64,000 nt of DNA, from contig OY735209.1 of assembly GCA_963457665.1 (NCBI GenBank), forward strand, positions 4,519,081 to 4,583,080, in the 5' to 3' direction. Every line of letters starts with the position of its first letter. Position 1 is the stretch's first letter. Under the pieces are notes generated by a model. That model ran no database searches and was not told the origin of the DNA. It saw only the letters and a list, made by a program, of their open reading frames with translations. Both the position numbers and the translations under genes were made by a program. Source of the stretch: Thysanoteuthis rhombus. Lineage: Eukaryota; Mollusca; Cephalopoda; Oegopsida; Thysanoteuthidae. Of this stretch, positions 1 to 64,000 are shown one piece after another.

Positions 1-1071
1 TAACCTGTCAAGTGCTCTGGGAAATTTGTCCTATGAAGCATTTTCCACTCTCTCCCTTCATATTGGATATTGTGCATTTGAAAGCGAGGTGTTGATTATT
101 TCATTTCACAATTGAGACAAGATATCTGAAGGTTATACCAAATGTATCAACTTAGATAATCCTAGAATACAACATGCATTAACCTGACAGACAAATGTAT
201 GTCAGACCATTTTATATTTTGCTGCTTAGCAGAGAAAGAATTGGAGAGCATCATTGCATTTAAAATATATCTTGTTAAGAATGGAATCACATTTTTGGTA
301 GAGATGGCTGAGCCAATCAATCACCATATGTCACAATATTCTGGATCAAGAGACCCAACTTTTCCCTTAAGGGTGGGTTTGAAGAATGCTGAGGAGAGGA
401 TCGGCCAAAAACATTGTGTAGAAACTGAAAAGGACAGGCCTAGTAGGTCACTCAATAAAAACCGTCACATGACTTGTCGGGGGTGATCAATAAAAAAATT
501 GGAAAAACTAGTGGTCAATGAATGAGATACTTCAATCACATTTTGGAGAGCAGTGATCAGTGAGAAGTCTGATCAAGTCAACACCAACAAAGAGATCAAT
601 TTAGTATACACTTACATGAGCCCCCATCTCTAAAAATGTATTTAGGAGGGGGGATAAAGAATGTTTTTCGAGACATAATAAGGAGTAAACGTTCAAGTAT
701 TCAGCCCTCTAGCTCAATTGATGTGGCCTGTACACGATACATAGCCAGTCAGACCAATTTGAAAATAGAAAAAACCTATGGTAACCATTCTGGTCAATTG
801 TTTCTAATACAATATATTGAATAACATTTGGAAGGAAAATGATTCTCCTAGGAATTACAGACGGAAACGAAAGTGACTGTTTCTAAGTCTGTCACAGAAG
901 GTAAAAGCAATCATCTATGCTACTTACAATAGTATCATTCATATGGTTTTTCAAAATTAAATATTTGTTCCGGTATGAATTATTTCATGGTTTAAAAGTG
1001 AAGATTCTGAAACTTGAAAATTTGCTTTCAGGAGTGTTCACAAAAAAATGTCCATAAGCTACACACGAATA
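1..1071. other. 3' flank of zinc-finger gene 1
   Basis: No gene is supported here; the short open frames look like chance. The stretch about 480-760 matches 9770-10090, which lies downstream of gene 2. Shared words include a gatcaattta followed by a short AT-rich run and acttacat, then a C-run, and a later block around ctcaagctcca / ctctagctcaa. The match marks a duplicated 3' flank. Just before the stop codon of gene 1, the stretch 1000-1020 (gaagattctgaaacttga) resembles 12165-12185 near the end of gene 2. Confidence 0.5.
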
Positions 1072-2523
1072 TCATTTCTCTCCAGTGTGTGATTGCATGT
1101 GACGGTTCAAACTTGACTTCTTTGCAAAGGAAGAACCACACACTTCACAAGAATATGGCTTCTCCCCAGTGTGTGTTCGAATATGAACCACCAAATCTGA
1201 TTTCCGTGAGAAGGAAAAGCCACACACTTCACAAAAATAAGGTTTCTCCCCAGTGTGTGTTCGCGTATGTTGGTTCAACTTTGAATTCTCAGAAAAGGAA
1301 GCGCCACACACATCACAAGAATATGGTTTCTCCCCAGTGTGTGTTCGCATATGTCTGATAGAATCTGATTTCTGTGAAAAAGAAGATCCACACACTTCAC
1401 AAGAATATGGTTTATCTTCTGTATGTATTCTTTTATGCTGCCTTAAATTTGACTTCTGTGAAAAGGAAGAGCCACACACTTCACAAGAATATGGTTTTTC
1501 TCCAGTGTGTGTTCGCATATGTCGATCAACATCTGATTTCCTTGAAAAGGAAGAGCCACACACTTCACAAGAATATGGTTTCTCCCCAGTGTGTGTTCGC
1601 ATATGCTGGTTCAACTTCGAATTATCTGAAAAGGAAGAGCCACACACTAAACAAGAATATGGTTTCTCCCCTGTGTGTGTCCGCATGTGTTGGCTCAAAA
1701 TTGAATTATATGAAAAGGATGAGCCACACACTTCACAAGCATATGGTTTCTCTCCAGTATGTGTTCGTTTATGCTGCCTCAAGTTTGACTTTTGAGAAAA
1801 GGAAGAACCACACATTTCACAAGTATATGGTCTCTCTCCAGTGTGTATCCGTATATGTCGGCTCAAATCAGATTTCTGTGAGAAGAAAGAGTCACACACT
1901 TCACAAGAATATGGCTTCTCTCCAGTATGTATACGCATATGTTGCCTCAAATTTGAATTTTGTGAAAAGGAAGAACCACACACTTCACAAGTATATGGTT
2001 TCTCTCCAGTATGTGTTTGCATATGTCTGTTTAACTTTGACTTTTCTAAAAAAGAAGATCCACACACTTCACAAGAAAATGGCTTGTCTCCAGAATGTAT
2101 TCGTATATGTCGCCTTAAATCTGATTTCTGTGCAAAGAAAGAGCCACACACTTCACAAGAATATGGTTTCTCTCCAGTATGTGTACGCATATGTTGCATC
2201 AAATTTGAATTCTGTGAGAAGGAAGAACAACACACTTCACAAGTATACAATTTCTCTCCAGTGTGTGTTTGCATATGTCGGTTCAACTTGGACTTTTCTG
2301 AAAAAAGAGATTCACATACTTCACAAGAATATGGTTTGTCTCCATTATGTGTTTGCATATGACAGCTAAAATCTGACTCAAAAGAAAAATGTGATCTACA
2401 GACGTCACAAAAGTATCGTTTCTCTCCTGTATGGGCTTCAAAGTTTTGGGTCAGAATTGAATTATCAGATAATTCACATTTAAAGGTTTCATGGCAATAT
2501 TCTTTTTCTGAGTAGTCATCCAT
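1072..2523 (-). CDS. C2H2 zinc-finger protein, 16 fingers (gene 1)
   Basis: Predicted nuclear DNA-binding protein of 483 residues. Residues 1-35 are a short leader beginning [14 protein letters not shown]. They are followed by 16 tandem C2H2 fingers of the form Y-x-C-x2-C-x3-F-x5-L-x2-H-x3-H joined by TGEKP linkers, and the stop comes directly after the last HTGEK. Every finger keeps both Cys and both His. Finger 1 (SFESDFSCH) has Phe for the core Leu, finger 11 Val and finger 13 Ser. Helix residues -1,2,3,6 for fingers 2-7 read ESKR, QSNQ, QSDR, then again ESKR, QSNQ, QSDR, so a three-finger block was duplicated. The ATG at 2523 is chosen because the leader aligns with those of genes 2 and 3 and a good splice acceptor lies about 70 bases upstream. 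No KRAB, BTB or other effector domain is visible. The family and DNA-binding role are clear; the targets are unknown. Confidence 0.93.
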
Positions 2524-2605
2524 ATTTTTGTTTCAGGTCAGCAAGAAAATGATGATCCATTCAAATTGACCAAAAAATTTTTCAAGTTGAAAAACCTGTA
2601 AAAAA
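2524..2605 (-). promoter_or_regulatory. Splice acceptor and 5' UTR of gene 1 coding exon
   Basis: On the minus strand, a T-rich tract followed by ttttttacag ends at 2596. The inferred exon starts at 2595 with GTTTTTCAACTTGAAA and runs about 70 bases to the ATG. Exon starts of the same shape occur at 34753 (gene 4), 13788 (relic next to gene 2) and 23265 (relic next to gene 3). The downstream words GATCATCATTT and TGACCT recur at 23380 and, in part, at 28640. The splice site is inferred from this conservation and has not been tested against transcripts. Confidence 0.65.
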
Positions 2606-5600
2606 TTCAAAAATTGAGTTAAAAAGATTTTAGAGTCGTACAAAAACTCAAGTATATTATATAAAATAACATATTTAAAAAAGCTCAGATACATCTCATA
2701 TTTTATACACAAATCTGATATGAAAACTGTTTGCTAACAGAAATGGATTTAATAAAACATTACAGGAGATCCCAAGAATGTCTGACTGCCATGAAGCAGA
2801 AAAGCCAACATTTTTTGCTAGCTGGCTGATTTTTTCCAATTTACCCCCCAAAACCAAGATAGCTGATTAAATTTAATAAAAGTAAAGGTACAATTTTTAA
2901 TGATTATTTGTTTCCAGGTCTCAGTACAGAGTTATTTTATTTGATATAACGGCATTAAATAGATATATGTATCGCTATAAAGTTAACTGGAAATGAAAAA
3001 TCTCGATTTCAGCCGTTTTCAAAGACAATTTTACCAATAACATTCTACACTAGGTAGCTCTGCCATAAAACTTATTTTTTTCTGAAATGGAGTTACAGGA
3101 ACACTTGGTAATAACTAACGGTGCACTATTTCACAATGCACATTGAAACATTGTGTGTCTTCATCTGTTTGTTGGCTCAAGGGATAAACATGTCATTGGC
3201 ATTTCAAGTTGGTCGGAATTATGCATTTATGTTTGATTCTTACTTTGTACATACTGTACCCTCCAAAGCTTAAATCAGTGCAAATAGTGAAAAGAGTAAC
3301 TTCCACAATAGAACACTCGTCCAATGTAAACAATCCTAACACCATAGATATGGCTTTAATGAACATGTTGACCATAACAAACTATCTTCTTATTTAGCGA
3401 CAAATTTTTCTCAAAAGAGGGAGTTGATGTAAGAAAGAAGAACATCACTTTTGTTTTTACACAATCAGATAATTTCATGAACCATACCAAAATCCAATTG
3501 TTACGCAAATATGTAAAGATATATATGTCGAAGGGAAGTTGGTTTTTGGAAGGGTTCCCTAAAAAAGCTAATAATAGAAAATGTTCCTCGAGTAGTCAAT
3601 GTTAGAAGACTACTGGTCTTTACTTTCATGCCTAGACCCAGTTTGTCTAAACTATTATCATAAGTACTAAATCAGAATTTGTCAATGATTTTGTATAAAA
3701 CTATTGGAAATCTCACTATAAATCATTTTTTCTCAAAATATCAAGGGTAAGGATATCATTTCATTATTACTAGAAAAATTTTTTATGAACTAGTAAAAAC
3801 AAAAAGTGTACACTATATGGTAATCAATAAATCAGCTTTAATTTTTTATGAAAATATTCCACAATCTTTATTCTTATCAACACAAAGTTTGTATACAATA
3901 AAATTGATAGATTACAAGAATAACGTGCAGTTTGTTTAAACTATTATATTAAGTATTAAAACGAAATTTGACAACTATTTTAAGTAAAAATATTTGAAAT
4001 TGCAGAACAAATTGAGGTGTTATTGAGCTGAAAAAACAAAAGAAGTGACATTGCAATTGCTTTATTCATAAGTTCATACAGTCAAACATTTTCACTGGGG
4101 AATATGACACCCTAGATGGAAAAAAAAGCTCCAAACTTGTATGAGAAAGATTCTGATGATGAAATAATCTATCTCCTTATTAAGAATAAACATTGGGGGA
4201 AAAGACTGATATAACCTTTCAGAGAAAAAATCTATAAAATTGGAGATTTTTCAGAAAATTAACAGAGTGAAAAGTTTAATTTGTAAACATTATAATTATT
4301 TAATTGTGGCATTTGGATTTCTAACAATACAAAAACATAGGAATAATAAAAGTTCTCATTTTAATGATTCCTCAATCTTTGATATTTGAAAAACAAAATC
4401 TAAAGGCAATCAAACTGCCCTTGGATTTACTAAACGATGTTCATTAAATGCACCAAAGTACCAAACTTACTTATTTACCAAACAGCACATCCCCAATCAG
4501 TTAATTGTGGTGTGTGTTCACTGTACTAATTTCATGCATGGAAAGGTAAAATATACACTAAGATAAACATTTGCCAAACTGACACAAGAAATGCACTGTA
4601 TATAACCATTCAGACTTGCAAACAAATATGACTTGTAGATAGACCTAAGAATAGAACCTATTTGTAACTTGGGGACTCCCTGTATCAATTATCTATAGAA
4701 TCACTGACATTCTCCACTGGAAAACATTTTAGAGCTGAAACTATCAAGAGTTTAGAGAATCTAGATGATATTAATTAACCAATTACAACAGAAATAGAAT
4801 ATTTGTTCTCTACTCAAAGATATTGATATCATTACAAGAATGGTGCAGAAAAAGTTTTTTTAAATCTGATATGCAACCATTTGTATAGAGAAAAACATTC
4901 TTTCAAAAAGGAATGTCAATAAACTTGATGAAACTTTATATTTCTTGATTATTAAAACATAATTATTTAACCAAATTTCAGAAGTGTCTGATTAGCACAA
5001 ACATCAATGATTTAATGAAAGAAATTTTTAAAAACTTCCAAAATAAGAACTTTTAGTTTTATTGCTGTTATATTCCTTTGTAAATTTTGGGGCTTGTTTA
5101 ATTTAATGAATTCATATTTGATTAGTTTCAAAACGTGTCTTTTCTGTTACACTGGTTGACATCGATTGTTTTAATTCGATAAAAACTATGAATTTATTTT
5201 GACTGAAAAAGGGGACATAATGTAGAGAAGAAAACTTCTGCACACACATTTGATGTAAAAAAAAGTGTTTGAATAAAGAATAAATGAGAAAATTCATGAT
5301 TTTTAATAGCTAAAAGTGGTTACATTTTTCTTAAATGGCTATTTGGTAAATTTAATTTCTGAGTAACAAAATAACACTGATAAATAAGTGTGAACTCAGA
5401 AACACTGAGCTTTAACCTACCTACTAATCTTAACTACATGCTATTTTGACTCTAAAGTAAAGAGCATTTATAGATCAAAAATAACATAATCTAAACAATG
5501 GTAAAAGCCACTGGCCACTTTCAGTAATTCAAAATGGCTGTACCAGATGCATCAGTGCAAGGATCGCCGATTGTTTTTATCTCTAGGGAAAATTGATAAA

Positions 5601-6585
5601 ATATTTCACTTTATTTTTGTGTTCCAGAACCGAGATCACCACAGCAATTCCAGAGAGCTTTTCTAAAAAAATGATCAATATATCTTGAAGAATTTATTTG
5701 TCAAATGTGTAAAAAACAATGAAAGCTGCAATGTATAGATAGAATAATCAAAATGGTAGGGATCATATCATGAAAAAAAATTTCTGATACTTAGAATGAT
5801 TAATTATTTTTTTAAAATGGCTGCATAATTCGACCAAAATTCTGACATTTTTTGAAGTTTTCATTTATGTGTCAACATAGATAAAGAATTTGAAGGTGTC
5901 TTCCAAAAATAGAATTTACCTCAGAGGAATGTGAATCTAACAAATTAGTTGATTTAATGAATAATTGAGTGGATCATGCAAAAATATTACTAATTATTTA
6001 TGGAAATATAGTAAAAAAATGCATTTATTTACCAGGTGAGGTCGTAACAGTAGTTCAGAGGTTGGCTAAGATCTTATTTAAATTAGGGTAATTCAGACCT
6101 CCCACTACCAAAAGGCAACATCGGTTATTGGCTGGCTGCTTTGAATAGGCAAATACAGCATGTTGAATAGGTGTTGAACAAGGTGATAAGCGAAGAAAGA
6201 TAGTTATCAGATAAATAAGGATAGTCTGTTATTGGCCACCATATATAAATAATAGAAACTGTAATTAGAATAAAAATAGAATTCTATAAAAAATGAGAGG
6301 TACCTCAAAATTGATAAAACTTTATATTTATTAATAAGTAAGGCCTATTCTTTCTTATATAAAAATTTCATTATCTTCTGTTTCCAAAATATTAATGATT
6401 TGATTTTCAGAGCCCATTTCAGAATGACAGTCTGCAGATTCGAGTAAAATTCTGATAGATCTAGTTTCTCTGCAATAATATCTTCAGATGAATGGAACAT
6501 GGTAGGTTTCTGACTATTATTGCCTGAGTTGCTCTCATTATAAGATCAGTGGTAAACTTGAAAAAATAATCCGTGATTTTTGTAC
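2606..6585. other. Presumed first intron of gene 1, no gene seen
   Basis: AT-rich DNA between the gene 1 coding exon and its upstream conserved blocks. The open frames here (about 60 residues) show no family features. Around 5405-5440 is a short piece of a cctacctacta-type minisatellite also seen at 39955 and 53330. Confidence 0.4.
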
Positions 6586-6589
6586 AAAA

Positions 6590-6960
6590 TACCATTCTCA
6601 TTGGAAAATCCATTCAAAAACGAATATATCCCATAATCTTTATTGAAATCGGCCGATTATCATATTTTTGGTGGAATTTTAAAATACTGAGTGTGAATCA
6701 CCGAAAATCGTGCTGAAATTTGAACGTTCTATTTCTACTGGTCCATTCAAGTCGTGAATGAAAAACAAGTTTTCAAACAAAGTTATCTCCACTTTGATAT
6801 TGTCTACAGAAGAAAAAAAGTAGTTGATAATTTTCTGCCGTCTTTCTTCTATTGATAAACACAAAGATTACACCGGTACAGTTGATAGATTTCAAGTTGC
6901 AGACGTTTTAATCGACACCTGTCGCTTTTTCCCAAAAGTCCGTGAGAGAGTCGACATCAT
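6590..6960 (-). repeat. Block C, copy 1 (upstream of gene 1)
   Basis: About 370 bases match 38690-39045 over their whole length in the same orientation. Shared words include cattcaaaaa, ctgaaattt, ctatttctact, acaagttttcaaa and gatagatttcaagtt followed by acacgttttaat. Both copies lie about 4 kb upstream of a minus-strand zinc-finger coding exon (genes 1 and 4) and inside the presumed first intron. The block may be a regulatory element, an extra non-coding exon or a dispersed repeat. The constant distance favours co-duplication with the gene. Confidence 0.6.
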
Positions 6961-7149
6961 ACTTCCTCTGTTATCTTTCTCGTTATAATTCTACAGACAG
7001 AATGTAAGTGAAAAATATAAGTATGATTTTTATCAAATACTGTTGGTATCTGTATTTAAAAAGTGTAATCACAGCGTATTTTTCTGAGTATTTACGACCT
7101 ATCACGTCTACAAATAAATAAATTAAAGGCAATAAACAAAAAAATAAAT

Positions 7150-7460
7150 AGAAAACTAACCGACTGAATTAATAAACTATCATCAACAAATTTAATTCAA
7201 TTATTCATTATGGATAGTAACGGTAAACAACAGAGGGAATGAATGAATTAATTAAATATGATTTGATTACGATCAAATATGAAGTATTTCACTATTTGTT
7301 CAAGTTAATTAGAAGGATGAAGCTTTAAATACTTACAAGATGATCAAATGCGTAAACTTTGTTGTTGTTTTTTTTTGTATTTGTAAACGATCAGATGGAT
7401 TAAGTTTTTCCGATGATCTGTTTGGTTGGATTAGGATTACTGTGATAATCTTTTAAATGT
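7150..7460 (-). promoter_or_regulatory. Type A promoter / first-exon module of gene 1
   Basis: Conserved module oriented with gene 1. On the minus strand it contains a word resembling AATCCTAATCCA, then GATCATCTT followed by a consensus donor GTAAGTATTTAAAGC; the inferred exon ends at 7337. About 180 bases further, a second shared word, TTCAGTCGGT followed by TAGTTTTC, occupies the place where other copies carry a second donor, but here GTAAGT has become GTTAGT. Related copies lie at 18240-18480, 18650-18990, 20090-20440 and 61855-62140. The role as promoter plus untranslated first exon is inferred from strand and position relative to the finger genes. Confidence 0.6.
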
Positions 7461-9765
7461 TCCAGTTTATGTTGTCTGTCAAACGTCCATTTTGATGTTT
7501 CGTGATATGAATACAACTTCCTGTTGGGCCCACTTCCGCATTTCCTGGCGGTTAGCTAGTAAATTAATCGTCTCTCTAATTCTTAGACGATGTAATACGA
7601 TTGCCTTTTCTATAGTGAATGCGTGGCCTCAATGAAGATGCAAAATGTCTTTAATGGCCTACTCGATCAGAAATGTTGCTCATGTCTGCTTTTGATGATA
7701 GAATCTAATGTTTTTCTGCTTTGTTGTGTTGATACTTTTCGAGGGTGACCAGAACTAAAGTAACAGGAACGAAAGTCACAATCTACGGTCGCACTGAGCT
7801 ACCTGGAAAAAAAATCGAACCGGAAAAAAGTCAACCCCAAAAAGTCATTTCTTGTTTTTTTTTGTTTTGTTTTTTTTCAAATGAGTAATATTTTGATTTA
7901 AATTATACTGAATAAATAATTTCATTTGAAAAAATGAATGAATGAAGGCTTCTTTGTGATTGATTTACCATGTTTTGTCGGGTTCCATGAAGCTTTATAT
8001 ATTAATACATCAATAGTTAAAAAATAATAATGGATGAATAGAAAGAAATGAGTGAATAGTTGTTGTTACTTTGAGAGTCGAAAAAACTAGTCAATTTCAT
8101 CTATGGTTAAAATTTGCATTTACCTAGAACAAACGATTGTTTATTACTGAATTATTAGTATAAAATGAATGAACTGCTATCGTCTGAAATGTTTGAAAAA
8201 GAAATACTACCGTCCCCAAATTTACTTCTTTTTCTTTTTCTTAGCAGAAAGAAGCATTTTTTCAAAGCATTAAAAAAATCAGTCATTTACGTGGTGCACT
8301 TACATTTGCAAGGTTCTAAAGCAAAATAATTAGAATATTTGATCCTATGCAACAGACAGGGATTTTTAAGATCTCCGCTATGTCCCTGTAGCTCAAACCT
8401 CCATTTAACAACTGGGATGAAATCATTCCTTGGGTAAGCATTGCTGGAATATTCCAGAAGTATTTACTTTTTGAGTAATACTTTTATGATGAATTTTCAA
8501 TAGTGTCTGGATACTTCTCTTCTACCATTAGTTTTGTTTATATTCTGCATTGAATGCTTGGAAATGTTTTTCTTTTTCAAAGTATTTCTTAATTTTACAT
8601 CAAAATTCTTCAGCTATGTAAATGTAAAGTAAATGTGAGCATCGGAAATATATTAAATGGATATTTTGTAAGTGTCCAAATACTTGTTTCCCCCCTTCCT
8701 GTTTCAAAATCTTTTTTTGGTCGATACATACTGAGTAACAAGGTGAACAAAGCATGAGTGTTATTTTCAATATTTTAGTGCTAGTTTCATTGCTAAAAAC
8801 TGCTGAATAAGGGGGGGAAAAAGCCAAGAAACTCCAACAAAGTTGCTAAAAATGACCAAAATATTTTAGTTGATTTGGTGTTTTTTTAAATCTTTATATT
8901 ATAACACTCATGACAACGGTTAAGTTTAGCTGCAACAAATTCTGTAAAGTCAGTGCGTAATATACACGAGAGATTCTTCCTAGGTTTTCTTAGCCCATAA
9001 CTGAGGGATTAGGATTGTATATGAGTGCGTATCATACTTGACTATGTATGCCAGGTGATATTAATGCAGACAGAGTCACTTTTGGAATCATATATGTGTG
9101 ATTGATATCTGACATTGTTTAAAAAGAACTGAAATTTTTCTTATAGAAAAAACAAGAACCATTAGTACAATAATGCATCCATCTTCCTTCCATCAATTTC
9201 TAATTTTGAAGAAATTCTAGACAAAGTATTACAAGCATTACTAGTTTTGATAGAAGTGATAAAACAAGAAGGAAAATGAACGTGATGGTTCATTCAAAAA
9301 TCTGGCAATTAGGAAAAAAACAAATTAGAGAGTTTAAATTAAAGTTGTGCATATTTTTTATCAATAATTTGATCTAGGATCTTTGTGCATGGTTATTTGA
9401 TTTGATGAGTGGTCTTTAAATGAATATATTTCTTATTCATCAAGTGAACAGGTCACAATGGAGTTAGATGGCTAAAAATGTAAATATTTATCCATTTCGT
9501 CTAGAAAAAAAGATTCATTTTACAGTGTTAGTTCATGCTAAACTAGTCTCTTAGTTTGTGCCCAGAAGCATTCCTGCTTTTTTTCTTGAAAAATTAGACT
9601 TTTTTTCTTACTGATCATTGCCTTGGAAAATTTTCTTATTTATCACCTTCAACACATGAAGCCACAAAATGTTCATCACGTGATGTTTTCTGGTGAGTGA
9701 CAAACCAGACCTGTTCTTGATTATAGAAGATAAGAACAATGTCTTCAATGACAAATGAAAGTGTT
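7461..9765. other. Intergenic, no gene recognised
   Basis: Directly beyond the module there is a less AT-rich stretch (about 7500-7600), which could be the promoter proper of gene 1. The rest is AT-rich with homopolymer runs and no recognisable coding region. Confidence 0.35.
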
Positions 9766-9769
9766 TAAT

Positions 9770-10090
9770 CATCATGTGTGGTCTTTAGTAACAGGTTGTG
9801 TTGGGGGTGATCAATTGAAAAATAGGTAAAAGAAATGATCAATGAATAAGTTACTTTGCTCATCTCTGGTTAGGTGATGATCCATAAAATAATCATGAAT
9901 GCTATTGGGCACAAACTACAGATCAATTTAGCATAAACTTACATTGTAAACTGACCCCCCACCCCGAAAATCCTATTTGGGGGAAATTTTCAGAAACAAA
10001 AAATTCTTTCCAGACATAGGGAATGAATGTTTAAATTTTCCACCCTCAAGCTCCATTGTTGCGGCTTGTATGCAAGTGTTGAGGACGATG
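9770..10090. repeat. Duplicated 3' flank, downstream of gene 2
   Basis: Matches about 480-760, downstream of gene 1, in the same orientation. Shared features are a gggggtgatcaat word, gatcaatttag followed by an acttacat word, a cytosine run, an attt(g/a)gggg word and a final ctcaagctcc-like word followed by a gcttgta/gcctgta word. In gene 1 it begins about 0.3 kb past the stop; here it is about 2.1 kb past the stop, so roughly 2 kb has been inserted or duplicated in between. Confidence 0.55.
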
Positions 10091-10094
10091 GGTT

Positions 10095-10215
10095 TTTTTT
10101 CAGAGTTACCACTTTTTTCTCATGTCTTTGTACTTTATCAAATAAAATAAGTTTTTGTAAAAACATCTCCAAAGACAGAGAGAAAATATACAAGGAGCAT
10201 TTTTACTGTTGTAAA
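10095..10215. repeat. Direct repeat, left copy (partner 11340-11460)
   Basis: About 115 bases starting at gagttaccactttttt recur at 11340-11460 with point differences. Both copies run ttaccacttttt-ctc, a gene-free AT stretch with aaacaag/aaataag, then an acagacaaaa or acagagagaaaat word and a T-run before actg. The spacing of about 1.24 kb accounts for part of the extra DNA 3' of gene 2. Confidence 0.55.
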
Positions 10216-11339
10216 GAAATGATATAATTCACTCAGTCATTTACGATGATAGTTAGCCAGAAGCTGTTGTTGGCAATACATCAAATATGTTTTGTTGTTT
10301 ACAGTCACTGTAATATGGCAGAATTACTGTGTGGACGGATAATAGTAACTTTTGCATACATACTGTGACATTGTTTGAAAAGAGGAGGGTGAAAACGTGA
10401 TTGTAGATGTTTCAATATCTAGAAATGTCTCACAAATAAAGCGTGCCACAATTATGACGTGGAAAGTAATTTGCAATTTTGTTACAAATAAATGAAATGT
10501 CAAATGAGAGAAGTTTTTACATAAGTTAAACATGGCATTTTTCTGACGATGATGATATTCTCTCATAAAAGTGAAATACTTATTCGTTCGTAGAAAATGT
10601 CCGTCCAAATTGGTCATTGAAAAAAATCGTCCTTGTACTGTAGGGAGTGGACATCTATGAATGGGACGTCATTTCAACTTTGGTTTTTGTCATAGTTGGG
10701 TTCGTTCGCATAAGTAACAATGCAGAAGTAGAGTGAATAGTCATGCGTGTGGGCGTTTGTATAAGGCAGTGAGTAGATCTGATATTCCCAGGTGTAAAAA
10801 AAGTGTCAACAGTAATCACAAAATGAGAATGGTGTCTGTAATTCACCGAGATAAAAAAAGAGAGAGTAGTACCTTGTAGTCTGTTAGAATCTCGCATGCA
10901 TTTTTATAACCATGTTTAGTTGAATGGTGTCACATGCTAATACTAGAAGGTCATAAGTAGCAGGATGTACGTGTTTAACTCATCCTGAAGAGCAAAAAGT
11001 TTCAATTTGGTTGTGTACTATGTACTTCTTTACTTGAGTAACTTTTTTAAAAAATTTTCTTGAATACGTTTCTTAGAATTGGTTTATCAACTTTGTTGAG
11101 GAAAATGTCTAGTGATGTTGTTTCAGATGGTTGCTTATCAATATTGGTTGGGTGTTAGTGTTGTTGTATGTCGCTTGTAGTTTTTGCAATGTCTGAACAT
11201 CAGTAAGTCATCATTTATAATGGCACTCTGTGGTACATCAAACATCTTCAGATGGAAATTTAAAAAAAACAACCAAGACACATATCCAGTGGAATGCTAG
11301 ACTAATTTTGTCACTTTTTGTCATAATCAGTTGGTGTCT
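10216..11339. other. Intergenic between the direct repeats, no gene recognised
   Basis: The open frames at 10324-10617 and 10655-10897 (97 and 80 residues, minus) have no recognisable domain and lack any conserved partner in the window. I treat them as chance frames. Confidence 0.35.
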
Positions 11340-11460
11340 TTTGAGGGTTACCACTTTTTCTCTTGTATTTTGCTAGTTAACAAAACAAGAACTTGCAAAA
11401 GTGCCTTGGAAAAACAGACAAAATGTATGAAGATTTTTTTTTTTTACTGGTAACAAAAAT
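11340..11460. repeat. Direct repeat, right copy
   Basis: Partner of 10095-10215, same orientation. It ends in a T-run of about 13 before actggtaac. Confidence 0.55.
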
Positions 11461-12208
11461 ATTTTATTCACCGGATAATTACAAAAAATTCAGAAAATAG
11501 TTAAAAGGTATTGGCAACCTTATGATAAAAAGTTTCTGTGGCTGTTAACCACGGAAAGAAGTGTGATTTTTTATGTATTGGTGAATAAACATATGAATGC
11601 ATATTATTAGTTTTGAGTATACAATGTGGTTGGTTTGAATAGGGGTCAAAATATCAATGTTCAATGTTTACAATTTTTGACTTGGACTATGATTTACTTG
11701 GTGTTGCAAATGAAGTAAATGCAGAAATTTTTCACTTAATTGACTCCAAATGGAAAACAAAAGATGCTATAAACTGATTGAAAACAATTGAATGGAAGGC
11801 TTGAATTCTCGGTGATGTTAGTTGTTGTGGTTTCCTGAGAGTAGGAGTAGTTTCTAGGAAATATGAAATACTCCTGATTTGCTTGCTGAAAATGTCCATC
11901 TGTTCTGGTAAGTGGAAGAATTATCCCTAAACCTTGTACTTCAGAGTCAGCTTGTCAACCTCCTGCTTTTCATAACTCTGCATGAGCAACATACATACAT
12001 TATATGCTCACTCATATATTTCTGTGGTACATACATAACCGAGCAGCCAGATCAGCTTGAAAGCTGGAGAAACGTTCAGTTTTTGTAGATGGTTTCTAAT
12101 AAGGTTTTTCTATACAACTGTTTGTTCAGATAAGTATTGTTTTTCTGATAAATTGTTTGGAAATGAATATTCAGAAACTTGATGAAGAGAGGTGGCTTCT
12201 AAGTGACA
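11461..12208. other. 3' flank of gene 2
   Basis: No gene is seen. The final 50 bases resemble the corresponding position after gene 1. Confidence 0.4.
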
Positions 12209-13240
12209 TCATTTCTTTTCAGTATGAGATTGCAAATGACGATTCAAACTTGACTTCCGTGAAAAGGAGGAGTCACACACTCCACAGGAATAAGGTGTTT
12301 CTCCAGTATGTATTCGCATATGCCTCTTCAAAGTTGAATTTAATGAAAAGGAAGAACCACACATTACACAAGAATAAGGTTTCTCTCCAGTGTGTGATCG
12401 CATATGCTCCACCAAAGTTGACCTTTGTGAAAAACAATAGCCACACACTTCACAAGAATATGGTTTTTCTCCAGTGTGTTTCCGAATATGCACCATCAAA
12501 TTTGACTTCACTGAAAAGGAGGCATCACACACTTCACAAGAATATGGCTTCTCTCCAGTGTGTGTTCGCATATGCTCCACCAAATGTGACTTCCCTGAAA
12601 AAGAAGAGCCACACACTTCACAAAAATATGGTTTCTCTCCAGAATGCTTCTGCTTATGGTACCTCATACTTGATTTGATTGAAAAGGTAGAGCCGCACAC
12701 TTCACAAGAATATGGCTTCTCTCCAGTGTGTATTCGCCTATGTTGGTTCAAATATGATTTATCTGAAAAGGAACAGCCACACAGTTCACAAGAAGATGGT
12801 TTCTCTCCAGTATGGGTTTGCATATGCTTGTCTAAATGTGATTTCCGTGTGAAAGAAGATCCACACACTTTACATGAATATGGTTTCTCTCCAGAGTGTG
12901 TTCGCATATGCTTTGTCAAAGTTGAATTTATTGAAAAAGAAGAGCCACAGACTTTACAAGAATATGGTTTCTCTCCAGTGTGTGACCGCATATGCTCCAC
13001 CAAATTTGACTTTTGTGAAAAAGAAGAGCCACACACTTCACAAGAATATGGCTTCTCTCCAGTGTGTATTCGAATGTGCACCACCAAATTTGACTTCAGT
13101 GAAAAGGAAGAACCACATACTTCACAAAAATATGGCTTTTCTCTAGTGTGGGCTTTTAAGCATTTTTTTAAATCTGCTATCTTAGCCAATTCACATCCCC
13201 AAGTATCAAAAGGATACTTTTCTTCTGAGAAGTTTTCCAT
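12209..13240 (-). CDS. C2H2 zinc-finger protein, 11 fingers (gene 2)
   Basis: Predicted nuclear DNA-binding protein of 343 residues. The leader MENFSEEKYPFDTWGCELAK is followed, from about residue 37, by 11 complete C2H2 fingers with [17 protein letters not shown] spacing. The stop follows HTEKK and sits at the same place as in gene 1, so the 3' ends are homologous. Helix residues -1,2,3,6 run LSNV, QSNE, ISTK, RSHK, DSYQ, ISSY, GSHE, VSNV, QSTE, LSTR, RSSR; fingers 8-10 echo fingers 1-3. All zinc ligands are present. Finger 6 uses Met for the core Leu. The ATG at 13240 is supported by the leader it shares with genes 1 and 3 and by a splice acceptor 21 bases upstream. A decayed sister copy lies directly upstream. 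No effector domain is visible. Confidence 0.92.
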   Translation of the reverse strand: MENFSEEKYPFDTWGCELAKIADLKKCLKAHTREKPYFCEVCGSSFSLKSNLVVHIRIHTGEKPYSCEVCGSSFSQKSNLVEHMRSHTGEKPYSCKVCGSSFSINSTLTKHMRTHSGEKPYSCKVCGSSFTRKSHLDKHMQTHTGEKPSSCELCGCSFSDKSYLNQHRRIHTGEKPYSCEVCGSTFSIKSSMRYHKQKHSGEKPYFCEVCGSSFSGKSHLVEHMRTHTGEKPYSCEVCDASFSVKSNLMVHIRKHTGEKPYSCEVCGYCFSQRSTLVEHMRSHTGEKPYSCVMCGSSFSLNSTLKRHMRIHTGETPYSCGVCDSSFSRKSSLNRHLQSHTEKK

Positions 13241-13280
13241 ATTTTTTGGAGGGGGAAGGGGCTACAGAAAAAAAATGATA
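13241..13280 (-). promoter_or_regulatory. Splice acceptor before gene 2 ATG
   Basis: On the minus strand the tract tcattttttttctgtag ends at 13262, giving an inferred exon start at 13261 and a pyrimidine-rich 5' UTR of 21 bases before the ATG. The sequence does not resemble the acceptor shared by gene 1, gene 4 and the relics, so this site may have arisen after the neighbouring copy decayed. Confidence 0.5.
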
Positions 13281-13364
13281 GAACAATCAAGTTCTTCTAA
13301 TTATATAAGTTCATAAAATATTTCACAAAAAATATCTGCGTACAACATAAATATTTTTCAAGTT

Positions 13365-13788
13365 TTGTGATTTCATGTATTGCCTCAAACTTGACTCCAA
13401 TAAAAAAGAAGGTTCATTCACTTCACAATATATGCTTTGTCTCCGGTGTTTCTACAAATGACACTTGAAAAGAGGATGCACTCACTCCCACATATGATTT
13501 CTCTCAAGTGTGTGTTTGAATATGTTCTACCAAATATGACTTTGTTGAAAAGGAAGAGAAACGCACTTCACAAGAACGTCTCTTTATGATGTTTTCACAG
13601 ATGCATAACAAAATTTGACTTTAAAAAAAGATCCATCGAGTTCACAGAAAAGTTTCTCTCTAGTATGAGTTTTTTCAAGTTCCTTTTTCAAAACTGGACA
13701 ATCAAGCAATTTACATCCACAAGTTTCCCTATATTTTTTGATTTTCCAGGTAACCAAGTTTAAAGAATATTTTCTCTAAGCGGAAAAC
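13365..13788 (-). pseudogene. Decayed zinc-finger gene copy beside gene 2
   Basis: Minus-strand relic of a whole unit. At 13788 is an acceptor (ccttttcttttacag) followed by GTTTTCCGCTT, matching the gene 1 exon start. Then comes a leader remnant reading roughly ETCGCKLLDCPVLKKELEK and a THTREK linker near 13660. About three to four eroded fingers follow down to about 13365, with lost Cys codons and shifted frames. Most initiator-region codons of the leader are damaged (ATAGG in place of ATGG). The relic is a tandem duplicate of the gene 2 type. Its exon start could still be used as a non-coding upstream exon for gene 2, which is speculative. Confidence 0.75.
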
Positions 13789-14024
13789 CTGTAAAAGAAA
13801 AGGAAATTACACTTAATTATGATTATAAACCTGTCAAAATAAAGCCCCCAAAAGGTCAAAAAGCTAAAAATCAGAAATCTTTAGAACGGGTCCAATGGAG
13901 CACTGATGGTAATTTTCAAGTCAGTAGACAGAACAGTATGGCCAAGGGTACAGAAACCCGCAAGCAAATTGATAGACCAATCAGAACAAAGTCCCCCCCC
14001 CCCAATTCTTTTCATTATGATATA

Positions 14025-15480
14025 GACCAAACTATAAACTACAGCCTATGGACCACATGTGGCTCACAAAGCATATTTGTGTGGCCCACAAACATTCTTG
14101 CACAGTGATGTCAATTTGTGTGATCCCAGACATTCTCTCGTAGAATAAAGTACCTAACAAGATTACAAGGAGATTTTGTGGTCATGTTGTAAACAGGAAT
14201 CCGACACAACAATGAACGGATTGTTATTTCAGAGTTTTTTTTTACATTTCTTTTTTAAATTGAAAATGAATTCTATACATTTAACAAAGTATGGATGTAT
14301 AAGTATATTTTTGCAAATGTTAAAAGTAAAGCAGCCAGCCTAATATGCAGTGACAGTGTTGCTGTTTCTAAGGAATATAATTTGAAAAAACATTTTTAAA
14401 ACTAAGCCCGGTAACTTTGGAAATCATTTATCAGAAGGTGAATTCCAGCAAAAAGCCAATAACATGTTGAGATGATTGAAACAACCATTATTCACCAAGA
14501 AAATCTGTGTAAATCTATCCTTGATTTCAAACGTGATTGATCTAGTGGTACATGTCATTCAGATCAACTGTATGATACCCATGTATGCTGGTTAAGCCAG
14601 GGAAATATCCAGAGAAGTGTGTTGAATCTGAGAGAAAAAACTTTCATCTTTCTTGAAATGAAGAACATTAGTTGTATATTTTTAAGTAACATGAAAAAAA
14701 CAGAATAGGTGTGCAATTTAGCGTTTGTAGTTAACATTTTTGACTAACTACATGAACTGACAACTAGTTACAAGGACGGTGTTTTTCCCCAAGAATTGTT
14801 TGTGGAAATTATATAATTTCAAATGAAACAACCACTCTTCTCCAAAGAAATAAGCCAGTAAAACTCAGTGCATTCCCCCTTGTTACAAACACTGACAGTC
14901 CCACAAGTTTGTAATACTGAGATATAAAGTGAGCAGGTGTTACCTTTAAGAGAGAAGTTTCCAATGCATTTAGCTGATTTCAAATCTATGGACAATCATT
15001 TCAATAATCCTTTTCCGTTGATAATGAAGCAGCGTCAAATGATGTCTAGATGGAGTTAATTGATCTCCAAGCAGTGCTCTGAAGGAGAGTTTTGAGGAGA
15101 TAAAATTGACTGAATTCTATGTATCAATCATACCAAGTTAGGAAAAGATTGCAAGAAAAATGAGAGCATTCATTGTTTCAACCTATATTTGTGAACAAAC
15201 TTTCTGATGTATGAATATTAAGAAATCAAAGAACAGATCTCCTCTAAGAGACTCAAATTGGCACACTGTCTTATATATAACTATAAGCATGCTGAATCCT
15301 GACAACAACAAACTGTTGCAGGATTTTGTGCCATTGCATAAATCTCATTAAAAGTTTAAGTAACTGTACGGTAACAAATAAAAGTTGTTCGAATAATTTT
15401 TGTTGAATGCAGCCCACTAGAGACCTTACAGAAGTTCCATTTGGACCTTGCAGAAAAAAGTTTTCCCACCCCCGTTGTAA
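14025..15480 (+). mobile_element. Decayed hAT-family DNA transposon
   Basis: The left end reads about ccaaactataaactacagc then cctatggaccacatgtggctc, the usual hAT-type terminus (GGGCAAACTACGGCCCGTGGGCCACATGTGGC-like). The right end, inverted, reads gggggtgggaaaactttttt and then tctgcaaggtcc. Inside, on the plus strand near 14590-14670, a frame reads WLSQGNIQRSVLNLREKT, matching the conserved RWLSRGKVL-x-LR-E segment of hAT transposases of the GTF2IRD2/ZBED-like group. Near 15215-15280 a frame reads SKNRSPLRDSNWHTVL, matching their C-terminal SKxRSRLTDEHL motif. The element is about 1.45 kb, shorter than a full one, and carries many stops and shifts. It lies in the presumed first intron of gene 2. 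The target-site duplication was not identified. Confidence 0.7.
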
Positions 15481-16009
15481 GGGCTCTTACACTGAACATT
15501 TTGATGATATGGTTTAATTATATTTTAATTCAAATCTAGCATTTATCATGCTTTTTAGAAATAAAATAGGAACCTTCCCTGGATTTGTTGCTGAAAACAC
15601 ACATTTTTTTTTTTTCCCAAATCATGTGAAAAGAAAAGTTTTTTTATTGTATTTTAGCCGATGATTTTTGAAAAGGTTTTCTCAAATGTTGATAAAAGGT
15701 AAGAATCTAAGTTTAGGTGTCAGTTCTCATATTAAATCAAAACTATCTGGATTTGTTCTAAGTTGATTTCTCTTTTGAAGTCAAAAATTATACTTCCCTA
15801 ATATCTATGTGCTCTCCACTATGACTTTGCCTAGACGTAGACACTTGGAAACCTTTGTTTATCGGCAGGAAAAAATAACAAATGATTTATTCTACATATT
15901 TTGGAATAGAACAAGATGCCCCACTTGCCAACATCAATGAAACAAAAATAGTCATCAGAAGTAAAAAATTTTCTGGCACATTTGACTTCAATCAGTCACC
16001 ATTCACAAA

Positions 16010-16540
16010 AAAAAGATAATTGATTTGGGGAATTTAAAAAAAATAAGAACGAGGAAAACTTAGAATAACTTTTTTTGCATTGAAATTTTGAAATGAAATC
16101 TTTACAGTAGAAACTACATGTGCTGTAAAACTTTCCCACCTGAATGATTTGGAAAAACTGGCTTTGAAACCAAAATTCAAGAGGTTCTTTCTTCCTTCTT
16201 GTTGACACACAGTTGAAACAAAGTAACCCTTCTGCCTTTTTGACCAAACATTGCAAACGGTCAAAGGATGTGTCATTTGACTTTTCTATGTGGAGATCAG
16301 ATGTGATGTATGTAAATCAAATCTTCCAGTGCAGGTTAGAGCGTGTTAAGTAATGGCTCTGGTTTCTTCTCAGTAGGAATCAAGCTCTTTCAAATTGTTT
16401 GTGTGGTCAGCATAAGAACTCAAATTTCATGGAAATGTTTCAAGGCATCTCTAGTTTCTACAGTTAAAAATCTTGATGCAATAAAGAGTCTTTCTAAATT
16501 TTCATAGGAATATTTTTTTTGGAACACATGGTATGAAAAG
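16010..16540. repeat. Block D, copy 1 (first intron of gene 2)
   Basis: About 500 bases match 35130-35640 in the same orientation. Shared words include gattcaagtggttctttcttcc (in variant form), cttgttgacacac, gtgatgtat/gtgatgtac, aagctctt-caaattgt and atgcaataaa. Both copies lie upstream of a minus-strand finger gene and inside its presumed first intron. No protein is encoded; the frames through it are not conserved in phase. Confidence 0.65.
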
Positions 16541-17159
16541 AAAAGGTGTTTTTCAAATTAATCATGTAAGAATTATCAATTCAAGAATATACTTAATTTG
16601 CCTCAATTCTATTTTTCCTACTTAGTCAAGAATAGTAATTTTGTAGTGACAAGTCTATGAATTTCAAATTACTTTTTTGCTACTAACCCTAGAGGGGGTT
16701 GAAGATGAGGATTTTGATAAGGGGAAAAACAAAATCTATTGTTTACAATCAAATGTGCCAGTATATGAGTTATTTATTAAGTCAAATCTCAAAGATCTAT
16801 GATCTTTTGAAATACTAGTAAAAATGGGAGATATTGAGTGAAAATTATAGTAATTCTTGGTTTGTAAAATATGGTAGTTTAACACAGTATACAAAGGCCC
16901 CAAAAGTCATGAAGGCTCTAAAAAGTATAACTATACAATGTATTCATCAGATATTAACACAATATGAAGTCAGAGTCTTTGTATGTTGAGTTTAACTACC
17001 ATATTTTACATCCACTAGATTTAGGAATATCAAAATGGCAGCCATTATGAAGAGGCCTCCATGTTGGCCAAGGGCGAATTTCCAAGTGGGTTGCTCAAGC
17101 TAATTTTGATCAGCATATTCTAGGGACCTAGACAATACTTCCAAACCAAGTTTTTGAAT

Positions 17160-18240
17160 CCAGATCAAAAGACACCAGTCACAAAGACAAAAGTGTAGCA
17201 TGGACTACTGCAAGTTACAATTGCATTCATTCAAGAGGCATCCATCCAAAATGTCAATACTGTAGTACAATTATCATAACTGAATTTGTATTAATATTTA
17301 ATTTAAGTAATAAATAATACTTTCAAATGAAATCAGTAAAATGTCAGGACAATTTGTTAACAACTTAAATGAGTAATATCTGTTAATCTTTACATTGAAG
17401 TGACCCCAAAAGTCAATCAAAGTCTCTAAAAACTATATTTTTCAATTAAGAAGGCATGATTATCAGATCTCACCACCATATGAAACCATAGAATTCTTCA
17501 TGAAAATTTTGATTAATTAAATTACTTAGAAACTTGAAAATGTAACAAAATTTATTTTTTCAATAATACAATTTCATATTTAATTATTTATTGATGTAAA
17601 GATTTAATGAACTAAAAACTATGATATGAAAGATTAATTCATTTAATTATTCAGTCAAAATCTTGAGAACCCAATTAAAGGAGACCATGCACAAAATTGA
17701 ATATGTGTTCTCGCCTCAAAATTAAAATGAAATGATTTTAAACGGTATTCAGGGAAGTTTGCTTCAGTCATAACTTACCGAATTTAGAAAGTAAGAAAAG
17801 ATGAAAAATGTCTACATAAGATGAATATAGAATAATGTTGCATTTTATATTATCGTTTACAAATGTCTTTAATATTTTATGAATAAATAACTGAAGAAAT
17901 GTATCATAATCATACAATTCACATTGTTGTGATGGGCATATTTTTTAAAAGTTTATTTTATAAAAACATTTAATACGCAAGCTCTTTTGATACTGCTACA
18001 AAGCATAAATGCATGTAAAGTGTCTCTTTTGAATCAGCAAAATTTCAAATCCATTTGTCATTTATTCAATTGGAAAAATTAAAATAAATAACATTGTTTC
18101 TTGAATTACTAAAATAGTATAAATTCTGTTGAAATATTCATGACTGTGTTGTTCTTTCAATTGTAACTTGCAGTAATCTGTACTACACTGTGGTGGTCTT
18201 CTTAACTGATGCTTTTTGTCTGGTTGCCTTTTGACCCCCT
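17160..18240. mobile_element. AT-rich element with long inverted ends (family H)
   Basis: The left end around 17165-17230 (gtgtagcatggactactgca then agttacaattgcattca) is inverted at 18150-18240, where the complement reads gtgtagtacagattactgca then agttacaattg. The enclosed 0.9 kb is AT-rich and has no transposase. A third copy of the end lies at 55680-55800. This is the shape of a non-autonomous DNA transposon, or of two nested copies; the superfamily was not determined. Confidence 0.5.
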
Positions 18241-18480
18241 GAATATGGTCACGGATCCTTGATATTGGGATCGGAAAATTATTACGATTGAATATGAATC
18301 AATCATTGGAGAGACTTTAAATACTTACAGGATGATTAAATGAGTAAACTTTAGTTGTTTATGTCTTTGAAAAAGATGGAATGGATTAGGATTAAGTATG
18401 ATAATCTGTTTAGTGCTTTCAAGCTGTGTTGTATACATTTCGTCAATTTTGTGGAAGGACTTTAGCAGTGTTGCCAAATT
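18240..18480 (-). promoter_or_regulatory. Type A module, inner copy, upstream of gene 2
   Basis: On the minus strand: AATCCTAATCCATTCC, then an ATCATCCT exon end at 18329 followed by the donor GTAAGTATTTAAAG. Compared with the copy at 18650-18990 it is partial: the second donor word is missing. The two copies form a tandem duplication of the presumed gene 2 promoter. Confidence 0.55.
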
Positions 18481-18649
18481 TATTTCCCACTTTACATCCA
18501 GAATTTAAAAAAAAAAACAGCAAACATCTTCCTTCTATTGTTTGCAACTTTCTCAAACACTGTAGTCCTTGAATTTCTAATTGGTCCAAACGGCCTACTA
18601 TAATCTTAGAGGGAAAGATATTCCATCATGCCCCAAAATGAACAAACAC

Positions 18650-18990
18650 AATAAGAAGAAAATAAATAGAAAACTTACCGACCTAATTATTAAACTATCG
18701 ATAACAAATTTTATTTAATTATTCAACATGGATTTACAAGAAACAAAAAATATGAGTAAATTACAATCGAATATGAAGCGATCATCGAATAGACAGAGTT
18801 TGTAACTAATTGTTCAAGTTGATTCGTAAAATAAAGGTTTAAACACTTACAAGATGATCCAATGTGCACAGTTTGATGGTTTGTGTATTTGAAAAAGATT
18901 AAATGGATTAGGATTAACAACGATAATCTGTTCGATGCTTTGGGGCCGCGTCGTGCGTTCATTTTTCGGAAATGAACTTTTGCGTTCGAC
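18650..18990 (-). promoter_or_regulatory. Type A promoter / first-exon module of gene 2
   Basis: A full module on the minus strand. GC-rich sequence (around 18940-18960, with several CpGs) precedes AATCCTAATCCA. The inferred exon then ends GGATCATCTT at 18850, with the donor GTAAGTGTTTAAAC. A second conserved word, GGTCGGTAAGTTTTCTATTT, gives another donor-like site with exon end at 18679. The distance to the gene 2 coding exon is 5.6 kb. Whether the second donor is alternative or ends a second small exon cannot be decided here. Confidence 0.62.
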
Positions 18991-19165
18991 AGTGTTGCAA
19001 ACTCTGAAATAAATTTTAGATCTAGATCTGCAAAAAGAAGGAGTCAAATATTAATCATAATAAATTCAAGTCATTACTTTATTTAGAAATTCGTTCGGCC
19101 TAGGACTGAAAAACTCTCAGCTTCAGAGAAAGAAAAAAAATTAGCCACTTCGTTTTAAATTCAGA

Positions 19166-19660
19166 AATATAGCTACTTCCGTTCAACTTTTTACGAGTGT
19201 AGTTGAATTGTTCAGGTGTTACTTGTGGCCAGGGTGTGAGTTTCACATGATTTAACTTTAAAGAAGCAATTGATAAAAGAAATAAACAATTAAAGTATCA
19301 TTTGTTGAATAACGAAGAAAATTCTCTCCAGTCAGTGCAGAACTTGTGTAATGAATTATATAATTCATTTTAAAGAAATTATTTTATTTTATTATTACGT
19401 AAGCAGAATAATAAAAAAAAACTTATGGATGCACCTTAAAAGGTAATAAAAAGGACAAATCTATCTGAAGTCAAAGATGAAACAATGATATCTATTTCAA
19501 TCATGCGACGAAAAGATTAAGTAGAGCTAATGGCTCTGAACAACATATTGATCAGTTATCAAAGTTGAAAATTAAAAGTTTTGTGTATACCCCTTACCGT
19601 AATTTCCTCAAGGTAAGGAGGGAAGAACTCTCGTTTAAGTTGAACGGAAGTAGCTATATT
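19166..19660. mobile_element. MITE-like element with 24-bp perfect inverted ends
   Basis: The 24 bases at 19166-19189 (aatatagctacttccgttca plus actt) are the exact reverse complement of 19637-19660. The 447 bases between them have no coding capacity. Perfect ends point to a recent insertion or to selection on the ends. The element lies between the head-to-head modules of genes 2 and 3. Target-site duplication and superfamily were not determined. Confidence 0.55.
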
Positions 19661-20089
19661 GCTACAGTTAGCCATTTTATGGTTACGGTCGTCTCAGCTG
19701 AAGCTGAAGTCAGGATAACCAGAATTTAATAGCAGCAATAATAAACCACAGTCATGTCTCACTTGGGTGATAAAAACGCTTCATGAGATCATGAGAAATC
19801 CATGTCACCCCCAAAGCACACAGTTTGTATTTTCTCTTCAGACAAGTTGGAAAAAACTTGTGCGAAGAGAAAATGAACGTGTATGGTGTACGCGACAGAA
19901 GTTGTCAGAATTTTTCAAATATTAGAAAAAAAAATTTTGAATTTACTTATCTTTACTTGTTCATAATATAAGAAAAAATGTTTCAAAAAAGGCTCAATAA
20001 ATTGAATATGAACTAAGCAAGATGGAGTCTTAGAGAAGCCGAATGCAACAAAAGGGGCTAGATCTAGCTACAAATTTGCCAAGTTCGTG

Positions 20090-20440
20090 CCGTGGCCCTC
20101 GTCTTACTGTTAGTAAACGACACGAGACAACATCAACAAGACGGCCTTTAAGTATCAAACATTATCGCAGTTAATCTTAATCCTAATCCATCCTATCTTT
20201 TTCACAAACAAAAATCACCAAAATGTTCACTTTTGATCATCTTGTAAGTATTTGAAGCTATATTTTATTATTCAATTTGAACAAATAAACTCAGTCTTTT
20301 CGATGTTCGCCTTATTGGTACATTCATTTAGTCACACAATTGTTGATCGTTGAAATTCATGATGAATAATTCAATGAAATTTGTTTGTGATAGTTTAAGA
20401 ATTCTGTCGGGAAAATTTAAAATTCGATTTTGCAAACTAG
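20090..20440 (+). promoter_or_regulatory. Type A promoter / first-exon module of gene 3
   Basis: Plus-strand copy facing gene 3. AATCTTAATCCTAATCCATCC, then TTGATCATCTT with the inferred exon end at 20243 and the donor GTAAGTATTTGAAGC. The later word ends ATTCTGTCGGGAAAATTT, so the second donor present at 18679 and 62114 is lost. It is an inverted copy of 18650-18990, so genes 2 and 3 have divergent promoters about 1.1 kb apart. The distance from the donor to the gene 3 coding exon is about 3.5 kb. Confidence 0.62.
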
Positions 20441-20814
20441 AATAATTTTTTTGAAAAATGTATTTTCCCCTATGTAGGGCGTAGTCAGGTTCCAAAATTG
20501 AGGGGAAGTGAGCACAAAAAAGAAAAAAGTGACACGCACCAAATGATTTTGTATTCTTTATACATTTTTATTTTGTATTCAAAATCAAAACACAAGGAAG
20601 ATACAATTTCGAAGGAAGAACATAATCATTATTTTGTGCTTGAAATTGAAACAATTTTTTTTTAGAGTTTCACTGCAAGCTCATAAATCTATATTTCCTT
20701 TAAGATTAAAACAATCGAAGTATTTTATTAGAACTTTTGACATTTTAAACATGGAACGGAAACAAAATGAAACGATATGCTCTTGAGAGTACTGAGAGTG
20801 TCATAGATCCTCCC

Positions 20815-20935
20815 AAAATTTAATCAGTTATTTCATGGGATGGTCTATAGTTCCAACTTCTGCAAAATTTAAATGAAACTCGAGAACTTTTGGAGATACT
20901 GTGTAGACATGAAATTTTGGCAATATGTAATGCAG
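20815..20935 (+). repeat. Single unit of repeat E
   Basis: Contains ctgcaaaatttaaatgaaac, then gagaacttttggagatactgtgtagac. This is the core word of the degenerate tandem repeat found at 37.6, 46-47.7 and 59.4-60.9 kb. Confidence 0.55.
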
Positions 20936-21869
20936 GCGTATAACTATTTCTTCTCATTGTATTTTGCGACATGAAAATGAAATTATTAGTTATTTTTTTT
21001 CTCTCTGATTAACAAATGTTCAAAGTGTTTGTGTCTGATTATCAAATCTGTTTTTGCAAAGTCTTACTGAATAACACATCTGGCTTACATTTGTAAAATA
21101 TGAATATCTTGATTACTACACGGATTGTTGTAAATATCAATACAGGTATAACTTGAATTATGAGATTAATTCATTTCAGAATTTCTGTACTATTCAAAAC
21201 CATGCTGTTCATAGTCTTATGATAATTGAATGTTTTGTTCTTTTTTTGTTTTTTTGTCTATAAAAGTTAGTTACATCAATTTGTACAGCAATACCTGAAC
21301 AACACTTAATTCAAAACCTGTGCTATTCGAGCTATTTCTGTAAATGTTCTGGGTTTTGTCAAAGAGCAACTGATAAACTTGATGACATGTGATTTGATAA
21401 GAAAAACAATCAAGTATCTGCAGTTATTGGAAAATTGACTCATTGTCTTTTTTGATTCTCCAATTTAGAGATATTGTTGAATCACCATCACAGTCAATAA
21501 TGGAACAACTGTGGCATCAAAATTTGCAGTCATTTAAATTTACCAAAGAATTCTATTTATGACCTCACTGGCATTTTCTACTGGGAAACATCTATAATAA
21601 AGTAAAAAAAAACATCTATATGTAATAAATAATCCTGTCAAAATAAAACCCAAAAGAGGTCAAAAATATTTCTTTTGCAAAAATTTAAGAAAAATGAGGG
21701 GGGGGGTCTAGAGGAGTGCTGATGCATATTTTCAAGTCTGTAGACAAAAATGATATGGCTAAGACTACTGAAAAATACAAAAACGTAAACATCCAAAAAG
21801 AAATTGAAGCCTTCATCACCTTTGGTGGCTATGGATATTCAGTTTTCCTTGTAATTTTACTTTCTGTTG

Positions 21870-21925
21870 TAAACCAGGAATGGGCAAACCTTTTTGGTCT
21901 TGTGGGCCAAATAAGAAATTCTTTT
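21870..21925 (+). mobile_element. hAT-type terminal fragment
   Basis: The sequence ccaggaatgggcaaacctttttgg then tcttgtgggccaaataag has the form of a hAT terminal inverted repeat (CAGGGGTGGGCAAACTTTTTGGCC-like). No matching right end was found nearby, so it is a solo fragment or a short non-autonomous copy. Confidence 0.4.
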
Positions 21926-22189
21926 TTGTGCTCCAGCCTGATTGATATGTTTGTTCTGAGTATAGAATGATTGTTCAGTTCTTCAATCAGGACAAAGGAT
22001 TTTGAACTGGATAATTTTCCTGTTTCCTTTCACGGAAGGAAATATGAACAGATGATAATTTTTGAGCTGAGTTGAAAGAAACTGAAATACATTAAGACAC
22101 TTTATTTCAAACACATTGTCTTTACAAGTGCCTTTAGAAAACAAAAAGTAAAGTGTCCCATCTGTTAAGAGACAACTCTCAATAGAGGT

Positions 22190-22437
22190 CAGTGACAAGA
22201 CTAGGATTATATTCTTACAAGTTTTTATGACAACCCCTCCTGGCAGGATGCAAGTTCACCAAAGGTGTTCCTCCAACCTAATCACACAGCTTAGAGTGTA
22301 CTCAATTAGCTGCTGAGTGTACAGGAGAATCTCTTCAAATTCATAGTTTTCCACACTTTTCACTCATACCTGGAATCAAACCCAGGACCTTCTGTGTTTA
22401 AGGCAGACGTGCTGACCATTACACTATTTCAGCTGAA
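22190..22437 (-). mobile_element. tRNA-derived SINE
   Basis: On the minus strand from about 22434: an A-box-like TAGTGTAATGGTCAGCACG, then an anticodon-arm-like TCTGCCTTAAACACAGA, then a B-box-like GGTCCTGGGTTTGATTCCA, as in a tRNA gene head. The acceptor stem cannot be closed, and an unrelated tail of about 170 bases follows, down to about 22190. That is the structure of a SINE rather than a functional tRNA. Tail family not recognised. Confidence 0.7.
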
Positions 22438-22439
22438 AT

Positions 22440-23264
22440 AAGTGTCTTTTGCTATCATATTAATATACATATACAGTGAAATAAATGTCAATTATTGATT
22501 GAAGCAATTAACATAAGAATTTACTTAAGGATTTTACACAATACTTATTATTAACATCTAAAGGTATTGAGATGAATTATTTCTCAAAAAAGAACATTAT
22601 TGTGTTTATCATAACAAAAAAATTGTATAGATGCTGTCTGTAGTTTTTAGAAGGATGATTAATATGCAAAGAGTTTTTTCTGATAATTGAACTTCATCTT
22701 TTTTGTCACTAAACTATGTTTCACACAATCCATTCTACAGCCATTTTTCAGGTGTACCTTGAAAATATGCGAAGAATTATAAAGGAGAAACTAGCAGGCC
22801 TCCCAAGGTTAGATTCAGGGGATATAAAAGTGCCATAATCAAAGTCAAGATAGAAAAATCTGGGATGGCTGATCACAAGTCTGGATTATTGACTGGGAAT
22901 GCTATTGAATACAGAAAAATCAAAGAAGCAGGATACGTCAACATGTCTGCTGAGGCTTCCACTACTCAACAGAGACAAGGTATAAAAATCTAAGCCAAAC
23001 AAGAAAAAGAGAGAAAAACACCCAAATTCTACTTATAAGCATTGCCAACATTGGAGGAAAAGAAAATCATCACATTTGGGTAGTACACTTAAATAAGGCT
23101 GCAAAATGGATCATCCAAAATGTCATGTTAACAACACAAGTATCAAGAGGGATGAAATCATCAAAAAAAACTCTCTGAAAAGGTATTACTGTAAAAGAAA
23201 TCAGATATGCGTGAGTGTACTAATAGAAAATTAATATAATCTCATATTAAAAGTTTTTTAACAG
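22440..23264. other. Presumed gene 3 intron end, no gene seen
   Basis: AT-rich. The stretch 22740-23170 is less AT-rich and carries several short open stretches, but none matches a family I recognise. Confidence 0.35.
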
Positions 23265-23700
23265 ATGTTCCAGCTTGAAAGACATCCTATGACTTGAGTA
23301 GATCATCATTTTTCCGTGTTTTTCCTCTTCTAAGCCACAACAACAACAATCTTTGCCTAATTTGAATGATCATCATTTCTCTTGGTGACCTAAAAATGTG
23401 GAAAACTAGTCAGGAGGAATATTGTGAAACTTATGGATACAAATTTGAGACAAATTTTTCCAACTGTGTGTTTCTTTGTTTTTAACAAATTCATATTTGG
23501 TCAAACAGTTCAACTCACAGAGGAGAGAAATTATATATGTGGAGTGCATGGATTTTCCTTCACAGAAATTTTGGTGCAACATTTGTAAAATCATACTTGA
23601 GACGAATTAAATTTTTGTGAAGTGGGCATCTTGTCCGTTTCACTCTTAAGTTCGAGACAATATATGGAATCACAAACTGGAAAGAATTTCATCAATTTAT
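23265..23700 (+). pseudogene. Decayed zinc-finger gene copy beside gene 3
   Basis: A plus-strand relic of a full unit. An acceptor (agttttttaacag) ends at 23264, followed by ATGTTCCAGCTTGAAAGA, matching the gene 1 and gene 4 exon starts. The UTR words GATCATCATTT and GGTGACCT occur near 23370-23390. The frame from 23397 reads MWKTSQEEYCETYGYKFETN, the leader of genes 1-3, then ends at a stop about 33 codons on. Near 23517-23570 a HRGEKLY linker and finger-like residues follow in a shifted frame, with fainter remnants to about 23700. It stands directly upstream of live gene 3, as the relic at 13365-13788 does for gene 2. Confidence 0.75.
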
Positions 23701-23795
23701 ACCGTGTAGATCTGACTCTCTGTGAAATATTTCATTAACTTACATAATTGGGTTGATTCACCAGTTTGATTATTTTTTTTTGGACTCAAAACAAC

Positions 23796-24662
23796 ATGGA
23801 AAACTATGCAGAGAAAAAACATAGTTTTGAAACTTGTCAATATAAATTGGCAAATAATTCAACTCCAAAAAAAAGCATAAAAACCCATACTGGAGAGAGA
23901 CCATATTCATGTGAAGTGTGTGGCTCTTCCTTTTTAGAGAATACACATTTAAGCAAACATATGCGAACACATACTGGAGAGAAACCATATTCCTGTGAAG
24001 TGTGTAAATCTTCCTTTCCATATAGGTCCAATTTAGTGGAACATGTGCGAACACACACTGGTGAGAAACCATATTCTTGTGAAGTGTGTAACTCATCCTT
24101 TTCAGTAGAGTCATCCTTGAATAGACATATGCGAACACACACAGGAGAGAAGCCATATTCTTGTGAAGTTTGTGGCTATTCCTTTTCAGAGACCTCACAT
24201 TTGCGCCGTCATATGCGAATACACACTGGAGAGAAGCCATATTCTTGTGAAGTATGTGGTTCTTCATTTTCACTCAAGTTAAGTTTGGGTCGACATTTGC
24301 AAACACACACTGGAGAGAAACCATATTCTTGTGAAGTGTGTGGCTTTTCTTTCACTCAGAAATCAGAATTAGTGAAACATATGCGAACACACACTGGGGA
24401 AAAGCCATTTCCTTGTGAAGTGTGTGGCTCTTATTTTTCACGGAAGTCACAGTTGGTTGAACACGTACGAACACACACAGGAGAGAAACCACATACTTGC
24501 AATATGTGTGGCTCTTCCTTTTCACGAAGTTCAACTTTGAAGAGGCATATGCAAACACACAGTGGAGAGAAACCATATTCCTGTGATATGTGTGCCTCTT
24601 CTTTTTCACAGAAGTCAAGTTTGAAGCGTCATATGCTATCACACATTTGGGATAAAAGATAA
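23796..24662 (+). CDS. C2H2 zinc-finger protein, 9 fingers (gene 3)
   Basis: Predicted nuclear DNA-binding protein of 288 residues. The leader [20 protein letters not shown] is followed from about residue 36 by nine intact C2H2 fingers with TGEKP linkers, ending HIWDKR. Helix residues -1,2,3,6 run ETHK, YSNE, VSSR, ESHR, LLSR, QSEK, RSQE, RSTR, QSSR. The ATG at 23796 is preferred because its leader aligns with genes 1 and 2. The frame is open slightly further upstream but without an ATG. A weak acceptor (gattcaccag, ending 23764) lies 31 bases before the ATG. This is the only finger gene of the five on the plus strand. The array contains no obvious recent finger duplication. No effector domain is visible. 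Confidence 0.92.
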
Positions 24663-24877
24663 TCTGTAAAATATATATCTTCCTTTTTTTGTTAGTTAAG
24701 TTTTGTAAAATGTTTCAATCACTGTAAAACAACCCTATTTTTTTCAAGTTTGTGAAAATTCATTCTCAAGCTATTCATGTGGGACAAACTTTCTTGTGGA
24801 GAAAATTTCCATTGCTCACCTGTATAGCAAATATACAAGAAGATACCAACAATTTTTAACTCTTACAAAACGATAAA

Positions 24878-24883
24878 AATAAA
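24878..24883 (+). promoter_or_regulatory. Candidate polyadenylation signal of gene 3
   Basis: AATAAA about 215 bases after the stop codon, in an otherwise non-coding 3' flank. This is the first canonical hexamer on the plus strand after the gene. Confidence 0.45.
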
Positions 24884-26360
24884 CAGCTTTTGTGCTACCA
24901 GATTCTTCAATGAAAGTAATTTAGTGTTATAAAATCAAATGTTTAACACACGGTGTTTCAAGATATATTCAGTGCATTCACTGTGTCTGGTGTGATGCAG
25001 CTAATGCCAATGCATCCAGTTTAAAATTTGTCATTTTCAATCTTCTTACAGAGAATGTAGCACAGACGTATGCACTCCTATACAAATATTTACATATTTC
25101 TTTGTGCATTTACATAATATGTTGTGCTCAGTAAATTAATAATTGAAAATGTTGTGGTTCACTCGATTTTTATAGTCAATCAGAGACCCCAAGACTAATA
25201 ATCCGATACTGCCTACCAAAATTTCTAAATACACACCATTTTTGGCACAGCTGCTCATTGCCCACCTGAGAGTTGAAAATCACCCATCAGGGGGTGGTAT
25301 CATCCAGATTGATAAACTCAGAAGGTGGACAATACGTATCTGACCGAGCATTGAATAAGAACTACATACTTACCATACATACCAATTATGAAGATTAAAT
25401 ATTTGAGTGAGTATCATGTGCCAATACAGGTTAGCCACAAAATCTGTACAGTTGTGTTAGATTACCATAAAATATTGATACCTGGAATAATAAAGAATTT
25501 TCACAAAATATATGATTTTGAAGTGTTTTATTGAAGAAATAGTAATTTTGTTTATTAGTGGTGTAACCTGGCTAAACAATTCACGGTCCTCTTATAGCTA
25601 AAGACACTCTGAAGAAAAATTGGATATTGAACCATCATGAATTTTCAATATGATACCCAATACTCAGTTTACTCTTTATGGCTCACTTATGAATAAATGC
25701 ATTCACTGCCACCATTTATAGTGGTTTTAATCTTGGTTTTCTTCATCCTATGAACTTATGGAATTGTAGACCTGAAAAGTGAGTAAGCGTATTGCATAGA
25801 CTAGTCTGATATGAATGATCTTGTGTCGTATCATACATTTTTATGATGCCGAATTTGAATTTGAACTTTAGAATTGTCAGGAACTTTCCTTCTAATTTGC
25901 AATTCATGACTCAAAATAAATAATAACGATAACTGCCCAAAGCTTGAATCTATTACAGGAAAGTCTATTCAGCTCCTCTCTTCATACTAACAGAGTAGTG
26001 GGGGCAGCTTAGCTGAAAATCTCAAACCAGTTGTGCATCTCATGATAAAAACATAATTCGTCAGACTTATAGCTGAAGATATTGGAAAAAAATGGGAAAA
26101 TGAGCCATCATTAATTTCAAAGTATCGCTCATGGCAACAATTTTTTTCTTTCCTTGTTACAGCTTACTTTTCATAGCAACTTTATGAATTATTACATTTA
26201 TTGTAATCCTTTAGAAAATATTTAATCATGTTTTACTTTTCATCCTATGTAATGTTTGACTTCAACTGTAATGGTCTGCAAGATAAGCCTGAAATGCTAA
26301 TCATGGTCTCATAGAATGTATCCAAACATTATTTTAGCTATCATTTCTAAAGAAATATCA
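24884..26360. other. Intergenic, no gene recognised
   Basis: AT-rich DNA without a supported coding region, RNA gene or mobile element. Confidence 0.35.
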
Positions 26361-26361
26361 T

Positions 26362-26440
26362 TGATGGTGGTGATGGTGATGATACTGGTGACAACAGTGG
26401 TGGTGTTATGGATGTGTTGGTGGTAGTGGCAATGATAATC
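26362..26440. repeat. GAT/GGT-rich microsatellite-like stretch
   Basis: Interrupted run of gat, ggt and gtg triplets (gatggtggtgatggtgatga and onward). Confidence 0.6.
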
Positions 26441-26469
26441 ATGAAATAACATTTCAAAAGAGCTGTCAG

Positions 26470-26625
26470 AGAAGTGTTTTTAGATCAATTTCCTTATCAG
26501 TGATGGATTTAATATGATATTTAGGTAAAAATTTGTTGAATTTATTTATCATACAGAGTTCTTGGGAACTGCTATTCTGATAATACATGCAAATCATTGT
26601 AAATTCAAGATGGTTTCTATGACAC
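26470..26625 (-). repeat. Inverted-repeat pair, left arm
   Basis: Its reverse complement (ccatcttgaatttacaatga then tttgcatgtattat, cagttcccaagaact, ttgatctaaaaac) matches 26970-27140 in order. The arms are about 160 bases, imperfect and about 350 bases apart, so the region could fold as a long hairpin. It may be a small DNA transposon or two inverted copies of one repeat. Confidence 0.55.
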
Positions 26626-26969
26626 CATTCCAAACTCAGCAAAAACAATCCAAAGCTAGGGTCTAACAAGATGAAGTCTATTCAGCACTTCCCTACACGG
26701 TAACTGAGGGCTGAGCAGTCTGAGGCAGTTTTTTTTCTCTTGCACTGCCTTACACAACCTTCTTCACATTGGTTGGACTGGCTTGCATATTGGTATGTCT
26801 CAAAATGTTCATAGTACCCTTCAGATGTCTTAGGACAGACCCATCTATACAGTGAAGGTAGTTCTGATGTGGACACCAAAATTCAAATTCTGTATCATAA
26901 AAATGTATGATCCGACACAAAGATCATCCATATTAGACTGGTGTACACAATCACTTTACAATTCTAGTT

Positions 26970-27140
26970 TTAACACAAGTCATGGCCACCATCTTGAATT
27001 TTCAATGACTTGCACATATTATCCAAATGGCAATTCCCAAGAACTATGTATGGTACAAAATTTGACTAATTATGTCCTTGATATCATATATCCATTGTTG
27101 ATACGAAAATTGATCTGAAAACAGTTGTTATTCGCAGCCA
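26970..27140 (+). repeat. Inverted-repeat pair, right arm
   Basis: Partner of 26470-26625: accatcttgaattttcaatga, cttgcacatattat, caattcccaagaacta, ttgatctgaaaac. Confidence 0.55.
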
Positions 27141-28042
27141 TTTCTAAATGGCAGCTATGTGCAACGTATTGAAAAATTCATGATGACTTGAAATTTTTCA
27201 GCTAAACAGCCTCACTATACCTTTCATTATTTTTCCAAGGGTTTCACAAACAACTGAACAACATGTTATCACAATGTTCTAACTGATACTCTCTATAGCC
27301 TTCTTCTGCTTTACATTCCATACCATAATAGACAGATCTATTTTTGTAAAATATCTTAGCGAATATACTGATCAGTTTCCTTCGTTTTAACAGACGTGTC
27401 CCATACATTCGATTCTGTGGCATTCTTAGCAAACTATAAAACACAATTTATTCCATATAAGCTGAGATGCACTTGAATTCTTTCTCTGCTATGCTAAGAA
27501 ATCTACACTGGCTTGACTTATACATTTACCTCTTGGGCTGAAATATGTTGCTTACATCAATTTTCTCTCCATACAGTATTTCTAGTGCATTGTTTGAACA
27601 TCTTCCCAATGAGAATATTGTGAACGTATCTTCCATCAGTAATTTTCTTATAGTATTTGTCAATATTTTCAGTTCAAATTCCTTTGTTAAAAACTGTAAA
27701 ATTATGTTTTAAATGTATTCATTGATTTTTATGTTGTCGGTAAAAAGATTCGTAACTATTAAATGAATAATGAAGAATATTAGAAAAAAATAAGAAAAAG
27801 ATCTCTGCATAATCATAACATCAAAACTCAAAATCCATAACTGTATATAAATAGAATTACTAAGATTGCTGCAAAGATAACTGGAATAATAAAAACCAGA
27901 TTCAAGTTCCTTGGTATAAAAACGTTTAGCATACTATATACAACATATATAAGACTCCAAATTGAATAAGCAGTGCAAGCATGGTCTTCACACTGCAAAA
28001 ACGATATAAAAGAATCAGAAAATATCCAGGGAAGAGCAACAA

Positions 28043-28315
28043 AATTTGTTCCAGGACTGAAAACACCTCCCCTATGATTTTTGTGTGTGTGTCCGTCCCA
28101 ACTATGGCCCTTGACTGGATGTCGTCTATCACAGAAAGACGCCCAGTATCCCCATCTTTGAGGCTCTCATCTCTGTTTTTTTTTATCAATTTCTGAAACC
28201 AATGTTCAGTTGTATATTTGTTGACGGTCCCTTGGCAAAATATTTCGTTGACATTAAAAGCAGTTTCCATTGCTTTACTCCCATGCGGAAATAATATTAC
28301 GAAACTACTCAAAAT
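28043..28315 (-). mobile_element. Mariner transposase relic (N-terminal helix-turn-helix part)
   Basis: Within a longer minus-strand open frame, residues reading GSKAMETAFNVNEIFCQGTV, then TTEHWFQKLIKKNRDESLKD, then GRLSVIDDIQSRAIVGTDTH match the mariner pattern GSNATETARxINEVFGEGTV-xxRTVRRWFQKFRSGDxSLED-GRPSxVDDDQLKALVExDP. The catalytic domain does not continue in frame. The flanking parts of the same open frame (hydrophobic stretches on both sides) look unrelated to the transposase. This is a dead fragment of a plain DNA transposon. Confidence 0.72.
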
Positions 28316-28609
28316 TGCTTTTTTCCAACGTTGATTTGACAGCCTCAAATAAATCAGAATGAATAGTGAAAAAAATGTTCTGCTTGAACAGAATAGAATT
28401 CCCACTTTAAAATGGTATATTCCGTGAATATAGTTGAATAATTCTCTATCCCAAATGGGCATCGAATTTTGAAATAACAAAAAAAACCCCGCAATTATCT
28501 TAGCACCAACCTTATGATTTATTTTAATTATTTCTTCATGTTTTAAAAATCATATTTTTTTTTATACGGTTGTCCCTGCATAAAAAGCAATTAATGAACC
28601 CTCATAATT

Positions 28610-28965
28610 TGTTGAATGTGAAGGATTATAATTTTCTTGCTGACCTGAAATGAAGGAAATATCAAGAACTACAGAAAAATATAGTATGGGAACTTTCGAT
28701 GTGAATCATAGATCAAATCACTTAGAAAAAGCACTCACACAGCGTATTCAGAGGAGAAACCACATTCTTGTGAGATATGTGATTTTTTCTTCAAGTCAAA
28801 CTTGAATTGACACATGTGAACATATGCTGGAGAGAAAACATATTCTTAAGAAGTGTGTGGCTATTCTTTTTCAAATAAATCGCATTTGGCGAGTCACATA
28901 AAGACACACACTGGGAAGAAGCCATATCTTTGCAAGATGTGTTGTTTTCCCTTTTCTTCTTCACT
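28610..28965 (+). pseudogene. Zinc-finger gene relic, plus strand
   Basis: Begins with a UTR remnant (attttcttgctgacctgaaa) identical to the sequence before the gene 1 ATG. Then come finger remnants: EEKPHSCEICDFFFKSNLN near 28755-28810, with a stop in place of Arg before the first His; a finger whose first Cys codon is a stop; and an intact stretch [20 protein letters not shown] at about 28856-28915, then [13 protein letters not shown]. About three fingers are recognisable and the rest is lost. The copy descends from the type 1-3 lineage. Confidence 0.75.
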
Positions 28966-28969
28966 CACT

Positions 28970-31900
28970 TGTCTATTCAAAAAAGTTTGCATTTCTCTTC
29001 ATTTTAATTCTAGGGAAGTGACCCTTACCCTATTTTGCAAATCCCATTCATCTAAATGTTTATTAGAAAATTCCGTAGCAACCAATACATGTTCATTTTC
29101 TGTTTTATGGTAGAAGATCTGCAGCAGTAGGACTCTATTTTCAACAGTTTCTGTCATAGCTATCAGTTAAATAAACAAGACATGAATCCTTGATGCTTAG
29201 AAAATCGTCCATCATGAGACAAGTGATAATATCTTGCAAATGATTCTAATTCAATTCTACCTCTCCTACAGATCTAAGCCTCGAGGTGTATATATATCTC
29301 CTTTACCAGTATGAAATAGTGTTGGGAATGCACAACTCGAAATATTACTTTCTCTTTCAGCTATTGCATTCTCATCTCTGGTTGATGGCTGAAATAATGA
29401 CATGTAGTCACTTTCGTTTTGGAATTTAACTGCAAGCACACAGTTGTTTGAGATTCTGACTATATGACTGAGTATTAATGATGGTAGATGCGCCTAATTA
29501 CATTTCAGTTGTATATTTCCTAGGATTGTCAGCCATAGAGACTTGTTCTCAGTTGGTTCAAATGAGGGTGGGGACAGCATTTCCGTGTGTACGATGAAAG
29601 TGAGTCACAGGGGTGGAAACTAAGAGGGTAAACTTGTCATATAATGATTTTTAGTAGTTTGTATATCTTGATTTCTGTTCTGATCTTCAGAGATATTCGA
29701 CTGAAGTTCTATAACTTTTGCTGCTGCTTAATTTATCAAACTGACAAGAGCACATTTGCTCTTGTCCTTTTTCCTCACTATGTAAGATATTTCCAAATTC
29801 ATCAGGTAAAGAACCTCCATATAACACACATAGGTTACCTCTTCTGGCAATGATGATTATTCAATCATTTTTTACATTCACAGCATTGATTTCAAAAGTG
29901 CTTCAATGCTGTTTTTATTTTTCATACAAGTTGTATGATGCAAAAACAACAGAGTTCTTCCTTTTTGTCTTTCTTTCTGACAGTGGATGTTCTATTCATC
30001 TAAGTATGCTGCAAGACTGGATTTATTTTTGTCCCTGGCTGTGATTTACAATGTTCATGAAATGCTAAAAAAACTGGAAATTCATCTGTGTCTGTTGATA
30101 GTTATTGGTAGACATAACTCCTATTTCATATCATTATTCATTTTCATTTATATTCACTTATATCATTGCATAGAAAATTCTTATCCTTTCCTTGAAGTGA
30201 TAAATTCAAAGTGTAGAAAACTTCAAATATGGATCCCATGTAACCCATTGTGATGATACACCTTGAATTATCAAAGAAAGTCACGAACTCGCTTTTCATA
30301 TTGGTAAGAAATAAATGAATTTCCCAAGTTTGAAAACCGAAACCAGAACTTCCCCTTTTGAAATCTACAGGATTGGAAAATTTAGCTACAAATGTTTATA
30401 GACAGCATCCAAGTCTCTAAAACATATGAGATTGTTTTGAATGCATTTTTATTCGATTGACACACTTTACATCAAATAGTTCATGTTGACTCATTTCCTT
30501 TCATATACTTTTTTTTTTATCGAACCCTTTTGTCAAATGATGGACCCTGGAAAATGTATTACAGAACCTCTGAGTTTTTACAAGCCCAGACAGGGGACTA
30601 CCATATTGAACCCAATGACCTTGACACCTTGCTGACTTTTACTGGAGAGTTGACATATCTGGGGAATTTTGGATAAAACTGGAATTAATACATTATTTTG
30701 AGGGCCGACTCATGCGTCGAAGTATACAGTCACTTATAGATCTTGATAATTTTTTTTTGCTTCATTTTCTTCCCTGACTTTGTTGTGTATCGATGAATGG
30801 ATTTAAATATTGCCCCAAAGAAGTTATATAATGTATATTTTGGTTACATCAGTGAATATTCAAACACTTTTCTGATTGAGTATGAAATGAAAGCATTGGC
30901 ATAAGTCTTACTCTGCTCTTCTTACACCTTGTCTTTTCAATTAGGAATCAAGATTTAGATGCATAAATTTTCAAAGCATTAAAAGACTGTTATTATGGAA
31001 ATTAGCAATATATTCCAATCTATTGTTTGTATAAATACTTCTTCAAATTGATAGTACCTGTGTATCCAAATATCAACCGAGAAAGTTTTTAAAAAATGAA
31101 GACAAAGTTCATTCCTCAAATTTACACAACAGCAAATGATTCTTATCTAAATTCAGTTAGATGAGATGTATTAATCTTTATGTATGACTGTATGGTTGGA
31201 CTATTTTCTTCATTCACAACACATAACAAAAAGAAGAAACACAGACAACAAATCCAAAACCTGACACCACCGTTGTTCTCCCAAAATTGGCATGGGGGTC
31301 CATACTTGAAGGGAACAGGGCAGACGCCCTATGGATGATGAGAACAAATCATTGACTGAGAACTATTAGCAAATACAACTACGGGAGCAGCACACATAAT
31401 ACTTTCTCAAGTTTGATTGATTAACCGACCCAGCATCAATATCAATAGGATTTTGAACTTGAAAATTGGCTTTGGTACTCCAGCAGACTCCTTCAAAGAA
31501 TCCTTTTTTTCAATTTTAATTTTTATGAAAAAAAAAAGAAAAAGGCTTTTGAGGGTCTTTTTTCTGATTGGTTCATCAAAAACATCTAAATTTTACAAAA
31601 TCTAGATGTTTTTCAGAGGAAAAACATCATAGATGTCATAAATAAAATCTATTCTGACCATATTTATTCTTACATTGCTTCAAATTTTGACTGTGATGGT
31701 GAATTATACTTAGATATACCGATACTCTTAATTGTGTGTGAATGATGTAATAGGAAGAATCTTTCATCATTGATTCTCAGCAGTTTCTGTACAGAAAATT
31801 TCATGGGGCTAGAGAGGGGCATAGACATTCTGTGAATAACACTAATTTTGACAACCCTCCGACTCGCAAGTTACGAAACTTTCACACAATCAGACACAAA

Positions 31901-32955
31901 CTGACTAATGGAACTGTACAGAATGATGATCATTTAATCATTTATTTTGTGGATTGGGAAAATAAGAGAAATAGATAAGAAACTGGGATGAGTAAGCATC
32001 TCTGCAGACTCTGCTGATACATTTACCCCCTCCAGGCATGATGATAAGAGTCACTGACAGCCTGATCCCAACTGTATGCAGGATGTACACCATTTGCAAA
32101 ATTGGTACCAATCAGTCAAATTCATTGGTCTTAATTATCTCAATCAATCAAAAACAAGCTTATGAATCCACACAGCAAAGGGAAGATATGACCGACTTCT
32201 TTTTCATTTGTTTTACAATGTGTGATACTGATGTTATTCGAATTAAAAAAAAAAAAGAACAGGTATACCAAGCGAAATGGAATCTAGTGACTAAATTAAC
32301 AGCAAATTTGAGGGATTTACTTTTGAAATAGTGCAAGCAATACAAAAAAAAGTCTTTAAAATGAATGAGCTGGATATAAATACATCTGATGTACATATAA
32401 GTGATTTAGATGAATCTACCAGTGAATCCGAGAGAGAAAATAACTGAGACCAACCACATATGCATCATTATAATTCTCTATCTGATACACGTAATTCTTA
32501 AATATGAGGATTTAGTTAGGATTTGAAGATCAGTATAAAACCATAGACAAAATATCTCCACGTTGTACGAAGTGAATAAGAAAAATCGGAGAGAAGACAT
32601 TTATTAGACGTTGCAAAAATAACATTTATTTTCTGAGGAAAATTTTCCAACAATATTTACCAGCTGATGAATTTTAAAAATAAAATCATGTACAAGAAAC
32701 AATGCATTATAAAATTACAGGATAACAATTCATAACCTTATCAAAATCATCTTCTTCGTTACTCTTGAGGGACATAAATGCAGAGTACATTTCTGAAAAG
32801 TCAATTTGTTAATATAAACTTATCACTGAGTATTTCTATCCAGTTTGTAAAAACAAATATTTTCAAATAACTTTGCTTCTTCATGAATATTACTTTGAAA
32901 ATATGAATAATGTGAAAATGTTCCCCTGAAAATAGCAAAAAATATGTTTTATTCA
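28970..32955. other. Intergenic, no gene recognised
   Basis: AT-rich. Several frames of 60-97 residues occur (for example 29644-30253 and 32038-32331), but none has recognisable motifs, and their composition is that of random AT-rich sequence. Confidence 0.35.
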
Positions 32956-32959
32956 AGTG

Positions 32960-33270
32960 TGTCAAATTGAGAATTTTCAAAGCCTCACTGAAAAGAAAAA
33001 TTACACACTTCTAAAAAGAATGTACTCAAACACATCGCAAAAATATAAATTTTTGTGGACAGGAGTCTTGGTGATTTTAATATGAAAGTTTTTTTAAGAG
33101 TGTATCAAACTTAACAAAGTTCATCACCAAAGTTGCATAAGTTGACTCAATTTTAACTTAGTTCTGAATACAGATCCACAATGCACACAAGAATATGGTT
33201 TCTCACAAGTGTTTGCAGATGTATAACCAAAGATGACTTCTGCACAAAGGAAGATCTACCTTTTTTTAAT
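32960..33270 (-). pseudogene. Eroded 3' tail of gene 4 finger array
   Basis: Minus-strand finger remnants beyond the gene 4 stop. Around 33170-33260 a shifted frame gives FVQKSSLVIHLQT and a linker-like continuation, and fainter traces occur near 32985-33060. The same tail, with shared words such as gaattttcaaagc-cactgaaa and ctcagtatg-ttcttta-a-atgacttat, follows gene 5 at 48815-49740. An ancestral array was longer, and both genes inherited or accumulated 3' decay. Confidence 0.6.
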
Positions 33271-33281
33271 ACAAATTATAT

Positions 33282-34652
33282 TTAGTGTTTCTCAGTATGC
33301 TTCTTTAAAGATGACTTATAAGAAAATACTGCTCCACACTGGTGACAAGGATATGGTTTTTCTCCAGTGTGTGTTCGCATATGTTTCCCCAAGTTATACA
33401 TCAGTGAAAAGGTAGATCCACACACCTCACAAGAATATGGTTTCTCTCCTGTGTGTGTCCTCATGTGTCTTTTCAAATCTGACCTTTCTTTGAAAGAAGA
33501 TCCACATATTTTGCAAGGATGAGCTCTCTCTTCGGAGTGGGTTCGAATATGTCGTGCCAGACCTGAACTATGTTTAAAGGAAGATCCGCATGCATGACAA
33601 GAGTAAGGTTTTTCTCCAGTGTGTATTCGCACATGAAGGACCAAGTCTTGCTTTCTTGAAAAGGAAGATCCACACACTTTACAAGAATAAGGTTTCTCCC
33701 CAGTGTGTTTTCGCATATGGTACACCAAATTTATGTTTCGGGAAAAGGAAGCATCGCACACTTCACAAGAAAATGGTTTCTCTCCGGTATGTTTTCGGAT
33801 GTGTTGCACCAAATTTGACTTCACTGAAAAGGAAGAGCCACACACTTCACAAGAATATGGTTTCTCTCCAGTGTGTTTTCGTAAGTGGATTATTAGATGT
33901 GAATTTTTTGAAAACGTTGATGCACATACATCACATGAAAGCGGTTTTCTTCCAGTGTGAGTTTTCATATGTAAAGCCAAAGTTGACTTATGTGAATAGG
34001 AAGATCCACAAACTTCACAAGGATACTTTTCTTTAGTGTGTGACAAGATATGTGTCTTAAGAGATGACAACCCTGTAAATGTACCTCCACACTGTTGGCA
34101 AGAATATGGTCTCTCACCAGTATGTGTTCTCATATGTGACACTAAACTGGATTTCCATGAAAAAGAAGATCCACATGTTTTGCAAGAGTGAGGTTTTTCA
34201 CCAGTATGTATTCGCATATGTACCACCAAATCTGACTTAAGAGAAAAAGAAGATCCGCACACATCACAAGAATGTGGTTTCTCTCCAGTATGTGTTCGCA
34301 TGTGTTTCTTCAAATCTGAATTTTGTGGAAAAGAAAATGCACATATTTTGCATAGATGAGATCTCTTTCCAGAGTGGATTCGCATGTGTCGCTTCAAACT
34401 GGAATTTTTCGAAAAGGAAAATCCACAAACATTACAAGAATAAGGTTTTTCTTCAGTGTGTGTTTGCTTATGTATTTCTAAATCTTGCTTTTGTGGAAAG
34501 GAAGATCCGCACACTTCACAAGAATAAGGTTTCTCTCCAATATGCTTTCTCATATGGTCAACCAAATCTATATTCTGTGTAAAGGAAGTTTTGCACACTT
34601 CACAAGAAAAGGCTTTCTTTTCCTCTTCCATTTGAATGACACTTTCAGACAT
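33282..34652 (-). CDS. C2H2 zinc-finger protein, 16 fingers, divergent array (gene 4)
   Basis: Predicted nuclear DNA-binding protein of 456 residues. The N-terminus is short and charged ([14 protein letters not shown]), with no MENxxEE leader, and is followed from residue 15 by 16 C2H2 fingers to the last residue ([10 protein letters not shown]). All zinc ligands are present. Fingers and linkers are much more varied than in the other genes: linkers include HTEEKPY, HSGKRSH, HTKEKY (one residue short) and HSEERAH. Helix residues -1,2,3,6 include QIDD, QQDI, WSSS, GSST, RINY, HSGR and LYNK. No internal finger duplication is apparent, which suggests an older, stable array. The ATG at 34652 is preceded in the same exon by about 100 bases of UTR and a conserved acceptor. 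Finger remnants follow the stop, so the array was once longer. Confidence 0.92.
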
Positions 34653-34765
34653 TTTTTCTTTTATTACGTAACGGTGAAGTGTTCATCCAATAGAATTTTA
34701 GAAAATTATCCCAATGATTGGTATATATAAGTTTTCCTTTCATGCCAGAATATCTGTAAAGAACA
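34653..34765 (-). promoter_or_regulatory. Splice acceptor and 5' UTR of gene 4 coding exon
   Basis: On the minus strand gttctttacag ends at 34754. The inferred exon starts at 34753 with ATATTCTGGCATGAAAGG, matching ATGTTCCAGCTTGAAAGA at 23265 and GTTTTTCAACTTGAAA at 2595. The UTR is 101 bases long. Confidence 0.62.
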
Positions 34766-35129
34766 AAAGATTCTTTAGTATTTACGAAAAGATGAAGTAC
34801 TTCGAGCATTGCAATAAAATCTTGTATATCTTACCTTTTCTTTGATATACAAATACTTATTAATACAATACATGCAATAATGATTTTTTCCATTATTAAT
34901 CGATAACTTATAGATATCTCCAAAGATTGGCTCAGTCTGACAGAGTCACAATAATGAGCATCAAGGATAACTACTATGGCCCGTGACAATTTCTTGCTAA
35001 CCATTGCTGTGACAAATACCCAAGAACTGATAATTTCTCCATTGGTTTTGATGACACTACAATTCAAGATTCTGGCTTGGATTTTTTTACGAGGAGAAAC
35101 TCAGAAACCTATATTGGATATCCCCCAAA

Positions 35130-35640
35130 AATATGAACAATGAAAATTTCAAAAAATTTTTAATTGCATTGATATTTTTAAATGAAATTTTAATTGTGCA
35201 AACTACAGGTCACTGAAGGTTTTCCACAAAATTTCAGCTCTTATGCTTCCGTTGTTTGACCACACAAATGATTTGAAAAATTTTGAAACTGGAATTCAAG
35301 TGGTTCTTTCTTCCTGCTTGTTGACACACTGTTGAATAAAATTAACCCCTCTACGTTTGACCTCAACATTGGAAACATTCAAAGAATGTGCCATTTTATT
35401 TTTCCATCTGATGATTGGATGTGATGTACAGGAGGCAAATCAGCCAGCGAGTCTTATTGCCTCAGGAGAAACTAAGCTCTTCCAAATTGTGGTCAAACAA
35501 TTTTAGAAGATTCTTAATGGATCTAGAGTTTCTCAAGTTGAAATTTCAGTTTTCAATGCAATAAAAAGTTATTTTGAATTTTCATGTTTGCTTTTTTTTT
35601 TGAACACGCAAAACAAAATAGGTTTAAGAGAGATTCAACA
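35130..35640. repeat. Block D, copy 2 (first intron of gene 4)
   Basis: Match to 16010-16540, same orientation, about 0.5 kb upstream of the gene 4 start (2.2 kb upstream in gene 2). Both end in a T-run followed by gaacac. No protein is encoded. Confidence 0.65.
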
Positions 35641-36495
35641 ATATTATAAAATTAATCATCTGTTCATCCATGAATGTATTATTTTGAACACCTTCCACAA
35701 AAATTATTTTTATCGTAATTGTAGTAAAAAATCAAGCAAGTAAACACCAACTAAAAAAATGGACTTTTGGACTAAAATAAAACAATTATAAGAAGATTCT
35801 TCTTGCGAGCCACCAAATGGATTGTGCAACATTGGCTCCAATGCACCATTTTTACTACTACTCATATGCACACGTGGAAATCAAACTTTTCTATCACTTT
35901 TTGTATTTCTTAGTCAGAAAGTCACGTAGAACTCATATTATAAGGAATGAGACAACATATGCACAGCAAATAATGCAGATATGCACGTGTTGCATAAGTA
36001 GAAGGTAGATCCATGCACAAAGCCACGGTATGCAATATGCATGAGCACCTTTATGACAGCATGGAGCCTTCCCGTACAGGATGCACAATGTTTATGTAAC
36101 AATGATTCAGGGAGGTCAAGGAGTACTCTCCCAATGTGGGTCATAATTCATACTAATACATCTGGGTATATGTTTTTAGTTTGCTACTGCACCATTGTGA
36201 GAACTTTGATACCTATGACTGACCTTACTCTTTAAATTGTAACCACAGCTCCATTATGAGCCTTAAGAATGGAAAAAAATGTTCCTCCAAAAATTTTGTC
36301 TCCTAAAAGATTTTCTTTCAAAAAGACTGAAAGTCTCTCCTTGAATTGACTATTGACAATGAAAAATTAAATTTCTCCTATTCTGACGCTTAAAATTGAA
36401 AAATCTTCTCCGACAATTGATGAGTGACGATTGCTGCCACTTGATTTTGAACCCCAAAATAGAAAAAAGATTACCCCCTCGATTTCAACCCTTAA
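35641..36495. other. Presumed intron of gene 4, no gene recognised
   Basis: A less AT-rich stretch at 35810-36240 carries a minus-strand frame (35938-36144, 68 residues) and a plus-strand frame. Neither resembles a known family; it may be part of an unrecognised mobile element. Confidence 0.3.
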
Positions 36496-36499
36496 AATG

Positions 36500-36615
36500 A
36501 AAATTCTCAAATCTATCATTGTCCCTCCAATTGGAAGAACCTCACCACGAAATTGAATGGTTCTTATAGAATAAAGTGTACATAATTCCGCAAACATACA
36601 TTTATTGTGAAGTGA
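36500..36615 (+). repeat. Repeat F, copy 1
   Basis: Word order cctccaattggaagaacctc, acc-cgaaattg-tggttct, gtacataattc, tttattgtgaa recurs at 37050-37160 and 38435-38545 in the same orientation. Spacing is about 550 and 1,390 bases. Confidence 0.55.
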
Positions 36616-37049
36616 AGTGGACAAATAGTCTCAGTTTACAGAGCAGTTTTTAAAGCTTTCTCTTCCTTTCACTCACTCATAAAAAAATTCTGTGCAGAAT
36701 CAGGATTAAGATATACTTGCCATGTCATGATTGATGAAAATGGTAAAAATGAAAAGTGATTATTTAGCTTTGGCCAGGCAACAATAGAGCTATCATCTGA
36801 GGCAATAGAAAATATGAAAATTACCACTGCCCCAGTCTAACAACGCATGAAAAATATTGATGAATGGAAGTAGTATAGTGATCGACAAAAAATATCTAAA
36901 TGAAAGTATAAGGGATTGCTTGGGGTCACCCAGTCACGAAAGAAAAATTTGAAAATTTTTAGGCTGAGAAAACATTTTGTTCTTTGATGAGCTGAATTGT
37001 TTTTTAATTGAAACCACTACCACACTGAAGTCATTATTCCAAATTTTTA

Positions 37050-37160
37050 ATGATTCCGTCGATACCTCCCCGATTGGAAGACCCCCAGCTCAAAATTGGG
37101 TTGTTCTCATAAAAAAAATAACTTATACATAATTCTCCGAGTGACCAGATTTATGGCTGT
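37050..37160 (+). repeat. Repeat F, copy 2
   Basis: cctccccgattggaagaccc, then ctcaaaattgggttgttctc, then tacataattctccgagtgac. Best-preserved version of the repeat. Confidence 0.55.
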
Positions 37161-37624
37161 GAACTCAATTTGAGGGCACCTCTGTTCGCCATTAAGCTTG
37201 ATGTTGTCATTTCTTTCATATAACTGCACTAGATTGGAGAATGCAAAATCACACTATAATAGAGGACACCAGTATCAATATATTGAAAGCATCTTTGATT
37301 TGTACTATACATATGAAATACAATTGCTCATCCAAAATTAGGTAAAAATAAGTAATCGGACCCTCCAGAGTTCTGCTACATCGTAACATTCTATATAGAT
37401 CAGCCCCACTTGGAAATACATGTTTTGGAATGAATCAAGTTAAGGAGATTAAGCACAATATTTCAAAGCTGTGGTTTTGTTTGATGGAAGAGATGGTCTA
37501 GTTGAGCAGACTGTATACACTGTAAACAGAAACCCAAGGCAAAAATAAAATTTGTAAAACTTTTAGTTTAGAAGAGGATTTCTTCAATGGATTTTATTTT
37601 AAACAAAAACAATGGTGACGGTGG

Positions 37625-38170
37625 AAAATTCCTAGATCCGCCTCAAAATGTCTCTCATATTATCCACCTTCCACAAAATTTCACTGAAATTCATTAAGAA
37701 CTTTAGGAGATATTGTGCTGTATACATACATAGGCAGTGCAGGGGAGGTGACCATGAAACTAAGTGGAATTTTTTTCGTAGTGCATGGCACACCCTTTCA
37801 CAAAAATTTGATGAGAACTTTTGGAGATATTGTGTTAAATACATATAGCTACGATGTTTGGGAGATGACTGTGGAAAATTCTTGGACCTACTATCCACCT
37901 CAAAAAAACTTGAACACCCTGAGATTGTGAAAAATTCCTGAATCTGCCTGAAAATTTGAACACTTTTTTCTTAGTCCAATAACCCAGCATTCCATAAAAT
38001 TGAGATTCTTTGAGAACTTTGAAATATTTAGATGTGTACATAAAACTGGAAAATTCTTGGACCAGCCCCCAAATTTTAACACTTCTTCCATAACCCATTG
38101 CCTACCCTTCTACAAGATCCCATCGAAATTAATTCAGATATTTCAGAGAGATCAAATGGACTGAATGCAA
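37625..38170 (+). repeat. Repeat E array, left cluster
   Basis: Three or four degenerate units built on cttccacaaaatttcactga then aattcattaagaactttagg and agatattgtg, alternating with tagatccgcctcaaaat-type words. Plus orientation. The open frames through it (for example 37632-37898) are by-products of the repeat. Confidence 0.6.
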
Positions 38171-38434
38171 TGGTCTAGTTCCGCATCATATTTGTAAGGT
38201 TAATTAAACACTTCTATAAAAAGACAATGTAACGGGTGGGAACCAATGACGTTTATTCCATTCTCCAAATTAGAGCACCGTAAAGATTAAGGGCTAGAAA
38301 AAATCTCCATTCAATGTGCCATTTCTGCTTGGTTACACTTATATACACATATGTATACATGCAGAAAATTTATCATTATTTCAAGGATTTAGAAACATTA
38401 TATTTGGGTGAAAAATTTATTGCAAATCTCAAAA

Positions 38435-38545
38435 AGTCTATCATACCTTAAATTTGAAGAACCTCACTTCATAATTTGGTCGTTCTAATGAAAAGAAAAA
38501 GAAAGTACGAAAAACTGAGTGAATAAATTTATTATTGTAAATGAA
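38435..38545 (+). repeat. Repeat F, copy 3
   Basis: ccttaaatttgaagaacctc, then acttcataatttggtcgttc, then gagtgaataaatttattatt. Confidence 0.5.
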
Positions 38546-38689
38546 AGGAAATAACCCAGGTTCGTAGTTTGTATCATATTTAGAAGTTTACAAAACGTGT
38601 CTGTTCCAGTACATGTTTTAATTGTAAACAGAGAAGAGTATTTTGTTAGAAAATCTTATGGAAGAATAAAGCCATGAAATTTTTCAACA

Positions 38690-39045
38690 AAATACCCTTT
38701 TCATAGGAAAGTTCATTCAAAAATGAATACATCCCTAAACTTTGATTGAAATTTGCCCATTAGCATATTTTCGAAGGAATTTTGGAATACGTGTGAAAAT
38801 TGGACTGAAATTTCCCAATGCTATTTCTACTAGTAGTAAATTGGGTCACAAATGTAAACAAGTTTTCAAATCCGTTTTTTTCCGGTTTTATTCTGTTTAC
38901 AGAAAGAAATATTACTGATGATCTTCAGCAGCCTCTCTTCTCTAGATAATAACAAAGGTCACTACGATACAATTGATAAATTTCAAGTTACACACGTTTT
39001 AATTGACACATGTAGCTTCGCCCAAAATCTACGAACAGGAAGTCC
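38690..39045 (-). repeat. Block C, copy 2 (upstream of gene 4)
   Basis: Match to 6590-6960, same orientation, about 4 kb upstream of the gene 4 coding exon and just inside the presumed intron next to the type B module. Confidence 0.6.
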
Positions 39046-39379
39046 ACAAATACAAAAAACCCACAACTCGTTTTTAGTTGAAGCCGGCTGAGAATCCAAC
39101 GTTTTATGACGAGAAAAATTTTCTTTTTTTTAAATCGAGTCATAAAAATACGTAATTTAGATGCATCACAGCCGCAGTGGTACTTTTTCAACCAATTAAA
39201 TAAATATTATGTAAGAAAAAAAAGAAAAAAAACCTGCTCAAAAATGAGACACACACCAAATTCAACGACAGAATCCAAAGATGAAATGAGAATTTAATCA
39301 AATAAGTCTATTATGAAAATATTTAAAATCAATTTAAACTATAAGAATTTAAAAAATAAAAAAAATCATTTTGATAAAG

Positions 39380-39665
39380 TTGATTTACGGGACAGGGAAA
39401 TGAAGAAGACATCAAACACCATTCTTGTTTTTGAATGGAATTGACACTGAATTTCATAGATAGGAACTATCAGTCATATTTCCTTACTTACCTTTCGTAT
39501 AATGAGGAAGAAGTTGAAATAAGTTGTTGATGTAATTGCCCGACTTCTTTGTTGTCAAATTTCTGTCGTCTGAATTCGGTCGTTTTGTTTGGATTTTTCA
39601 GTCAATTTACCACAATCAGTTCATTCAATCGAACTTCATGAAAAATGGATTCAAAGACGGACAGA
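39380..39665 (-). promoter_or_regulatory. Type B promoter / first-exon module of gene 4
   Basis: Matches 56690-56965 upstream of gene 5. On the minus strand the inferred exon ends ATACGAAAG at 39492 and is followed by the strong donor GTAAGTAAGGAAATATG. Upstream in the exon are shared words around gaattcggtcgttttgtttgg (plus-strand reading) and tgttgatgt-attgccc. The intron side shares catcaaac and atagataggaa-tatcag. Promoter plus untranslated exon is inferred; the distance to the coding exon is 4.7 kb. Confidence 0.58.
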
Positions 39666-39954
39666 AACAAAATGCAACACGTCCCGTCCCGTCTTATCAT
39701 TTGGAGGAAACTATTTCGTAAGATGACTCGACAGGAAAAAATGTTGAGCGGTGTTGAATAACAATCTGTCTCTTTTGAAAAGATGGGTATTTCAAGTCAT
39801 TATTTGGATTAGGTAAGACTCAAGAAAAGACCGATATTTGGTAAGGGAGATAATCGACGAATACGCTGTGACTGTTCTGTTGAGAGAATATTGAATAGTT
39901 AACAGAGGCTAGATTTTACCGATGCGTAAGTGATGTTATTTTCGATTATATTTT

Positions 39955-40045
39955 CAGTAAGGTTAGTATTTAGGCTGAGTGGGTAGGCTTGGAATGGAGG
40001 TTAATAGGTAGGTTTGGAATTATGTTTAGTAGGTAATTCAGGGGT
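39955..40045 (-). repeat. Degenerate minisatellite (aacctaccta type)
   Basis: Plus-strand reading shows repeated ggtaggttt/ggtaggctt, ttagta and ggaat words; the reverse complement matches the unit at 53330-53470. Confidence 0.5.
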
Positions 40046-41455
40046 TCGGTTTAGACATACATTTTTGACATTAAGTAACTGCGATGCTCTTTGATTTGAG
40101 CAAATTGCTGTCTATTAATCATTTTGTTTCTTTCCATAACAAATTTAATGAAATACAGTTTCGATTGATCAAAGTTTTTTGCTTTCTTTTCTTTCATTGA
40201 ATTTCTTTGAAATCAAGCAACTTTTGGCCATTTCTTCCATAAAAAAATCTAGCCATTCTCAACCATCCAAAAATGGCCAGTTTAAAGATTTGGCCGGTAA
40301 ATAGTAGCAGCCATAGTGTCTCTGTGGATAATCTACCTTGCCAAATACCAACAATTAGTTGAATATTAGTTGAATTTAAATTTTTACCTTTTTTAATCTT
40401 TTTTTGTCAAACACTTAGGAGAGGAAAATAAAGTCAACTCACTAACAAAGATGAAAAGTTCAGACTCTCAGTTAAGACTAAAAAGGGAGAAGTTTAAAAT
40501 GATGGATTGAGAGAGATAAAAGAAATGAAGAAAGAAAGGGGAAAAGAGAGAGAAACAAAGAGAGAAAACAGAAAGCTATGGATATTATATTGAATTATCT
40601 TGTGTCGCTAAACAGATTCTTTGTATTGGAATTTATTACTTTTGCTTTCTTTTCTTTTACTATAATTATTTCTTTTTCATCTCAACTCTTCTTAGCCCAA
40701 ACCATCCATAATATGAACTTGGAATTTCTTGGGAAAAATATTTTTTAGTTCTTTGAAAATTCGGTTTAGTGGCTGGAAAAGTTGCGTTAAGAGTGGAGTT
40801 TGACCCTGAATCAGCCAGTTTTATTTCAATTTAAAATCAACAATGATTTCACATGCCTATTACAGTGAATTTAAAAAACTAAAAACTCCCTTGAATTCCA
40901 TCAGGTGCTTTTTTTCTGGAAGAAAACCAGAAAAAATCTTGTCAGAAACCAGAAGGATGTCTTGAACAAAGACCTGTTTTACAAAAAAAAATAAAGTATT
41001 GAATCTCACTCAGAGAACTTTCAATAATTGCATCGAAAGAATCTTTTGAACTACACCAACTTTGGCATCTAAATCATTCTTTCAAATATCAGTTATTTTT
41101 GTAATGTTTGAAATTTATAGTATCTGCTATAGAATTGATCCATACATGTTGGTTCTATCAATAACTTTTGATAGAGTCACGTGTGAAGATATACATTCAA
41201 AACTTGTTACCCATCAATTTCGTCATGATAATCTTTGCATTATCAACAAGAAAGAGGGTTCTAGAAAATTTTCATCTAAGAATTGTGTAGACAATCTAAA
41301 CTGGGAGGTTATTGTGATTGAATACTTGTTAACTATGACAAACCATGAGATTTTGCATCAAGAAAATTTAGCTGAATTTACACTCTAATTAAAAAATTTC
41401 ACCAAAATCAGGGGTGCAGGAAAAAAATCGGGGGTAGGATGGTAGCTTTTCTGTA
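40046..41455. other. Intergenic, no gene recognised
   Basis: Contains an AG-rich stretch at 40480-40575. The 108-residue frame at 41062-41388 lacks an ATG start, is AT-driven in composition and matches nothing I know. Confidence 0.35.
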
Positions 41456-41459
41456 AGAG

Positions 41460-41725
41460 CATTTTACTTTTAGCTAAAAATGGCCAAAATCGGCTAAATT
41501 ATTTCATTTCCTGCTAACTTTATTGCTAAAAATGTTTTATATACTCATTTAAAGTTGATTTATCAAATCAAATAGGGCTACAGAACAAGATATTAAAGAG
41601 AATAAAACATTTACTTTTTCTTAAATTACTAATTATTTTCAAAAACTGGCCAGATTTTCAGCTATTGTAGATATTTATCAAATACATTGGGAGAAAAATA
41701 ACAGCCAGCAACACTGCATTGTCTA
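41460..41725 (+). repeat. Repeat G, copy 1
   Basis: Matches the reverse complement of 59115-59405: ggctaaa-tcggc, ctaact-tattgctaaa, tgttttatatactcattta, gagaataaaac-attactttt, cagattttcagctat. It ends near gccagcaacactgca, and cagtgttgcca words also occur elsewhere (18470). About 270 bases, non-coding; probably a short interspersed or MITE-like element. Confidence 0.55.
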
Positions 41726-43099
41726 CTTGGATTTATGCAAGAACATTTTGTCTTATTCTTTAGCTCACTAATCCCTGGTCCAGTTGGTGGTTTTTCAATT
41801 GGAGAGGAAATGAATTTGACGAAACACAGAAGTTTGCTACTCTACAGATTGAAGTAATGAATTATTGGGGGTAAGGGCTCTTCTACCTATAAAGTATAGA
41901 GAACTCTTGTTGCTATGAAGAACAAACCATACTCAGCAACAGAGAGACAACCACTAAAATCTCTCATTCACAGCAAATCATGTATTTATGTTCAAAGCAA
42001 TGAATACAAAACAAGTTGGAGAACTTGAAGACGCTTAAGCATAATACGCAAGGCACTTATTGTCATTTAAATAGTTTCTTTCCTGATTTACCACAGACCA
42101 TGTCAGATTAACTCTGGGGATCCCTCAAAAGACTTCCCAAATGAAAAAATGGGGAAAACCTTTTGAAATATAAATAAAGTAATCACAAGTAGACAACAAT
42201 AAACATTATTTTGTATCTTTGATTCATGTTTGTTAAAATATTTGGTATCTTCAAGACGAGGCGATATTATTTCTGAACGGATCAACATCAGTTTCTGTAG
42301 AAGAAATTTTTTCAATAAACTTTTGTATTTGCATTTTCCTTCTGTAATGAATTCTTTGGAAATGAAAATGAAAGTGTGTGCAGTGTGTTAAAGGTAAGTT
42401 TTGTTCACTATATATTTTGTTGATCTTTCGTAATGAGCTACTTTACATTTAACAGTATCTAATTCTCAGGTAATAATACTGAAATGGCTGTCCATTTATT
42501 TGATTTAAGTTATCTTTGTGTTCTCAATCAAATGTCACAGTTTTTTTCAAACAATGTAATACTTACTGTTGATATAATGTTCATTGTACAGAAATCTTTC
42601 CATAACTTTTGTTTCATTTTGAAAGATGAAAAAATTTCATTTTATGGTTTAGTATTGTTTTTATTTTGAATCACATATATATGTGTGCACCATAATCTTT
42701 AATGGATTAGTGCCATTAAAGGTCTTAATCTGGTCCTGGCACCATCTATTGTCTTCATTAAACCCTGCCTCATATTTTCATCTCTCAGTTCCTGTGGCAT
42801 TTTAGCTGAAACATGTTTAATGAAGTTGCAACATCTGTGCTTAAGAGAATCATTTACAATATCCAGTAATGCTCATTCTTTCTAGCTGAAAAAAATAGCA
42901 AACACAGTGCAAAAATGACAATGACTTTCTCCATAATAGCTGTAGTAGACTTCACTTTTCAATATCTCTCAGTTACTGTGCTCTTTCTACAGAAAAAAAA
43001 CATTTGTTACATTTATCAGTGGTGGTCAAAATCGGAGAGGGGGGGTGACAACATCAAAGGGGGTTGGACCAAGAGCACTGACTAAAAAACTTCAAATAG
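41726..43099. other. Intergenic, no gene recognised
   Basis: AT-rich. Nothing beyond short frames. Confidence 0.35.
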
Positions 43100-43320
43100 T
43101 TTCTTGGTAATCTTTTTCATCGATCAATCCATATGAAACCTCAAAATTTTCTCATAGAATCTCAATGAAATATTGAAGGAGGGTGGACAATGGGGGTGAG
43201 AAAAAGTTGGTTGAATTTTGGGGTGGGTCCAGGAATTTTTCTTTGAGAGATATTCCCGCTTATTTTCTTCACACACTTTTGCATATGTTCATGACTGTCC
43301 ACATTATATACCCAGCTCAA
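43100..43320 (-). repeat. Repeat E, isolated units
   Basis: Contains tctcatagaatctcaatgaa, then gttgaattttggggtgggtc, then caggaatttttctttgagag and catgactgtccac. This is the minus-orientation form seen at 46.2-47.7 kb. Confidence 0.6.
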
Positions 43321-45660
43321 TTGATTACAATCAAAATTTGTTGAAGGATAAACATTAAAACATGGGGAAAAGTGATTAAATTTTAAATATAAATACGTTC
43401 ATGGAAATTGAAAACTAAAGATGAATAAAAGTGTCAGTAAGTGCAGTCTCATGCCTTCACATTGGACAATATGGGAGAATCATGATGAACAATGAATAAT
43501 GTATTCATACAAAAGGATCACCAACATTCTTGATATCCTGGGGAGAGAGCCAGTTCTGGAAAGAAGTGGTGCTGTGAGTTGCCACCACAAATAACATCGA
43601 CCATAGGCCCACTACTGGCATTTATTCTGAGTCAAGAGAAATTACATTCTCATTAGACATAATAACAATTACAGGCTCTTTTTTTATGTCAATCACAGCA
43701 GCTTTTTTTCTTTTAAGACTATAAATTCAGCTTTGTCTACGCAAGCAATGAAGTCATTATGTCTGAATTAGCAATCATAATAGTATGTTGCCATCTTGTT
43801 GACAAAAGACACTTATCTTGAAAAGTGAATTACACCTCAATTGTGAATCTCAAGAAAATACTCCCTTTAAATCTCTTGTGATCACTTTTATTCAACATTA
43901 GTGTAAATACATGTTAATTCAGATTCATATTCTGATTTTTTCAAAAATATGAACAAAAATATTTAAATTCATCCATTGTACACTTGGAAGTAAATTCCAA
44001 AATATCATTTTCTATACTTTTTACACATAGGCAATAACAAAATAATACCCCCTAGTCACAAACAAAAATCATTGCACTGTTATTTGTCACTATTATTCCA
44101 GAAAAATAATTCCTATGAAAGTGGTCTGAAATGACACATTTTCTACCTACATTTGGTAAAAGTTGAGTTCATAAACGTGAGCCAGGAGCATAACTCAATT
44201 AGGACAGAGAGGTATCCCATTGACTACAAATTCTTGAGGTATCATCTCCCCATTTACAGATATTGGCATTGATGTGCCTTAATGATACTCATGTTACCAC
44301 AATATAGGAACCTGTGTATTCTATCTGCAAACAAAAATGCTGTCGTACATATCAGCTTGATTTTGATCTGACTTCAACTTTGCTAGGATGGAAAATTTTT
44401 GACATTGGACGTAAAATACCAATGACATTACTCAGGGTGATGATTGTGTATAATTCATTATATTTACAGTCAATACAAATTTAAGAATTATTCTATGATT
44501 ATAGTTGTAATTTTTTTTCATGGACAACTCATTATACTTTCTCAAACATGTACTTTTAATTCCATGATTTTTTTTGAAAGATTAACATGTTAATGTTAAT
44601 CTTTTGAAAGAAATGCACCAATTTAATTCATTCATTTAAAGTGTTACTTATGTTACATTAACATGTAATAATACATATGTCAACTGATAAGAATTTTTGA
44701 GTTAACAAACAACTAATTTTTTTTCAGGGATTCAGAACAGGATATTGTGGAATTTGGTGTCATTTGCAGACTTTAAATTAACAAGTTATCTCACTCCTTG
44801 TGATGTCATTCAGTATCTTTGATTTCACCCTTAGAAGAACATGATGATCAGTACGCTTCACTTGCAGGATTTTATAAAGCTCACTTGACACAGTAGTGTA
44901 ACATGATGAGACCAAGGCTCAAAATTGACACTGTTCTGTCATTCCAGAGGTGATAGAAAATGGGCTTTTAGTAATTTTGATTCAAAACTTAATCTTATAT
45001 TATGGAGAACTTTCATACCTCCATATATCCTTCTGTCTTGGTCCCTTCTACCAATACTTTCAGGAAGAGGAAAGTTAAAAATTATATATTCACATACGTA
45101 TACTCCCACTGGATATGTATGTAAATATCTTGTTTTTCAATCCCCTCCACCTCTGCATATAATGACCCTGTAGAAGAAGTGGTAATTCAATGCAGGGTTG
45201 CCAATTTGGCAATTTCATAGACAAATTCAGCCTTTTTAAAAAGCATTAGGCCACAAACTTTTTGGTTTGGATATATCTATTTTTCCTTTTGTTTTTTTTT
45301 TTAAAAACAAAACAAACTGAAATGAAACAAAACCATGACAGAAACAGCTACATAACTATTATTAGTAGTAGTAGTAATATTTTTTGTACTCGCCTGAAGG
45401 TTGATGGGCAGGTTGATCTAGAAGTGAAACTCTCTGGTACATTATATTCACATTATTCAGTTATAATTTTTAGAGGAAGGCTCTTAGCAACTAGGTAAAA
45501 CCATATCAAAAAGAACTTCCAGATTGAGAAAAAATCATTGGTTGCCAGTTTTTCTATGATATCTGAGGGCATCCATTTTGAAATTAAAAAATGAACAACT
45601 CTGAACATACATATCCTCCAACTATGAGTGAGGCATTATGCATGAAGACATCCCCAAATT
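43321..45660. other. Intergenic, no gene recognised
   Basis: AT-rich without supported features. The frame at 44925-45173 (82 residues) is not recognisable. Confidence 0.35.
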
Positions 45661-45664
45661 CAAT

Positions 45665-45750
45665 CGTTCATTTTGTAGACCATTACGTTCTGCAAAATTT
45701 CATTGAGAACTCATGGAGATATTGTGTAAACAGACAGGAGCTTAGATACC
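45665..45750 (+). repeat. Single unit of repeat E
   Basis: ctgcaaaatttcattgagaa then ctcatggagatattgtgtaa and acagacagg. Confidence 0.55.
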
Positions 45751-46163
45751 ATTATCAGGATTTATAAAATTCAGTATTTCAAGGGATTCGTGTTTGGAAT
45801 AAACTTATCTATAGCAAATGCCTATCATCACAGATCTATGATTAGCACAAGATCTCCATTTTATTGTGAATGATAGCAACTCAGATCTCTCTGTGAAAGA
45901 GGGTTTTAATCTTGCAATAGAAAACTTGTCTTGCAATGGATAACTATTTCTTTCCACCTCTTGCAACAGTTAAAGGGTTAATACTACATTCCATGGGTAA
46001 ATACGTCAGTATGATGACGTTAAGCATTTTTGATAATTGATATGTATGGGTTGGAATCTGGAAAATGATAGGTCCTAAATGGGTACTAGGTTAATGAGTA
46101 TTTACGTTACTGTACATGTACCCCGGGTGGTAATCTCCAATGGTTTTCTCGAGAATATATATT

Positions 46164-46181
46164 AAAAAAAAAAAAAAAAAA
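46164..46181 (+). repeat. Poly-A run of 18
   Basis: Eighteen consecutive A at the left border of the repeat E array. It could mark the end of a retroposed copy, but no SINE or LINE body precedes it. Confidence 0.7.
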
Positions 46182-46189
46182 TGGTAATA

Positions 46190-47740
46190 TATCTCTCAAT
46201 CAAAAACGAATTCCTAGATCCACCCGAAAATTTGATTACTTTTTTCTTACAATGTGGCTAACGTTTCCTCAAAAGGTCATTGAAATTCAGAGAACTCTTG
46301 AAGTTATCGCATGCAGAAATTTGACCAAAAACAGAGAGAGATATCTATGTGTTTTTTTCAGATTTGCTCATCTGCCTACACATTATCTCCAAAATTTCTC
46401 AATGAATTTTGTGAAACAGTAAGCTATAGTGTAAGGGAGAAGTGATTCAATTTTTGGGTGGATCCAGGGACTCATTTTGGAGAAATTTTTCCATCTTTAA
46501 TGTTTCATACATTTCTGCATTCATTCCTGACTGTCCACATGGTATCTCTGGAAATTTTGATGGGATCACGCGACAGGAGAATTGATTCAATTTTAGAGTA
46601 GATCCAGGAATTTTATTAGGTTGAAAAATATTTCGTGCTTTTTTTTAAATACATTTCTGCACTCTCCATATGATATCTCCAAAAGTTCTAAATAAATTCT
46701 AATGAAATTTGTGTTATGACAAGGCACTGGGTAAGAAGCCACTGAATTTTGGAGCAGATCTAGGAATTTGTTCTTGATTGAGAGATACTTTTCTGTTCTA
46801 ATGTTTTATACATTTCTCGATTTATTCCTGACTGTCCACATGATATCTTCGACAGTTTTCAATGAATTTCAATGGAATTTTATGGATGGGTTTGCTACCT
46901 AGTAAGGAAGAATTGATTAGATTTTTGGTTGAATCCATCAATTTGTTCTTTATCAAAAGATATTTTTGCATTCATTGGGAATTAATTTTTGAATTCGCCC
47001 TTGTCTGCCCACATATTTTGCGGAAACGTAGGGCACCAAACACAGACAAATTCACTGAATTTTGAAGCAGATCTAAGGATTTGTCTTTGATTTAGAGATA
47101 TTTTTTTAATTTGAATATTTAATATATTTCTGTATTCACTCCTCTCTATCTACATAATATCTCCAAAAGTTCCCAATGAATTTCAATAAAGTTTTGTGGA
47201 CAGGTGAGGCACATAGTAAGATTTGATTAAATTTTGGGGTGAATCCAGGATTTTTTTTGGATAGGGAGATATTTTGTAGGTTTCTTTTCGATCTCTGTAT
47301 TTACTCTTGACTCAGAACACAACATCTCTAAAAGTTCCCAAGGAATTTCAATGAAATTTTGTGGATGGTTGAAGCACATATGTTAAATGTGATCAAATTT
47401 TGGAGCAGATCCAGTAATTATTGATTGAGGGATAGTATTTGTCCTTACATTTTTCATTCGTCAAAGAATGTCAACACAATCTTATGGAAATGTGGATCAC
47501 AGGAAAAGGGAGAGATGGTCAAATCTGAGGGTGATTCAAGGAATTGGTTTTAAATTAAAAGATATTCTTAGCATTATTTTTTGTACATTTCTACATTCAC
47601 TCCCGTTTGTCAACATATCTCCCAAAGTTCCCAATAAATTTCAATGGAATTTAATGAAAAAGGGGGCAATAGACTAGGGAAGAAGTGAATAAATTTTGGG
47701 ATGGATTCATTTACTATTGGGGAAAACTGTACATTTGCAG
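46190..47740 (-). repeat. Repeat E array, central cluster
   Basis: About nine degenerate units in head-to-tail order. Landmarks such as ctgtccacatgatatct occur near 46375, 46537, 46665, 46830, 46992, 47145, 47310 and 47600, spacing 128-165 bases where adjacent. Each unit has catgatatctccaaaagttc, then caatgaatttcaatgaaatt, then a ttaaattttgggg(t/c)gg-type word, a ccaggaatt word and a long T-run. Satellite-like and old, since the units differ strongly. No coding function. Confidence 0.7.
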
Positions 47741-48087
47741 TTGTCCATTTTGAATTTTAAAATGGCAGCCTTTAGATTCCATAGCTGAACTGGCGACAAC
47801 TATTTGTCTAATTTGTATGGTTCATAGATATGATTCAATCTGATTGCCAAGATTCTACACAAAAATAAAATAGGAACTTCTACATTTCGATTGACATAGT
47901 CTTTGGAATTCAATAATTTGGCCTAAGATGACCCTCAGATGTCTATTTTTAACAATAAAATACCTGCAAAGAGTCATTCACTATTCAATATTGATTGTAC
48001 TTTACTTATATTAGATACTGGTGAAGTAAAAGCTCAGTAACAGTTTTAAGACCACTAGAAATCCCCTAAATCAGAGTAAGAAACAAA

Positions 48088-48260
48088 AATAAATCACACA
48101 ACACACCTTTTGTGTAAGAACTTGCATAGAGTGCAAAACGCACTGAAAGAGTTAAAACACACAACACAGCTTGTGTACAGGAGTGTACTGAGATAGTGCC
48201 AAGCCAAACACATTAAGGAGTTAGGACACACAAGGCAACTTATATGCAAGAAGCCAGAGG
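48088..48260. repeat. Short tandem duplication, unit about 65-70 bases, 2.5 copies
   Basis: Three successive blocks start with (a/g)acacacaa-(g/c)-c and contain ttgtgtac/ttgtgtaa/ttatatgc. The first two close with a gagtta word. The repeat continues weakly into 48260. Confidence 0.45.
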
Positions 48261-48814
48261 AGAAATGCAAAATCAATTGCATTGTAAATAATCTGGATCA
48301 CATGATCTGGCAGACCAGCACAAGTGAGACGTCACCGAAGAAAAATACACCATCAACAAAGCACCGTTACATCCTAACAATCTCTCTGTGGAAAACTCAC
48401 ACATTTTTGTCTTCACCGATCTGTAAAACTTGTGAATATACATCACCAAATGACTATATCTGACAGCCAACCCTGTAGGTTTGTTTCGGCAATTGAAAAT
48501 TGTGGGTTTTATAGCAGAGGCACTTAATGTGAGTAGGACGTTTTCTTTACCACATGCACTTCAGTGACAATATTTTTATTATTATTTTGACTGAATAACC
48601 AAAACTGACTGAAAATACTACAACTACAGCATTCAAGTCAAGTAGTTTTTTTCCTGTCATTCAACAGGAAATAGTGTAACTTTTTATGCAAAAATCATTA
48701 ATGGTGTATTTACTTCTGGGTCAAAATCTCATTTGGTAGGACAATAAATACCGCTTGAAGAATTGAGAATGATGTGAAAATGTGAGTCTAAACATATAGA
48801 AATAATGTCTCTTT

Positions 48815-49740
48815 CAAGTGAGTTAAAATTGAATTTTCAAAGCAGCACTGAAAGGAGAAAGTATACACAGTTCTTAAAAATGTTTTGGAGGCTATTTTGA
48901 TGTATATTTTGTGACAGCAACAACCCCACTCATGACAACCCTCTCTAATCCCTTCTCCTGAACTGGAAAGTTTCCATGTGTTTTTGAGACTATCATGATG
49001 TCTTTCAACCTGAAAACATATCAACACACCACAAGCTTCATACTCTTGTGGATAAAAGTCTAGATTATTTTGAAATGTAAATTATTTGAGTGTTTCACTT
49101 GTGAATAAATTTTTCCTTCAAAATATCTTTGCATATGTTTGACCTTGTTTCACAGATCCACAATGTTTATAAGAATATGGTTTCTTACTAGTTTGCATTT
49201 GCATATATACAGAAATAGAGAACTGCAAGAAAAAGATCCACACAATCCACAAAAATATTAAATATATTTGGTGTCTCAGTATGTTTCTTTAAAAATGACT
49301 TATCGAAAAATGCTACGGCAGACTGTTGCCGAGAAAATAGTTTATTTTCAGTGTGTGTTTCCATGTTTCACCAAATTTGACATCCCTGAAAAGATAGATC
49401 TAAACACCTCACAGGAATATGGTTTTTCTACAGTATGTGTTTGCATGTGTATTACTAAACTTATGTAAGAAGGAAGGGTCACATCTAACACCTGAATAAG
49501 GTTATTATTCTTGAGTATGCCTGCATGTTGAACTCAATTTTTATGTAAGTGAAGATTCAGACATTTCACAAAAAAAAAGGTTTTTCACCAATGTGTGTTA
49601 GATTATGTCCTTGAAATCACATAATATGAAAGAGAAGATCCACACATTTCACAATACAAATTGTACTTAGTGTCCCAATATGCTTTTTTAAACATTACAA
49701 ATCCAAAAATGCTCCTTCACAATATCAACTACAATAACGG
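48815..49740 (-). pseudogene. Eroded 3' tail of gene 5 finger array
   Basis: Minus-strand finger and linker traces run about 0.9 kb beyond the gene 5 stop. Examples are 49130-49200, 49300-49480 (reading cacctcacaggaatatggtt, the complement of a CEV linker region) and 49500-49735. Stops and frame shifts are frequent. The tail matches the one after gene 4 (32960-33270), including non-finger words at 48826-48870. The gene 5 stop itself arises where the linker after the last HMQK is damaged. Confidence 0.7.
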
Positions 49741-49746
49741 TTTTCT

Positions 49747-51234
49747 CTAGTGTTTTTGCATATGTCTCATCAAATTTGACTTCTGTGTAAAATTACATTC
49801 GCATAATTCACAAGAATAAGGTTTTTCACCAGTATGCGTTCGCACATGTTTCACCAAATTTGACTGTTCTGAAAAGGTAGATTCACACACCTCACAAGAA
49901 AATGGTTTCTCTCCAGTATGTTTTCGCATATGTATCACCAAACTTGACCTTTGTGAAAAAGAAGAATCACACATTTCACAGGCATAAGGTTTCTCTCCAG
50001 TATGTGTTCGCATATGTCTCACCAAATCTGATTTTTGTGAAAAGGAAGATCCACACATCTTGCAAGAATAAGGTTTCTCCCCAGTATGTGTTTGCATATG
50101 CATCACTAAACTTGATTTCAGTGAAAAGGAAGATTCGCACATTTCACATGAATAAGGTTTCTCTCCGGTGTGCGTTCGCATATGTGTTATCAAATGTGGT
50201 CTATGTGAAAAAGTAGCTCCACACACCTCACAAGAATATGGTTTCTCGCCAGTATGTATCTGCATATGCGTCAATAAATTTGATTTCAGTGAAAAAGTAG
50301 ATTGACACATCTCACAAGAAAATGGTTTCTCTCCAGTATGTGTTTGCATGTGTGTCATTAAATTTGACTTCTGTGAAAAGCTAAATCCACAAACCTCACA
50401 AGAATATGGTTTCTCTCCAGTATGTGTTTGCATATGTCTCACTAAATTTGACTTCTTTGAAAAGGTGGATTCACACACCTCACAAGGAAATGGTTTCTCT
50501 CCAGTGTGAGTTCGAATATGTCTCACTAAAATTGACTTCTGTGAAAAGGAAGAATCACACAATTCACAGGAATAAGGTGTTTCGCCAGTGTGTATTCGCA
50601 TATGTCTCACCAAATCTGATTTTTTTGAATAGGAGGATCCACATATTTCACAGGAATATGGTTTCACTCCTGTATGTGTTTGCATATGTATCACTAAACT
50701 TGAATTATGTGAAAAGGAAGATTCACACATTTCACAAGAATATGGTTTCTCACCAGTATGCGTTCGCATATGTATCACTAAACTTGACTTTCGTGAAAAG
50801 GAGGACTCACACATATCACAAGGATAAGGTTTCTCTCTAGAATGTGTTCGCATATGCCTCACTAAAACTGACTTATGTGAAAAGGTAGATCCACACGTTT
50901 CACATGAATAAGGTTTCTCTCCAGTGTGTGTTCTCATATGTGTCACCAAATGTTGCCTACGTGAAAAGGTAGAGCCACACACCTCACAAGAATATGGTTT
51001 CTCTCTAGAGTGTGTCCGTATATGCGTCACTAAATTTGAATTATCTGAAAAGGAAGATCCGCACATTTCACAAGAATATGGTCTCTCACAAGTATGTGTT
51101 CGCATATGTATCCTTAAACTTGACTTCTTTAAAAAGGGAGATTTACACAATTCACAGGAATAAGTTTTTCCACCTGTATGTATTTGCATATGTCTCACCA
51201 AATATAACTTTAAGAAAGATGAAGAGCCATACAC
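49747..51234 (-). CDS. C2H2 zinc-finger protein, 17 complete fingers (gene 5)
   Basis: Open frame of 495 residues, nearly all fingers: a partial first finger (GSSSFLKLYLVRHMQIH, second Cys replaced by Tyr), then 17 complete C2H2 fingers with mostly TGEKPY linkers and variants TCERPY, SREKPY and TGVKPY. Helix residues -1,2,3,6 for fingers 7-11 (HSSI, KSDR, QSIR, KSNR, QSNT) resemble those of fingers 14-18 (LSSM, QSDR, QSSI, ESNK, QSNR), so a seven-finger step was probably duplicated. There is no leader: the first ATG lies inside the broken finger, and in-frame stops stand just upstream. Either translation starts at this internal ATG, an exon further upstream supplies a start, or the gene has recently lost its 5' end and is becoming a pseudogene. 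The array itself has no internal stop over about 1.5 kb, which favours recent or present function. Confidence 0.8.
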   Translation of the reverse strand: MYGSSSFLKLYLVRHMQIHTGGKTYSCELCKSPFLKKSSLRIHMRTHTCERPYSCEMCGSSFSDNSNLVTHIRTHSREKPYSCEVCGSTFSRRQHLVTHMRTHTGEKPYSCETCGSTFSHKSVLVRHMRTHSREKPYPCDMCESSFSRKSSLVIHMRTHTGEKPYSCEMCESSFSHNSSLVIHMQTHTGVKPYSCEICGSSYSKKSDLVRHMRIHTGETPYSCELCDSSFSQKSILVRHIRTHTGEKPFPCEVCESTFSKKSNLVRHMQTHTGEKPYSCEVCGFSFSQKSNLMTHMQTHTGEKPFSCEMCQSTFSLKSNLLTHMQIHTGEKPYSCEVCGATFSHRPHLITHMRTHTGEKPYSCEMCESSFSLKSSLVMHMQTHTGEKPYSCKMCGSSFSQKSDLVRHMRTHTGEKPYACEMCDSSFSQRSSLVIHMRKHTGEKPFSCEVCESTFSEQSNLVKHVRTHTGEKPYSCELCECNFTQKSNLMRHMQKH

Positions 51235-51420
51235 ATTACAAGAATGTTTTTTACTAGTATATGTTAGTCAATGTTTCATCAAAGATGGCTTCATTGAAAG
51301 AAGAGATCAATACTTTCCACAAGAAAGTTTTTCTTCATATGTATTCCTCATTCCTGGCTTCTCGACGGTGTGTGCTTGCCTGTGATTTACCAAATATATT
51401 TTCTGTAAGAAAAAACAAAA
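51235..51420 (-). pseudogene. Eroded 5' fingers of gene 5
   Basis: Continuation of the array toward the 5' side. The minus strand gives a linker-like HTVEKP near 51370, a KPSLMKH segment near 51290, then a stop, and a TYTSKKHSC linker leading directly into the open frame. About two fingers are damaged. No MENxxEE or MSES-type leader is found further upstream. Confidence 0.65.
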
Positions 51421-53050
51421 AAACATCCAGTCCAATTTTAAACAATATTATTTGTACTGGTATCTTTTAAAAAGAGATATAAGACTACAGAAATATAGAA
51501 AAGTGTGCAAAATGATGCTAACAGGCAAAATAGTATAGATAAAATCGGAGGAAAATATCTTAAAATACAAAGGTATAATAAACATAGAAAAACATTGAAA
51601 AGGGTGCAAGATGACACATGAAATACCCAGAGAAACCTCAATTAGCTGATCATCAATTATCCAAATTTCAGATTATCCGATAAATGATTTCAGTGTCTTA
51701 TAACCGTGATAAGTAAAGGTTCCTTTCTTATGATTGCATCATTCATCTGAACAATCAATTATTCAAAGTATATAGTCCCTAACATTTTCATTTGAATAAT
51801 TCAAGTTTCTTTTTTTCTCTGAAATATATAGGAAAATTTGGAGGGATATTTCTTCAAAAAAGAAAAATACATGCAGACCATATTCAATTTTCTGGAATTA
51901 GCAGCCATTTAACTCAGTGTTTGAACTGTTTTGAAATATCCCTCCTGCTGATCACGCAAAAGTAAAAAATTAATCCGTCCATGGTTTTTCAACAATCCTG
52001 TTATCTTTGAATCTTATTGATTACATAGTTGCGTTTGAGGGCAGGGATGCAACTGGTGCATTGCAACAATGCTCAGAGTGACCAATGGGTGCAGGAGATT
52101 CTAGAATAGAGCTGTGTATCGAAACTTCTTCATTGATATATGCCAATCAAAAAAATAACGAAATAATTCACTATCATTTGTTGACAAGTGCAATGGTCTT
52201 TAACCAATGAGGAATGAGTAATTTCAAGAGGGTGTAAGCCAGTAGGAAAATGGTAAGAATTTCTCTAAATATTTCAGGAATTCTTTTCACAAGCTTTCTC
52301 ATAACATCATGAATAAACATAATATACAAATTCCCATGCAGTCATAGAATGATAGCAATAATTGGCAATTTGATTATACGAATAAAATGTACAAAAAACA
52401 CGATGTTCTGGAGCATTTTCTTCTTTTTGTTTAATATTCCCTGAATATTGAAATGATCTGAAGGTAAAATTAAGTAAAGATACAATTCATCAAGTTTAAC
52501 ACAACAAGAAATTCTATTTCTACTATTTCAATGTCACCAGATCTCACAAACAACTCAAGCGTGACAGACACTAGCAAATTGTTAATTATTATATGCCTTG
52601 ATGTGGATTAACCTTTTTACAAATATTTGTTGGACTTATTTCAAATTAATTGTTTCATTGAAGATGGTAGAGGTAAGGTTTAAGTTCTAAAGGGAAAGGA
52701 CGTGGTGGTAAAAGGTCAAAAACTGTTGGTCTAGAGTTTATTGTATAAAGTGCAACTCTTGAATGCTTAATGGCAAGGGGAGGGGCAGAATAGCACAGGT
52801 TTGAAAAATCTGTCACAGTTTGAAGGCGGGGAGGGAGTTGGAATAAGCTAGTTGGGTAGGAAACTAGGTCTACTGACATAATTCAGTAGGATCTGAACAA
52901 AACAAAGTTGTTTGAGAAAAATCTATTATAAATTTTCTTTGTTTATGTTGTCTGGAGTGAGTGATACATTAAAAGATCATTTCAAATAAGTTTCTATATA
53001 ATATAACGCAATTTATAATCATTCTATCAGATCATACAAATCCATATCTT
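51421..53050. other. Presumed intron of gene 5, no gene recognised
   Basis: The minus-strand frame 52655-52879 (74 residues, Pro- and Leu-rich) lies in a less AT-rich patch. It shows no family motif and is left uncalled. Confidence 0.35.
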
Positions 53051-53081
53051 TATACACACACATACACATATATATATATAT
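53051..53081. repeat. (CA)n/(TA)n microsatellite
   Basis: tatacacacacatacacata followed by a pure ta run. Confidence 0.75.
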
Positions 53082-53329
53082 CTTTATGAATGGAAAGATT
53101 TTTTGACAACTTATGATTTAACAATTTGACAATTTGGGAAAACAACTCGATCATGAATTTTTCACATCAGTAGTGTCATCAGATTGGATTTGGATAACTA
53201 AAAAAAATATATGAGGTCCGATGTAGCGATGATATCACATTTTGAACTTTTTTAATTTAAATAAAAAGTTTAAATTCACTGTTTGTCAATTTTCTACAAT
53301 ACAATCAATAATTGCAAAATTAGAAACAC

Positions 53330-53470
53330 TAAGACCAAACCTACCTGATTACCCTAGCACTAAACCTACCTAGTAATCCTGCCTGGTAATTTAGCATTAA
53401 CCTTACCTACGAGCCCTAACACCAAACCTATTTAGTAACCCTAACCCTCACACTAACCCAAGTTACATGC
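53330..53470 (+). repeat. Degenerate minisatellite, unit about 28 bases
   Basis: About five units of the form cta-a-acctacctagtaaccctag-a; the end reads taaccctaaccctcacactaaccc. Two telomere-like ccctaa words occur, but the unit is longer and irregular, so it is not a telomere. Related traces are at 5405 and, inverted, at 39955. Confidence 0.6.
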
Positions 53471-55675
53471 CGTATGGTTCAATAGTGACTGAATTATTTT
53501 TGATTAAAATTAAATATGAAAATAAATATTAGCTTTAGATAGGAAATATTAAAACTAACCACATATGTAAAATGCCACTTCCTTCATGAACTGTCCATAA
53601 AAGAGCTGGACCCACGTGTTCACTGGCTCATTTAAAGCCCCAACTTTCTTAATTGGGTACATCTCTCTTTCTCTCTCCTCCATTCCTTTTCTCCAGAATC
53701 GGTATTATTTTGTTAGCGTTCCTGATGATTCAAAATTTACCATTTTTCCACAATGACCAAGCACTGTTCTAAACATTACCAATTTCATTTAACAGATCTG
53801 GAGACAACTCTCATACACTCAGCAACACAATCATGTCCTGTTCTTTGGTTCAAAAATACATATTCACACTTCAATCTACCATGAATGAAATGACAATGCA
53901 ACTACTACATAACAGTCATGATCATTTTCTGCCTTTTAACTCTTTTCACCTCAAAAAGTGCACATGGGTTGAACCATTGGGTGTTTTTCAGTGTCTCAGA
54001 TTGGCCCCAAAGTTGCTCATTGATAATCATAGATTCAGGTGTCATACATTGCCTGCAACTTGGCAGTTAGGCATGTCACTGATAAACTGGTCTCCATAAT
54101 TATTCCTGGTCTTCAAAATACCAAGCCTTATTTATTCAAAGCATTTACACTTCATTAACTCACAGTTACTACCACTACTTTGCACCTACCCTTCACTTGA
54201 GCGCTATCTTCCATCTTCCTCTTCTACGTAGCAACAAGCTTACACTAAATCTTATCTAAACAGGCCTCTTCTATCATGAGTGATCTTACAAATATTAACA
54301 TGTATTTTCCTTTCAGCTTTATATGTACTGTTTATAAATGTCTCATTCGTTGAATCATAAAATGTATGTTCTCTTTGTTTGTCTAAACATTCATACGTCA
54401 TTATTATGATTACAAACTCTGCTTAAACTCTTTACCCATGTCTATATGTAGTGCAGAAATTCTTCCTCCTGTCATGGCAATTATCGAGTACCTTCCCTCT
54501 TCAACATTTATAGGGATTTCAGCAAGTGGCGGTAAACTTGAAGCAGCTGGAGACAAATTCCTTTGTCCTCAGCAACCACAACCCTCTTATCACAACACAG
54601 AACCAAATATCATTCTAACTCTCCCTCACACTGCAGTAACTATCATACGTATAGTTCTAATTCAGATTAGCAATTTTTTGTTCTTCAGAAAATAAATGAA
54701 AACTTGAAATAGAGAAATGTAAGTACTTTTTGTTGATTCGTTTGGAAGAATTACAAAAGAAAAAAAGAATAAAATTAATGGCTTTCATTTTTCATTGTTG
54801 TGTTACCTGACCAAAGATTGGACGATTATACTTTTAACCATGCTGAAAATGGCATAGATCCCTCAATTGAATGATTGCAAAAACAATATTTTTTGATCGA
54901 GAGTATTGTTATTTGAACAAAAGCAAAAATCTAGCAACTTTTAGCCATTTGAAATGGTGACATATGTGTTACTAACAGGAATACCCAAATAAATTAAGAA
55001 ATTACTGATTATAGATCTTTTTTCAGATTCTATGAATTATCTCCCTGGACTTTTGCTTTTTAGAAATATCTCAAAATAAAAACTTCAAATGTCAACATTA
55101 AAGAGACATAACCAAAATATTTCAAAGCTGTAGTTCCATACGATAGACGCAAAATCAATTATGGCAGATTGCTCCACACACCATGGACTTTGGCCCCTTC
55201 CAAACATGCACCTTTGGAATAGGCACCGCCAAAGTCAATGGGAATTCTTGGCCATGTGCACCATTTTTAACAGTGAGTGATGGGTGTGTGGAATATTCAT
55301 TAAAAACAAACATTAGTGAATACATGAATTATATTGAGTATTCTACTCACTTGCTCTTGAAAATAGAACACAAATTAAATTAGGTAATCAAATCAACACA
55401 CTTATGTGTGCCGTTTTAAAATGTGGGTGAACTTTACTATCTACAATCGGGGTAACTATTTTATCAGACCTACCAACCTCTGAAGTTATCAGATAAGGAG
55501 AACTGATTGTTTTTTACTCGAAAAAGAGGGAGATTTCTGAGGAAATATACACTACAAATCATAAAAACTCAAAATGGTACATTTCTTCACAACAAAGCTT
55601 TCAAAATGTCAGAATAAACAGTTTTTTATTTGTAAACAAGCTCAGTAGATGCAGATTTTGCCTTTTTCAGTAATT
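53471..55675. other. Presumed intron of gene 5, no gene recognised
   Basis: The plus-strand frames 53833-54099 and 54438-54695 (88 and 85 residues) lie in a less AT-rich 1.1-kb region. They share no recognisable motif; possibly an unrecognised mobile element. A block around 55090-55175 resembles 37440-37520 (atatttcaaagctgt-gtt). Confidence 0.3.
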
Positions 55676-55679
55676 ACTC

Positions 55680-55800
55680 CCCTGAATGCCACTTGTGACA
55701 AATCTAAGTCAAAAGGCATTTTAGGCAAAAGGATAGCAGTGTAGTACAGATTACTGCAACTAACGATCGCATTCAGACAAAATAGCATCAATCAAAGGGA
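55680..55800 (+). mobile_element. Family H terminal copy
   Basis: gtgtagtacagattactgca, then actaacgatcgcattca, matching the ends at 17165-17230 and 18150-18240. AT-rich DNA follows to about 56150, resembling the element interior. No right end is seen. Confidence 0.45.
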
Positions 55801-56689
55801 TAAAAGTAGTTACAAATGTTTTAACTGAATTGTATCTATTTAATTGTATTTAATAATTCACTTTGTAAATTCGAATGAATAAACGTTTTGTTTATTTTTT
55901 ATCCTGGATTTATACGAAATTTTATATAAAAAGGTAATTACATCTTCAGCAGTATTTATTTTGAAAATATTTGAAGGAATAAAGGGTTTTCGTTTTCCTT
56001 AACTAATTTAATATTAAAATGTTTGATAAAAAAAAATATACTTTTTTAGCACTTATTTATGACTTAATTTCAAGGGGATTAAATAAATCAAGTAAATTAG
56101 TTTGAATTATTTTTGTAAATTTAAAACCAGTTAAAGTTTTCAAGTGAATGTTTTCTTTAAATTCCGTATCGTATGTTACAGGAAGACTAGAATAATCAAA
56201 AAATCATGGACTCAAAACATACTTTCATTATGAAATAAGGTAGGACGTTTTTTTACGGTCCATACATTTTTTGTTTGTATGGTGGTATTTTTTGCTTCAA
56301 AATAGCTCCAACAATCTCTAAAAATTATAATTTCAGACGACTATGTTGCTTAATTAAATCTCCTAATCAAAAGAAAACCTTTTTTAGAGACTTGACGTTT
56401 GACCCATGGTATTTCTATTTCAATGCTAGAATCGTAGATAATGTACCCCCCACCATCTACTTATAGATTCGAACGGATCAGATTCGATCGTAGGTACAGG
56501 AAAATATGTTCGCAATTGGGAATCTCCTGACAAAATCGGTCGAGTAGGAAGGTCTGATTTTGTAGCCATTTTATAGCCAACCGTATTTTATTTGCCCTCG
56601 TAGAGGAAGGGATTATCTTACAATCAATTTGAAATTGAATCGAAATATTTTTTTAATTTTCAGAATTGAAAACAAGCAAGGAAATGAAA

Positions 56690-56965
56690 CGACATCAAAC
56701 GTCTTTTTTTTCCTCAGTTTTTATAAGGAATTGACGTCGGTGATAAAAGTTGTGTCAAAAGACGAACTATTTGCTAAATCTTATAGATAGGAATTATCAG
56801 TCGTATTTTCTTACTTACCTTTCATATTATGAAGAAGAAAGAAAGGAAGGAAAGAATGTTCAGAAAGTTGTTGATGTCATTGCCCCTCTTCAAAGTCTTT
56901 GTTGTCAGTTGCTGTTGTCCGAATTCGATCGTTTTGTTTGGATTTTCCCGTCAATTCCCCCTATT
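56690..56965 (-). promoter_or_regulatory. Type B promoter / first-exon module of gene 5
   Basis: Match to 39380-39665. On the minus strand the inferred exon ends TATGAAAG at 56819 and is followed by the donor GTAAGTAAGAAAATACG. Exon-side words gaattcgatcgttttgtttg and gttgttgatgtcattgcccc match the gene 4 copy. The distance to the gene 5 finger exon is about 5.4 kb. Confidence 0.58.
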
Positions 56966-57642
56966 TCTATATTATTCCTCGAGCTGAGCCACAAAGCACG
57001 CTCTTTGTGACCAGAGATATGTTTTCTAACAATGATAACCAAAGAAATCGCGACCATTACGAGAACTTACGAGATTATCGGCAAGTTGAGAATCTTCGGA
57101 GCTCCGCACAGAATGGAAATATTTTTGCAATCATTTAATTCTCAATCAAATCCCGCAAAATTTTACTGCTTTAACCAGAAAAGAATAATGTGACGATTAA
57201 ACATTGTGAATTGTTTTAGCCGAGATCAAAACAGCACTATTTGAATGATAAGGCCTGCGATTATGAACCAATCAGAATGCAGTTTTTACTTCACTGCAAA
57301 AAATCATATTGGGCTTGCCAAATTACCCAATATTTGGCTAGATCTGGCTAATTCATCTCCCACTACGGACGATAAGAATGTACGATCGGCGCAAAATTGG
57401 ACAATTTTTTAAATAATATTTAAGTTTGTAAAATGATTCGTATGATTTTTTTGTTTGAATTTAGAGATGAATTGCTCACTTTATTTAGTGTAATAAAAGT
57501 AGTTCACTTACGCATTAATGCTATGATGTTTTTAGCCGTCTTAATAACGCTCAATACACTCAGTCAATATAAACAATCCAGAATGCGTAGTAAAATAAAT
57601 AATGGGAAAGGCCTTTTCTTGCAATGGACTTATAAAGGCTAA

Positions 57643-57685
57643 TGGTGGTGGTGCTGCTGCTGCTGATGATGATAGTGATGGCGGT
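57643..57685 (+). repeat. GGT/GCT/GAT triplet repeat
   Basis: Four GGT, then four GCT, then GAT triplets with interruptions. Confidence 0.7.
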
Positions 57686-57689
57686 CCGG

Positions 57690-58734
57690 TTCCATATGCT
57701 AAGCCTGTATTCCATATTATTGAAATTAAAAAGATGGAAGCAGAGAAAAAATGCACAGGAATGAAATAAGTTGCAAACGGCTTATTAATTAGGAGAAATT
57801 GATAGTGGCAAAGCAGAAAGGAAGAAAATGTCGAATAACAATCAGTCCCTCCCCTATCAGTAATGCTTGGAAAACATTCGGCCATGATATATTTTTTTTT
57901 TGTTTCGATGATTTTTTCGAAAATTTTTGAAAATTTCGCATGTAACTTTTTGTGGTTGGTGTCCTATTTCCATCCATAAAACCTTCGTTTCCTCGGGGAA
58001 TTTGTCAATTATGAAAAATTCAAAATTTCGAGTTTATGCCGTAACAATGTTATCGTAATCCTAAACTAGACCCTTACTCTCTGCTATTAATACAGAACAT
58101 GAAAGATGACTTTGCTTAAGTGGTTTTTCATTTCAACAAATTCATTTTTGTGTGATTCAAAAAAAAATATCATTGAATAATTAATCTTTATGCTACTTGG
58201 ATGCTTCTGAAACATTGTTTTTTTTTGTTTGTTTTTTAAACAACGTTGTTTTACTGATCAATGATTGTAGTTTTACAAAATTTGAAAGACTATTTTGATT
58301 TTTGTTCTGTTTTATTACAAGTAATTCAGAACTTCGGATTTTCGCCAAAACGTCAAATGCCTGAACACTCACGCCAAATCGGGTTAGCTAAATGATATTA
58401 TTCCGAACCAAAATTTGAATAGAATTAATTACGAAAACATATACGATTACCTCTTCAGCATCGGAACCTAATTACTTTTTCAAAGGGAAATTCAAAATGT
58501 CCAATTTTCGTTTTGGTGCCGAGGTCAGAAAAAATATATTTCATCAAATAAATATAGTATATACTGAATATGGGAATGTTGTATATTCTTGAAAAGGGAA
58601 TATCATGTAGAGTAAAGTTTACAAAAGAGCCATTTGCCTCGGAACAGGTAACTTCAAGCTATTTACAATCGAGTGTCATAAAACTTTGTTTCAAATATGA
58701 AAGACGTGAAAAATTGCATCACTTTTTAGCTGAG
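57690..58734. other. Intergenic, no gene recognised
   Basis: AT-rich with A and T runs. Confidence 0.35.
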
Positions 58735-58800
58735 TTCCAATCCTCACACAAAATTTCATTGAAATTCATTCGAAACCTTTGGAGAACTGGGGCGTTGGAA
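58735..58800 (+). repeat. Single unit of repeat E
   Basis: cacacaaaatttcattgaaa then ttcattcgaaacctttggag. Confidence 0.5.
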
Positions 58801-59114
58801 CCATAGGGCAGCTGCCCCCCTTTCTTATTGGGATGGGGCAATGGGGCATTTGAGAGCACTAAAAATTTTCTCTAAATTATATGTGACAAATGCCTTGTTA
58901 GTGATTGAGAAATTTTTGCATTGATTTTTTCCGACAAAAATACACAATTTGCTTAGTGAATGGGAGATTTTATTGGTTGCCTCAATTTAAAGCTGTCATC
59001 AAATTTGTCTTTTGATCTTTAACTGAAAACCACCAACTGGGCGAAGGGTCGATGAGCCACACAATACAAAAACTGTTCTTGCCGATTGAAAAGTCACGCG
59101 TTCCGTTGTGGATA

Positions 59115-59405
59115 ACCCAGTATTGTAAAACCAGCCAATTTCAGCCAGATTCCCTCAGATGTTTACCAAATTCTTGTATGCGATAGCCAAAAATCTAACC
59201 GATTTGGAAAAATATTTTTCTAGTTAATAAAAGTAATCGTTTTATTCTCGTTATAAATTTGTTCCGGGTTCTTTGTTATGTTATTTTATGAGTGATCTAT
59301 AAATGAGTATATAAAACAATTTAGCAATAAGTTGGCTCGAAATTGAAAACTTTTGCCGGTTTTAGCCATTTTATAAACAATATATGTCGTAAAATGCCCA
59401 TCTCT
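59115..59405 (-). repeat. Repeat G, copy 2
   Basis: Inverted relative to 41460-41725, which it matches over most of its length (word list given there). Confidence 0.55.
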
Positions 59406-59409
59406 AAAA

Positions 59410-60870
59410 ACCTGAACCTTTGGAGATATCGTGTGGACGTGTCAGAACTGAACCTTTGGAGATAATTTCATGGATGCTTTCATCGCCCATGGCCCATCCT
59501 TCCACAAACTTTCATCGAAATTCAATAAGAATTTGGGGAGATAACTTGGACAGACAATATTGAATCACTGCTCTCAGAAAATATTGTGTGAACAGACCGG
59601 ACTTTTGGAGATAGTTTGTAGTAGCGGGAAGTTAGCTACGACGTTGTGAAGATAATTGTGCATGGATCCGCTCCAAAATTTCATAGCTCCTTTGAAGCTC
59701 ATGGTCTGACATTACACTAAATTGTGATTCATTGAGAACTTTCGGAGATATTGTGTAGACAGACAGAAATTTCGAAGATATTGTGTAGTCTGGACAGATA
59801 GCTACGATGCAGGGGGATAATTGTGTATGTACCCACTCCGAAATTTGATGACTTTTTTATTAACCTATTGCCCACTCTTCCACAAAATTTAATCGAAATT
59901 CATTGCGAGCTTTGGGAAATATTGTGTGGACAATGTGAGAACTGAACTTATGGAGATATGATTCTTTCGTAGCATAATGTCTACACTTCCATGAAATTTC
60001 ATGAAAACTCAATGAATTTCAAGACGCATTATATGGACAGACAACTCCTGGAGATATTGTGTAGCGGTGGTAATTGTGCATGGATCTGCCTAAACATTAA
60101 AAGATTTCTTTCGTTGTCTGTTGCCCACCGTTCAGAACATTCCATTGAAATTCATTTGGAACCTTTGGATATATCGCTTGGAAAAACAGACATAAAGGAC
60201 AGTACCAAATTTCAGATCAGACAGTTTGATTTAGACCTGGCTATTCTTCCTGTCTGTCTGTCTGCACGATATCTCGAAAAATTCTCATTGAATCTCAATT
60301 AAATTTTGCGGAACAGTGAACGACGAAAGGAGTCGAGGAAATTTGAAGCGGATCTATACACAATTACCTCTCCTACATCGTAGCTTTTTGTCCACGTAAC
60401 ACAATACCTTTAAAGGTTCTCTACCCATACGGTATCTCCAGAATCTATTCGATTCAATTTTGTAGAAAGGTGGGCTCTAGGCTTCGAAAGAAGATGTGAT
60501 ATTTTAAAATGGATATATGCACAATTATTTCCCTTGTATCTTATCTGTATCCGACAACAAGATATCTCCAAAAGTTCTGCCTCTCCACACGATATCTTCA
60601 AAAGTTCAATCAAATTTTGTAACAGGTTCGACAATGGGATAAGGAGGGATTGTTTAAATTAAAAAGTGGGTCCTGGAATAATTTTTCGATTGAAAGATAT
60701 TTTCCTTTTTTTTTTTGTTCACACATTAACGTATATGCTCGTGATTCTCCATACAATATCTCCAAAAGTTCTCAGTAAATTACAATGAAATTTTGTGGAA
60801 GAGTCGATAATAAGCTACGGAAGAAATGATTTAATATTTGGGGCGGATCCATGCACAGTTACCTCCGTTG
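59410..60870. repeat. Repeat E array, right cluster, with inversion
   Basis: About eight to ten degenerate units. From 59410 to about 60240 they read in plus orientation (aatttcatcgaaattcaata, agatattgtgtagacagaca). From about 60250 (cctgtctgtctgtctgcacg, atatctcgaaaaattctca) to 60870 they read in minus orientation, so two arrays meet head to head. The open frame 59991-60302 is a by-product. Confidence 0.65.
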
Positions 60871-61854
60871 GCAGAGGTATGCTCGCTCTAAGTGATTTTT
60901 AATTTTATATGGTGTGAGTTGTTTTTTTTACAGTGATAACTATTATAAAGCTACAAGACGGGCGGGGAAATTCTACCAATATATAGACTATAGCCATGAA
61001 GGAAGACAAATACGCAAAAATTGTTTGGCCACAAAGGGTGGTACCAATTTGTGAAAATATTAGTTTTGACCCCTGAACTAAGAGAGGATCAGTGGGAAAA
61101 TGTCATTGTATCAAAATCGGTCATGTTTTGATAAAATATTTACTGTTTTTTGCTTATTTTTATTATTTATATCATCTTCATCTTACAATTCAAATATCGA
61201 CATTTCATAAGTAATAAGCAACCTAATAATTTGCTTAGTTAAGTAATTGCGGCTAACGAAGAAGTTAGTGTAAACTAGTTATGATCAGTATATTCCCCCA
61301 CAAGGAGCAACGGCCCCAGGGTTCCCGATGCCCTGATGGCAAGCTGAACTTTGGTGTCCTTTAATGAATGGTATTATCAACTTTTTTTTCTGTTTTACAC
61401 TGAGAAAATATACGAATATATACAGTACTGCACTGCGGGATACTATCAATGAAATAATTGATTGAACTTATCTTCGATCCTAAGAAGTTTTTTTTCTCCA
61501 AGTTTAACCACCACAGAAGGTATCTAACTGTCAAACATTCCAGAAAAAATCGGACAACATCGGTGAATTCAGTTTAATTTATTCACTTACCCATTTTTAT
61601 CTATTTTGGAAATTCCCACGGTCTTAAACAAATGACAGTCGCCTTCTTGCACTTGGTAACCTGGGCGACTGCCTGTGTTACCAGTAACTTGACCAAATCC
61701 TGTTCCCTAGTCCCCAACATCAAACCGTCAGTCGTATTTTTCTTTGAGAAATAGTTTATTTAGAGAATACACGATGAAATTATTGGCCTGAGCTAATGAC
61801 TGATGTAATATGACCTCTTTTACTGACGGCACTCTTCAGTCAGTGAGATACGAA
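60871..61854. other. Intergenic, no gene recognised
   Basis: Nothing supported. The stretch 61260-61350 is locally GC-richer without coding features. Confidence 0.35.
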
Positions 61855-62140
61855 AGTCTACTTGTCCAAAAGAGACACAAAGATAACAACACCGTCTCAT
61901 GTATCAAATACACAAACCACCAAAGTTTACACATTCGATCATCTTGTAAGTATATGAAGCTTTATTTTATCAAATCAGCTTGAACTGATAGAAATAAAGT
62001 CAGTCTTTTCGACGACTGTTTCTTATTAGATCGTAATTTACTCGGATTTCTCATTCAGTCACTTTATTCTATATTGAATTAAAATTTTTGGGTGATAGTT
62101 TAATAACTCAGTCGGTAAGTTTCCTATTTATTTTCCCATT
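61855..62140 (+). promoter_or_regulatory. Type A module, orphan copy facing right
   Basis: Plus-strand copy. ATACACAAACCACCAAAGTT, TTCGATCATCTT with the inferred exon end at 61945 and the donor GTAAGTATATGAAGC, then ACTCAGTCGGTAAGTTTCCT with a second donor at 62114/62115. Both donors are intact, as in the gene 2 copy. No finger gene follows within the remaining 1.9 kb, so the dependent gene, if any, lies beyond the window. Confidence 0.58.
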
Positions 62141-62538
62141 ATTGAGCTTGAACAAAACATAACAATAATTCTAGGATATACGATGGGATAGCATTTTCAC
62201 TTTAACTAAAAGAAATCATTTTTTAAAACCATTTTTATTTGTTTACTTTTCACATGGAATTAATTGAAATAAGAAATATCAAAATAGAAAAAGTTGCAAC
62301 TTGTAGACGAATTTCCACTTTGTTTATAAGTACTCGGTGGATTCGGTCAGTTTGTTGAAATTCCCCAGACAATTGATTGGTAATCTTTGAAATTTTTGTT
62401 ATCTGCACCCAAAAGTCCATTAAAATCACAAATAAAAAATGAATGAAATGTCATAAACTTTGTACAATTAGAAAGAAGTGTTGCATGAAATTTTTAATCA
62501 TCCTTTTGACGCAATATTTGCAAACGGGCTATTATTAC

Positions 62539-62700
62539 CTTTCCCATTTCAAAATGGTCGCTGCTCCAGCTGTACGATTAGTGTTTTTTTTCTTGAGGTT
62601 TGGGTTATTGTTGTCTGTTTCTTTGACTTGAAATTCACCATCAGTGCCTGCCATTCTACTGCAAGAGTGGCTGCCATTTTGAAACGGGAAAGGTTACTAT
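62539..62700. mobile_element. Short MITE with inverted ends
   Basis: The left end acctttcccatttcaaaatg-gtcgc is mirrored by the right end (complement aacctttcccgtttcaaaatg-gcagcc). The element is about 160 bases, non-coding, ends about 25 bases with few mismatches. Isolated aaaatggcagcc words at 17034 and 47758 may be related ends. Confidence 0.6.
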
Positions 62701-64000
62701 TACTCTGAAACGTAATGAAGATTTCAAAACATTCATTCTTAAGTTTGTTTTTGGTTGAAAGAAAATAGCCAAAATCTTTGTCAAAATCGTAAAAAAAAAA
62801 AAAAATTATCATAACGCTTTAATTCCTGTTTTATAGACGATGTAGTGGTGACGGGCCCTGACTTAATCTTTTTCTTTTTTTAATATTCTTTTTTCTTTTC
62901 TATTAGAAAATCCATTTTCTGGTCTCACAAACATTTTGAGTCTGGTAGAAAAATTTTTTTATAAATATGATATCCCTTCTTGCTGGGGCAGAGCTAGGGA
63001 TTTGAGGGCTTCACTCCGTGTAGGTGCCCCTCTTCTATCATTTAGTGTAGTGGATCCCTGCCAGGGGGCCACCGTCCATAAGGATTGATGGGATTCAATT
63101 TGCCATACTTATGAGGCTTGAAGTGGATATAAAACAAGAATTATTTAAGACTGTGATGTAGCTAGGGATGTGATGGCCTGGGCGGGAGATTTGCTCTTCA
63201 AGGGGCCCCTTGCAGTGTTGTGAAATTTCTTATTGTATAGAAATGCTGTAGGTAAAGTGCTTACTACAAAAGCCAAGTATAGAACAATAGAAGATACTGA
63301 GGCTGTAAAGAGTGAAAGTCTGTACAACAACCAGAGATAATACTGCAACACAGTTGTCATGGTTGAAACATATGTGATATTTCAAAAGATAATGGATGAG
63401 GTGAATAATGAAGGAAAACTGTATAGAGTGCATATAGATGCAAAGAAAACAATATTCATGTAGTCTAGAAAGCTTTACAGCTTTAAACACTAGACATTAA
63501 AGAACTTTTTCCGTAAATTTTTTTGTGTCACTTCAGTTACCCATTTTTTGTTATCTGTCAATGCAATTTACGTAATCTTGAAAAGTGTTTTTTCTTTGTT
63601 TCCCTTATACTTTGTTATTGTACAATGTATAAATTGTCTCAAGTTGGGATCATCAATTGTTCACCATGTATCCGTTTCGGGGATTTCAAGAACAAAACAG
63701 ATATATCAACATGGCACCCTAGCAGTGTTTATTAAACACCGTCTCTCTTCATTATACAGTTTTAACCATACATATAATTTGTCATTTTATATAAGGTTTT
63801 ATGTGTACTGTATATTGATATTTATTCTATATGTTTATTTTTTGAAACAAGGCTTACTTATATAGATTACCCTAAAAACGTTTTTAATGATGAGGGATCA
63901 GTAAGTATAACAACAGACATGACATGCTCTTTGTGTCATGTGTCATTTCAATTGATGTTCACCCAAGTGAATATTAAATATATATGTATATATATTGTGA
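62701..64000. other. Intergenic, no gene recognised
   Basis: No finger-coding sequence appears on either strand in this segment. The short frames are AT-driven. A GC-richer patch at 62990-63210 is unassigned and may belong to a dispersed element. Confidence 0.35.

Follow-up and report, generated by a model that had tools for sequence, protein, structure and literature searches.

Five long open reading frames (ORFs) encoding C2H2 zinc-finger arrays lie in a 64,000-nucleotide stretch of Thysanoteuthis rhombus DNA (contig OY735209.1, positions 4,519,081 to 4,583,080; referred to below as the window), and blocks of similar sequence recur kilobases upstream of these arrays. The question raised by this locus is whether the blocks are part of the finger gene unit, as starts or first exons copied together with the fingers, or repeats that lie there by chance. 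The window has a G+C content of 33% and is free of N. All five ORFs gave strong matches to zf-C2H2 and zf-H2C2_2 (Pfam), and as neighbouring ORFs with many tandem fingers they form a cluster of duplicated poly-C2H2 genes. The N-termini of genes 1-3 are related, while in gene 5 the 5' fingers are degenerate and the start codon is ambiguous. Homology outside the fingers, as expected of gene-unit duplication, was found in the form of a block (type A) in genes 1-3 and another (type B) in genes 4 and 5, and also in about 290 bp ahead of the coding exon that genes 2 and 3 have in common at 68% identity. The coordinates of genes, blocks and finger gene remnants are collected in Table 1. Downstream of the stop codons of genes 4 and 5, a further stretch of 115 columns (32905-33017 and 48767-48879) is 75% identical and is possibly 3' UTR.

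Table 1. Zinc-finger genes, type A and type B blocks and finger gene remnants in the window (position 1 is the first letter of the window; in donor sequences, the slash marks the presumed exon/intron boundary)
Feature	Position	Strand	Details
Gene 1 coding exon	1072..2523	minus	C2H2 array, 483 aa (MDDYSEKEY...); candidate exon 2 start 2595
Gene 2 coding exon	12209..13240	minus	C2H2 array, 343 aa (MENFSEEKY...); candidate exon 2 starts 13335, 13261 or 13788
Gene 3 coding exon	23796..24662	plus	C2H2 array, 288 aa (MENYAEKKH...); candidate exon 2 starts 23710 (weak site) or 23265
Gene 4 coding exon	33282..34652	minus	C2H2 array, 456 aa (MSESVIQME...); candidate exon 2 start 34753
Gene 5 open frame	49747..51267	minus	C2H2 array, 506 codons; candidate exon 2 start 51402
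A1, block of gene 1	7130..7422	minus	Presumed exon 1 end 7337; donor GTAAGT 7336-7331
A2, block of gene 2	18649..18932	minus	Presumed exon end 18851; donor 18850-18845; second GTAAGT 18678-18673
A2b, partial type A copy (exon part and donor)	18315..18414	minus	Presumed exon end 18329
A3, block of gene 3	20177..20413	plus	Presumed exon end 20243; donor 20244
A5, pointing off the right window end	61904..62150	plus	Presumed exon end 61945; donor 61946; second GTAAGT 62115
B4, block of gene 4	39447..39607	minus	Presumed exon end 39492; donor AAAG/GTAAGTAAG
B5, block of gene 5	56774..56956	minus	Presumed exon end 56819; donor AAAG/GTAAGTAAG
Second exon 2 start remnant, just ahead of gene 3	23346-23445	plus	E 6e-9, exon 2 profile
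Decayed C2H2 finger gene	28559-28960	plus	Exon 2 start remnant (E 1.4e-7, exon 2 profile), then stop-broken fingers
Decayed finger remnants downstream of gene 5	49500-49660	minus	

The region 7100-7500 was used as a query against the window and gave four further matches (68.9-157 bits), at 18649-18932 (73.0% identity over 300 columns, E 2e-40), 20184-20410 (70.4% over 243 columns, E 2e-22), 61906-62134 (70.8% over 240 columns, E 5e-17) and 18315-18414 (75.5% over 106 columns, E 8e-14), and comparison of copy with copy extended A3 and A5 to the limits given in Table 1. The ten pairs among the five type A copies were 70-82% identical over 56-300 columns and scored 68.9-167 bits, with the exception of one pair at 57.2 bits (18315/61904), while the top match to three queries (A1, A2 and B4) in 40 Markov-resampled windows scored 37.4 bits. 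The type A repeats are thus well above this random-sequence null. An earlier note on this DNA had described five copies of about 300 bp; five related blocks do exist, but the copy that it placed at 18240 amounts to about 100 bp plus a 35-bp remnant, and similarity begins at about 20177 and at 61904 rather than at 20090 and 61855. The shared motif that it reported at a consensus donor was confirmed, GATCATCTT being exact in four of the five copies and represented by AATCATCCT in the fifth, with GTAAGT intact in all five. When GATCATCTTGTAAGTATTTRAAG was sought with up to three mismatches, five occurrences were found in the window against none in 100 shuffles. The 13-base core CATCTTGTAAGTA alone, with up to two mismatches, gave seven matches where 3.24 were expected, a number reached by five of 100 shuffles and hence not significant, so the evidence resides in the whole block and not in its short core. 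A profile of the five copies recovered its own members, as it must by construction, and its next best match in the window had an E value of 0.2. Viral contigs scanned for the type A core yielded no matches, a result that is uninformative on animal genomes. The partial copy A2b is probably a local duplicate, and it is possible that it serves gene 2 as an alternative first exon.

Conservation within type A has two peaks. The first and best-conserved stretch is GATCATCTT/GTAAGTRTTTRAAG, with the slash at the presumed exon/intron boundary, and the second lies 130-185 bp inside the presumed intron. Across the four full copies in gene orientation (A2b was omitted from this four-way profile), mean pairwise identity was 24% (-110 to -86), 37% (-86 to -60) and 50% (-60 to -30) upstream, 73% (-30 to -8) and 90% (-8 to +14) around the donor, 57-76% from +14 to +130, 83% (+130 to +160) and 73% (+160 to +185) in the second peak, then 53% (+185 to +210) and 47% beyond; pieces drawn four at a time from 26-32 kb (thirty sets) and put through the same aligner averaged 45%, with a maximum of 55%. 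The profile contains few gaps ahead of the donor despite a 6-base insertion of A1 in that part, so that its identity from -30 upwards is understated. The upstream limit of similarity was taken from local pairwise alignments, in which it reaches from about 40 bp (pairs with A5) to about 90 bp (pairs with A2b) from the donor. On the other side of the donor, the intron side, lie 207 of the 293 conserved bases of A1, and little is left of the intron part in A2b, whose exon part and donor are retained. Within the window, the second peak sequence GATAGTTTAATAATTCAGTCGG (three mismatches or fewer) is found in the four full copies only, where 0.01 occurrences would be expected, and the peak ends in GTAAGT in A2 and A5, two of the four. 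The role of this second peak may be that of an alternative donor, of a start site or of a regulatory element within the intron.

The upstream regions were then compared in gene orientation, same-sense matches with their midpoint inside a finger array being dropped, and this comparison revealed that genes 4 and 5 carry the other block type, B, which is new here. B4 and B5 are 74.6% identical over 185 columns in the same sense as their genes. Their similarity continues for about 45 intron bases after the donor, and type B has no distant second peak like that of type A. A direct relationship between the two types was sought in eight pairs (each of the four full A copies against both B copies, with 200 shuffles per pair), only A1-B4 lying at the 95% level of the shuffles (33 against 33). 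As no pair exceeded the shuffled maximum, A and B were treated as unrelated.

At the presumed exon end, the donor GTAAGT is present in the sense of the gene in all five type A and both type B copies. The seven blocks total 1,505 bp, or 2.4% of the window, and hold nine of its 32 GTAAGT hexamers (both strands counted), all nine in block sense. The presumed exon segments are free of ATG in five of the seven blocks, A3 having one ATG and B5 two. With regard to the acceptors, the candidates that would start exon 2 at 2595 in gene 1 and at 13335 in gene 2 align with each other, and that of gene 3 (23710, a weak site) is two columns off. Gene 2 possesses a stronger-looking acceptor at 13261, and further acceptors occur at 13788 for gene 2 and 23265 for gene 3; with several acceptors to choose from in these two genes, sequence alone does not settle the junctions. 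Directly observed are the repeats with their strand and position, the donors, which are intact, and the candidate acceptors.

The last presumed exon base lies 4,814, 5,611, 3,553 and 4,840 bp upstream of the coding start in genes 1, 2, 3 and 4, respectively, and 5,552 bp upstream of the open-frame start in gene 5. Since genes 4 and 5 carry type B donor blocks, all five long finger ORFs are served, each having a same-strand donor block 3,553-5,611 bp upstream when A and B are taken together. Random placement of six loci on either strand served all five genes in 0.000245 of 200,000 trials, a post hoc figure, as it was the comparison of gene units that had led to B. With the four type A loci alone, the fraction of 300,000 random trials in which at least three of the five genes were served was 0.028, which is a weak test. 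In these placement tests A2b was left out and A5 was placed randomly though unable to score in the real data, and the genes were the five long open ORFs, excluding the decayed gene at 28.6-29.0 kb. No pair of A or B blocks in opposite gene orientation was found in the window at E values up to 0.05, while other shared pieces do invert. The four copies said earlier to stand upstream of a finger gene on its own strand do so (four of five), although two of them both belong to gene 2. The proposal of the earlier note that the blocks belong to the gene unit is thus supported by the agreement in strand and the similar distance in genes 1-3, the lack of inverted pairs and the presence of the other donor block at the equivalent relative place in genes 4 and 5.

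We consider that the blocks are probably non-coding 5' UTR first exons with a donor, of two types, inherited through duplication of gene units. The unit copied along the chromosome would comprise exon 1, an intron of about 3.5-5.5 kb and a single coding exon, and a common block for each gene is most simply explained by the copying of genes as whole units. The donor of the block would be spliced to the acceptor just ahead of the coding exon, so that the start and the splicing context would be kept while the finger arrays change. Of the two types, between which no relation could be demonstrated, A would belong to genes 1-3 and to one outward-facing copy and would additionally carry a conserved stretch of the following intron, and B would belong to genes 4 and 5. 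We infer transcription from a start within the block or shortly before it, and selection acting on the block. The outward-facing A5 predicts a finger gene beyond the right window end. The blocks had been called a promoter/first exon module, and of the two terms a first exon with donor is the better fit, because the copies cease to be alike some 40-90 bp ahead of the donor; inspection by eye revealed no conserved TATA box in this part. The idea of one start common to the whole cluster has to be given up, as the paralogs have at least two block types. Several points stand against the first-exon reading. Similarity reaches further into the intron than it does upstream, a simple exon 1 does not account for the second peak (+130 to +185), and the decayed finger gene at 28.6-29.0 kb has no block that the A and B profiles could find between it and gene 3. 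The ambiguous acceptors of genes 2 and 3, the ATGs in the presumed exons of A3 and B5 and the limits of the placement tests, weak for type A alone and post hoc for both types, also count against it.

The two block types could also be envisaged as two unrelated start cassettes that define two regulatory classes of paralogs, each cassette being copied together with its fingers, with the second peak of type A as an extra regulatory or alternative splice element. We regard this wider proposal as possible but doubtful.

It is improbable that A and B are instead remnants of dispersed transposable elements that came to lie upstream of finger genes by chance. The full A copies, at about 240-290 bp and 70-79% alike, do resemble old repeats, an extra partial copy is present at 18315, and the window holds other shared pieces, some of them inverted, such as 41477-41665 with 59183-59372. 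However, each of the five long finger ORFs has its block on the same strand and at a similar distance (for type A alone this is weak, at 0.028), the exact donor is present in both families, and the upstream edges are ragged, ending at about 40 to 90 bp depending on the pair. Inverted repeats in the four of the seven blocks examined were imperfect, A+T-rich or short, and lay away from the block ends (for 7050-7480, five of 13 pairs were listed). Neither a position and orientation independent of the genes nor defined termini, as would mark a dispersed element, were found.

Other elements of the window are of a different kind. Ahead of the genes, three pieces recur between an A gene and a B gene, oriented alike with respect to the gene and at 70-79% identity (6576-6937/38679-39027, 17157-17323/55701-55864 and 16039-16310/35127-35428); since inverted matches exist as well (E 7e-4, 0.026 and 1e-6), they may be dispersed repeats. 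Related repeats are densely clustered in both orientations at 46180-47720 and 59577-60870. An ORF at 27926-28549 (minus) has no Pfam match at E 0.001, and contains a stretch that resembles the N-terminal part of a mariner transposase. Outside the blocks, a tRNA-like match at 22361-22433 (minus; RF00005, 44.8 bits) was the sole Rfam match at gathering thresholds, and ARAGORN with the bacterial code called no tRNA in the window, including at this position; a tRNA gene and a repeat derived from a tRNA are both possible.

A reading that we hold to be somewhat less probable than transposable element remnants places the working element of type A at its second peak, as a core promoter or regulatory site, or takes the second GTAAGT of A2 and A5 as the alternative donor of a longer exon. 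Transcription would then start at +130 to +185, and the donor-like core would be an upstream site. The conservation of the second peak (83% and 73% pairwise identity in its two parts) and the confinement of GATAGTTTAATAATTCAGTCGG to the four full copies speak for this reading, and the peak contains TCAGTC, which we take by eye to resemble an Inr, with AT-rich bases about 30 bp before it. The TATA-like bases, however, vary between A copies, the second GTAAGT is retained in only two of the four full copies, and type B possesses a donor yet has no such distant second peak.

The least probable reading in our view is that the similarity of the A blocks is a mere leftover of duplication, with no selection on the block. 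In its favour, fourfold sites of the fingers agree at 69-70% among genes 1, 2 and 3 (n 765-1,415 comparisons), close to the block's own 70-76%, and the 290 bp ahead of the coding exon are common to genes 2 and 3. However, codon bias inflates finger fourfold identity, which within gene 1 (0.69) does not exceed that between genes. Outside this stretch of 290 bp, the A gene introns showed no similarity but for short matches with E values of 0.015 or weaker, and in the N-terminal 50 codons fourfold agreement was 3/8, 2/6 and 5/8 (too few to decide) against 90% in the donor core. With finger fourfold agreement so close to whole-block identity, it is only the block peaks that suggest selection; the type A block as a whole does not appear clearly slower-evolving, and its two peaks do.

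If the blocks are first exons, as we prefer, they would supply a sequence tag for the true 5' ends of finger genes, and the paralogs could be sorted by start-site class and their expression compared class by class. Most probably this cluster adds one more instance of duplicated gene units in which the 5' exon was retained. Duplication of this kind is a well-known process; the less ordinary part is the occurrence of two different 5' blocks within one cluster. A search of titles and abstract openings found no description of such blocks, which is not proof of their absence from print. Coleoid cephalopods have large lineage-specific C2H2 expansions, whose duplicates can be tandem and may share regulatory elements, according to PMC12513265; from the main text of that study, the words promoter, exon, UTR and intron are absent. 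As cephalopod C2H2 paralogs are placed there in different co-expression modules, and a regulation switch among them is predicted (PMC12513265), simple co-regulation of the paralogs is disfavoured. In mammals, KRAB finger genes occur as tandem repeats in clusters (PMC10547256), and the present cluster is like these in its neighbouring poly-finger genes, whose upstream exons were presumably copied along. It is unlike them in that no KRAB was among the Pfam matches of the five ORFs (E 0.001, best 25 families per protein). The zebrafish FiNZ genes (FZNFs) are described as having one class with a shared promoter architecture and two waves of expression (PMC10547256, citing Hadzhiev et al. 2019, 2023). 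In contrast to the classes of the squid cluster, known here from sequence alone, the FiNZ classes were defined by expression and by a TATA box in one class. Like the FiNZ genes, however, those of the window are clustered paralogous C2H2 genes with 5' ends that fall into more than one class.
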